Program-made: the position numbers and the translations under genes
The notes under the pieces: model-generated
Told to the model about the DNA's origin: nothing
Seen by the model: the letters and a program-made list of their open reading frames with translations, nothing else
The model's database searches: none
In this document: in pieces, positions 1 to 64,000 of the stretch
Position numbering within the stretch: the first letter of the stretch is position 1
Layout: every line of letters begins with the position of its first letter
Source: Gymnorhina tibicen
Lineage: Eukaryota; Chordata; Aves; Passeriformes; Artamidae
Assembly: GCA_013399875.1 (NCBI GenBank)
Contig: VXAZ01018984.1
Span: forward strand, 8,458,206-8,522,205
Direction: 5' to 3'
Length of the DNA stretch: 64,000 nucleotides

Positions 1-3000
1 GAAAGTTGGGGCGAGCTTTTAATAGAGTCCTCTTAGGTAATAAATAAGTGGCAAGTGAAAAGGAATTTGAGCATATAACTCATAACTCCAAATTATTTAC
101 CCGTATTGTGTTCTGTCACTGCTAAAGGTCTTAACTTTCATTTTGTCTTTTCAATCACATCTTTACCACAGTGACCCTTTGCATTATTTTTGCTGTAAAA
201 TTTTCTCTAAATTTCTGAAGAGATCCAAGTTTTGTTCCCTGTCATTATATACTCACCAAATTTTCAACTAGTTCACATCTTGTATTGCTTTCTCTTGCCA
301 CAAACTTAGCTGCGCAAAAACAGGCGTATATGCAAATAAGTAGGTTGATCAAAGGATCTAAAGCTGAAATTTGGTTGACTTTGTTTGGCTGCCTTCAGAG
401 GTTGCAAATTAGGATGTCTTGTGTTTCCAGCGCCCTGAGGTGCTAGCCTGGAGAGAGAGGGTGGCTGCTGAAGATGGTCTGCTTAGTCCAGCAGTCCTGG
501 CTAAGCAGACTGGAAGCAGAATTCAATGCACAAGCTGGACCCAGAGTAGAGGCGTGTGTCTGCACATTGCTGCAGGTGGTTAAGTGAGGCTGGTCACACT
601 CCTAAGCCCCCAGGGCATGGCAAAGCCGTGTTACTGCATGCAATGATTCTGCCTTTGGTACCAATGTACCCAAGAGTTTTTCAAAGTTATGCAAACTTAA
701 CTAGAAGCATGGAGTTGCAAGGCATTGCAGCTGCAATACAAGTCAAGCTCTCTGAGCCCTGAAAAGTAGGAAATCTTAGTAATATAGGTGCCAGGGAATT
801 TAAGTAGCTACTCATAATGCAGCTGAGAGGAAGCACCAGGCTGGCTTGCATAAATTGATTGCATGCCACTAGATACTCTTTATAAATTCTGTGATGAGGA
901 CAGCTGCCCTAGGAAATGTATAAACAAAAAGATGCTGTTCAAACTTCACATGCAGCTTTGGGAGGCACTGGGACTTGAGAGCGTGCTTAGCAGGTAGGTG
1001 ACCTAGCAGTCGGAAATGCCTGGTACAGATGGTAGTCAGTAGCTGAGCGTGTGGTGTGGCACATGCAGAATGCAGGGCATGGTTCAAGGATGAAGACTTG
1101 GGCTGCTGTGCAGCCGGAACACCCCATGTGCCTGGGCCAGCCTGTTGCAATGAGGTCTGAGCTTGGAGTTAGCAGCTGATCCTGCTGAGAACAGCCCAGG
1201 GAATGGTAGCACAGCTTTGTTTGACAGCATTTGCAAAGTTCAAACGTACCCTATGCAGAAAGCCCAAGAAATAGGGAGATGGACTGTTCTGATTCTTGCT
1301 GATCCCTCTGGACTGACTGCCATCAGCACAGCTGTGCTGCCAGTGAAATGACTGACTGTGAAACCACGCTCTTGCTTGCTGCATGATGAAATGGGCAACA
1401 TTTAAACATCTGCAGCTAATCTGGACCTACTAAAGCAACAGGAAGGAGCACACTTTGCTTGTGCTTTGCAAAATTAGCAGTGCCTGAGAAAGGACTTGAT
1501 CTCAAGTAAGAAGGAAATTTGTTTGGGTTTGAATGAAAAAAAGGACAAAGTACTTTCATCAAACTTTCTGCAACTGGTAATTTAGTGCTCAATTAATAAC
1601 TTGCCTTCTGTTGAGAAAGAAAAATATGCATAGTTTCTTATATACCTGATATCTTTTGCTACAATTTCTGTATTAAAACTCGTGCAAATACTCAAATGAT
1701 GTAGTTGACTTTACTATGATAGGGAAACGGTCAGCATGATGTAGAAACATGCAGTGTTGTTGTCACCATGCAATCACTGTTGTAAGAGGTCCCTCCCTCC
1801 ATGGTGCTGCAGAGACCATTGCACCAAAGCTGGGCAATAGCAAATGAAGGTGACTTCAGGAGCACCAGGGAGACTCTTAGTGGATCAGTGGTGGCACCTG
1901 GAAAATTCAAGTGGCACTGCTGTAGGTGCCAGTCAGTTACTCCTCAAGCAGCTGGTGAGGGAAGGCAGCGTGGCTCAAATGCTGGAAGGCTGCAAGATCT
2001 GTGGTGTTTGCCATCCCTCCTCCACAGCACAGGAGACAGCAGTCTGATGGTGTCCTGGGTAATGCTTCAAAACACTTAAATAATCTATTTGTAACAGAAT
2101 TATTTTGTATTCAGAATCACGGCTGTCAAATTGCTTTGCACTCTGTCATTAGCTCAGTGTTTGATACAACAAAACTAATAGCAATAAACTTTTGCTGAAG
2201 TTCAATGCAATTTGCAACTAATAGTAACTATTTGTGTACAGTGGTCTTTAACTCACAGAGAAAACTCAAATGAGTCTCTCTCTTACCCCTCTTACCCAAC
2301 AGCTGTTGTGAGCAAGTTACTCCTTCATCTGTTTTTCCACTGAGAGATGCTCTTTATTGCAATGCTTTTCCAGAGCTGGGTGGACAGAGGAATGTCCAGT
2401 GTGAACTCAGATCTAGTATGGACATGACTTGAGACAGACACAGTGCTTCTTTAGACTTGTGTTTGGTTTTTGAGATTTTCTGGTGCGTATTACTTTGCTG
2501 GCTTTTTGATATGCTTTTTAACATAAAGGTTCTTTTCTGTAAAATGGCGCTTCGTAACTCAGAAAAGGGAGCTGCCTTGAGCTGAGATTTTCTGTTCTGG
2601 TAGTTTGTCCTGTTTCCAAGGTGATGTTGCAGAGGAAACATAGGAAATGCTTCAAATCCACCCCATATCCAGGTATTCTAATGAGGGTGAGAGGAAGATG
2701 GTGTTTCCTAATACAGATGTGCTAAAATTTTTGTTAGCTCTTGTAGAGTCTTGAAAAGTGGTCTGTAGAATTAAAACAAGGGATCACATTAAAATAACTG
2801 CATCGTCCTTATTTTCAGTGGGTTACATAGTGCAGTGGAGAAAGAATAAAGCTTCCCTCACTGCTATATCAAAGTTGTCTTGACGCTTCTCCAAACCAAA
2901 GGCACTTGCTTTTGTGTAAGATATTGTTTCCTCTCCCAGGATGAGCATTGCCATGAGATAATTTTCTGAGAGATACAGACATTACTTATACTATACACAC

Positions 3001-4087
3001 CTGTTTCAACCAAATGTGTCAATTCATGCTTCATTAGTTTAGTGCTTTAGAAATCTAGAGGTCTTTTGATGGTTGTAATTTCTCTCTAATGATGCTCATA
3101 TTGCAGTTTCTTATTAATTTGCAAGTGTTGCTTCAATCTTTGAAATGTCTTCAGTGCTGCCATAGATTTCTAGTAGTAAATGGAGCTGCCGGTTTCACTT
3201 GTTCATTTGACCTTGGTCTCTCTTCCTTTAGCAATGCTAAATCCACAAGAAATTTGTAAGTTCCTCACCCTCCATGGGACTAGAAAAGCAATGATCTCCT
3301 TCCTGGTTGAGAGTTTGATTTACTCTTGTTTTAGAGAGTTAAGGGTAGTTGTGCTCGTGCCAAAAGGTTTCATTTGGCAATGAAGATTTGCCTTTTGCTG
3401 CAAAGATAGGACTTCTTGAACATATTTCAGCCAATAACTTCTTTCTCTCCCCAGTCATCTTCATTATCTCCATTACCTAGGAGATGGTGGTGGCTAGGTG
3501 CTTTATTCTGAGTGTCTAGTGGGAATCTGTCAGACTAAAATGCATTAGGCCATTGGACTAAACATTGCATCAGTGGGCCAGTTAGATTCTATAAAATTAA
3601 TCATAAAATACTTCAAAGCCAGGTTTTCATGATGCTTAAGCACCTAACAGTGCAGATAAACACCAGGGAGTATTTTCAGCACCACAAGAGAAGAGTAGGC
3701 ATTTTGCCACCAGTGCAATCAATAGGTGTGAAGTGCCTAAGACCTCTGGAAATAATTCTTTTCATGCGGGATTTAAAGCCACAGTAGGAAAAAAAAGTTT
3801 CAAATGAAGTAGAGCACTTAACTGCAGCATTCCTATGCAAGAAATCGGGTCTCTGCAGAGATTATCAATTGAAATTATCTAAAGTCTCTGGGTGTGAAAC
3901 AGCATTTAGGTTCACTTGGCTCTTGATATCCCCAGTTCCCTGTGAAAGTAACAGAAGGTAGGTAGGAAGATTTTCAGTTTACTGAGACAGAATACCTGTC
4001 CTCAAGTAACTGAAATAGTATTTCATTTCATTTATGGCTCAAACCCTTATTTATTAACTGTGTGTTTTGGAGGTTTTATTGCTGGCA
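1..4087. other. Upstream non-coding DNA, no gene seen
   Basis: The open frames are short and overlap in several frames, without splice or codon support. A 10-bp inverted repeat (GTCTGCTTAG at 477-486, complement at 501-510) is the only small structure noted. Confidence 0.6.
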
Positions 4088-4172
4088 TTATGGAATGTTT
4101 TAGGTTGGAAGGGTGGTTGTCAAGTCCTACCACCTGCTCCAAACAGGGCCCGCTTCAACATTTTGACATTCT
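4088..4172 (-). mobile_element. Short CR1 LINE 3'-end fragment
   Basis: The run TGGAATGTTTTAGGTTGGAA, followed by the CAAGTCCTACCACCTGCTCC context, matches the reverse complement of the CR1 3' end in diverged form. Only about 85 bases are recognisable. Confidence 0.5.
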
Positions 4173-7100
4173 TTATGTTCATTTCTTTTTCACCTCTGGG
4201 AAGCATCTGGCTCTGCCTTCTGCATACCCTGCCTTCCATGCATAGAGGAATATTAAACAGAAGCAAGCAGATATAACATGGAATAATCCTCAGCTTAGAG
4301 TGATCAGACAACTCTTTGATCTAAACAGAAACTGAATGCTACGGTGTTTATATTAATATCACAAATGTGCTTCAAGTTAGCAGATTGAGAGTGTTCACTT
4401 GCTGTATTCCCCATGTTTTTCGTCTTAAGAGCATCTGTTGCCAGACTCTGTCAGGTGTGAGACAAAGGAGCTCTGACTATTTTAGCAGTTTTCATGTTCC
4501 CAAATGTACATGATGGAGTGATGCAAATAGCATCAAGAAATTGGGTTGCCCTCTGCCCCCACCCTGTCACCCATGACCAAAATTTCTTGTTGAAATATGG
4601 AAATTACCTGAGTTGATGAAGAATGTCTCTGGTTTCAGGCCTTCAGCTAAGAATATTTCCTGCAGAAGAACAAGTGGTTTGTTTACAAACAGTGAAAAGT
4701 AGCGAGGGACATCTACAGTCCTTTATGCCTAGTTAGTAAAAATTGTAAAAAAAGCTTCACTGTAATGCAGTTAAAGAAGTGTAATTCTACTATTATTATT
4801 TGTACTTCCTTCATCATTCACCACAGTTCTTCACAGGTGACAGAATAAGTCTAGGGCACAGAACCCAGCAGGAACCAAATGACCACATTGGTGAAAAGTA
4901 TTAGCTATTTGTATTTTAAAAAGTAGCGTTAGAAACACTATACAGGATTAGTAAAAGTTATTAGGATCTGGCCTTAGCAGATTTATTGGAATGTGTTTTC
5001 ATTTTGTAATCGGCCTTTGAAAAGCTAATGTCAGATGATGGGATTTTTTTCCACAGTCCTAAAAATAAGCACATGTTTTCATGGGATCTATTTAAACTGC
5101 AGGGCACCCTTCTCAGAGCAGTTTCCATGCACAGATCTTCCAGCAGCAGTTGAGCCGGTCTCCCCAAAAAGCTGTATGGTGGAATGAAGACTCCTAACAT
5201 CTAGACAAGGTGCATAAGGCCAGAGGTGGCTGGTGAAGGATGGGCTTTCAGCTATCAATAGTAAAGAAGAAATTATTTTTTTAAAATTAAAATATAAAAG
5301 TTTAGCTGTCCAGAAGCCAGAGTATATGTTCAAGTTCTTTAAAACCTCAGAGCAGAGCTCAGAAACCACTGGCAGAGATCAGAATTTCAGTGTGTTGCCA
5401 ACAGCTGTGGACAGGCAGACATTTCTCCATGTACTTCCATTGAATCCAGTTAAGTGTGAGCCTCACTTGGGAACTGAGCTTGTGCTGCTGGGGCTGCTGG
5501 AGTGGGAGAGGGCTTGGTCCAGGCAGGCCATGGATGCTGTGACACTGCCTTGTCATCAGCCAACAGTGGCGGCTGATGAAATGGCTTTTGGTGTGTGGTG
5601 GGCAGGCTGGAGCAGGAGCATCCTGGTATGAGGCATCTGTGGCAGATGAAATGGGAACACCCATCGTCTGGTAGCCTGGGATGAGTAAAAGAGATCAGGA
5701 TGAGCTACAGGAGCTCAAAGGAGGCAGAGAAGGGAGAGCAGCTCAGGTGAAGAGCCCATGTTATCCCTGAGGGTTACAGAGCCAAGTGAGTTCAAAACAC
5801 TCTCACCACTGAGTGGCAAACATAGAACAATGGGATTTCTTTCTTTAGGTGAACTTTGTGAGATTATTAAAGAACTCCAGTTAGCAGTAGGATGCTCAGA
5901 GGGAGTAAAATAACCTATGAGAGTATGCTGCATAATAAGATTAAAATAAATATTTGCTGTAACTTCTCTCTGAAGATTGCTAAATATCTTACATTGAAGG
6001 ACTTAACAAGCATATCATGTTTTGACCACCCATGTTTCTAACTAACATGCTCCAAGGCTCTAAAATATATATATACCCTGAGATTTCTGCCTACTGCTTT
6101 GTTGTTGCACTGCGCTAGCAGTCATCTCTTCCCTCATGGCCAAACAAATATGCACTGAACTGTGATAGTCCAGCTAATTTTGATGCAGTGTCAGCATTGA
6201 TTAGATTTGTGCAGTGTGCTGCCTGCTGAGCGTGTACAGCTCGGGTTCTGATTCGAGGTGCATTTGGACACAGCATCAGATAATTTCGATGTCATTTATG
6301 GCCAAGGGGACAATATGGTGAGTGTCTCAGGGGTCACATTAAGGAACTGTCTGCGCTGGCATGCAAGCCTGTGAGACATGATAGGGGAAAGAGGGACTGA
6401 GCCCTCAACTCAGCTAAGAGTTAGCAGCTTCTGGTAGTGGGTTTCTCTTTGCTTGTTTTTCAAAAATTCATAAGTCATGGTAGAATTTGGTTCTTTTAGG
6501 TTTCAGACTAGAACTGGATACGTTTAAATAGAACAGAAAATTTCTGTACAGGAAAATGTTGTGAAGACCTGGTTAGTGTTACCTGTGTGGATTATACAAG
6601 CACACTAATACTGGAACAGAAATGTCCTCAGGAAAGATGCCTTTGGTACCTTGGTTTAAAATTTTCAGGTCTTGAAATTAAAGTCCATTGTCTCAAGGTT
6701 TGATTCTAGTGGTATGGATTCAGGAAGAGAAACCAAATGTGCTAGTTATTTGCCAGTTCTCTGCCACAAAAAAGAAGGCTGGGCTATGCATGCACACTCC
6801 ATAGAAAAACTTGTAGAACATCAGGTAATCCCTCACGTTTGCTAATCCCTGCCCAAGCCATGCAGAGCGCACTCGAGCTAGAACACAAGATGGCTTGGTT
6901 TTCAGCTGGGCTGATACTTGGGGTTGGATTTTTCTTTTTTTTTCCTTTTGTGCTCTGACAAACAAATGTGTCTTTTATCACTGACTTCAGCAGTGTAGCT
7001 GAAGATGTACATAGAAAGCAGTGTCTCTGTGCTTTCCAGAAAAGGCTTTACATTTTAAGGTTCTTTTAGTCAGTCTCCAGAGAGATGAAAATATGCCCTT

Positions 7101-7419
7101 AGAGATCTCTGTAACTGGCAGACAGATATTTAAACTAAAATTCTTTTCAGTTTCATTGTTTGCTACTGATCGCTATGTTATTCTCAGGAGCATCATTTTA
7201 ATATAATATCATTAATTTAGAAAACACCTCAATTATTAATATCCATTGCTTATACTGATTAATTAGGTTGGATATGTAAAAGTCGGAGTATGCTTACTTT
7301 AAGTATCTAGCTGATTCATTCTTGTATTGAGAACTCCATGAGTTTTTGATGGTTTTCTCTTTGTTTTTTTCGGGGGGTTTTGAGGTTTTTTTCTGCCATC
7401 CCCAGTCATGCCTCATTAG
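4173..7419. other. Non-coding DNA, no gene seen
   Basis: The longest frame (5233-5631, 132 codons) overlaps a 101-codon frame on the other strand and has no recognisable domain or exon borders. I treat both as chance. Confidence 0.55.
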
Positions 7420-7424
7420 ATCAC

Positions 7425-8328
7425 TGTCGTGGTTTGACACTGGCCCAAGGCCAGGCACCCACGAAAGTCGCTTGCTCACCCTCCCCTACCACAGCTGGGC
7501 AAAAGGAAGGAAAAGAGGAAAAAAGGGTTAACGGAGGCTTCATGGGTGAGATAAGGAGAATGGGGGAAATATTTCAAGGGCAAAACAGGCTCAACCTTGG
7601 TTGCTAAGTAAAATTTATTGCTAACAGAATCAGAGCAGGGTAATGAGAAGTAGAATAAGCCCTTCAAACCCCCCCCCCCCCCAGGCCCTCCCTCCTTCCC
7701 ACCGACAGCACAGGGAGGCAGGACAGGGGGGGTTTGGTCAGTCCATCACCGGGATTTCCTTCCTCTGCTCCGGGAGAAGAGTCCTTCCCTGTGAGGCCGT
7801 GGGGTCCCTCCCACAGGAGACAGTTCTCCATGAACTTCCAGGAGTGGGTCCACTCTCACGAGCAGCAGCCAACCCGCACCTGCTGCAGCGTGAGCCCCTC
7901 CCACGGGCACACAGCCCTCCCAAAACTGCTGTGCCNTGGGCTGCAGGGGCACAGCTGCTTCACCATGGTCTGCACCACAGCCTGCAGAGGAACCTCGGCT
8001 CTGGTGCCTGGAGCAGCTCCTCCCCCTCCTTCTCCACTGACCTTGGTGTCGCCATGCTGTTTTCCCTCACATGTTCTCACCTCCTCCTCTGCTCTGACTA
8101 GAAGCAAAAACCCCGTGACTTTGTTTTGATTTTCTTCTTAAATATGTCATCACAGAGGTGTTAACCAGCCTCTCTCATTGGCCCAGTTCTGGCCAGCAGT
8201 GTGTCCGTCTTCAGAGCCATCAGCCTCTGGCTCTGCCAGACATGATGGGAAGCTTCCAGCAGCTTCTCACAGGAGCCATCTCTGCAGCCCCCCTGCTACC
8301 CAAACCCAGGCTGTGCCAAACCAATACA
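7425..8328 (-). mobile_element. Solo LTR of an avian endogenous retrovirus
   Basis: A unit of about 904 bp running TG...CA, opening TGTCGTGGTTTGACACTGGC and closing CCAATACA. It is flanked by a 5-bp near-duplication (ATCAC at 7420-7424, ATCGC at 8329-8333). The interior has the GC-rich, repetitive 'CCCACGGG' style I associate with songbird ERV LTRs, plus a poly-C run at about 7669-7682 and one N at 7936. TTTATT near 7611 reads as AATAAA on the minus strand, so the element is probably in minus orientation. No gag, pol or env is adjacent, so it is a solo LTR. Confidence 0.8.
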
Positions 8329-8333
8329 ATCGC

Positions 8334-11300
8334 TTGCAAGAAGTTTAAGCACAGATATTAAGGGCCTGAAAGAAAGCATCTCATCAAAGCAGGGGCTGTG
8401 TTAAACGTGAGATCTTAAGGATACACATGAGTTCTGAAATCCAGTGCTTTTTTACCACTGGCCAGAAGCCCAGAAGCAAATTGCTGGAATGGAATCAACT
8501 AGATGCGTACTTTATTGTAGCAAGAAATTCTTGACGTTTTCCCAAAATGTATGACAACAATCTGGATGAACACTTGCCTTGGTCTGGAGCAGATGCCTGA
8601 CTTTGCTACTTGTCCTGTTATACACAGCCAGTTCCTGCTCTTCTTGGTCGCTTTTGGATGGACTGCATTGAAGTCTGTTTGCTAAACCAATTTTCATTTT
8701 GATTAAATACACTCTGTAAATGTGTGTTTGAGTGCTCCTGGCTTTGGCATGTGAACTGACTGGAACGAGTGTGGAAGAGAACTGTCACTCGGAGACTGAT
8801 AAGGAAAGCAGCTTCTCCACATGCGGATGATTACAGCTTGACTTGACTTTCTGAAGGCCAAATTAATCTGACCTTACTGTGTGGTGTTGGAACACAGTCC
8901 TGTCAGCCAGAACAAGTAAAGTTGTTGTCTTGATTTTGTTTGGGGTTTTATAAAAGCCCAAAGATACTAACAATATTTTACAAAAATCTTCATTTTATAT
9001 ATGTCATCTTTTGTAAAATATCTGAGGATCACTAGTTCTACTATAGTCTCTACACAGCAACGACCTTCTGTTTGCTGCTTCAAGAGTTCCTACGTACAAG
9101 ATATTTCATTAAGCCCCAAATGTTGTTGTAATTTCAAACCAGATGGTGCTTCATACTGAAATTACCTGGATTATATGGACTATCAGTGAAATTATAAGGA
9201 ACTTGGCAAGTACTACCTGCTAGCTGGCACACTCAGATTTCTCCCATCTCATCTAATATATCTAAGCATTGTTTAGTATTTTTCTTTAAAATTTTCAGGT
9301 GTAGCAGTATTTTTTGACAAGTTTTTTGAAAAGCAAATCAAATTTCTACATTGTGAATCCATGGAGCAGTTCAACACAGGGAGGCTGCTATGTTGTTAAT
9401 TTATTTCCTTGTTAGTGCACATTAATCCCCCATGTAAGCAAGCCCTTCCTTAAGCTCATTTCAGTGTAAATCATTTCCACAAGATGAGCTTGTACCCATG
9501 AGCAAAACCAGAGGGTAAATAAAGCTTTGGTTAATCTTATATCCACCTAATGCCAATCATACAACCATTTCAGTCCATTATTTTCTACCCCTACCTGTTG
9601 AAGGGGACCTGCACTTGCCCTCCTTTTTTAATAACATTTTTTGTCTTCTGCATTAATTAGTTTTGTCTTCTTTATTAATCTTACCATCTGAAAAGCAGAA
9701 ACAGATGGCTCTAATTATTTAGCCATCATTTTATCACTAAAAATCAAATCACAAAAGCTTTCCTAGAATGACTTTCCTCATCTGTTTGAAGTTTTCCATC
9801 TTTATTTTGGGAGAAATATGGGGGAAAGTTTATTTTTATATCTGGTGCCTGCTTCCTTTGCTAGAGTTGAGGGACAACTGTTAATTGTTTACCATTTGCC
9901 TGCAGATCTGTTAGCTACCCTGCCAGGAAAGCCCTCCAAGCAGCCATGTAGGTGACAGTGTTTTGATGTTGTAGTCACTTCATATGTAAGGGTAAGGCCA
10001 CATCATAATTTATGTGAGTTGTCAGGTCCTCCAGCAGCTCACAGAGTCAAAATGCAAATGATTGTAGCATTAATTCAGAAGGAGTCAAACAGAGTGAGCA
10101 CAGGGTCGGCAAGTATGCCAGAAGCTGGCCCTGCTGCAATTACTGGCATCTTCATGGGCTGCTTGTTTCCATTTGGATTTTTGACTTAAACAATCAGGTC
10201 ATTGTGGATGATGCTTTTGAAATGTTCACTCAGGAAATAGATGTGTCTTCAGCAGAGTGCTTGGGATTCTGTCCTAGGACCAAAATATGGAGGGAGGCAA
10301 AACCAGTCTGGGGGAAAAATGGACAGGTGAACTCATCTCACATAAGCACTTGAAAACTTGGTTCAGCCATTAAATATTCAATATATTCATTGAATAAAAT
10401 GTAATGCCTTCCTTCATTATCATTATGTTAAGTCACATCCTTGAAGAGAAGGAGCAAGACTGAGGCTTATACAGAACAGGCTTTTCACTCTACAGTACAT
10501 AGCTGTGATGATACTGAGCACCCAGAAATACTATTGAGATAGATGTGTTGAATCCAGGTCAGTTGTACATCACCATTGCAGTGTGAAAGAGCAGAAGGGG
10601 AACTTCTCCCAACAAGTCTTTTGATTTTTTAAAGTTTTTTCAATTGCATTCTCAAGGGGTCTGAGTTTGCAGTTAATAAAATAAAAGTGATCAGACTAAA
10701 GTATAAAGTCCAAGTGTAACTACACAGTGTATTCTAGCAGTTAATGGTGATGTGAGGTGAGTACAAAATCTGTGCTAAGTCTAAAAGGCAGGATCTTCCC
10801 CATCGTACAAACTAATCTTTTGCTGATTCCTGCAGCTGTCATTGATCATACATCATTTTGGTGCTAGGAGAGGGAGCAAAGTAAGACTCATCAGTGTCTG
10901 TAGTGAATGCAACCTGCTGTACGTAGCTGCCGTCCTGCTTACCAAGTTATCTGGAAAGATTTGCAATAGTTATTTGTGTTTTCTTGGGTTAGAAACCTGA
11001 TAGCAACTTGGAATATTCTCCTATAATTTAATTTTATTCTTACTAGTTGTGGGAAACTAAAAGTACAAAAAAAATTGCATGGAGTAGTAACAGTTTCTGA
11101 GAAGATCTGCAAAACCCAGAATCTCCTTAAAGCTTGTCACTAGGCTTGTAATTTCTTTTTCATGTTTCTAGCCCTCATCTTTATACAGTAAAATATTTAC
11201 ATTGGCAAGCATTTAGCTTGTTAATTAAAATTGCTAAAAAGCCAGCTTCTCACAGTTGACACTGTAGGAAAAGAGAAAAAGCCTAAATTTAATGAATATC

Positions 11301-14158
11301 CTAAAACTTTGATGATAGTGCTACTTGTCTCCAGCTGGATGTCATGCTGTATGGAGGAAGGGTCTGTATTAGAAAAGCATTTGTTCACCAGAGTAGATTT
11401 TAAGTTCTCAACCTTAAGAGTATTTAAATCTTTAAATCAGATTGAATTCTATTGTGAAAATATGCCAAATTGGTGAAATACATTATGTGAGTAAAATGAG
11501 GTATACATTCTCCTTGATTAACCTACAGCTATTTGTACTGGTTTAGCCTGTTTTATTTAGAAAATTTCCACCAGTTTAATGAATTCTTTTATCCAAGTTG
11601 AGGTTTTCTGTTGAAATATATATACACGCACATAGATATGAACATTTTTCTCAGATTGAAATGACAGTGTTATAAATGGCTTTTGGTCTTTGTCAGCTTG
11701 CCACATTTCATACAGCTTGGATGCCTGCCACATCCTGCTCTCTCAGGGTAACACCAGCAGACTGAATGAGTAGCTGTCTTTCCATTCAGATCTGAGTTAT
11801 CTAACTGCTATTAACATTGCAGCAGAAGCGGCCGTGGTATTTCATGGACTCCCCTGGAGACAAGATCCAAAGCCTGTGTAATCTAAACATCCCTCACTTT
11901 AGTTTCTCACTGAGATTGAAGGCTCTGTGTAATCCCTGGTATTTATTGCCTTCCAGATTGCACTCTGTAAGCATCAATAGTTTGTATTTCATCCAGTATT
12001 GCCAGCAAACTGTAAGCTGAGTTTACAGATGTGTCATGTGAGACATTTTTCAGCTTTTGACACAGCTCGCCACCCGCAAATGAGTAAATGAGGCCAAAAT
12101 GTCCAACTCAGCTTCTCTTCAGCAGAGAGATAAGGTGAGACACCTTTGGGTGTGAAATTCATGGTCCATTTCTCAAATGAATTTCTGCAACAGTGAATTC
12201 CCATATGTTGAAGTAAAGCGTAATTCGTATGACAGGCAAATACTATTTGTGTTGAATTACATTTATATAATAGTGCTTTATAAAATAAACCTCTAGGTTG
12301 GGGCAAATCCTTGGCATGCCTAGCAGATAAGCTGGAAAGGAAGAAAAAAATTAACCCTTTTCCTTTCTCCCCAGTTTAGCTTCTTTAGTATGCATTGTCA
12401 GAAATATGGCAGGGTTATGATTCAGTGCTCACACACTGCTAAGGTTATTGGTTTTGAGAGAGGAGGAAAGGAGTTTAACATGGTTAATTTGCATGCCCAG
12501 GCAGCTCTGCTCTGAGAGTGTGGTGCTGGCTCTGCCTGGTGCCACCAAACACCCACAACTGCTTTCTTTGTTGGGCCACCTTGCCGTGCTCTGCCTGCTC
12601 TTACACCTTTCTCAAGGGTAAATGCTACACACAGTGGCATTTTTTATTGCTGCCTAAGCACTGGAAATAAGTGTCACAGCCCCCTGGTGCAACCAGCATC
12701 AGCAGATGCTCTCTTCCATGTCTTCCTGCTTTTACAGTGATGTGATCTCTGGTGAAGTGCCATACTGGCAGTAGCCATCCTGTCAAGGGTAGAGTCTGTC
12801 AGATAACTGAGAAGGCTTGAAAGCACCTTTCTCTTTGAAGCTGCAGCTTTTTACTACATCACTTCAGTCCGGGGAGCTTTGCTGTCAGCGTTTCCACCCC
12901 AGACCCGTTGCTTTGTGGATACTCACAGTGTGCAATGCACTTCACCATGCCCTCCCTATTGCCAAATGCAGCGTCCCCAGGGAGTGCCCCAGGGGTGTCG
13001 TAGAGTTGGGGGGATAATGCCCACAGCTAGGACTTTTGTACAGGGAGGGACCTGAACTGTGTGCACTTCACAGATGAGTGAGGAATACAAGGCAGAATGG
13101 AGAAGCAGCAGTATGGGAGATAGGAGCTAGCAACAGGAAAGTAAGGGTGTACTCATCATTTAAAAAATGGCTGCTTAAATACTACCAGTGGTTATCATCA
13201 CACAGTTAAAATATTAACCTGTTCTGTCACCCGGCTCCTCTCCCACAGGCCAAAATCAGCTTTATCCCACACTCCACACGTTGCTGAGCTGTGCAGTGGA
13301 GAAAGGGAGTGAAGTGAAGCAGGTCCCCAGCTGTGACAAGGTGCCATACCTTTGACTCAGCTCTCCAGGTCTGACTGCGAGTGTGAGACTTGGCTGCCTG
13401 TGACTTGGTAAATAAGAATCTCCATGAGGCAATTTGGACTCTTCTCGTTGCTAATGCTAATGTGAGCTGAGTGGATTAGCTGTAGGCTGCCTTCCTGCTG
13501 AATGTAGCCAGTGATAAATCTGAATTTGATTTAAAAAAAAAAATACATAGGGAGCCTATTCATGTGCTGAAGATACAGGGCAGTGAATGAGGTGTCAAGA
13601 CTATTTAATGTATGTTTTCTTACACAGGCAATGTTACTGCTGCTGTTACACCTCTCATCTCCTCTTCTTTTGCATGGGGAATTCCCAGGTTTTGTAGCAC
13701 TGAGTTAGTGGATAGTGAACCTGGGGAGACCCAGGGGATTTAATGTCTGTAAGTGTAGGATTTGATATCATTGCTCCTAATAAAGCCAAACTGTGACAGG
13801 TTATTTCTTGCTGTCAGTCTGTGTTGTCAGCCAGCTCTGTGCCCCAAAGTGCAGCAGTTACTCAGAGCGAGTTTTATGATCATGCTTCCTTGCCTTTTCC
13901 ACATCATCATCGTAACTTCCTTAGCTGTCTTTTCCAGTCTGCTTTCTCTGTTGCTCTTTTCTTAAGATAAATGTCTGCTGTCAAAATTATGAAAGTTACT
14001 TGAGGGAAACTTGATTACAGGGGACGTGAGAAGAACTCAGAGGTGTGTATTTGATTTGCACGAGGTGTGGAAGCGAATGCCAACAGCCTGAGCACGTGTT
14101 CCATGGACTAAGGGTCCCAAATGAGCTAAGCTTTCCTTTTCCTTTGTTTTCCATTCAG
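8334..14158. other. Region 5' of OPN4X, no coding exon recognised
   Basis: This should hold the OPN4X promoter and any 5' untranslated exon, because coding exon 1 is preceded by a splice acceptor. I could not pick them out. The AT-rich stretch around 9600-9800 has several ATTA motifs and looks like possible conserved non-coding DNA, but that needs comparison with other birds. Confidence 0.5.
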
Positions 14159-14167
14159 GGTCTGAAC

Positions 14168-14301
14168 ATGAGTACCCAGCCACACACTGTGACCAAGACA
14201 GAGATCCCTGGCCACGTTCATTACGCCGTAGGAACGTGTGTGCTGGTTATTGGCTCCATCGGCATCATCGGAAACCTCCTAGTCCTCTACGCATTTTATA
14301 G
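14168..14301 (+). CDS. OPN4X: OPN4X coding exon 1 (residues 1-44)
   Basis: A pyrimidine-rich acceptor ends at 14158. Nine bases of leader (GGTCTGAAC) precede the ATG. The exon encodes the short N-terminus and membrane segment 1, ending with TTT TAT AG before a GTAC donor at 14302. The two leftover bases join C from exon 2 to give Ser45. The leader is open in frame with the ATG, so translation could in principle begin in an upstream exon that I could not find. Confidence 0.9.
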
Positions 14302-17300
14302 GTACAAAAATTCCTTCTGTGGTTGATCTGAGTGGCCTTGAGTTTCACCTGTGTCTGTGTGCAGATTTCTGCATTGCTTTCCTCTTGGATTAAATCTAAT
14401 GGCAACAAATGGGGGGGGAAAGAGGGAAGAAGGCAACCTTACACACACAGATACACTTCCATGTACATCATTGACAACCTCAGTGTAAATTCTTAATGTT
14501 TTAAGGAATCAAATAAAATGAGAAAATAATACCTTTTTCTATAAGCAATTTCCAATTGAAAGTTTAAAGTATGGTTTAATACTTCTAATGATAGAAACCA
14601 CAGTCTTGCAGCTGCAGACTTCTTCACTTACCCTGTAGTGACTGCAGAAATACTTGACAAACACTGAGACTCTTCCCAGGAGCACAGATGTCCTGAAAGG
14701 ACCAAGAAGGCAATGTGCTACATGAAATGAGCTCATGCCACCAGTGTATTTCCTGCTTCAGGCAGATCATAGGATTTCTGTCAGTTTGTGTGCTCTCTTG
14801 GCAGAGTAATAGTCAGCCTAAGCTACTGCAGCTAGAGTATGCAAAAACCTCTTGGAAAAAAGAAATATCTGCCCTCTGTCCCACACCATGAGGCTGGATT
14901 TCAAAACCTTCCTCATTCACTACTTGCTGTCATTATGCATGGTGATGGAGAGGGGCCTTACAATGCTAGAGACACCAGTGGAGTTATGAACCAAGCGTTA
15001 GTTTCCTATTCTTAAATGTTTAAGACAAATAAATTAGTTATTTTGAATAACTGGCTTCTAATATGATTTAGAAAAATTGAATTCCTTGAAACTGTAGATA
15101 GCTTCATGGTTTTTTTTTAATTGCAGCACACGCTCTGTATTTGTCTTGAAATGTGTGTGGTTTAGCTGGTGTAATAAAAGCATTAAATTGTCAAAGTAAG
15201 AAAATCTGCACAGGCAGATGAGCTCCTGGGAAGGTGTGAACTCTGCACTCTCTCTCACCCTGTTTTTTCAGGCAGTTATGAGACCCAAGAATTTGTTGGA
15301 ATTGCAGCAGCACTGAGATGGCTTTCTCACTTTCTTTTTCAGTATTTGTTTATCAGCATGAGGAAAGAAATTCCTCAATTAGCTGCAAATAGTGTTATTG
15401 CAAAGCACATCAGAAAGGCCTCAGTTGTTTTCCTTGTATAAACTTTGCTTGCAGACTTCTGCTGCTTTCACACTCCTTGTTGTGGTGTTTAATGTTGCCT
15501 GTTCATCTGCAACTGAGAGCTTTCATTCTCTCTTATGAGATGTATGTAAGCAAAAGCACTTTTTCCAAATCTCTGTGTATGCTCTGCTTGTGCTGTAGCA
15601 CTTTGCAAAGGGTCATTTAGTTAGTGGTGTGTCAACCACTTCAGGTCAACTGTGTCAACACAACACCTCAGGTCAGCAATTTTTAAAGTATCACCAGAAG
15701 CAGATCCTTTGGCTCTGTAACTTTCTTCAGATCTTCCTCATGTGTAGTGCAAGACACAATCAATATTACAGCACTCCCAGGGAGCTGCTCTTCTGAAGAA
15801 ATCCATATTTATCAAGGCAGCTGAAACTCTCCTTAGCTTGAAGAGGAAGCAATCCATTTTATTGCTTCTGCTCTTTTCAATTATTTTGAAATGACTACAG
15901 CTGACTGACTGGTGATTAGCAATTGATTCACTGTGAGTAGCCATCAATTCCAACCTGGGCAGTATTTGCTTATGCTAGTAAGCAAAGTGATAAAGTTAAC
16001 TTTCCACTTTGTCTTTTTAAAATTATGTATTTCTCATGTTTTTTAAGCAACAAGAAGCTGAGGACTCCCCAAAACTACTTTATAATGAATTTAGCTGTGA
16101 GTGACTTCCTGATGTCGGCTTCTCAGGCACCCATGTGCTTTGTCAACAGCTTGCACAGAGAATGGATACTTGGAGACATAGGTACTTTTCAACACTAATT
16201 CCTACCTCGCCAGCTTTATGCTGCCTGCAGACTGCTTTAGCCACACCAGCCTTGGCTTGTGCCATGGATAGAGCAGCACAAATCTCTTGAGTCACAACCC
16301 CAGACACCATCAGTGACATGTCACATGTTTTGTATTACAGCTGTGATTCTTTTATCTTACATATTTTGGAAAGGAAGGAGTCAACATCCACATGTAATCA
16401 TGTTGCCCTTTAGCTTGTAAGGGAGATGTTGAAAATAGGTAGAAAAGTTTTAGTAAGTTGTAAATAGTTTTTCTGTATCATTTTGAGGGCTAGTTACTAC
16501 TTTTATTTAGAAATGTGTATGCTGATATCCACTCTTGCATACTTCTAGGAATCTCCTATTTAATTAAGATATTTAAATAACAATAGTCATTTGAGGACTC
16601 AGCAAATTTAAGCTTTCTTTCCAACTGCAGGAAAGAAAAGGTGATTCATGCTGAAATAATAGCTGAAATGTGGGTAGAGTAAGGACCTCAGAAGGCTCCA
16701 TGCTCTGGTGATCCTCAGCACATCATGGATGAAAACTTGCACCCACTAGTGGCTGTACAATGGCGGAGCAAGCCCAGAGACCATGTATGTTCAGTAGCAT
16801 AGAAAGGACTCTTCCTTAGTTTGAAGATATTTTTAGTCTTGCTCATCCCCGTAGATAAAATCAGTGCAAATTATCATGCTGTCACAAATGAAGCATTTGA
16901 TTTGGGCTGAGTGAGATTTGGTCCTTAGTTGCAGATTACTTATAAAGACTTTAGAATTCTGCTTTAAGGTTAGATCTGGTGTTTTTGCTGCCTGTCATTC
17001 CTAGTGGGCTCTTGTCTGTAACCACATGGGGCAATGGAAGAGTTCAAAGAATGGATGATCTTTCCACACAGGTTTCTCCATTAAATTCAGTGTAACTTTA
17101 CAAGTTTCCATCTGGTAGTGCAGTGCCTGAACACAGAGGGGGTAAAAAGGTCTGTTTCATGTAAAAAAAGTCAGTTCTTTTAAAAAGTACTGCCATTAAA
17201 TATAGGAGTTGGAGCTCTGTTTTACAGCTGGTCTCTTAGTCACCAAATTTAAACAACTTTACATTTTTAAGCCATGTAAACCAAAGTGATTTTTTGAACC

Positions 17301-20300
17301 ACCCATCTATCATTAACAGACAGATGTCTGCTGCAGCATGTTAAGATCAATATATTAGGCAACAGTCCAGGAAAATATAACTTTAATTAGATTGGATTTT
17401 CTCTGAGGCAGTTTTCCATTGACAAAAGGTTCCCAGTTGCAGCCTGCAGTGAAGTAGGACTTGTTTAAATACATATATTTGTATTTTATTTATATTTGTG
17501 TTTTTCTAATAAACATTTAATAACTATGAAAATGTGAGGCTAAGGAAATTCTTCTATTGAGAGAGAAGTCCTGAGCCAGGAAAAACACGGGAGATTTATT
17601 ATGATGGGCTCTGAGAGAAAACATGCCTCTTTTCAGGAAAACCCCTGACGCTGCCATTTTCTTCTTCAGGCTGTAACTTGTATGCGTTCTGTGGGGCTCT
17701 CTTTGGGATAACCTCGATGATGACTCTGCTGGCTATCTCCGTTGACCGCTACCTGGTGATCACAAAGCCCCTGCAGTCCATCCAGTGGACTTCCAAGAGA
17801 CGCACCCTGCAGATCATTGCTGTCGTGTGGCTCTACTCACTGGGATGGAGTGTGGCTCCGCTCCTCGGCTGGAGTATGTTGTCTGCTCTCTCTCTCCTAG
17901 CATTCCCTGTGTGCTCTTTTTAGTCTTGCTTGGAGTGTAAAAAAATGAGTTTTCTTATCAGTTCTTGAAAGGGTGCCCAGCCACCACCTGATGGTTTGTT
18001 GTTGTAGCACACATCTGCACCTACTGCACTGTAGAAACCCTCTGCCCCCCTACACCCTGGATGTATTCAAGCAGATCAATCTGCAGATGGAGTATTAGGT
18101 GTGTGCCTGAGAGTTCAGCAGTCAGGACCTCCTCTCCATGTGGGCATTCACTTCTCAGACCACATATATAATGTATAATTTGGCCAGCACAGCTCTCGAA
18201 GACCACGGATACAGGACAGGGTTTATTTTAAGGGCTTAATGGTTGGATCAGCACCTGCGCTAACTTTGGGTGTATGTGTGAATAATGTGTTCCATGTATT
18301 CCATAGGTTCCTATGTGCCTGAGGGCTTGATGATATCCTGTACGTGGGACTATGTAACCTACTCCCCTGCAAACAGAAGTTACACCATGATTTTGTGCTG
18401 CTGTGTGTTTTTTATTCCCCTGGTAATAATATTCCATTGCTATTTATCAATGTTCCTGGCCATAAGGCGGACTGGCAGGTAAGCAATGTAGCTGAAAGAA
18501 GTATGTATCCCTTTTCTTGTAGTAGAAGATTTTCTCAATTTCTTTAGCTGCAGAAACATCTGGATCAAAAATTAGTCTGTATTGAAATTGGAACTGTAGT
18601 GGCAGATCATTAACAGCAGTAACAGGAGAAATATTTTTTGCCAATTTAAAACTGGAATGGATGTATGAATTTCAGAGTAGAAAAAGAAGTCTCTGGTGGT
18701 TCTAATCTTATTCCACTGTAGTAATTAATAGTACATCAGATAATTAGATTGAGCTATTTGTATTTCAGATTTGCACTACAAGAAACAAGGTCCTTGTGTA
18801 TTCCAGCAGTTTTCAGCCTCAAGGGATAATAAAAAACATGTAGCCATGTGGGAATCTTCTGCTTTTGAGCAGCTCTGTAAACATAACAGTCCTCATATTT
18901 TTTGACAGTTTTATTTAAGGCAGGCATCCCAAAAACCATTGTGCTTCACTCAAGCATCACAACCACATGCACAATATCTGGCTATGCTTGCTCAGACTTT
19001 TTTCCCCAAAAAAATTTTGGTCTATGTTTGACATGAAAAATCAGCAGGGTGTTAGATCTGTAAAGTGACATCATTCTATCAGTTATTTTTCTGTTAATGA
19101 GCACGTGGCTTATCTTTGGTCTAATCCAGAACCAGCTGGTGCTGTGAGTCCTTCCTCAAGTCCTTCCTCAAGTCCTTCCTCAGCACAATTGCTGCTCAAT
19201 TGTGTCATCAGTTCTGATGGCTTTTCTCTGCTCCTGTCTGCAGGCACTTGTTGAAATCATTTGGCTTCATAATGCTAAATTCCACTTTTATAAGCACATT
19301 TATATATGCCTAAAATGAAGTTCTTTCTGAACTCTTAGTTTTTGGCCTTTGCCTTGTTTTCTACTGTGCTTTGTGTATGTATACTTGACACCAAGTGAAG
19401 GAGTAAAGAATGCATCCTTAAAATAGTGGTGTCTTGTACACCTATGAAGCACAGTGGACATAAGATTTCTCTATGCCTTTTGCAAGGCCAGGCTGGATGG
19501 AACTTTGAGCAGCCTGGTCTAGTTGAAGTTGTCCCTCGTCATGGCAGGGGTGCTGGAACTAAATAATCTTTAAGGTTTCTTCCAGCCCAGGCCATTCTAT
19601 GATTCTGTGATTCTATTCTATATTTACCAGTGCACCAGCAGGGAGTTTGTTACCCTGCTGGCTGGTAATTAATGTCTTCAGCCTGAAATAGATCTCCATT
19701 TAACAACACTGATATGTAAAAATTATTTTCTATGCTAAAGTATATAAATTGCCTAACCATATAAAACTTTTTAAAATTAAATGTGGGGTGTTTGGAGTAA
19801 GAAGAGAATTTGATGTTTTGTGACAAAAATATTAGTATTAATTAGCCTGTTGTACCTCCCCTTGAAAGTACTCTTTAATAAATAAATCTGCAAGTAAGTA
19901 AAAATGTCCTTGCAAGTGTTTGGGACAGGTTTCTCAAAGCTATCAGGGTATTCCAGCGTGTGTTACCTCATGAACTGGAATTTCTGCAAGCTGTTTCTTC
20001 TTTGAAAAGACATAAGACTTGATTTTTCCATGCAGCTGTGCCTTTGCTTGCTCCACCTCCAAGAGCAATGAAGGGCAAGAAATACCAATTTCTGTATCTT
20101 TGCAACCTGAAACCCTCATTGTGTTAGGGATAAGGACACAGCAGTCCTGTCCTGCAGTCCCAGGGGTTCTGGCTCAGTCTCACAGAAAAACGTAACAGTT
20201 GCAACCACATTAATTACCTTCTAGGGTTTTTAAGTATCAGAGGAGAAAAGAAGAGTTAGAGCACGGAAATATGAAATTTATTTCATTTTGCATATTGCTG

Positions 20301-23300
20301 AGAACTTACTAGAGATGTTGCTTTTTCATTTTCCTGCTGAAATATCTGTATTTCTTTTCCCCCTCACAGAGATGTTCAAAAGTTGGGGTCCTGCAGCCGG
20401 AAATCCTACCTCTCTCAGTCCATGAAGAATGAGTGGAAGCTGGCAAAAATTGCATTCGTGGTCATCATTGTGTTTGTCTTGTCCTGGTCTCCATATGCTT
20501 GTGTCACCTTGATTGCCTGGGCAGGGTAAGTGGAAAATTAATCCAAACAGCAGGGGTTTTGCAAATATGTTTTAGTGCTGTCACCCACAAGAGGCATATC
20601 TCCTTTTTGAATGGGTCTTAAATAATTATTACATTAGGAGNGTGGGACTATGTAACCTACTCCCCTGCAAACAGAAGTTACACCATGATTTTGTGCTGCT
20701 GTGTGTTTTTTATTCCCCTGGTAATAATATTCCATTGCTATTTATCAATGTTCCTGGCCATAAGGCGGACTGGCAGGTAAGCAATGTAGCTGAAAGAAGT
20801 ATGTATCCCTTTTCTTGTAGTAGAAGATTTTCTCAATTTCTTTAGCTGCAGAAACATCTGGATCAAAAATTAATCTGTATTGAAATTGGAACTGAAGTGG
20901 CAGATCATTAACAGCAGTAACAGGAGAAATATTTTTTGCTGATTTAAAACCCGAATGGATGTATGAATTTCAGAGTAGAAAAAGAAGTCTCTGGTGGTTC
21001 TAATCTTATTCCACTGTAGTAATTAATAGTACATCAGATAATTAGATTGAGCTATTTGTATTTCAGATTTGCACTACAAGAAACAAGGTCCTTGTGTATT
21101 CCAGCAGTTTTCAGCCTCAAGGGATAATAAAAAACATGTAGCCATGTGGGAATCTTCTGCTCTTGAGCAGCTCTGTAAACATAACAGTCCTCATATTTTT
21201 TTGACAGTTTTATTTAAGGCAGGCATCCCAAAAACCATTGTGCTTCACTCAAGCATCACAACCACATGCACAATATCTGGCTATGCTTGCTCAGACTTTT
21301 TTTCCCAAAAAAATTTTGGTCTATGTTTGACATGAAAAATCAGCAGGGTGTTAGATCTGTAAAGTGACATCATTCTATCAGTTATTTTTCTGTTAATGAG
21401 CACGTGGCTTATCTTTGGTCTAATCCAGAACCAGCTGGTGCTGTGAGTCCTTCCTCAAGTCCTTCCTCAAGTCCTTCCTCAGCACAATTGCTGCTCAATT
21501 GTGTCATCAGTTCTGATGGCTTTTCCCTGCTCCTGTCTGCAGGCACTTGTTGAAATCATTTGGCTTCATAATGCTAAATTCCACTTTTATAAGCACATTT
21601 ATATATGCCTAAAATGAAGTTCTTTCTGAACTCTTAGTTTTTGGCCTTTGCCTTGTTTTCTACTGTGCTTTGTGTATGTATACTTGACACCAAGTGAAGG
21701 AGTAAAGAATGCATCCTTAAAATAGTGGTGTCTTGTACACCTATGAAGCACAGTGGACATAAGATTTCTCTATGCCTTTTGCAAGGCCAGGCTGGATGGA
21801 ACTTTGAGCAGCCTGGTCTAGTTGAAGTTGTCCCTCGTCATGGCAGGGGTGCTGGAACTAAATAATCTTTAAGGTTTCTTCCAGCCCAGGCCATTCTATG
21901 ATTCTGTGATTCTATTCTATATTTACAGTGCACCAGCAGGGAGTTTGTTACCCTGCTGGCTGGTAATTAATGTCTTCAGCCTGAAATAGATCTCCATTTA
22001 ACAACACTGATATGTAAAAATTATTTTCTATGCTAAAGTATATAAATTGCCTAACCATATAAAACTTTTTAAAATTAAATGTGGGGTGTTTGGAGTAAGA
22101 AGAGAATTTGATGTTTTGTGACAAAAATATTAGTATTAATTAGCCTGTTGTACCTCCCTCTGAAAGTACTCTTTAATAAATAAATCTGCAAGTAAGTAAA
22201 AATGTCCTTGCAAGTGTTTGGGACAGGTTTCTCAAAGCTATCAGGGTATTCCAGCGTGTGTTACCTCATGAACTGGAATTTCTGCAAGCTGTTTCTTCTT
22301 TGAAAAGACATAAGACTTGATTTTTCCATGCAGCTGTGCCTTTGCTTGCTCCACCTCCAAGAGCAATGAAGGGCAAGAAATACCAATTTCTGTATCTTTG
22401 CAACCTGAAACCCTCATTGTGTTAGGGATAAGGACACAGCAGTCCTGTCCTGCAGTCCCAGGGGTTCTGGCTCAGTCTCACAGAAAAACGTAACAGTTGC
22501 AACCACATTAATTACCTTCTAGGGCTTTTAAGTATCAGAGGAGAAAAGAAGAGTTAGAGCACGGAAATATGAAATTTATTTCATTTTGCATATTGCTGAG
22601 AACTTATTAGAGATGTTGCTTTTTCATTTTCCTGCTGAAATATCTGTATTTCTTTTCCCCCTCACAGAGATGTTCAAAAGTTGGGGTCCTGCAGCCGGAA
22701 ATCCTACCTCTCTCAGTCCATGAAGAATGAGTGGAAGCTGGCAAAAATTGCATTCGTGGTCATCATTGTGTTTGTCTTGTCCTGGTCTCCATATGCTTGT
22801 GTCACCTTGATTGCCTGGGCAGGGTAAGTGGAAAATTAATCCAAACAGCAGGGGTTTTGCAAATATGTTTTAGTGCTGTCACCCACAAGAGGCATATCTC
22901 CTTTTTGAATGGGTCTTAAATAATTATTACATTAGGAGTGATATTTCATTCTTCACTATTTCCTTGTCCATAAAGCCAGAAAAGGGATTATTTGTCTATG
23001 CATTTTGAACCTGTTATGACTTTTTAATCTTAATTTTTGGTTTACAATATTTTCTCTCCCACATGATGCTTTCTTCATATAAATTGGAGGAGTTATCTCT
23101 TTTATCTCCTAATACCCTCCTTCCTTCCATACTCTGCTGTCTCCTCCAGCCATTCTCTGCTCCAAAGGGACCTAGTGTCTTGTCAATGCATGTTCTGCTT
23201 TTCAAGGCCAGGTTGGATGGGACTTTGAGCAAGCTCATCTAGTGAAAGATGTCCTTGCCCATGGCAGAGAGATTGGGCTAGATGATCTTTAAAGGTGTCC

Positions 23301-26300
23301 TTCAGCCCAAACCATCCTATGATACCGTGATATTAACTGTGCTTATCCTGCACTAACATTGATCACACTGACTGTGGGAGCATAAAGTCAAAAGGGTTTC
23401 AAACTACTTCCAGTCCTCTCTTCCTTCTGCAGTGTTTGGAACTGAGTCACTGACAAACATTACTGTGCAGCACAGATGCTGCTGCTGCAAGATTTTTTAG
23501 GTTTGATTCTGTTTTCTTTTCTATAACCATTCACTTTTCCCAGATGGCCACAATGGGGGTTCTTTTGTTGGGGTTTTGGGGCTTTTTTTGTCTTTTGTAG
23601 AAGCAGGGAAGGTGATTCTTTGTGTTCCTAGTCATCCTAAAATTACTTGCTGCATGTCTTTGATCTTCTCTAAATGAATGAAACCAAGCACATGCTGTCA
23701 AATTCAGGCCTTTCATCTGGGCAAAGAATTCACTTGAATGAATCAACTTTTCAGGTGTATTTCTTATGAAAATATAACAGCACAAAACCAGTTAAAAGGA
23801 CTAATATGTTTTAGTAATACAGTATCCATGTAATCCATGGCATATCTGTGTGTAACGTTTTTGCTTTGTTTTAGTCGAGGCAACAGCCTAACACCATATT
23901 CCAAATCTGTGCCAGCAGTTATTGCCAAAGCTTCTGCAGTCTACAACCCCATCATATATGCAATAATTCACCCAAGATACAGGTACAGTAAATATATAGG
24001 TATGTGTATAACTGTACATGCAAATGTGGATCTTTTATCCTCTCCCTCAGAGCCCTGCTCTGCCCTGTGGAGCTGCACAACACCGTGACTGACAGGAGGA
24101 GGAGGTGATGCTCAGGGTCATCTTTCATCATATCAGGGGCAGCCACTACAGACCACTGTCCAGATAAAAGGTCCCAACCAGCGAGGCTCAAAAAATCACA
24201 TCCTCACCAATTTAAGCAGCTATATATGCATGTGTTGAAGGTTTGGTTTTCTGAAGCATTTTTTCACCAAAAATTTTGAAACACTGGCAGCAAAAAATAC
24301 CGTATTATATAAAGGGGATATACTTGTAACAGAACTGCTATTCAGCATAACTGTAGGATTTTTTGCAAGTCTTTTAAAGTGTAGCTACCACAAAGGGATG
24401 CTGTGTCTAAAGTTCTGAGAAATCACAGAGCTGCCATGGTGGTAAATGTGACAAACGTATAAACACCACTAGATGGCGAGGTTAGTCGTTGGTATGAGGC
24501 TTGTTTCACCCAAGAAGTGGAAAAAATGTTAAGTTCCATTGCCTGACAACTAGGACTTGGGAGCTGGAAATTGAGTTCATTGTTTTGGATGTCTGATGCA
24601 TGGCAGTGTGGTTGTAAGAAAAGTGAAGACTTCTTAGAAGGCTGGTCGAAATACATCCAAAACAGTTGGAAACATAGAATCATAGAATGGTTTGGGTTAG
24701 AAGGGACCTTAAGTATCATCTAGTTCCAACCCCCTGTCATGGGTAGGGACACCTTCCACAAGACCAGGTTGCTCAAAACCCCATCCAATCTGGCCTTGAA
24801 CACTTCCAGGGATGGGATATCCACAGCTTCTTTGGGAAACCTGTTCCAGTGCCTCACCACCATCACAGTAAATTTCTTCCTTATATCCAATCTAAATCTT
24901 CCCTCTTTCCATTTAAAGCTATTCCCCCTTGTCTTATCCCTACATGGCCTTGTGAAAATTACTTCTTCAGCTTTCCTGTAGCCCTCATTCAGGTACTGGA
25001 ATGTGCTGTAAGGTCTGCCCAGAGTCTTCTCTTCTCCTGGCTGAACAGCCCAAGTCTCTCAGCCCATCTGCAGAGGAGAGGTGCTCCAGCCCTTTGGTTA
25101 TCTTCATGAGCTCCTCTGGACTTGCTGCTGCAGGTCCATGTCCTTCCTGTACTAGGGACCCCAGGCTGGATGCAGCACTGCAGGTGGGGTCTCACCAGAG
25201 CAGAGCAGAGGGGCAGAATTCCCCTCCCTTGCCCTGCTGGCCACACTGCTTTGGATGCAGGACATGGTCCAGGACATGATTGGCTTTCTGGGCTGTGAGT
25301 GCATATTGGTGGCTCATGTCCAGCCTCTCATCCACCAGCACTCCCAAGTTTTTCTTCTCAGGGCTGCTCTCAATCCATTCTCTGCCCAGCCTTTGTTTGT
25401 GCTTGGGATTGCCCTGACCCACGTGCAGCACCTTGCACTTGGCCTTGTTGAACTTCCTGAGGTTCCCACTGGGAAGCTGGTGGGCCCACCTGTCCAGCTT
25501 GTCAGGGTCTCTCAGAATGGCATCCCTTCCCTCCAGCGTGTCAACCACACCACACAGCTTGGGTGCTCCCAATCCCACTGTCCATGTCACCAACAGCGAT
25601 GTTAAACAGGGCTGGTCCCAACACCAACCCTTGAGGACACCACCCGTCACTGAGCTCCACCTGGACATTGAGCCATTGACCACAACTCTGAGTGTGACCA
25701 TCCAGCTGATTCCTTATCCACTGGGTGGTTCGTCTGTCACATCCATGCTTTTCCATTTTAGAGACATATTTTGTTTGAAAATGTCTGCTATCATGACAAA
25801 CACCTTTTGCATCCTCCAAAAACCATCTGAGTTTTTTGAAGTCTACAGAGTATTTTAGTTTAAAGTAGGAGAATGTCTAGTTTCTGATGGGCTGCGGAAG
25901 TTCAATGAGAAGTTTTCCATGTCTGGCTGATGTGTTTAGGACCCATTATTTGTTTCTGAACCAAAGTTACTGTGTTCAGTTTATTATTTTTGCAAGGAAC
26001 AGGTTGCCCAGAGAAGCAGTGGATGTTTCCCTGAAAGTGTTCAAGGCCAGGTTGGATGGGGCTTTGAGCAATCTGGTGCTGTGCAAGGTGTCCCTGCCCA
26101 TGGCATCAGGCTTGGAACTAGATATTCTTTAAGGTTCTTTCAAGGTCCCTTCCAACCCACACCATCCTATGGATCTGTGACAGAGAACTGCTTCAGTCAG
26201 TCTTTTTCTATCAGCATTGGCTTTTTAAGACTGTTAAGAAAAAGGCTGGAGTCCACAACAAGATTTCAGACATTTTCTTAATAAGTATCTTGTTCTATCT

Positions 26301-29300
26301 TGTTTTATTTTTTTCTCTGCTTTCTAATTTGTATTTCTAGACATATCAACAAGAGAAGTTTTTATGGACTTGTTGTGAAGACATTTCATACACTTGGGAG
26401 CCATCCAGTCAGAAAAAGAAGTAATGTTGGGTCCCTTGTGATAAATCAGGAATGCAGTTTCAAAACTGGAAAAAACCCTACAGTACACCAATAAGTCAGT
26501 TGGCAAAAATACATTGGCAGGACCAATTTTGCTTAAACAGTGAATAATGAATATATATGTTAAGAATATTGTTCCTGGATAACTTCCAAATCTTCTGATT
26601 ATTCACATTATGCCTTGAGAGTAATTTATCCAAGCACAGATAAATGGGCCAGTCTGTTCAGGCCAAAGGGTTAAGGGTTTGAGCAGGGGATAATTTGTCA
26701 TTTTATATTGGAACTACTGAAACCAAGTTACATCTAAGTTATTTTCCAAATCTTTCTAGAAAGAGGCATCCAGAAATCAGGATCAAAAGAGTTCAAATCA
26801 GGCTCAAACCAGTAATGTACCACTAGCAAAGCAAGATGCTTTTTTTCACAGAGAATTCCTGACACTGGATCTTAACATCGCAACAAAAACAAGCCTTTTT
26901 GTGGGGTTTCCTTACCTTAAAAAATGGAGAAAATTACATTATAGTGAATGTAACTGAAAATGTAACAGTGACCTTTGTGCTAGCACTTGGCTTCTAAGAA
27001 CTAGTCTGAGAGTTTGCTATATCCCTCCTCATCCACCCATCCTCCTGCCCACCCATTCTCCACCAGTGTAAAGGAGAAAAACACTTCTGCCTAATAGGTC
27101 TCACAGGAAGTAATGAATGTAAGTGCGGAATGTACTCAAAGTTTTAATTCATGAAATGCCCTTTTGTGTGGGGAAGAAAGCTTTCACATCTTTAACAACT
27201 TGTATGTTGTCTCTATGTTCCACAATAACTCTAACACGTTGTGTTAGAGTTGTTGCAGAAACTCCCTTACATTTTGGAAGTTTTAGGTTTTGTAATCATT
27301 CTTTCATAGCAAACAGGAAATTCTGAAACTCCATGTTTCCAACTGGCTCCCAAATGAAGCAGAATGACACAAAAATTATTGGTTCAAAACTCCTACATCA
27401 TAAATAATGAATAATCATAAATAACTTTGAGTTGCAGTATTTTCTCAAAAAGTTGCTTGCAACTACTATATCTTTTAATTTGGGTGACTCTTTTATTTCA
27501 GATTACAAAAATATCATTAAAGAAGTACCTCCGTTTATGCCTATTTTGTATTTCACCCATACAATATTAAAACTCTCTTCAAAATCTGTACTTTCATCCC
27601 AACCAGCAATATGTCCCTCAGTAGTCCTTCCAAATACTAGTAAAATAGAAACTCTGGTCCCTCAAGACATTCAGAAATGTTCATATGTTTTCCTTGAAAA
27701 TTCACCATCAGACATTTATTTCCTGAATCTACAGCATTAGAAGACCTCTGCACCAAATCCCACTTAATAAATGTGATGGTGTGTTTTACACTAACTTGAA
27801 GTTGTCAGAGGGAAGTAGTTCAGCTTCTCAGCTGGGGAAAAAAGCTGTCAGTTGCTTTTCAGCACCAGACTGAGGTCTTCAACCTGAAAGGAAGTTTGTG
27901 GGGGTTTGAGGTTCTCTCATGTCCTGTAAACGCTTTTTCAGGACTTCTTATTTTGTGCACAACATTAACCGTCTTTTTTTACCCCACACCATGCAAGGAG
28001 CCTTCTGCCTTAAGCAGCTCGGTGGGCTCTGCCAGGTCACCGACAGCATCTTGGCAGGATCAGGAATGATGGTGCAGGCAGCTTTTTCAGTCCTCATCTC
28101 CAGAGTAGATACAGAGCTGCTGTTCACTTGCCTTTGAAATTAGAGAGGAAAGAGATGCAGAACTATTCTGAGAGTGCTGATGATGCCAAATATTGAGGTT
28201 TGGAAGTGGTGGGTTTCTTTTTTTGATTACAAGTGAGTGACCTCATTTCATGATCTCAGAATCATGTCTCTGAAATTTTAACGTGTGATCTTTTGTGAGA
28301 ATAGAAATGATGATTTAAAATGTACTGATTATTCAACAAACCTGGTAGGTATAGAAGCAAAAGATTTTACAATATACATCTGCTTGACTTGCATCTCAGA
28401 GTAAAGTCAATGTACTGACATCCTCCAGGGATCCGTAGTCCCCTGCATCAGTTCCTTGCCATATGCCATGTGCCATATTCCTTGCTTGTTGCTGCCTCAC
28501 TTCTTGACTTGTTCATTTAGTTTTGTGCCGCTATTAGCTTCATCTGTTGGGCTGAAATAATGGATTGGGAAGTGCTGGGGAGGTGTTACACCAAATGAAG
28601 CGTTCCGACTAGCACTGCCCTGCGAGGAGCAAGGCCAGCTGGCATTACACAGGGGAGGCTCTTGGACACTTCTGCTCCATGCAGGGCCAGGGTTGCAGTC
28701 AGGAGAAATAGACTCACACTGCATGACTGAGATTATTATTTAATGAATAAGGCAGACTTGGGTTCTAGACCATCCTTCTCTATGCTTGTACAGAGTTAAT
28801 TTTTAATAGGAGTTTACAGTAGCTGCCGTGATATAAATAAGTAACAACATCTGATTCTTCTGGCCCTCTTCCCTTTTTTCCGCTCATTCTGTGCCTTTGC
28901 ACAGTGAAGATCTTTGTACTAACTAGCCTGAAATTCTTCTGGGTTAACATTTTAAATAAATCAGAAGCAATCATGCTCTTCGAGATATTTTCAATTCTTG
29001 TCACTTACCTATGCAGCTCTTCTGTATGTTTTGACACAAGGCCCAGAAGGACCTGTTATTTTCTTTTCAGCCTGCTGAGTAGTTTGCACCAGCTATACCA
29101 TGCTGTTTGCCTGTAATCTTTAAGACCCCCTTCATCAAAACAGAAGCTGTGTTGAGGTGATGGAAAGAAACAGTGTTTTCACCACATGAATTTCAAAGCC
29201 ATGTCTTCAGTGTGACAGGTTTGGCTTTTTTTTCTTCTCACATTTTCCTTCAGAAAAACCATCCACAAAGCTGTTCCCTGCTTGAGGTTCCTGATACGAA

Positions 29301-32300
29301 TATCAAAGAATGACCTCCTGAGGGGATCCATAAATGAGTCATCATTCAGGACCTCTCTTTCCAGCCATCACTCTTTTGCTGGCAGGACCAAGAGCACTTG
29401 TGTTTCCTCTGTTGCTACTGGAGAAGCTGTAAGTCTTTTCTTGTTTCCATGAAAGAAAGTGAGTATAACATTTCTCAGACTCTAAATAAGCAACTCCATG
29501 AATAGATATTCAAAATCAGAGAACAGAAAAGGGAAGGAGGAGAGTGTAGCTAAATTTTTTGGGTCATGTGAGGTCATTTCTGCAAAGCTGGAAGTTCATG
29601 CATGATGATTTATGATCAGAAAAAGCATTCAGGCCAGCATGTCTGTGTGGTTCTGATGCCTGCTGGGACCAAGGATGTTCAGGTTAAGTCTTTAATGTGA
29701 ACTAAAAGAGCCATTGTCAGACACTCCCTGTGTCACCAACTACTGGCTGAAATTAGGTAGCTCACTGAGCTGGAGGACAAGAAAATAATCTTTCGTCCAA
29801 AGTTTTATAACCTATCCAAAAGCTGTTTTATTATTTTAAAAGAAGTCCATTTTCTGTAGGATGGGAAATTTTTTATTTCTTTACCTGGATTTTAACCATG
29901 AGGAGTGAAAGGCTCCTGCCCCTAGAGCATGGTGGGGTGTTTTGTAAGAACACACCCCAAATGTCAGTAAGGCTGGTGACTGAGTGAGAGAGAAACAAAA
30001 GAATCCCTTGAGACTCTTCACAGCCTCTTTCAGTCACAAGAACTGGCCTTGCCTGCAGAGGTGCTGGAAAGGTGGCTCTGGGGGAGTGACAGCCATAGCA
30101 GTCTGGGCTGGGGCTGGCCTTCCTGGGGACCTGTGCTGCTCCCCCTTAGTTCGGGCATCAAAAACCTCCCAGAGCAACAGCTGCCGCCAATAACCTCTCA
30201 CAAAAGTATAAATCCTACATATACCTTTTATACATTTAGGTATAAAAACCTAACTTTTCTCCTCCTTATTCCTTTGTTTGATGCCAAATGAAGTAATTTC
30301 AGCTGCATCATCCATCCTGATCCAAGAAGCTTTCTGTTCTTCACTGTTGGTCACTACTTGGTTTTGGTTTGTTCATGTTAGCAGGTTACTGTGTGTATTT
30401 CGATGCCGGTGCTGCTTACATAGACAGGATAATGAGGGTAAGAGCTACAGCTTTTGGCACAGCTTTGGCTTAGGAGTCTCAGTGAAAACCCCTGCTGTTA
30501 GCAGTGCACAGCACTGTGTTGTGCCGAGTTGATGCAGCCAAAGGCAATTGTCCTTGGGGCAACTGGCAGCTCAGAGCAGCTGTACAGGTTTTAGCTGGAA
30601 CAGCAGCTGCTGAAATAAAAGCTAAGCTCGATGACTTTGGCATGACACAGGACTGAGTGAAATTTTGGAATGCTCCAATAAAACATTGATGGGCAAGAAA
30701 TGACACCAGGAACACTGTAAAAGATGCAGCTGTTGCCACCAATGCTTTCCTCTGTGAGTTGTGTATATGTTAGTGTAGGGAACAAACACTTGTGAGTCAT
30801 ATCAAGGAACATTTCATTCAAGGAGTTTTATTCAACAAGTGAGGAGGAATAAACAGGTGGCCACAGATAGATGCATGAGCAAGGTGATGCAGAGGAATTA
30901 TGTGCTATCTTCCCACTTGTGTGGGCAGACACCTGTGTGTCTGCCTGCCTATCTGTCCTCTGTCTAGCCATATCTAAAAGCTGCTGTTGCAGTGGAATGG
31001 TCTCATCATTGATACTCAATCAAAAAGTCACCACAAAGTAAGGGATGACAGACAGCCTGGGCCCAAGCCTGTAAATGGAACAGCACTTTTGCAGTGTCCC
31101 CTTTGTGCTTCATTACTGACATGCTCTTAGAAAACTAGAGCAGAGCCCACCCACTGTCTCCCATGCACTAATGATGGTTTATAGAATTAGCAAGCTCATG
31201 CAGATTGAGAAGCTCTGGGTGTTCTGGATATTCTGCTGGGATGTATGCAGACTTGGTTTTGGATCTGTCCATGTCCATGGTTTTGTATCAGCTGGTGGTC
31301 ACACAGAATGCTGCAAGACATATTAAACAGATTGATTGTACTTGCTCCCATCTTTAGAATTCAGATGCTCTGCAGGTATAAGTATAGCATAAGCAGTGAG
31401 ATATAAAAGGGTGAAAAATATCCTGGTGAAAAAAGATTAAATAACTTTTCATTACTTCCAAATTGGTTTCGGTTTTTTTTTTTGTCAGCAAAATAGTCCG
31501 GTGTAAGTGACAAGATTGAAAATAAAGCCTCTCCCCAGGGGAGTTTTGAGCATGAGACCTGTGTTAGAACAGACTTAGTTTTCTGTGGATGTGCATGGGT
31601 TTTGCTAGAGTTTGAGAACTTCCAAGTATCTGAAAAAGGATGCAACCGGCTGAAATCTTTCTTCAATTTGTGATTAGACCTGGAGCAATGTAGAGCTTGA
31701 CCCTGTAGAGCCAGCTCACGAGAAACTGAAACCTCACCGAAGTCATTCTTTCTCCGCAAGTCTGAGACAAGAGAAGAGAGACCTGCTCCCAAAGACCTGC
31801 AGCTGCGATGCAGCCACTGCTGAAAAGGTATGGAAAAAAGTCTCAGCTGAGGACTCTCCGTTTTAGTGCTAATCTTGCTGCAGCACATCATCTCTGGAAT
31901 GATAATTCAGCCTTTATGCCCATCTATTTCATCTGTAGGCTTTATTTATACTGATTCCAACATCCTCTTCCTCCTTGCTGTTACTTCCTTTCTTTCTTTC
32001 TTTCTTTCTTTTTTTTTTTTTTTTTGCTGTGTGTGACAAATGAGAGTGCCAGTAATGCCTAATCAACTTTTTCGCTGATATTTGCCTGGGTTTGGAAAGC
32101 CAGCTCAGCTCATAGCTCTGAAACTGCATTAAGGCATAGTCAATAGCATCAAATGTAAGAAGATGAGTTCTTTGCCTCTTTGCCTGTTTATCTACCCCAG
32201 CTTTGGTTCCTTCCAACATGGCCCTTGTGTCCATACTGTGGCAGTCTCCTTTTATAGTAAAGTCAAATCTGCAAAACAGAGTTTGACGTGATAGAAGCCA

Positions 32301-35300
32301 CCCTTTTCCTTCTTTTCAGTGTACATTAAAATGTTTTATTTTTGTTGAGGGGGAAGACGAGAAAGAAACTCCCATTTCTCCCTAAGGGTGGGAGAGTCTG
32401 GCAACTGCCACCCTTCCCTCACTGAAAGAGGAGACGGTGAGTACCAGCGCATCTTCTGTGGATGCATCACCCTCATTGCCCTCACTGAGGTTTGGCATCC
32501 TGCTGTTGAGGAGCACCCCATTCCCTGGTGGGAGCAGAAGGTCACCCACGAGTCAGCTTCTGCCAGATTGTAACACCAGTTTCCAAACAAGTACTTGTGT
32601 GGGTGGCACAGTGTCAGGCACACACCAGTGCTGCCTTTTCAGGAAAAGACAGACATGGCTTACAATCCCCTGTCTGTGGCTGGACTGAGTAGCACCCCCT
32701 TTTATGATGGAGGCACCCTTTCATGGGGTTACTCTAGTGCATGTGGACAAACACCCACACCTTGGGCAGCTACAACATCTGCTTCTGTCCCCTGTGCTCC
32801 CTTCCAGATCTGATGGTAACTGTCTAGACACAGCACAGTTTAAAGCAGGAACGGCTTTGAAGATTTCCAGCCACCCGATGACCTGGTTCCTGCATGCCTC
32901 TGTCCTGTCTTCTTTCTTGTGTGTCATTAAGATCAAGTCCTGAGAAACCTTGTTCTTTTCCTGTAACTGTTGTGAACAGTATTGATGGAAAAACAGTGGT
33001 GTCACTCAAATGTGGTGTCAGGCAACATGGCCTCAATTTTGCTACTCAATTCTCTACCTTCTGTCAGCAGCCAAGTGTGTCCAAGGTTGTAGGCAAGTGG
33101 CAAAGGCAGGATATTGTCTCCAGGTTCTGGAGAATCATTGGCTTTCAGTCTCACAAGGAAGGAGAAGGGAAGTAAATCTCAGGTGGTCTGCATAAACGGT
33201 TCAGTAATAAAATAAATATTTCTGTATCTGGAATTTAGCAACTGTGTAGCCCACAAGAAGGCTCATGTGCTATACTTTGCCTTTGAAAAACATCTCTTGA
33301 ATTACTTTGGTAAATAACCCTTGAGACTTTCAGTGGCCTTCACTGAGATATGAGGAGTTTATTTACATTGAATGTTCAAAGCCTCATTTGCTTTTCTTAA
33401 TATTTTCAGCAGAGATTCCTGTGTGGTATGAAGGTCCTTTGTGTGTCCATTGCAGCTAAATGCAATGCATCACTATTCATACTATCAGAATAAATATTTA
33501 TTTGTCAAGCTCAGTTAGAGTGTTTGACAATGAGACCACCCATTTATCCTCAAAAAAAAAACCCCAACAAACCCTGAAGAAGCACCAATGCATATTTTAT
33601 ATTTATTTTAAGGTTTTAGTAGCATTACTGGATTTTCTTTAACTCAACTCCAATTCCTCAGTTGTGAAAAAGCCAGTCAGTGTCCCAAGCTTGGTGAGTT
33701 CCAAAGTATAAAAATGCATGTTACTGTTTTCTGTGCTGCCACAAAGATATGGTCCAGCCCCATTACTTACTTCAGTTAGTTAGGATAGTCACAAACTCGA
33801 TGTAGGCTGACACCTGGAAACTTAATGTGGCAGTGAAGAGGCCTTTCTGGAAGTATTAAAATGCAGGTTTGGATATTTGATTTCAAAGGAGAGTGGGCAA
33901 ATGTCCCCTCTGCATCCAGGTTTTGTTTCAAGGGATGACAATTATTTAAAAAATTGTAAGTGGGTGTTCTGCCCACTAAGCCACATCGTAAAGAAATCTA
34001 TCCTTCTGTTGCAGTGAAAACAGCAATTGAAAGAGGGAGCAGTGGTTTTGGAGTTGAGTTTTTTCATTCTATTATTATCTTTAATATGGAAGAATGGACT
34101 CTTCTTCTCTGTCACACTGATTTAAACCACTTTTTTTAGTACACTGTGCTTCCCTCCACTTCTTAGGTAGAGCAGCTGGAGAAATCACTATCAATAGGGA
34201 TTCATGAGTGATTCCTGCTTGTGGAGTAGAATTACACAAAACTATGGGAATTCACATAGTAATGAAGTAAAATCTGCACCTTACTTTAAGTGTAGTTTTT
34301 CTCTAGAAAGGAGGGACTTCCAGCTTATCTCTATATCTGACACAGTGGTTTTATCACCTTAACTGTAATTTTTTAAAGGAAGCCAAAACAGATCACTTAT
34401 GCCTTCCCTTGCCAGTGTATTTAAATATTAACTGACACTTTCAAAACTTACTTAGTTTACTCTGAATTTGCATACTGTGCACAAGGCTTATGGAAAGAAC
34501 ACAGAGGACTTGCCATTGGAACCAAGTCAGAAATCAGAATTCTCTCAAAATAGGCAGATAAGAAATTGTTAGCAAAGTGAATATTTATTGCTTCTTTCTT
34601 GGATGAAGCACTTTCCAACGTGTGAATGCAAGGCCACTGACTTCCCTGAGGTAGGACCAGGAGCCATTTGGGGAGAGACAGAGATTGTCACAAGGTTGAC
34701 AAAACTTCAGGAAAATAAAGAATGAAGTGTACTTGAGTCTTATCTGAGATCTCTTCCATGAGAAGAGAGAGAAGTGCAATTATCTAGTATGCTGATACCC
34801 TGAGATGTGTTAAAAATGGAGTAATACCATGATTTTATGATGAGATACAGGAATGAGCTTTTGTTTTCTTCTTTTTTTTTTTTCTTTTCAGTCTCTGCTG
34901 ATATTTGAGTACATCTTCTTTTGCTTCATTTAACATTCTGCTTTCCAAGCAGTACATGTTAGCACATAATGATTTTCTCTCAAGTTAGTGATTCAAGTGT
35001 TTAGAAAATTAGCCTGGTGGCTCAAATATTGACCAGTGGCAATGAATATTTCAAATACAGGTTTCCACAGCAATATAGTGTCTGACCATGCTAAAGCTTA
35101 TGTCCCCGCTCCAGGTTTCGCTCTCCTCCAGCTGTTTGGAGCAGGTGCTTGGGCAGCCAGTCCTACCCAGTCCCTCTGCAGCACTTGTGAGCAGCTCCCT
35201 GAGAGCAACTTCTCTGCCTGTTGGATTGAATAGCAGCAGTGTCAGCAGAGGAGACTCAACTACGTCCCATATGACAACTCAAGGAAGTCAAGTGAATGGA

Positions 35301-35501
35301 GATCTGGATTCTGTCATTAACAATGCGGTCCCTCGCATCATCATCATTCCTACCTCAGAAACCAATCTGTTTCGGGAAGAACTGGAAGAGGAAGAGACTG
35401 AATTATTCCACTTTCATGACAAAAGAGGCAATCTGCTGGACTTGGAAGGGCTTAGCTCATCTATGGAGTTCCTTGAAGCTGTTGAGAAATTTCTATCATA
35501 A
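14168..35501 (+). CDS. OPN4X: Melanopsin, x-class (OPN4X/OPN4-1), nine coding exons
   Basis: Light-sensing G-protein-coupled receptor of the melanopsin family, which binds retinal and in known members signals through Gq. Joining 14168-14301, 16048-16181, 17670-17873, 18307-18478, 20370-20525, 23875-23982, 29254-29428, 31678-31827 and 35115-35501 gives 1620 nt, 539 residues and a stop, with GT-AG borders and matching phases throughout. Membrane segments lie near residues 18-43, 54-78, 91-113, 133-156, 184-208, 239-263 and 276-298. Visible landmarks are the disulfide pair C91/C169, Y94 at the counterion site (as in melanopsins), E163 at the site of bovine rhodopsin E181, DRY at 115-117, SWSP at 253-256, Schiff-base K285 and NPIIY at 291-295. 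N180-R-S is a glycosylation sequon. The tail is Ser-rich, then acidic (498-506). Assignment to the x class rather than the mammalian-type m class rests on remembered family motifs. The ATG opens the first recognised exon, which has an acceptor just upstream and an open frame 5' of it, so an extra N-terminal exon is possible. The duplicated segment at 20642-22938 is skipped. Confidence 0.95.
14302..16047 (+). other. OPN4X: OPN4X intron 1
   Basis: 1.75 kb, GT-AG. A G8 run occurs near 14411. No other gene or clear repeat seen. Confidence 0.85.
16048..16181 (+). CDS. OPN4X: OPN4X coding exon 2 (residues 45-89)
   Basis: The acceptor TTTTTTAAG ends at 16047 and the donor GGTACT starts at 16182. 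The exon encodes intracellular loop 1 (NKKLRTP, typical of opsins and especially melanopsins), membrane segment 2 with N59-L-A-V-S-D64, and the first extracellular loop. One base is left over and completes Gly90 with exon 3. Confidence 0.95.
16182..17669 (+). other. OPN4X: OPN4X intron 2
   Basis: 1.5 kb, GT-AG, AT-rich in its second half. Nothing else recognised. Confidence 0.85.
17670..17873 (+). CDS. OPN4X: OPN4X coding exon 3 (residues 90-157)
   Basis: The acceptor CTTCTTCAG ends at 17669. The exon encodes membrane segment 3 from C91 (disulfide cysteine) through Y94 (counterion-site tyrosine) to the D115-R-Y-L-V-I-T motif, then intracellular loop 2 and membrane segment 4. It ends GGC TGG A before GTATGT. 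The A joins GT from exon 4 to make Ser158. Confidence 0.96.
17874..18306 (+). other. OPN4X: OPN4X intron 3
   Basis: 433 bp, GT-AG, no repeat recognised. Confidence 0.85.
18307..18478 (+). CDS. OPN4X: OPN4X coding exon 4 (residues 158-214)
   Basis: The acceptor ends CCATAG at 18306 and the donor GTAAGC starts at 18479. The exon encodes extracellular loop 2 with E163, C169 and the N180-R-S sequon, then membrane segment 5. From 18344 onward the sequence is repeated at 20642, but the repeat lacks this exon's acceptor and its first 37 bases. Confidence 0.96.
19147..19182 (+). repeat. Three perfect tandem copies of a 12-mer
   Basis: AGTCCTTCCTCA repeated three times without change. The duplicated segment carries the same three copies at 21445-21480. 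Confidence 0.9.
19485..19617 (+). mobile_element. CR1 LINE 3' end, in duplication copy A
   Basis: Starts AAGGCCAGGCTGGATGGAAC and ends with the CR1-type octamer repeat (ATTCTATG ATTCTGTG ATTCT). Only the 3' untranslated tail of the element survives. Confidence 0.85.
20370..20525 (+). CDS. OPN4X: OPN4X coding exon 5 (residues 215-266), first copy
   Basis: The acceptor CCCTCACAG ends at 20369 and the donor GTAAGT starts at 20526. The exon encodes intracellular loop 3, where melanopsins couple to G protein, and membrane segment 6 with S253-W-S-P256. It is 156 nt (52 codons), and an identical copy with the same splice sites lies at 22668-22823. Only one should be used in the mRNA. Confidence 0.93.
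20641..20641. other. Single unresolved base at duplication junction
   Basis: One N lies exactly between the two copies of the 2.3 kb duplication, the usual mark of an assembler or gap-filling join. Confidence 0.98.
20642..20776 (+). pseudogene. OPN4X: Partial second copy of OPN4X exon 4
   Basis: Identical to 18344-18478 but cut off at the 5' side by the N, so it has a donor and no acceptor and cannot be spliced in normally. Probably an assembly artefact rather than a real pseudoexon. Confidence 0.85.
21783..21914 (+). mobile_element. CR1 LINE 3' end, in duplication copy B
   Basis: The same insertion as at 19485-19617, carried by the second copy of the 2.3 kb segment. It is not an independent insertion. 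Confidence 0.85.
22668..22823 (+). pseudogene. OPN4X: Second copy of OPN4X exon 5
   Basis: Identical to 20370-20525, with both splice sites intact. Because it is 52 codons long in the same phase, a gene predictor could include both copies without breaking the frame. That would double intracellular loop 3 and membrane segment 6, which is not compatible with a seven-helix opsin. Which of the two copies is used in the model does not change the protein. Confidence 0.85.
23203..23332 (+). mobile_element. CR1 LINE 3' end fragment
   Basis: CAAGGCCAGGTTGGATGGGA, then GATGATCTTTAAAGG and a decayed octamer tail (CCTATGATACCGTGAT). About 130 bp of CR1 3' untranslated region in OPN4X intron 5. Confidence 0.8.
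23875..23982 (+). CDS. OPN4X: OPN4X coding exon 6 (residues 267-302)
   Basis: The acceptor TTGTTTTAG ends at 23874 and the donor GTACAG starts at 23983. The exon encodes extracellular loop 3 and membrane segment 7, with the retinal-binding lysine K285 in VIAKASAVYNPIIY and the start of the cytoplasmic helix (HPRYR). Confidence 0.96.
24673..25825 (-). mobile_element. 5'-truncated CR1 LINE (about 1.15 kb)
   Basis: The left end is the CR1 terminal octamer in reverse (CATAGAAT twice). Moving right, the minus strand reads 3' untranslated region and then the C-terminal part of the ORF2 reverse transcriptase. At 25192-25701 the minus frame gives GVVDTLEGRDAILRDPDKLD and, further on, NLGVLVDERL, both typical CR1 ORF2 tail motifs. 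An overlapping minus frame (25541-25819) gives LGPALFNI, the post-YADD region. Frameshifts and 5' truncation make it inactive. Confidence 0.93.
25994..26182 (+). mobile_element. CR1 LINE 3' end fragment
   Basis: Starts AGGAACAGGTTGCCCAGAGA, passes through CAAGGCCAGGTTGGATGGGG and ends TTCCAACCCACACCATCCTA. It lies in opposite orientation to the larger CR1 just upstream and is a separate insertion. Confidence 0.87.
27223..27255. repeat. Inverted repeat, 15-bp arms, 3-base loop
   Basis: CAATAACTCTAACAC, loop GTT, then GTGTTAGAGTTGTTG. 14 of 15 pairs match, so transcribed RNA could form a tight hairpin. It sits in OPN4X intron 6. Confidence 0.8.
29254..29428 (+). CDS. OPN4X: OPN4X coding exon 7 (residues 303-361)
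   Basis: The acceptor TTTTCCTTCAG ends at 29253 and the donor GTAAGT starts at 29429. The translation begins KTIHKAVPCLRFLIRISK, a melanopsin-typical juxtamembrane tail, followed by a Ser/Thr-rich stretch suited to kinase phosphorylation and arrestin binding. It ends in phase 0. Confidence 0.94.
29429..31677 (+). other. OPN4X: OPN4X intron 7
   Basis: 2.25 kb, GT-AG. The open frames around 30480-30820 have no supporting features. No repeat family confidently recognised. Confidence 0.8.
31678..31827 (+). CDS. OPN4X: OPN4X coding exon 8 (residues 362-411)
   Basis: The acceptor TGATTAG ends at 31677 and the donor GTATGG starts at 31828. The exon has fifty codons, phase 0 at both ends, beginning TWSNVELDPVEP and ending CSCDAATAEK. 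It is cytoplasmic tail and lies in an otherwise non-coding 5.7 kb stretch. The assignment rests on phase, splice sites and resemblance to remembered avian OPN4X tails. Confidence 0.88.
31987..32025 (+). repeat. (TTTC)n microsatellite followed by poly-T
   Basis: About five TTTC units run into a T tract of roughly 18 bases. Confidence 0.9.
34892..34933 (+). CDS. OPN4X: Possible alternative terminal exon of OPN4X (short tail)
   Basis: A long T/C tract and CAG end at 34891, making a stronger acceptor than that of exon 9. Read in phase 0 from exon 8, it adds SLLIFEYIFFCFI and then TAA, giving a protein of about 424 residues. I recall long and short C-terminal forms described for bird melanopsins, which fits. 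No AATAAA is obvious close downstream, so a transcript using this exon might run on into the exon 9 region. Confidence 0.4.
   Translation, partial: SLLIFEYIFFCFI
35115..35501 (+). CDS. OPN4X: OPN4X terminal coding exon 9 (residues 412-539)
   Basis: The acceptor CCCCGCTCCAG ends at 35114, and the exon continues exon 8 in phase 0 to TAA at 35499-35501. It encodes a Ser-rich linker, then PRIIIIPTSE (484-493), an acidic run near residues 498-506, and the C-terminus VEKFLS. This is the long-tail form. A competing terminal exon lies just upstream at 34892. Confidence 0.9.
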   Translation, partial: VSLSSSCLEQVLGQPVLPSPSAALVSSSLRATSLPVGLNSSSVSRGDSTTSHMTTQGSQVNGDLDSVINNAVPRIIIIPTSETNLFREELEEEETELFHFHDKRGNLLDLEGLSSSMEFLEAVEKFLS

Positions 35502-36330
35502 GTTTGTCAAAAGAAAACTTTCCAGTAATTATTTTCTTGGCAACTTCTCCACTTAATTATACCAAATAACTGAAGCCTTTTGAGTTAGATCATCAGATTT
35601 TTTTTTGTATGTTTATATGGTAGTCACTAGGCAGCCTTCAGATTTATCTTTGTCCAAACCAGCTCAGGCATGGAAACAGGCTTTCTTTCAGATTGTACTG
35701 CAGGAAATGAGCAGTGGAAGATCTGGCAGCATGATCAAGTGGCATTGGTCAAGGAGGCCACCTGATTTGTTGCCACTGATGGGGGTGCCAGCAGAAGGGA
35801 AAACGACTGACTGAGAGCAGAGTCAGCTGCTGAATGTTTCTGCTATTTGCACATGGAACTGTGTTCCTGTTTTGGCAGCTCTGTTCTGGACAGTGATGGG
35901 AAGAACCGCAAGACCACAGCTTCCACCAGCCCCAGCAGTAAGGCAGATGGCTACATGACCTCAACTACAGTTTAAGAGAATAATTCTCACCATTGTTTTT
36001 TGCTGTGTTTTATTTTTAGGCAGCTTGCTAAACATAAAGAAAGAAACTGTTTTTTCACTGGGAAGTGACTGTTTCCCAGCTTCTAATCCTCTGAACATTA
36101 GTGGTAGAGATCTGGATTTTACTTCAGCATTAGCATGGTCACCTAAATGTCAAAATGCAAGGTGCTATATGCTAAAACATACAGTACCATAGAAGCATTC
36201 AGAGTTCCTTCAGAGTTAAGTCCCAATTAAATATGTATGGATCCTAATGAGTCTGTGATTGAAAGGGCGAATTCTCACAGCTGGCTTGACAAGTCATTGA
36301 CAAAAATAAAGCCTTGGCTGCTGTATATCA
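35502..36330 (+). other. OPN4X: OPN4X 3' untranslated region (likely extent)
   Basis: Non-coding sequence after the stop codon. The end is inferred from the first canonical polyadenylation signal found downstream, at 36305-36310, with cleavage expected some 15-25 nt later. Confidence 0.55.
36305..36310 (+). terminator. OPN4X: AATAAA polyadenylation signal candidate for OPN4X
   Basis: Canonical AATAAA about 800 nt after the OPN4X stop. It is followed by a T/G-containing stretch (GCTGCTGTATATCACTTGTC) that could serve as the downstream element. Confidence 0.5.
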
Positions 36331-39300
36331 CTTGTCTTTTCAAAGGAGATTCTTCTCATCTCCTCTAAAACAACCAGCAGATGTCTTTTACAGGTCACTT
36401 ACCAGAGGCCTTCAAAGTGTGTAAAACATCGTCCTGGGGAGAAAACCACACAGTGCTGTGGTGTTTGCTACAGGATCTGCACTCACATCATTATCTGTGG
36501 TTACTAATTGTGTTCATTTTATCTATGCTTCACATTGTGGCTCAGGCTCACAGGACTGTCCTTGCGTTTCCTTCCTAACTGCATTCTTCCTTGCATTACT
36601 CGTTTTTCCATTTCTCCACATCTTCCCCTTCAGTCTCTGATTTTCAAACCTAGGCAACAAGTTGAACTACATTGTTCTTCACCTAATATCAATATAGATT
36701 AGTAGAAAGCAGGTGCTCCTCTGGATATAATAGTGCAAATATTTGGTCCAGTGAGACTAATAGTGTTCAGACATTCAACAAGAGAGTGAGAGTTTATGTT
36801 CATAGTCTCAGTTTATTTCCTTGGCTGTATCATAGATTGTGCAAGAGACCACTGAGAGAATTTCCAGGTTTTGTGTATGCACTGGCTGATCTCGGGAAGT
36901 AATTTCTCTTTGCCTGTTTTCCTGAAGCAAAAACCAGATGGAAAGCGCATAAGTGTTTTTAATTACTTTTCGCATTACAAAAAAAGATAACACAAATTTT
37001 GTTTGCAACAAGCTAGACAGGAACACCACTAAAGAACAAATTAAACCCAAAGCAGTGCAGGAGAGAGAAGAATGCTTCCAAACTTGCAGACCTGAGGCTC
37101 TTCAAGCTGCCAGCATAGCAGACCTTTGAGAGGACTGAGACACTTGCTTTTTATATAGACTGTACAATTTTTAGAAAAAGAAAAAAAAAAGCACTGGTGG
37201 CTTACAGAGGCGATTGCTCTGACAGGCTGCCTAATGCAATGCTGACACTCTTAATGCTGCTATTATTTGAGGTACTCTGCTGCCTAGAGACCCTCATACT
37301 TCCTTACTGTGGAAAGCAGGGAGGAAATCGGTGGTGGAGCCACATCATGCATGTGGTTGCCTGTGTGTAGCCCCTGGTGTGGTGCTGGGGTACCAAGGCT
37401 CAGCTGCAACAGCACCAGGCTGTGGTTCCTGCAGCCAAAGGCAGCACAGTGCTGCCAAAGCCTGTGCCTGCTGCTTGCTGAGTTTTCTGATGGGGCCAGG
37501 AATCATGCCAAGGTCATCTACAATGAGCTCAGCAATTCCAAGGGCAATTCCTCCATTTGAGGACTGGCACAGTGAGCAGACAGTGCAGGACAGCTGCTGG
37601 GGACTGGGACAGGGACATGCTCGCTTGCAGTTCCACAGTGCCAGGTTTTCATCCACTGCATAGTTTTGGCCACAATGAGTAATCAAAGGTTAATTATGTA
37701 TTATGCTCATGGGGAATGGGCAGGCTCAGTCCTAGGCTAAACATGCTGTCCTGCCATCTTGGACTCTTCTCCTTTTTTTTTTTGCTGAACCTGCCCTCTG
37801 ATTTTTTTTTCCCCTACACCAACTGTGCAGTCAGTGACCTTACTTCTTCTTGCATTTAAAATCCTCAGCTGCTCTATCTCCTTTCTTCTCAAGCCAGATG
37901 TTAGGAAGCAAGTCTTTTTTCAGGGCTTCCAAGCCTTAGACCTGACTTTTACTGTTGTAATTACTCCAAAATAACAATAGAAAATGCATTTTGTGTTCCA
38001 TGTTATAAAAACATGCCCTGGAGTAGATTTTGCACTCAGATTATGACAGATTTATACTGTTAAGACTGTAGGCTGGGTACTGCCATAGGTTTTGGCAGGG
38101 TGAAGAAAGGAAGACCTGAAGTCATAGTCAACAAATTCCTCCGTATCTGAAGTTTTGCATTCTACTTGTTAGCCTACAAGAAGACTCTCCAGTGATCTCT
38201 TGCATGTGTTTGGTACTATTACTGTGCTGGTACTGTGAGCGTGTCTCAGAAAATTAGCAGGCTTGAGGTATGTGCAAACAATGTTTCACTTTTATGCTGT
38301 TAGTGTTCACTGTTAGTACCATTGCTTTGGAAGCTACTGTCAAGATTACTGCTTATTGAAACTGAAGCAGGCTAAAATTCCAAATGGGATAGTGGTAGAT
38401 AAAGCATAAAGTTGTACGAAATATCAGATAGACTTACTGCAGTCACTGTGTGAGACTTTTGCAGAAACATCAGTCACAGAGTAAATGAGTCTCAAACTGA
38501 CTACCACAACGCAGGAGAATTTTGCAAGCTTCTCTGTTGCCACATTAGAATAGATGGCACATAAAAATGTACACTAATTACTCTTGCTTCCTGTTTCACA
38601 AAGGAATGTATTGGTTCACTCTAATGGAATAAAAAATTCTTGGGAGTTAAACTGAATTATCCTTTGTTTGTTTTTCTTATTTAATCATTATTTTTGAGCC
38701 AGGAGGAGGAATAAAAAAAGTTGAGTCAAGGCTTTTGAAATCTGTGCTCTGATCCAGTTAATAGCAAAGTACATATATATATGAGACTTTATTTTCAAGT
38801 CATTTAGACTGCTCAGGTGCAAGCACTCACCTGCTTGAGTGCATAACTTCTGAGTTTAAAGTTCACTGACTTGGTAAAACCTGAAGTTGCTCAGCTACTT
38901 TTGAAACACAATTACTTCAACTGGGATGTCAGGTATCAGGTGAACAAAACTGAAAAAAAATAGCCAAAGTCAATACATAAAAACTCTGACAGCAGACTTT
39001 GATCTTTGTCCTAAATCTGAATGAAAGTTAATGAGTAACTGTTTATTTCTGCTAAAACTCTGTATAGCACAATTATAGGATGTGTTCCAGTTTTCATGAG
39101 TAACAGAAAATCCAGACCACAAGCACAAACATTTTCTTTTATCATGGACAATGGTATTTCTTAATAGTTAAATCAATGGTTAGATAAAGTTTTCAAATAA
39201 GAAAATTTACTTACTTGAGTCTTAATGAATCTTGCAGCTTTGGGCTGGTATGAAACATGACCTAATACCACATTCTCCAGAAAGCTTATTCAGTTCCCAG

Positions 39301-40480
39301 ATGTCCATCCATGTCCCTCCTTTCAGGAGACACACCTGAACAAGAAACCACTTCCACCCCACTGTCTGAAAACAGTTTATATTGTGATGTGCAAAAATTG
39401 GAAAACACTGGGAGGCAAATACTCTCCTTTTAAATTTCCTTTAAATTTCCCCTCACGCCTTGGTTTGTTGGTTGGGGGTTTTTTGTTACATCTGCTCTTT
39501 ACTTCTTCTCTGTGCAGGTTATCCTTGATATTTTTTGTCTGGTTCTTTCACAAATACATGAAAGCAATGCAAGTTAGTGGGGAGATGGAAACTTGGGTAC
39601 ATATTATGCAGTGGGCTCCTTTCTCACATAGGAGTAATCAAAACTGCCCACAGTGCTTGGGTTCAGCAAGTGCATGGACCAGGTGACTGTAGGATGAAGC
39701 CTGGCAGGGTCAAAGCAGCCAAGATGCATCTCCTGGCTCATCTCAACACAAGCTGATGATTAGTTCTTGCTTTGCACCTCATCCATAGCCTCAGTCCATA
39801 ATCAATATTCTGTCTGCACCTTGAATGGGCAAGTATTTAGATGAAAAGTTTGGTGCTGGGATGCCTTTGTTGTACCTGTCACTTCTACCCATATATTAAC
39901 ATACACTACAGCTTACTGAGAGTTCAAATGTCTGTCCATCTATTTTACTTGTTTTATGGTGTGTCTGGATTGGACTCTGGTTGTACTAGTTAATGCTACA
40001 GGTTGTAGCAAGACATGAAAAGCTAACTGCAAAACATCAAAGTCAGGTGTAAATCCACTGTTACCGATTCTCCCCTGTGCCAGAATGAGATGACTGCATG
40101 CCAGCAATCCTGGTGCCAACATTTCCTGGTAAAATCCCCTGAGAGAAAATTGCTGTAGGGATTAGTGAGTTATACAATATATTGACATTTTTTACTCTGA
40201 AACATTTTTTCTCAATGTTTGTAGTTACGTATCACATAGGCATTTTTATTTAAAAGGTCAGGTGCATTCTTCACCTTAAAGCAGAGTTCCAGAAGACCCT
40301 TGTCATCTTCAGGACCTTGTTCTGGACTGAATCAGCCAAAGACATCGGCAGTAAGAGGTGAGGAGAAGGGTTGCTGCTGTTATCAGTGGTGCATGGTTAT
40401 TATGAATGGATGATGTGGGTTTAGTAAAGCCCCTGCCTTTTGCCCAGGCCTCTGGCAGCAGGCAGTCGTGTTATTGAGGT
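36331..40480. other. Non-coding DNA 3' of OPN4X
   Basis: Overlapping frames on both strands at 37309-37686 are chance in a GC-richer patch. A-rich runs (about 37182) and no recognised gene. Confidence 0.6.
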
Positions 40481-40484
40481 GTCC

Positions 40485-41120
40485 AGCACCGCAAGACCCA
40501 CTTTCATTTGCAAGTTCTTTAATAATGGCTGATTCGGTCTATTATAGAATGAATGAGTGATTTAATAGACACAAAACTAACAGACATAAGACTTAAAATG
40601 GACTATTACCACACAGGGATAAGACAAAAGGGAATACTAGTATTATACACATGGGGTTAAGGGTACCATGAAATTTACTGCTAGCAAAGAAATAATATAA
40701 CTTAGGATCCAATGTTTCTTACCATCCAGCTCCTGATGGAGCACACATCGAAATCCTTTCCCTCAATTCCCAGGAAAGTAACCACGGAATCTGTGTCCAG
40801 GCTCTGGGGAGAAGTCTCACACACTTTCAGGGCATGTGGGTAGAAAGCTTCTGTCTCTGTGATAATCTGTAGTACTTTTATAGTGTAAAGCAGGCCTTTT
40901 GGTCATCTATGTTTTTTTATCTCTTCCCACCTCTGTTAGGCTGGCAGACCTTTTGGCGCCAGGAAATGATACCTGCTGGGCCTTGCCCGCCTGGGTTATC
41001 TCTCCTATGTGCACCCGCCACCTGTGGTTGGGAGAGGGGTGATATGCCCTGCCACAACTGTCCTTAGGGTGATGCATCCCAGCCCTTTCCCTCCACGCTG
41101 AGGAGCAGGTCTGTTCCCCT
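40485..41120. mobile_element. Possible degenerate LTR-like tract
   Basis: An AT-rich left part followed by a C-rich right part, comparable in composition to avian ERV LTRs. No TG...CA ends or target duplication could be defined, so this is a weak impression only. Confidence 0.25.
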
Positions 41121-43400
41121 GGAGCAGCCAGACGTGTGCTGGTGGGTGCCATATGAAAATGGTATTTTCCAGACATTTATAGGGAACTCACTGTGGGTAG
41201 ACTTTCATGGGGACAGAAGAAGATGTCTCCCTAGAGTTTCTCCTTGCCAAATTTCTGATTCCTTTCCACTGCAAGCAGGTGGCAAATCTCTTCAAAGGAG
41301 CAGATGGATGTATTTAACATTAACAACTAATTTTCCACAGGCATGTTCTTGGAAACAAATGATCCCTATTTCCTGAGATGGAGAAAAAAAATCCAGCCCA
41401 GAGCAGACTACAAGTGAGGAAAATGTGAAACTGAACACGTTTGAGTTCAGTAAATGCAAAGCAAATGAAAGCAGCAGCTTTGAGTGGAAACTGTTGATCT
41501 ACCAGAAGCAACAAAATGGCCAATTCCATCTTCATAAAAGATATAAAAAAGCTGCATCCAAGAAATTAATACAACCAGGTCTTTTTCCCTAACCCCACCT
41601 ACGGACAATCCAACAGAAATAAGCTCAGAGTCATGGGCAGCTTTTTCATGCTGGGGTCGCTGTGACCGTCTGGGCACCAGCTTGTGGAGAAAATGGGGAT
41701 GAAAAGTTTCTCTTACAAGAGCAAACTTGATTCACCTTGTTACATCCAGCAGAAAAAGACTGAGGGGGGTATGACTATTCTCTTTACAGATCTGGGATGA
41801 AAAATAGGATGTTCAAGTGAAGTGTGTGACAGCCATCAGAGGCCAGTCTCAGACAGCGATTGCTCCAACAATAATAAATTCCTTAAAAGTGCAAATACCC
41901 ACAGAAACAAATCCTGCTATTAAAAAATGTCTTGACATGACTTATTTGCTGATGATTTTAAACAGGCTGATGTTGTTTTGAATCTCAGTGCACGTGTGAC
42001 TGTCAGGAGAGTGCACAAAGCAGGAGTCCTGCTGAAGAAATGCAGTAAATTTCCTGACAACGCACAGCCATTGAGGAAGGAACTGCTTCTGATTCGCTGA
42101 GGAGGAAAATTGCCAAGAGACCAGTAGGATCTGTTATCCTTTTTGTAAACTTTAGTGGAAAAATTGCATGTCCCCTAAGGTATTTTGTAATGTGGAAATA
42201 ACTTGAACTTCAGCTGCCCGGCAGGGCTGAGCCTGTGTTGGGCTATATTTTCCTCCTCGCTGTCATGCTACCTAAAAGCCACACACTTTTCTGGGGCTGG
42301 GAGTTGAGGTGGTGTGGCCTTTTCCTTCTGGCACCAAATTATCTTTCCATCACAGTACAGCTTAAACCTTATTTTGCTGCATCAGAGCCCAGCAGCAAGT
42401 GTTGAACTCCCTGAGAAGCCCCTGGGGGTCTTTCCTACGTGCCTTGTCCCCCCATATTTTAGTCTGCCAGATGTGCTGATCTGCAAGGCCAAAAGAAACG
42501 GGCAAGTGAAAAAGAGACTTCTATGTTTTTTCAGGGTTTTACTATCTTGCCTATTTTGGGAGTGACTGGGGGTTTTTTCTTTATTTTTTTTTCCCTCTTC
42601 TTTTTTTTCTCATGGATGCCTTGGCATGCATCCCTACTGGCATAGGATACTTACTCTGAAAGCCTTTAGTTTTGTGCTGGTCTGGATTTATTTTCCCTAT
42701 GTGATGATTTTTCCTGGAGCAGCTTCTGAGCAGTGCTGAGGGTGCCTGGCAGATGGTCCTTCACAATTGGCTTGTTCTGCCATCCTCTGGTGCTGCTGAT
42801 GCACTGAAACATATGCTTTTGGGTAAAGCTCTTCCTCTCCAGCAAGAATTAACAACTAAAATTTCCAGAGGAGGAACTCCCATGGCATGTTTCTGTTTTG
42901 ACTGAGGTGCTGTTTCCAAACTTGTGTGAGGGTAGGTTTTAACCACCCTAAAAATCTGACAGTTTTAGACTCTCTTCTTCACATGCCTCTGTTTCAGAGA
43001 AGGTTGTTGTGCACTTCTGGAACATCCCTGCTGTTACAATACTGAAAACTCTTTTACCACAGGCTATAGAAAAATCAGCAGTGTCAATAACCCAAGTTTA
43101 AAAAAAGGGAGAAAATCAGTCTGTAGGTGGGAATCAATGAAGATGTCAAGGTAAAAGGCAGGTGGTAAGGAAGTCCCCTCCATTGTGCTCCTAAAATCTG
43201 GGGCTGGACTCCAGTGGACACAGTAAGGCCAGGAAAAGTGATCACAAACACTCAAGCCAGACTCTAACATTACCATCAAAGTGCATAAAAAGCAGAGGAC
43301 TACCACAGTGAATTTTCATGAGTCTTGACCTTCTTTTCAAGCTTGTCTCTACAGCCTGAATAGATAGAAACAAGATTTTTTTTTGCACAGAAAAAAAAAT
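41121..43400. other. Non-coding DNA, no gene seen
   Basis: Mixed-composition sequence with short pyrimidine tracts (about 42573-42610). No exon-like or repeat-family signal recognised. Confidence 0.55.
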
Positions 43401-43402
43401 CA

Positions 43403-43725
43403 TACATACTCAGACCAAGGGTCCAGTTGAGTCAATATCTTGTCTCCAACAGTGATCAGCAATAACTAACCACAAAGAGAAGCAAAACGGGTACCAAAAC
43501 TTTCCTGCTCTGCTCTCCCAGAAGTTCTAGTGATTCTAGGCCAGAAATGGTATTTAATAAGCTTTCACAGACCTCTTTTCTTCCATGGATTTATGAAATC
43601 GCTCCTGGGACTCATGCGAAAGCCTAGCTGTGAAAATGTTCTGCTGGCTCTGCAGTTTGTGATTTACACAAAATAGAGCCTCCCTTTGCTTGTAATTTCA
43701 TTCAGTGCCCTCCAGTTCTTGTGGG
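43403..43725 (-). mobile_element. Ancient CR1-like retrotransposon relic
   Basis: The left end ACTCAGACCAAGGGTCCAGT continues into a 'CAATATCTTGTCTCCAACAG' context. The right end is TTGTAATTTCATTCAGTGCC followed by CTCCAGTTCTTG. These match, in decayed form, the two ends of an old amniote CR1/L3-type 3' region in reverse orientation. Confidence 0.5.
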
Positions 43726-46700
43726 GTGGGGGAGAATGGATGATCATAGCCTGGTGGGAACCTTCCTTGGAGCCCCACTGAGGCTGCACCATCTGCACTC
43801 ATCGTTTCCTCTCACAGGTGAGTGTCCAAATCCAGGAGCTCCATCCCCTTGGCACAGAAACAGGGAAACCGCTGAATACCTGGGGTGAACTGCAAAGCTG
43901 CTCTGGCTGCTCATCCCAGGAGGACATCCTGTGTCATTTGTCCTTGTCCTTGCCCCAGACACTCTGGTCTGGACCCTTGCTCCTCCTCTCCCACCCCAGA
44001 GTGTCCCTGCCCTCTTACCCCTGCTCTTGTGACAGCATTCCTTGGAAGTTGTGCAAAAGTCTGAAAGACTTGGAGTAGAAATGTGATGCATTTGCAGTTA
44101 CAGAGTATCCACAAAATATTTACAGACTATATTTAAGCAGCTGGCAAGCACTGTGAGGAATAACTTATCAACAGGCCATCTCCCACCTCTTCTGAGACGC
44201 AAGAAAATGTAATTATCCTCATTTCACATAGGCAGAGGCTGGGATGAAGTGTGAGCAGACAGCAGCAGCGTTGTGGAGGTCTTCTCCTCTCTCCAGCCCA
44301 AACCCAGACACCTCACACTCCCGACTGCAGGATGTGGTCAAAGTCACTGAAATATCTGGGTTTCAGCTGTATGTATTACATCAGAAATACAAAACAATCC
44401 CCTAGATCCAAGCAATGCAACAACTGAGATACTGGATCTCAACTGGGGTCCAAATTTTGCACTTAATATTTCTACCTGTATAATATGGTGAATTTCAGCG
44501 ACAGACTGAAATGCACAGCTGGAACTGTCACCAAAACATATGCCTGGGACCCTCTCCAGGAATCACGAGTAAATAGCAGGCACTGAATTAATATTATCCT
44601 CACACTTTAATCTGGCTTGCCTTATGGCAGTAACCAGAAATTAAGGTAAACATTGTATTTCTAAGGGCAGGGTTTCCAAGTCTTCTCTCTCAAAGAATAT
44701 AACTTTTAAAATAAGCAATTTGGAAGAAGTGTTGGCCACGTTTCCATTCCAGCCTATAGGATGTTTCCTTTTATGCATAGGAACTCAAATGTCTCTTCTT
44801 AGTATTATCAAACATTGGCAACGACTGTGAAAGCCCCAGCATCTCGTGAGTGTGCTACATGGAAAAAAAATCCTGTTATAAAAATACTCTTAGAAAATCA
44901 ATATTATTCTTATATTGCCTTTGAAAAGAAAGCCCACGGGGGCTCAGAGGGCTCTCCCAAACACAAGTGAGTGAGTCAGGTCTTTCCTCACACAGGCTGA
45001 AGGGAGAGAAAGGCAAGGGGAAAGCTGCTCTATTTTTAGCTGCCTGAGACACGCAGACCTCATGGTGATGGGGAGCTGATAATTACATAAGAAGTCATAC
45101 CAAGCTTTGCTATTTAGGTCTATCTGGCCTCTTCCTTATCTCAAGTGCCGTACTAGCAGTTCCCGCTCTGAATATCCGTAGTCAAAATATAACGTGTTTT
45201 CCTGGAATCCATTCCATGAAGTAATAGGCTATTTTACAGCGTCTCTTTTCCATAGGCTGTTCTTTCTGGCTGATGATTACAGCTAGGTGCTGCTGCCATG
45301 GCTATATTGGTATCACAGCATCTGCTGTAGCCCCACAAGAAAACTGTGAGGTGAGTAAAAGAGGGTCATTTACCTCTGGGGAGGAGGACTTGTGTTTGTG
45401 GCAAGACTGCCACACCTTGTGGGTATTGCCTCCACCCTGCTGCTGCCACGCCTATTGAGGGGAAGTGTTTTACACAGAAAATGCACCCAAAAAAACCCTT
45501 TCAGTCACTAACTTCAGCTCCCGTATGCATCCTGGGTGATTTCATGCTGCTATGGCCCAAAATGCACCCACCTATGTACCAGGTGGCTGTCTGCCAAGGC
45601 AGGCAGGAAGGGCCTTGAGTTTAGTTGCTTCTTTTCCACATCAAGGGTCTTTCAGGTATTTCTTCAATTCCTTGAGATTAATTTTGGGATTTCGTGTCAA
45701 TGCCTGATTATCTGTGTCCCACTGAGCCCTTCTCTACACAATATTCATCATGGGTGTCTCCACGCCTGCTTCATGGGGTTTTTTTGCCAGTAAAGCCTGT
45801 TTTTCCCAGTTCCACCAGCAGCCAAAGAGGGAGGCAATGGAAGCAAGGAGGCTGGTTTATAGATAATGGGCAAGGGAAGCTGTAAAGCCCTTTAGTGGCA
45901 ATATATCGGGAAAAGCCACATATGTTACTGCAGTTGGAAGCAGTGATTTTTTTTACAAATATAACCTTTTATTCTCCTGCTGCTGTAAAGCACTGAGAGG
46001 AAACAAGCCCAAGCCCATTAAAAAGGAGGCCGTGGCCTGCAGCTCCCGGAATGTCCTGTGCCACATGCCACAGGGGTGTTCTTGGATTTCAGGTGTGCGG
46101 GGGCTATATCCAGCTCCCAGGCACTGGGATGCATGGAAACACTTCTCCTCACATGAATAACACAGGGCTAGGCTCCAGCTGTCTGAATGCAACCAATTGG
46201 TTGGGAGTTTGGGGAGAAACCAGAAGCGCTGGCAGCAAAAGTTTCTGTCGTATTGCATATGAAGGGTGTTAGAATTGAAAAAAAAAGAAGTGGATGAAAG
46301 GTCTCTCTATTTTTATATAGCAGAGTGAAAGTATTAGGTATCTGTGGCAATATTTAGTCCGAAGGAAAGTGAAATTGAATCCAAGTGACATAACAAGAAA
46401 GTGTCTGGCAAAGCCTGGTCCAGGGGAAAAGTAGCAGGGATCATTGCCTGCTAAAATTTAATTTTCAAGATGAATATGCAGTGGAACTGAAAGCTATGGT
46501 ATAGCTAAAAGCTATTGTATAGTAGAATGCTGTTTTGTGGGCAAAGACAGAGGCGTTGGCATTTTAAAGCAGGAAATGTAAGGACCAAGCAGTGAGAGAA
46601 AACATTTTAGTGTTGTGGCTGAAAGCTGGAAGATTGCACAGAAGAGAGCAGCCAGCAGGAACACAGAAGGGAAGAAGCAAGTGCAGATTAACAGGAGGTA

Positions 46701-47540
46701 GGATGAAAACTGCCGAAAACTGGCACAGCAGAGTAACTTGGAAAATAATTCAGGGTTGCTTTCAGCTCTTTCAGACTTTCAGACACTCTTCTGCTCAGCT
46801 TTGCCACCATGGCAGGTGTCTCAAGTTAACATCAGGCAGCACCTGAGTGATTTTGCTTCCCCTTATAAATTGGCGCTGTGAGGGCACTCCTGCAAGGAGG
46901 GAGTTCTGAGTCTGATAACAGTTTTTCCCTATCTAAGATCCTATAAGAAGTAAAAAAGGGAATGTTTCAGTGTGAACAAAATAAGATGTGTCAAGCAAGA
47001 AATCCTTCAAATGCACTGCAAAGAAGAATTCAAAAGAACAGGTAAATTTGAGGGGGCAGAGCTTGTAATTGCAGACATCATCTCTGCAGCAGTCTAAGGA
47101 TGTGTCTGCTAATGTGGCCTTTAAATGCTGCATATTTCTGTATGTGCTTGACTGAGGCAATGAGGGAGAATCGGTTGGAGGAACTGATTTCTCCCTGGTG
47201 CTCTCTGCACTGGCCCTGGCAGCCCAGGCAGAAAATGTAACTATTAATAATAGTTTCTCACTTTTCCACTAATTGCTTTCACTGTCTTTTATGGGAGAGA
47301 ATGCAACTCACCATTGATTGTGTTCAGAGATACAAGGGAGTTTTATATTAAGAGAAGAGCTATGTGCTGATTGAAGAGCAATTTCGCTTCTAAAACCAGG
47401 CATTTTTCAAGTGGTGCTTGTCTCTCTATTCCTAGTTTCATGTGCTCTGACCTGCAGGAGAAACCTAAATGCAAAGTGAGCATAAGCAAGGAAAAGTGAA
47501 AATCAAATTGCTGGTTCTGCACTGGGCTCTTTCAGGAAAA
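43726..47540. other. Non-coding DNA, no gene seen
   Basis: The 115-codon minus frame at 43744-44091 is crossed by an 86-codon plus frame and has no domain signal. Nothing else recognised. Confidence 0.55.
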
Positions 47541-47548
47541 ATCTCATT

Positions 47549-47758
47549 TAAAAAAAAAAAAAAAAGATATATATATATATATATATATATACNNNNNNNN
47601 NNNNNNNNNNNNNNNNNNNNNNNNNNNNNNNNNNNNNNNNNNNNNNNNNNNNNNNNNNNNNNNNNNNNNNNNNNNNNNNNNNNNNNNNNNNNNNNNNNNN
47701 NNNNNNNNNNNNNNNNNNNNNNNNNNNNNNNNNNNNNNNNNNNTATATATATATATAT
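47549..47758. repeat. Poly-A plus (TA)n microsatellite with assembly gap
   Basis: About 16 A residues run into alternating AT (about 47566-47591), an N gap (47593-47743) and more AT (47744-47758). The gap is inside the dinucleotide tract, so its true length is unknown. Confidence 0.95.
47593..47743. other. Assembly gap (151 N)
   Basis: Run of N within the AT microsatellite. Confidence 0.99.
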
Positions 47759-50700
47759 GAAAGCATATTGCCCAAAGAGAAAAAATGCTTCCTTGGGGAT
47801 TGCCAGAACCCCTTTATTTTCCATTTTTGACTAGTAAACATTGCTCCAAGAGTCCCTCCACAATCCCATCTGTTACCTAAAGCTGAGAGATGGACGAACT
47901 GGAGGTCAAAGTTTGAGTTCAGCTTCCTGTGAGAAAGCTGAGCCGAGATTCCTTAAACATGTAAAAGCTTTGCTTTAAATGGATTGCCTGTCTCTCAGTT
48001 TTCATGAAATAGTTCTAAAGGAAGTTTTCACATCTTAAAATGCATTCTTTCTTGTTTTCCATGCTTCCTCATTGAAGGTAACAGTTAACTGCATCTATGG
48101 CTTGGCAGTTCTCCCTTTTTTCATTTTTTCTTTCTCTGTTTTATAATGTTTTCCTAAACATAGCCAAATTTTGAAAAGCTGCAGCATAACAAAGCAAACT
48201 GGTGGAAAAGGATCTCTGGGTGTAGCAGAGTGAAGGGGGTGAGCAGAAAGAAAGAGTACAAGAGGAAATCCAGGCTTTTCTACTTTGATGGAAAAAAACC
48301 CCAAAGTAGAAAAATCTATTCAGAACAGTTTTCTGCATTTAGGTGTTTTGTGCAAAAACGGAATAAAAGAAAAAACAAACAAAATTTTGTGGCCCATCTG
48401 TGTCCAGCTCTGGTCCTGGTCCATGAAATCTCAGCCCCCCTCAGAGTTTGATCAAGAGCAAACTGAGAGACATTCTTAAAATACTGATGGCCTTGCATGA
48501 TTTGAGCAGCTGAACTGAGCTGCTTGGTTACGTTTTTGCAATATTTTATATACAGAATTGAATACTCAGTGGCTATTTGCCTAATGGCAAATAAAATGGA
48601 GAACACATGGGCCAGATTAATAGCGAAAACATTGGACTGTTTTATTTCTCTTTTTTCTACTGGCATGCTTTCATGTACTTTGATGGAATTATTAATTATT
48701 TATGTTGCCATGCAATATATATAGCTAGTAGACTAGGGCTGAGGTGAGAGAACAATGGGCATTTCAAGCGTACAGCAGTTTTGGGCAGGGAGGTGAGCTA
48801 AGGAAAAACAGTAGAGGGAAACAGTCATTAATTGTGCCTAAAGTTCGCTTTTCTCTACAACAAGCAAGAAATAAGCAGTACAGTATCCCCTTCTCCTTCC
48901 TCTGCTATCTGGGAGGGGAGATGCTGGAGCTTCTCCTTTTAGGAGAAGGGCTTCAGGGCATCTGGCTGCCAGAGGGGAGCTGTACTCTGGAGGGAGGCAT
49001 TTCTTCATTTAAGTGGCAAAAGTAGAAAAGCTACACTGAACCCTTCAGCTTTTGTTTGCTCAGCTATGGAAAGACAGAGATTGACTCATGTGTTGTTAAT
49101 TGCCATTGACAGATAAACCAGAAAGAACCCAACCTAGCTGAGTTATTTGTATTCTTTCTTTCAGTTTGCTTGAACTGGAAATCAGTGAGATAAAATAAAT
49201 AGAAAGCCACGAGGTTATCATTCACAGAGCCGCTTTTCCTAGTAGAACTGTGCTTTAAATCAGCAGGGCTGTCAACCCTCTGACACGGCCAGGCTGTAAA
49301 TACTCAGTCATCGCTTCATTTGGGGTGCAGGGGAGTGGTGAGAAAGGAATGACCAAAAGCTTTCCCAGAAATATGCTGCCCTGAGGATTCATTTGTTAAA
49401 TGGAGCCTGTGCCAATGCATTGCTCTGCCAGCCTTGGACCTCTATTGAAATGTCTCTGGTGATTTATTCTCAGTATCTGCATTCCCATGTGTGAATTCTG
49501 TACCTTTGTCCATTTAACTTCAGGATCTGTAGACTGAGGCTGAATTTTACAGGATTCTATGTGCAACAGGGCATGGCAAAGTTGCATGGCAAATGCAACT
49601 TTGCCCTCTTCCCTTCTCAGTTAGTGTTTAGTGTTCCTCTCTTATGCTTTAAAAACATGCTGGGTTTTTAAAATTTTTTGCTTAAAGAAAATAATAAGAA
49701 GGTTTTAAAACTTTATCCACTGTCTGTAACTCTGCAGGAATTAGTCTGGATACTGGCCTTTTGCAGTACATGTGACTGGTCCTGATTGTTTGGGTTGGTA
49801 TCTGAGGATTAAGAGATTTGGGAAAACTCATTCACTCTTTCATTCTTTCATGATCCTCTCAGATGCTTTGGCTGATTTTCTGCCTGCCCGAAATGGGGAA
49901 ATGGAAACAAAGATGTCTGACTCTTTACACCATGCTCCTCACAGCCAGCAAAACCTTCCACTTGTCACTTGGCAAGAAGCAGCAGGATTCCTGTGTGACG
50001 GACTTGCCCCCAATCCATATTTTTCCTAGCTGTGATTTTGGACTTCATACTGTATACGTTGATGTCGAGTGCTTTATATCAGCTGAAAAGTCTGACTGCA
50101 ATATTTTTTCCCACTGTGCCATTGTACAGATGCTAAATAGGAATAGCTGTGTCAGGAAACACAGTGGTATATCTGCTGCTAAAAGTGGTCACTGTTAAAT
50201 TCATTAGAGCTGCTTTTTCAAACTGGTAAAAAGAGAAGCTTCTGTTCTTAGGCTCATTATACACCCACAGCCAGAAGCCCATTTCTTCTGCTGAAGATCA
50301 GTATAAAACACTTCTTGTACCTCCAGTGGTTTTTATTAGCAGAGCCGGTGGGAGGAGAGGCCGCTTGGGTATCCCTCAGAGCAGCCTTCTCCCCTGGGAT
50401 ATGGGAGAACACTAGGTGTCATCAGTGAGGTTTCCTTTCCCAGCACCCACACGGGCATTTGAGAACCTACAGCCAATGCTTCCCAGGATCTAGCTTCCCA
50501 GGGTCCTGATGCGTTTTTATAGGAAAGCCAAGAAGAGACTCTGAAATCCCTGTCTCAGACAAGTCTAGGCAAGGCTTCAGGTTGTCCACTAAAAATCATG
50601 TCAGGATTAGGCTTGATTTTTAAGGTTATTTTTTAAAGCCCACTTCTATGAAAAATGAAAACATTATTAAAATACCAAGTGAATTAGAATTTTTCCTTTA

Positions 50701-52211
50701 TTTGCTTTTTAGTTATCAGTTAGATCTTACTGAGGATTTTTTTTTCTCTTCTCTGTTGCTCTGTCTCTTCCTCTCTGCACAAATCTTTCCCCACAGTGTC
50801 CCTAAAGTAAAATGGGAATCACTTTCTTGTTCAGAGAGGCTGTTTTCTGCTGTTGAGGTGTGAACAGTAGTGTACCTGGTGCACAGCTCAGCCTCCTGGT
50901 CCAAGAGAAACTTTCTGTAACTTTCTGTCCCCAAAGAGGGCAGGGAACTAGCTAAAAAAAAATATTTTAAAATTAAACAAAAAAACCTCCCAAACATAAA
51001 AATTACAAGGAGAACAGAGGAAAATGTACGGGGCTGAAGCTGCTCCAACAACTTTCAAAGAGGTTAAACTCCTCAGGCTGGAAAAAAAATCTGCTTTTGC
51101 CTCTGCTATGACTTCACTGTCCTCTATTAGATCCTCCAAACCTTGGAGAATAAAAGGGTCTTGTTTTGACCAAAAGGAGAGATAATCATTGTCTAGAATG
51201 AAAAAAGTGGCTACCTCCTTTTCTCTCCCTCCTGGTCATTTTCAGTGCCAAGGTTACACGGATGGATGTGGCAGCCAGAATGAGGCAAACTCCAAAAAGA
51301 GAGAACCCGTTTTTATCTGTTTTCCACTTCTTTTCCTGAACATATGTGAATTATTAATACTAAAGAGAAGAGTTTTTTCCAATACATTTTAGGTGGCTAG
51401 AATTTTTATATTCTTTTTTGAGATCTACTCTTGGAGGAGCTAGGAGTGAGGGAGTTTCATCTGTTTGTGTTTAGGGAATAAACTTGCCACAGATGCTCCA
51501 AATCTTCTATTCAGTTCTTGCAGGTGACAGCTGTAATGGCACTAGAGACTTGCAAATCCTGGCACCCACACAGTCTAGCCATAATTTCAGCTCATAAACC
51601 TCTATAACATCACATTTCACAAACGAGTCTGCATTCTGGGCTAAAAGAAAACCCTTCTGCCTCCCTTGCCAGCTTTGGCAATACCTCAGACCCCTGCTAT
51701 AAAAGAAGTGTGGCTCCAGTGGTAGCAGCTATAAAACTAAGATCTATATTTAAGATAAAATCTAATATAGCATCTATGAAATTAAAACAGACTCTCTTCA
51801 CAGAATCTAAAAAGTAGATGTATGGCCAAGTCCAGATCCCCTTTGCTGACTGGTGTGAATCCTGGATTAGACAGCAAGAATACACTTATCCCTTGGAAAA
51901 AAGAAACAAAGCTGAAGAAGCCATCCAGGAAATTGTGGTGCTTAAGGATTTAGCTGTAAGCAGAGAAGATGGCAGCATCTATGGGAGAGAATGCTGCCAT
52001 AAATAGCAAACTACAGCTTAAAGAGTTGGAAATTATGAAATAGCTTTCTATTATCATTAAGTGGAGAAACGGTTTTTGAGTCAGCCCTGTCAGGAAAAGA
52101 ACTGTCACGTAAAACAGCGCTAGCTGACATGATCCTGTGTCATGCTCTGCAGTTAGCATCCAGTTTCTGTAGCTACTTCCTAGCTAAAATGGTTTCTAAA
52201 CAGCAGTTTTT
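47759..52211. other. Non-coding DNA, no gene seen
   Basis: Only a perfect 13-bp inverted repeat (49575-49605) stands out. The open frames are short and unsupported. Confidence 0.55.
49575..49605. repeat. Inverted repeat, perfect 13-bp arms, 5-base loop
   Basis: GGCAAAGTTGCAT, loop GGCAA, then ATGCAACTTTGCC. It would form a stable hairpin if transcribed. Confidence 0.85.
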
Positions 52212-52500
52212 CATGAAATCATGGAATCATCAAGGTTGGAAGAAACCTTTAGATCATCAACCATCCACCCAGCACTGCCACTGTAACCCCATAACCACAA
52301 AACTATCACCCAGCACCAGATGCCTCTAAAACACCTCCAGGGATGGTGACTCCACCACCTCACTGGGCAACCTATTGCAATGCCTGACCACTCTAGCAGT
52401 AAGAGTTTTTTCTGGTATCTCCCAGTCTGATGAAGAAACAGAGTTTTCTCCACAGTCTGCTTCACCTTCCCAGCTGGAATGGCTGCAGGTTGTAACGCTC
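52212..52500 (-). mobile_element. CR1 LINE 3' end fragment
   Basis: The left end CATGAAATCATGGAATCATC is the CR1 tail in reverse. It is followed by AAGGTTGGAAGAAACCTTTA and CACCTCCAGGGATGGTGACT, characteristic of CR1 3' untranslated sequence. About 290 bp, truncated. Confidence 0.88.
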
Positions 52501-55500
52501 TTCCACATGCGCTGCTGAGCGCTGGCTGTGCCTCACGAAGCCACAGGGAAGGTGGGCAATGTGGTCCTCAAGATGACTGCAAATAAACACTGAGTAAACC
52601 TAGGAAGATGGCCAGTGCTTCTGGAGGAGGGATTGGAAAAAAAAAATCACACTTTGCTGTTTACGTTTTGTCCTCTGTTGTAGAGCTGGTCATTTTTTCA
52701 GTTCTTTGTCCGCATCTGCCTCTGATCCAGCTCTCAAAATAGTCTGTAGCTAACAGTAAGTGGGCCTTGCACACCTCTCTTAAAACAAGATGCACAAAAA
52801 CTGTTGTGGACCTATGGGATGCATTAGCTCAGCCTCTTCTCTGCTGCATTTTCCTCCTTTAAATTCAGTTGAAATAAACTTATTTTTAACTTATTTATCT
52901 CTATTGTTCTGAACTGTCTGTGTACAGGGATGACAGGGCTGCCTCTCCCTTAGCTGCCTCAGCTGGAGAGCAACAGACAGTGGAGTGAATCCAACAAATT
53001 GACCTACAAACCCCATGATGTCTTCTCCACACCCACAACTGGCACTCAAGTAAGAAGCTTCATTTCGCTGATTCTCATCTGCTTCCTCATCTTCAGTGTG
53101 TTTCCCTTTCCCTCCATATGTTGTTTCCATCCTTGTGAAACTCTTTAGCACCTAAAAACAAAAGAAAAAAGCTCAGAAGCCCTATGGTGTGGTCTTTCTT
53201 CTTTCTTACCACTTTTCTAGTAAGCAATCCCTGCTTCTAAAGTGGGAAGTGTTTGTGTTCAGTCCTTTGCTGTTGTTCCTCTGTTCCTGCTGAGGTATGC
53301 TGGAGTCATTCCTTTTAGAGTGGCTTTACTCATCTGCAGAGTGAAGAAAGCAGTTAGCTCCACTTAAAGGTGCTCAAGATCCATTTTTGAGGAACAGCTA
53401 TGGGAAAAGGGAGGATTTTGTTCAATCCTTTTTATCGCCAGATGAGCTTTTTTTCACCTCTGTGTCTGGGGTGAGACCTTGGGAAGAGAACATTGTTCTC
53501 TGGGGGAGTGTTCATAACTTAATGTCAGCAGAATAACTCCACCCTGTCCCCTTTACATCTTAGAGCAAATACCTTTCCTTGCTTTCACTCTAAGCCTCAG
53601 GGAATTTGTGGATGCACACATACATGGCAAAAACATAGCTTTGAGTGGAAGTGAAAGATGAGGACAAGCAAAGAAATAGACACTCGGAGGCTGCGAGATG
53701 TTTTTTAAAGCACGAAGGGTCTACAGCTATCTTTCCTTTAAATCCCCTTCGTCACTGGGGGGGCTATTATTAGCACAAGAGTACACTAAGTTTTCTGCAT
53801 CCATTACATAAAGGCTGCTAATAAATCTTGCTCAGTTGCTTGCTGGCCTGTGCCGTTCTCAGTAGAGCAGTTCCATTACTGCCATGCTGGTTGTTGACTG
53901 GGTCTCTGACAGTCCGCAGTGGGAGTAAAATGCTGCCCTTCTGATGTGGGAACTTTTGGCACTTGCAGTGGAGTTCTCTCCAAACAAACGTGCAGGCAGC
54001 AAATGGAAACTCGCACCCCCTACCCACGCAGGGCTTAGATCAAGAAGCAGAACTCCCCCCCGGTTTGTATATAAATAGAATTGTATATAAAATCCCAACA
54101 CCGTTAGCTTACACAAATTGTGTATGCCAATCATTCTAAAAATTCTTTCCAAGCAAGCAAATCCTCTATAAATCTAAGAGATAATCAAATACATGTCTTG
54201 CAGTCACTTTACACCTTTGGTGACCTCATCAAAACATGCCAGTGCTCTGCCAAAATCCATGACTCTGTCTGTAAATTTTAGCTGTTCTGGAAAGTTTGTG
54301 CACCTGATGCAGCATTACTTTTATTAAACCTCCTGCTTGTTTTAGTTCTTTCTTTTAATTTAGCTAGGGTCAAGAGAGGTTTGTATCCATTGGAATAAAG
54401 CTGAATGTGAAGAATGATTGCTACTGGAATGATACATCCCGTATCTTGTCCTTAGCTAGAGAAATCTATACTTTCCAAAGATATGGGGAAGAGCTAAAGG
54501 CCATGAACTAGTAATTTATTCCTGATATTTCAAACGTTTCAAGGATTAAAGATTCTGTTCAATACCACACATTTTTAAGATGAAGTGATAATATAAAATT
54601 ATCTATACGCTTTAGGCGTGATTTTTTCTACAGCAAGGCAACTCGTGTTGCACAGCCTTGTTTGCTACTTTCCTATTCTGCTCATATCACTTTCCTTTGT
54701 AGAAAGACTAAACACCATCCAGAAGCATCAGTGAGGTTGCCTTGTCCCAGCTGCTCTGGAGTTTGCTCCAAGATTTCAGTCTTGCAAGGCTGCCAACTTC
54801 CACCCTTAATTTATTCCACCCTCTCCCTGGGATAGGAAAACCCCCCTAAGGTTATTTATCATCAAAAAGAAGAAAACAGATTTTTGGCATTAGCACAGCC
54901 AATGGGACATCTAATACTTTCTGTTTCAAAATTTACCGTAACTCTGCAAGAAGCTCTCCTGCAGTCCCATGTGTCCCTTCTTAACACTTTTACAGACATG
55001 CATTTCTTTGAAATTCCTAGTTTTGGAGGGTTTTACCAACTCCTTTAAATTTTTTTTTTAATTTATTGTTTTGGAGCCATCCCCTTTTCTTGCTGTTTGT
55101 TTTATAGCTTACCAGGCAGTCCTACATCTGATGCTTTCCTGAAGTTTAGAGAGATAAAATCGATTTCATTTCTGCAGTCTAGCAAAGGGACTTTTGTATG
55201 TATCCAGGAGAGGTGTGGACAGCACCATTTTTTTGCCAATATGCTTCATGGTTATCATTTGCATCTGTATCCATCTCCATCATACGTAAAGCTTACTTAG
55301 AGTCCTGCATATTTCAGGGCTTGCAATAACTATATGTGGCTGTTAATCTCACCATTTTCCCCACATATTTGCTCTTAAGTCAGACCTTACTAACAGGATC
55401 TCAAGCGACTGACTACAATCCCTGTCTGCTAGAGATGTCCCCAGTTTTGGCAGCCACAGTTTGCTGTGCCCACCTTGCTTCAGCCCCACTCGCTGGCTCT

Positions 55501-58100
55501 TGTGATGAGAGCTGTCCCTGGCAACACAGGGACCTGCCCCAGCCCCTGGATTCGTTGTGCACCTACCCGGGGATCAGTGCATTCCTGACTTCCTAGGAAA
55601 TCACTGGGCAGGTCAGACAGAACGCTATGCAGATGAACTGCTCAAATCCTTGTAGAAAGATCAGTGAAACAGGGTGGAGGAAGTTATGCAAAACTCTGGC
55701 TAGACAGACCCAAAAAAAGAAAAAACATAAGCCCACGCCCTCTGTCTGGTGATCCTGATGACTGAGCAACAGTGGAAACACGTTAATTTGCCAAAAAGAT
55801 CTTCCCTACTCCTTAAAAGGAGCTGTGTACACTCATCCCTGTCTTTGTGGTCCTCTTAAGCGCTTGCATCTCCAGTGCAAGGAATGAAAAGCCCGTCAAG
55901 ATTCGTCACTGGAATGAAATGTGAGTTTCCTGCCGTCACTCATCCTTTACCTCTTCCTTTCTCTGCGAATAGATAAGGAGGTGGTTCTCTCCAGAAGGGT
56001 TTGTTTGCTTTGTGAGGCATTTCAAGCCGAGTGCCCGAGGCTGTAAGGTTAATGCTGCAGGACAGGGTGTATTGTTTCTCAAGTCAAGTTCTGATTTGTG
56101 CAAGAAGGAAAAAAGTAATTTCTCAAGCTGTTTTCCCCTCTCATAAATAGAGATGGTTAGAAGCAATTTTTGCAAAGGTTTTGGTGAGACATGGAAAATG
56201 TGCCCTGTTCTCTCTGTTTGCAATCAGCCCTCCTCATATTTTTTTCTTCTAACCAGCTATTTTGAAATAAGCCTGATTAGCCTACTCCTAGCACATATTT
56301 TAGATTATGGCATTGAAAAATGTTTTATGGTGTGTATGTACTGCATACAAGATGTATTATTTTCTTAAATCTATCATCAATTATTTTTTTCTTTGATACT
56401 TCCTGTCAGCTAAACAGAGATAACTGAACTTGGATGTGAATTTTATGGGTGGAGAGGGAAGGAAAAGAGGAGGTGGAGGGGGAAGGAGCAGCAAATTGTT
56501 TTGCAAAGACTCTCTGGGCTGGAGCCATGCTTTTGTTTGAAAACATAGATATATACCCAGTGACTGCTAATGTTAAAAATAGCATAATGGCAATAATCTA
56601 TGAGAAGGCCTAAGTTATAGGTCATGTAGCTATTAATGAAAAGCACCTATGGCTCCTAAGTGTCATTTGCCACATGTTGGATTCATGTCTCAGTCCCAAA
56701 GGTTTGTGGAATGAAGGAAACCAGCCCATAGGGGCTTATCTGGTAATTCTTGCATGTGCCTCTGTCTTCACAGAAAATTGTCATAATCTACTGACTAGTC
56801 CAGTGAGAAACAAACTGAGGTTAGGTAAGCATTGCTGTCCCGTTAGCAGAGGCCTGGAGCAGGCTGGGGTAGGGGGAGGAACAGGGTCCATGCTCAGGAT
56901 GTGGGTCGTGCCCCATGGAAGGAAGCTTTTTGAGATTTTCCCCTGCTGGGCTAGGAGTGGTGGAAACCCTGCCCACAAAAGAGAGGTGGAAATATTTTTA
57001 TAGCTGCTTGTACTTGCACATCTCCGGATTATTCAGATACTGCAAGGACGAATGCAGTAACACTTGCAAGTTCCTCAGCTACTGAAGTGTTGCAAGCTAT
57101 ATGAGGTAATAGAGAAATATTTCATTCATTTCCAGGGACCAGCTCACTGGCCCTTTTCCAGCAGCACTGTAAACTTGTAAAACTGATGGATCAGTTTCCC
57201 AAGGGTCTTTATTACCAAGACTTCTGACTTCTCAGCAACTGGAACAGCCTTGTAAAATATTCAGAACATGCAAGATGCTTCAAATAAGCTTGCAATTAGT
57301 GTTCCCCAGGGTTTTGTGCTGGACTTCTTTTCCCAAAGACTCTTTTCTGTCATATTTAGCACAGGAGGACTGGATGAGGCTCTCTTGGGGCTTATCTCTG
57401 TCAACAGGAAAAGGGCACTTCTAAATGAAATTAAGTGCTACTTCTCCCTTCCTCAAAGGCAAAAAACACTGCGATGGCTAAGTTATGTCTCCAACCAGTT
57501 TAAAAAATTCCAAACATTGGGATGACTTGGATCTGCTTCCAACGGGGCTTAGCACAAATACGTGTATAACTGAATTTCAAACATAGTTCTGCACGTGAAT
57601 CAAACTCTACAAAACGCCATTACTTTGACTTCTGCTGTATAAAATATGAACTGGCGTGTGCCTCGTGTCTCTCTCAGCTGTCCTATTTTGATATGACTGT
57701 CTCTCTGCGTCATTATGGCAACCAGTTCCTGAGTGAAGTTGTCTTCTGTTTGCTGACACATGGAGCACAGTCCAGGTACATCATCATCATCATCACACAG
57801 GTGATACTGGATTCATTTTTCATTTTCTTAAATGTTGTCTTTAGAGGGGTTCTGTTTTTGAAAGTCGAAACAATATTTAGATATCTAATGAGAATATATA
57901 TGATATCTATATATAATGTAGAATATTATATAAATACATATATATGATATATGACATAAGGCTATACTGGTAACACTTTTTTTTCACTATAAAGGAAGAA
58001 CAAAAAATTAAATTGACCATGCATACTTCTGGATGATAAAAGCTGTGAGCTGTGCCCTTCCCCTTCAGTTTCAGGCAAATAAAAATAAAACAGGAGCAGA
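52501..58100. other. Non-coding DNA, no gene seen
   Basis: Contains a short (CAT)n-type run at about 57778-57796 and an AT-rich imperfect repeat at 57888-57957. No exon signal recognised. Confidence 0.55.
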
Positions 58101-58135
58101 AGAACCACTTTGTTCCCCAGCCTTGCCCCCGGGTG

Positions 58136-58144
58136 TATAAATAG
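58136..58144 (+). promoter_or_regulatory. TATA-box core promoter candidate
   Basis: TATAAATAG in a locally GC-rich setting (CCCCCGGGTG just upstream). The expected start site is near 58166. A possible first exon follows and could end at the donor ACAG|GTAACA (GT at 58274), carrying ATGTTGGGAACAG just before it. No downstream coding exon was identified, so this is a candidate only. Confidence 0.35.
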
Positions 58145-58274
58145 CAGGCAGCCCTGCGCCCAAGTCGCTGCTGGAGTTCCGCTCATTCCAGGGATCTTTG
58201 GACACCCTCTTATCAAAACAGAAAGGCTGACTTCACTCCTGCTCTCCCCTGATTGATTTCATGTTGGGAACAGG

Positions 58275-59550
58275 TAACACGACAGCTTCCATTGTCCTTG
58301 AATTAGCCACCTACTTCCAGAGGTCAAACAAACAGGCTGAAGGTCTCGAAACTCACTTCAGCTAATTGCTGCCAAAATTCCTTCTCCACGAAGTAAGCAG
58401 GGGCTGGAGCAGTCCTGGGTGACAAATGTTCTCCAGAGAGACGGACAGAAACCATCCTGAGCAGGCTAACGAGGGGTATCGAGCTACAGGGCTGGGGAAG
58501 AGGCGAAATGCGAGACAAAGTCCGGTGCCAATTTTAAACTTAGGAGCTGGAGCCACAGAAAGTTTCTACTTGATTTTAATAGGCTTTGAAGTTTTGGTCA
58601 AGCTGAGGTGGAGCTGAGCAGTGGCATTAGGACATGGCTCTCAGATTCAATCCTGGATCTCTGGAGGCTCAGTGTTACACTGGGCACCAGCACCGCCCTT
58701 TACTTGCTGAAAGCTTTCTGGCATCAACACTTCCTACCAGCTTTCTGCTTTTGTGTTTTTAGAAACAATATGAGTTTAGATGCAATAGGTGGTAGCTAAA
58801 ACTTTTCACTCTTCTCCCTCTCATTTTCACTGTTTTCTCCTTCCACCAGTTTTCTAGCTGTTTCTTTGACTAGTCTCTTAATATATTTCTCTGTCATTTA
58901 GCACAGACACTGCAGGTACTGCTGTGCAACCCGTGTCACGCATTTCAACACGTACACCGTGCCTAAAGTGATTGATGTCACTGTTCTGTCACTCTCATGT
59001 ATTCTTTAGAATGAAGGCTTAGAGAGTGAGAGGATTGTATCACTGCTTTGGAGGGTGGTTCTCATGCAAAGAGAGGGAAAGTGCAGGCCTGTGCCCTGCT
59101 AATAGGTTGCAGGCACTTCATGTTCCTCCAAAGTACTGTCAGCTCCTGTTTAACCCTAGACTGATTAATGTGACTCCATGTCCCACCTGTAGCTGCACAG
59201 ATGCTGTGAACAGGCAGCTCGTAAAGCCAATTGCATTAGGCCCTGCTTCACTTGCAGTGGTTTATATATAGCCTGATCTCCACAGGAAATGGCTGGTACG
59301 TTTTTCCATATGTGGGTATAACAAATAAGCTCAGAGAATAACCCAGATATCCATAGTTTTGATTTATCTGTGTTAGGCGACCACCTTGCTGATAGGAAGC
59401 ATGGATGAGAAATACTTCAACAACAGCTTTTTCTTTCTTTTCCTCTTTCCTTAAATTGTCTAAGAGAGTGTTTTACCCTTGCTTTAACAGCCTTAAACTC
59501 TAAAATACTATTTTCTCCCTCTTTCTTTTGTTCCCTATCCCATTTTGAAA
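58275..59550. other. Non-coding DNA, no gene seen
   Basis: Short frames only. No repeat family recognised. Confidence 0.5.
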
Positions 59551-59552
59551 CA

Positions 59553-59683
59553 AACGGGGTTCTGAGTGACCTGATTTAGTTGAAGATGTCCCTGTTCATT
59601 GCAATGGCATCTGCAAGGGGGTTGGACTAGATGACCTTTTAAGATCCCTTCCAACCAAAACTAGTCTATGATTCTATGACACT
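59553..59683 (+). mobile_element. CR1 LINE 3' end fragment
   Basis: AGTTGAAGATGTCCCTGTTC, then GGGGTTGGACTAGATGACCT and the tail CTATGATTCTATGAC. It is among the better-preserved CR1 ends in the window. Confidence 0.9.
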
Positions 59684-59949
59684 GCTAAGTTCTCTGCTTC
59701 TGCTGCCTTGTGAATATTGCCACGATAATGTTTTGTGTCTAAGGCATTGTGAAACATCCCTATAATTTAATACTGGCTCTCTCTGTTTCCATCTTCACTC
59801 AGACCTCTGAGCAGCCTTTGACTCCTGTGGCTCTGGTCTGAACATCTCTCCAGACAGAGCTTGCAGCACTTCTGCACTTTCCTCCCAGCACGGCTTCTTG
59901 TGCTTGCCAAAGGCAGCCTGTGTCAGACTAACCTCACAGCTGTCCTGTC

Positions 59950-60960
59950 ACTGAGATCATAAACAAAGGCAATGTGTCAGATTTCATTCATCTGGGCTTC
60001 AGGACAGCATCTGATGTCCTGCTTCAATCCTTACACTGCCAAAACCATCATTTTTATGCAAGGTGAGCAGGAAGACTCAGCAGGGAACACTGCAACAAAA
60101 AGTGCCAGGCAGAAAGGCCGTTAATGGGGTTTGTTTACATATTTGTATATAATTATATAAATGTATGGTTATAAAATCAAAAGGTCTTGAAATCTTTCCT
60201 GTTTAATGTTTTCATCAGTAAACTAGGCACAAAGTGTGCAAGTTTGCTAATGGCATTTGTGGATGACAAAATTTGGGAGGCCCTATCAGGAGGGAGGAAG
60301 ATCTGAAAGGTGTTACAGGAAGAACAACAGTGTAACGGAGTTGAATTCAGAAGCATAGATAACAAAAGCACACATATGGATATCATTTATCAGTAAACTG
60401 AAAAATGGAAAAAAAATTGAAAAAAAAAATTAATCAACTGTGCAATTCTCTAGCACATTTGGAGCACGGTTATGATTTTCTTTGGAGAGGGAAACGTCAT
60501 TCTGGGACATGTCAGTCAAGATGTTTCCTGTGGAAACACTAAATCCATGACAGAAGATGGCATCAGTAAGGTGTCCTTAGGACACTACATATGATTTTGA
60601 TGTCTCATGCCCATGGAAAATACAAATCTGAACAGGTGTGAGGAAAGGCTACTGAGATCACCAGGAGTGCCATGATCTTTCCTTACAAATGGAGGCCAAG
60701 GCAACCTCGACTTGGTCAGCCCAGGGACATGAAGGTTGACAGGGGATATGGTTTCCCTCTAAAAATACCCAGGAGTCAAACAGCAGTGAGGGAGAAGAAC
60801 TATTTAAACCCATATGTGACTAAACTTAGTCTGGAAATAAGATGCAGGTTGCTGGCCATTAAAACAAACAGGGGCAAGTACAGCCTTCCGACGGGAACAG
60901 CTGGGACCAGAAAAGCACAAGCACTTCTAAGATGTAAATTCAATTGGGAAGAAATGCTGC
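59950..60960 (+). mobile_element. Old, decayed CR1 LINE (ORF2 remnant and 3' region)
   Basis: The plus strand gives broken ORF2-like peptides: DFIHLGFRTASDVLL (compare DF-KAFDTV) near 59978, then LFNVFISKLGTKCASLLMAF near 60201, and VDDKIW after it, matching the FADDTKL catalytic neighbourhood in altered form. Further on, the 60630-60850 stretch (GGGGATATGG, AAGAACTATTTAAA, TCTGGAAATAAGATGCAGG) looks like an old CR1 3' part. Stops and shifts throughout. The 127-codon open frame at 60672-61055 lies within it and is not treated as a gene. Confidence 0.6.
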
Positions 60961-61343
60961 AGCATTTCAGCAGGAAAAGGCTCAGGCTCAGACTTGATGA
61001 TAGTTCAGTTTGTGTGACTCCTGGATCCACCCAGGGAGAGCACAACAGTTTCTGACAGTGAGGGATGCTTCTATGTACCTGTGCTCCCTTCTGTCCCTCT
61101 TGCTCATCTTGATTTCTGTACAGCATTTCAGCCAGAAATATCAGCACAACGCAGGTTTCAGTCTTCTGGGGGTGACACCCAGATCTATGTGGGAGCCAGC
61201 CTTGCAAAGTCAACAAGGAACTGGTGTTTTCACAAATAAATCATTGCAAAATAGTTCACACATAAATATGACGCTGGTGCGTACAAGTTTGGTTCAAATT
61301 CTTAAAATGTGTAAATATAAGCTTCTCTGGTGGCTGCTTCTTT

Positions 61344-61405
61344 CCCCCCTCCCCCCCCCNNNNNNNNNNNNNNNNNNNNNNNNNNNCCCCCCCCCCCCCC
61401 CCCCC
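61344..61405. repeat. Poly-C tract with assembly gap
   Basis: C-rich sequence on both sides of an N run at 61360-61386 (27 N). The sequencing gap arises from the homopolymer. Confidence 0.95.
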
Positions 61406-61786
61406 TCCTTTGTCAGTAAAGTTTAGATGTATTTTATTTACTGTGGGAATGGATATTAGTTGACATAATATTTTTTGTGGGCAGCAGTTAAAATAAGATC
61501 TCCTGGACATGTTCTCAGACCTTGAGCTGCAGGCATGAACTGCTCTCATGACTGTTTTGTATTTCTCTGGGGAAAAAAAACCCAAACAACTCTAGAGGTG
61601 GTTACAAAGGCCTAGAGAGGTTTCTCTGTATGCACAAGTTTTTGTATGGCTTTACCTAAGCAGTTATAAAATCCAGGGCAGCTAAGTCAATGCAACAAGA
61701 AAGATATGTTGATGGGTTTTTTACCTTAGTTTATTTCCATACACTCGTAAATGTATTGTTAGACCTGTAGATGCACTGGGATGTCA

Positions 61787-61929
61787 CTAGTTTGGATGAC
61801 GTCCATTTTTGTACCGGTTCAGGTACGTGAACTGGCTGAAGTGCTTTGACCTGAGGATGATATGAGGTTGTGGGGGTGAAGCGCCAAATGGCGTCTGCTG
61901 AGTGCCCAGGCTGAACAGCGGAACAGATC
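61787..61929 (-). CDS. Possible terminal coding exon of an unknown minus-strand gene
   Basis: On the minus strand a good acceptor (CCTTTTTGTAG) is followed by 143 bases, phase 1 at entry, reading SVPLFSLGTQQTPFG and on through HFSQFTYLNRYKNGRHPN to TAG. Codon third positions are mostly C or G (TTC AGC CTG GGC, CAC TTC AGC CAG TTC), as in real bird exons. A minus-strand AATAAA lies about 55 bases past the stop (TTTATT near 61731), giving a short 3' end. I do not recognise the protein, and the other two frames are also open over part of this stretch, so chance is possible. Confidence 0.35.
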
Positions 61930-62859
61930 CTACAAAAAGGCCGTGCTTCTGTGAGTGAGTGATGCCGGTAGGAGCAATGCAGGGGAGCTGCCTGCTCCCC
62001 TCCTGTGCCGTCTGTCCAAACCCCTGTGCTGGGCTGCTCCCGACCTGCCGGGCTCTTCGTGCTGCAGCTTGCACCCGCTCCCTCCCTCACCAAGGCAATC
62101 TGTTACACACAAGTCTATAGGCAAAGCTGCACCTCTTCTCCCGTGGCATTAATTAATATAAATAACTGCAAGGATCACTCTGAAAGTTTGGCTGTTTACC
62201 TGCCAAACCCTCCTTAATTGGTATTCATGGTGAATCTCAAACATTGCTCAAGCACATCACTCAGCAAGCCCTTCCTGCACAGCTGATGGACTGTAATTAA
62301 ACCACACCACGACACAGGTTTCTGCATTAACATTCCCTGCCATTAAGGAAAAGGAAATTAAGGCAGGCAGCTAGCTTCAAGAGGTAAGAACAGGGATGAC
62401 TGAAGGCATTACTCCTGTAACTTGCTTGACTCTGTCAAGAATGGTAAATATGAAGTCTGATGGTTTTTCCCCTCCTTTTCTCTTCCCATGCATTGCTTCA
62501 TTTGAAGAAGCAGAAAGGGCTATGTCAGCCTGGGGTAGAGTAATCCAGTAGTTAGTTGTTAGTAGCTGTGAAGGAATTTGGAAGAACTGGTTTCAATTCT
62601 TTGGCAGTTGATTCCTTGCATGTATAAATGTTTATTGCCTCTGGTCACCATCTGTAAAATGAGGCTAATGCCTCACAGCAGGGCTAAGGATGAAGCTGTT
62701 CAGTCAGACTGTGATGTTCTGAGCCCCTTCAGATTGATCTCAGTCCCTAAAATGGGCCATGTTTAATGAGATAAGTACATAACCTTAAGCTTCTGAAAAG
62801 GTTAATTGTGTTTCCTGGAATGAAGAGGTTTAGTTGCTGTTTCATTGGTTTGGACTCAC

Positions 62860-62922
62860 AAGGTGGAAATGTTTAACCTGTGGCATGGGCTGTGGCATCC
62901 ACATAGGTGGTCCTTCTTTTAC
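62860..62922 (-). CDS. Possible internal coding exon, minus strand
   Basis: The minus strand has the acceptor CCCTCCTTTTCAG, then 63 bases (21 codons, phase 0 both ends) reading VKEGPPMWMPQPMPQVKHFHL, then the donor GTGAGT. The other two frames contain stops. The phase does not match the exon-like stretch at 61787-61929 directly, so another exon would be needed between them if they belong together. Confidence 0.25.
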
Positions 62923-62947
62923 CTGAAAAGGAGGGAACAAAACAAAT

Positions 62948-62970
62948 ATTCCTAGCTTAGAGCTAGGAAT
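62948..62970. repeat. Inverted repeat, perfect 10-bp arms
   Basis: ATTCCTAGCT, loop TAG, then AGCTAGGAAT. Confidence 0.8.
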
Positions 62971-62974
62971 GACC

Positions 62975-64000
62975 AGGCTCCGATGTGTCTGCTCAGTCAC
63001 TACAAAGGAGTCCAGTAATAACAGACGCTTATTTCCTCTGTTTATGCAATTTACCAAGATTCTAGGGACACTGTAAATAAGGAGTATTTTATTAGTAAAT
63101 ATTACTTTCTCTTTATGAAGAAAAGCACCAATAAAGAAAAACTAAAGAAGGCTTGATTAGCTAAAATAAAGAAGAAATCAGGGTACAAAAAAGACTAATA
63201 AATCCATTTATAACATTAAGAGCTTCAATGGCTAGAGTGGGAACACCAACACTATTAACTTTTCAATCTGAGGAAAGCCACGGGCTTAAAAGCTGTCTTG
63301 ATCACCAAGATGGGGAGTGAACTGCTGTCAGAGAGGACGACAGCTACAGAAGAAGTAACACAAGAAAACATGCTCAGTGTGAAAATGGGCTGATGACAAG
63401 CGAAGATGGTCAACACAGCTGGAGGCAGAACAGGGCTCTAAGAGGAGAGAGAGAGAGAAAAAAAAGGTGACAAGTAAGAGTAAACTTGACCATAGGGTTT
63501 TTGTTGGCTGACAAAGCTGTCCCAACCAAAGTGAATCGGGTGGGTGTAGCTGCCCAGCTGGCTGGATCCTGAACCCCCTGCCAGCCACTCTGTGTCCAAC
63601 CACGTGGCTCCTCCCATGAGAAGAAGTCTTTGGGCTAACTGGACTTAGTGTAGTGGACAGGATGTATGAGGAAGGATGCAATTCAGCACTGAGCATCTTT
63701 CCAAAAGAGGCACAGGAAAAAGAAAAACAGAACAAGACAAACAGAAAAATAAAAGTTCTTCTGTGATACCAGTTCTAGGTGGTTTGGGCTTCACTGTGAC
63801 AAAAGTGTAACAGCTTGCCCTGTCAAAAGCTGACTGCAGCCCCTGCCTCTCAGAAACACATACAGCATATCTAATTTATTGTATTTTTTGGCCACAGAGC
63901 TATCTTGGAACTGGAAATAAGCTGTTAGGCTCTAGATGATATTCACATTAACCTCTTTAGAGAGAGGGTTACTTGGTGCTGAACACCAGCTATACGCTGA
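62975..64000. other. Non-coding end of window, possibly LTR-derived
   Basis: An AT-rich left part (63070-63250) followed by a more GC-rich right part, again like an avian LTR in composition, but no ends or target duplication are definable. The 135-codon minus frame (63328-63735) has no recognised domain. Confidence 0.3.

Follow-up and report, generated by a model that had tools for sequence, protein, structure and literature searches.

A probable false exon gain at a one-base gap in the OPN4X-type melanopsin gene of a draft passerine assembly

The window examined here, a stretch of 64,000 nucleotides from Gymnorhina tibicen, contains a melanopsin-type opsin gene in which exon 5 is printed twice, in two adjoining copies of one genomic segment. 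Judged from the assembled sequence, this is very probably a heterotype false duplication (a false exon gain) in a draft passerine assembly and not a biological feature; in other words, we almost certainly face an ordinary assembly error and no new gene structure. The original prediction, that the assembler placed two haplotypes in tandem, is strongly supported, though not proven. Four things speak for it: the dovetail ends of the copies, the SNP-like differences confined to introns, the open frame obtained when a single copy is used, and the fact that this artefact is documented in bird assemblies.

The two copies and the gap between them

In a self-comparison of the window, two consecutive copies, both 2297 bases long, match over their full length (Table 1). 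They share 99.347% identity over 2298 columns, with 13 mismatches and two one-base indels, and they meet at one N, just as had been claimed from the sequence. BLAST gives this self-match an E value of 0, and at a cut-off of 1e-5 it is the sole self-match longer than 190 bp in the window; chance is therefore ruled out. The other eight self-matches listed (E up to 1e-5) span 64-187 bp at 71-84% identity and look like dispersed repeats. The offset between the copies had been described as constant at 2298. This holds over most of the length, but from about 18897 to 19627 the offset is 2299 before it returns to 2298, because the two indels compensate each other.

Table 1. Coordinates of the duplicated segment and of the gene that contains it.
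Feature	Position	Strand	Basis
Copy A, closing the left contig at its 3' end; holds exon 4 (base 38 onward), the intron, exon 5 and the beginning of the following intron	18344..20640	+	alignment, exon mapping
One N, taken to be a scaffold gap flanked by contigs with an end overlap of ~2.3 kb	20641	.	position of the N; its meaning deduced
Copy B, opening the right contig at its 5' end; 99.35% identity with copy A; taken to be the other haplotype	20642..22938	+	alignment
OPN4X-type melanopsin gene	14159..35501	+	homology for core exons; tail boundaries by eye
OPN4X exon 1	14159-14301	+	numbering presumed in the original prediction
OPN4X exon 2	16048-16181	+	core exon
OPN4X exon 3	17670-17873	+	core exon
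OPN4X exon 4, whole, with acceptor and donor	18307-18478	+	splicing
OPN4X exon 5, copy A, 156 bp	20370-20525	+	splicing, copy comparison
OPN4X exon 5, copy B, same sequence as in copy A	22668-22823	+	splicing, copy comparison
OPN4X exon 6, 108 bp, in frame	23875-23982	+	core exon
OPN4X tail exons	start at about 29254, 31678 and 35115; last ends at stop codon 35501	+	boundaries by eye

There are four runs of N in the window, at 7936 (1 base), 20641 (1 base), 47593-47743 (151 bases) and 61360-61386 (27 bases). For each of them the 3000 bases to the left were compared with the 3000 bases to the right on the same strand, and the best three matches were kept. At 20641, bases 704-3000 of the left piece, the latter being its last base, match bases 1-2297 of the right piece, which is a perfect dovetail overlap. 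Since the match runs to both edges of the gap, the start of the right contig determines 18344 and the end of the left contig determines 22938, as expected when overlapping contig ends are placed one after the other. Such an overlap is found at one of the four gaps in the window, and the only long near-identical repeat is the one that adjoins a gap.

An observation that does not favor a false duplication is that the flanks of the other one-base gap, at 7936, do not overlap; their best match covers 29 bases at 83% and is more than 1.2 kb away from the N in both flanks. A one-N run thus does not always mark a false duplication in this assembly. The N at 7936 sits in a GC-rich stretch, which we take to resemble the LTR of a bird endogenous retrovirus. 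The two longer gaps fall in a TA microsatellite (47593-47743) and a C homopolymer (61360-61386), and give only matches of 15-16 bases inside those runs. Gaps in such tracts are usual where a draft was assembled from short reads and the gap lengths were estimated.

A second point on the same side is that the meaning of a one-base N is itself deduced. The available portions of PMC5368935 and PMC3158087 do not state that a one-base gap is used for overlapping contigs, and a literature search on what a one-N gap means found no paper with the phrase 'single N'. According to the portion of PMC5368935 available, ALLPATHS-LG gives overlaps between contigs as negative gap sizes, and SOAPdenovo2 frequently places a gap between contigs that overlap.

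Separate from the duplication, the introns carry repeat fragments that are 71-79% alike and lie on both strands (19483-19613, 21782-21912, 23201-23323, 24669-24847 and 25996-26180). One of these fragments belongs to the duplicated segment and is therefore present in each copy. They resemble the 3' ends of CR1 LINEs. An Rfam scan of the window gave no matches.

Gene structure and identity

When spliced with one copy of the segment, exons 1-6 form a single open frame from start to end. Exon 4 would encode what we take to be ECL2-TM5, and exon 5 ICL3-TM6. The tail exons match other bird proteins. The model spans exon 1 onward, and some relatives, e.g., P0036, carry sequence upstream of exon 1. 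It had been proposed that exon 5 is complete in both copies and exon 4 cut in the second, and this is what the alignment gives: the first 37 bases of exon 4 (18307-18343) have no counterpart in copy B, and neither does the splice acceptor. The parts of exon 4 that are shared (18344-18478 and 20642-20776) are identical, as are the exon 5 pieces.

The gene is, by sequence similarity, most likely a bird OPN4X-type melanopsin. The piece encoded by exons 4-5 matches PF00001, the rhodopsin-family 7TM domain (E 6.8e-13), and its best PDB chains belong to entries named Rhodopsin (4ww3, 2ziy, 2z73), which we assume to be squid rhodopsin. Structural relatives of the rhodopsin type are as expected for a melanopsin. 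When the protein of the six core exons is used as query, all 303 residues align with OPN4 of the lark Alaudala cheleensis, at 97% identity. Other matches, among the 120 listed of 1054, are melanopsin-like, melanopsin-B-like and opsin 4xa/4xb proteins of birds, turtles, lizards, frogs and fish; the names opsin 4xa and melanopsin-B-like agree with the x type. The top score among the 120 belongs to a protein model from a fish of the herring family, P0001 of Alosa alosa, at 70% identity over 73% of the query, because its own repeated segment raises the score.

Several of these homologues are irregular in their own right. In P0001 (446 aa) the TM2-TM5 segment forms a tandem repeat, whose two units look identical by eye. 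This may be a further case of false exon gain in a melanopsin gene, or perhaps a real duplication. Unlike other birds, P0036 (Lonchura striata) lacks ECL2-TM5 and P0102 (Pluvialis apricaria) lacks TM3-TM4, perhaps as a result of annotation or assembly faults. In three bird models labeled 'isoform X2' (P0017, P0019 and P0021) exon 5 is joined to the first tail exon, and the TM7-bearing exon 6 is skipped.

Differences between the copies

The copies differ at 15 places, all of them intronic: 13 substitutions (11 transitions and 2 transversions) and two single-base indels, one of which is a homopolymer length change (T6/T7). The substitution difference, 13 in about 2296 bases or 0.57%, presumably falls in the range of songbird heterozygosity. 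A literature search on lark heterozygosity found nothing direct. The 15 differences imply that each copy should have its own k-mers.

Two features of the distribution deserve comment. One is the absence of differences from the exons. Identical exons had been offered, together with SNP-like intron differences, in support of the two-haplotype reading. The intron differences do lend that support. However, the shared exonic bases make up only 291 of the 2297, and with uniform placement no difference would fall in them with P about 0.17 (13 substitutions) or 0.13 (all 15). The identical exons are thus weak evidence. For the same reason, we rejected the idea that they are a sign of selection on a real duplicate. 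The other feature is a cluster: a stretch of 80 bp holds six of the 15 differences, for which P is about 0.0007 under uniform placement. Independent SNPs would not give such a cluster, which counts against the two-haplotype reading; it could stem from a multi-base allelic change or a local error.

From first to last, the differences span 1.7 kb, leaving identical arms of 231 bp before the first and 331 bp after the last. These arms suggest that each contig ran past a heterozygous stretch into sequence common to both. The most likely scenario is as follows. The locus would be single copy and heterozygous in the sequenced bird. The left contig would have followed one haplotype to 20640, and the right contig would have started in the other haplotype at 20642. 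The end overlap of ~2297 bases would have been left unmerged, and the scaffolder would have set one contig directly after the other, with a gap of one base as placeholder. The copies would then be alleles, and the N would stand for a negative or minimum gap.

Weighing the alternatives

What if the duplication is real? The printed DNA does show two copies, and a recent tandem duplication that took in exon 5 and its introns could be fixed in this songbird or still polymorphic. In that case the truncated second exon 4 would be skipped, and exon 5 would either be spliced twice or have its second copy used alternatively. Exon 5 (156 bp) is splice-compatible with itself, and a transcript with exon 5 twice keeps an open frame through exon 6, adding 52 in-frame residues and a second ICL3-TM6, a point that the original prediction did not mention. 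This is why a frameshift, considered as an argument against a real duplication, had to be rejected. Copy B's exon 4 could not splice normally in this setting, lacking as it does 37 bases and the acceptor, and a second TM6 would be expected to upset the seven-helix topology unless the exon were skipped. The homologues are of no help to this idea either. The exon 5 peptide is found by BLAST exactly once in all 120 of those listed among the 1054 matches, and twice in none, although these are predicted proteins, in which a second copy could have been removed during annotation.

Both edges of the duplication fall exactly at contig ends, and the junction shows no microhomology: the base before copy A is C whereas the last base of copy A is G, and the base after copy B is T whereas the first base of copy A is G. 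The gap would also need a separate explanation. A real duplication would need it to fall at the junction by coincidence, with four gaps in 64 kb, or to reflect an assembly break caused by the repeat. The latter is a fair objection to a false duplication, since a true tandem repeat could itself break contigs at the junction of its copies. Taken together, we regard a real duplication as very improbable.

A false duplication of another kind would be the homotype, in which the same haplotype was assembled twice and the differences are sequencing or assembly errors. The dovetail geometry alone cannot separate homotype from heterotype, one of the 15 differences is the change in homopolymer length, and six are clustered. 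However, 11 of the 13 substitutions are transitions, and the differences extend across the interior of the overlap, starting 231 and 331 bp inside its ends. Alleles fit this pattern better than error-prone contig ends do, and the homotype seems to us slighter still in probability than a real duplication. The heterotype false duplication is the reading that we retain.

Implications and comparison with known cases

The practical message is one of caution. Gene prediction on this assembly could yield a melanopsin in which one exon is doubled, and as that exon is in frame, there would be no stop codon to reveal the error. In older assemblies of three species 4 to 24% of coding genes were touched by false duplications, according to the portion of PMC9516828 available.

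The OPN4X genes of birds have the same order of exon-encoded segments as the gene described here. Among the homologues listed exon 5 is single, and it is doubled only in the assembly printed here.

The nearest parallels come from work on assemblies. Heterotype false duplication and false exon gain (FEG) have been described in vertebrate assemblies, including those of birds (PMC9516828, available in part). The cases there consist of near-identical neighboring exon copies in one gene split by an assembly gap, and the present one has the same make-up: copies of high identity (99.35%, 2297 bp), a gap between them to which both reach, and a complete coding exon (exon 5) inside the duplication and belonging to the same gene. 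The difference is that those cases were confirmed by read depth, discordant pairs and k-mers, whereas this one is known from assembled sequence alone. A passerine parallel is the willow warbler, in which, as described in the available portion of PMC9883250, gaps with a negative size estimate were not collapsed and gave rise to false segmental duplications. There, as here, overlapping contig ends flank a scaffold gap. The scale is different, however. The overlaps merged in the willow warbler had a mean length of 111 kb and 3.28% divergence and came from optical-map scaffolding, whereas the overlap described here spans 2.3 kb with 0.57% substitutions.
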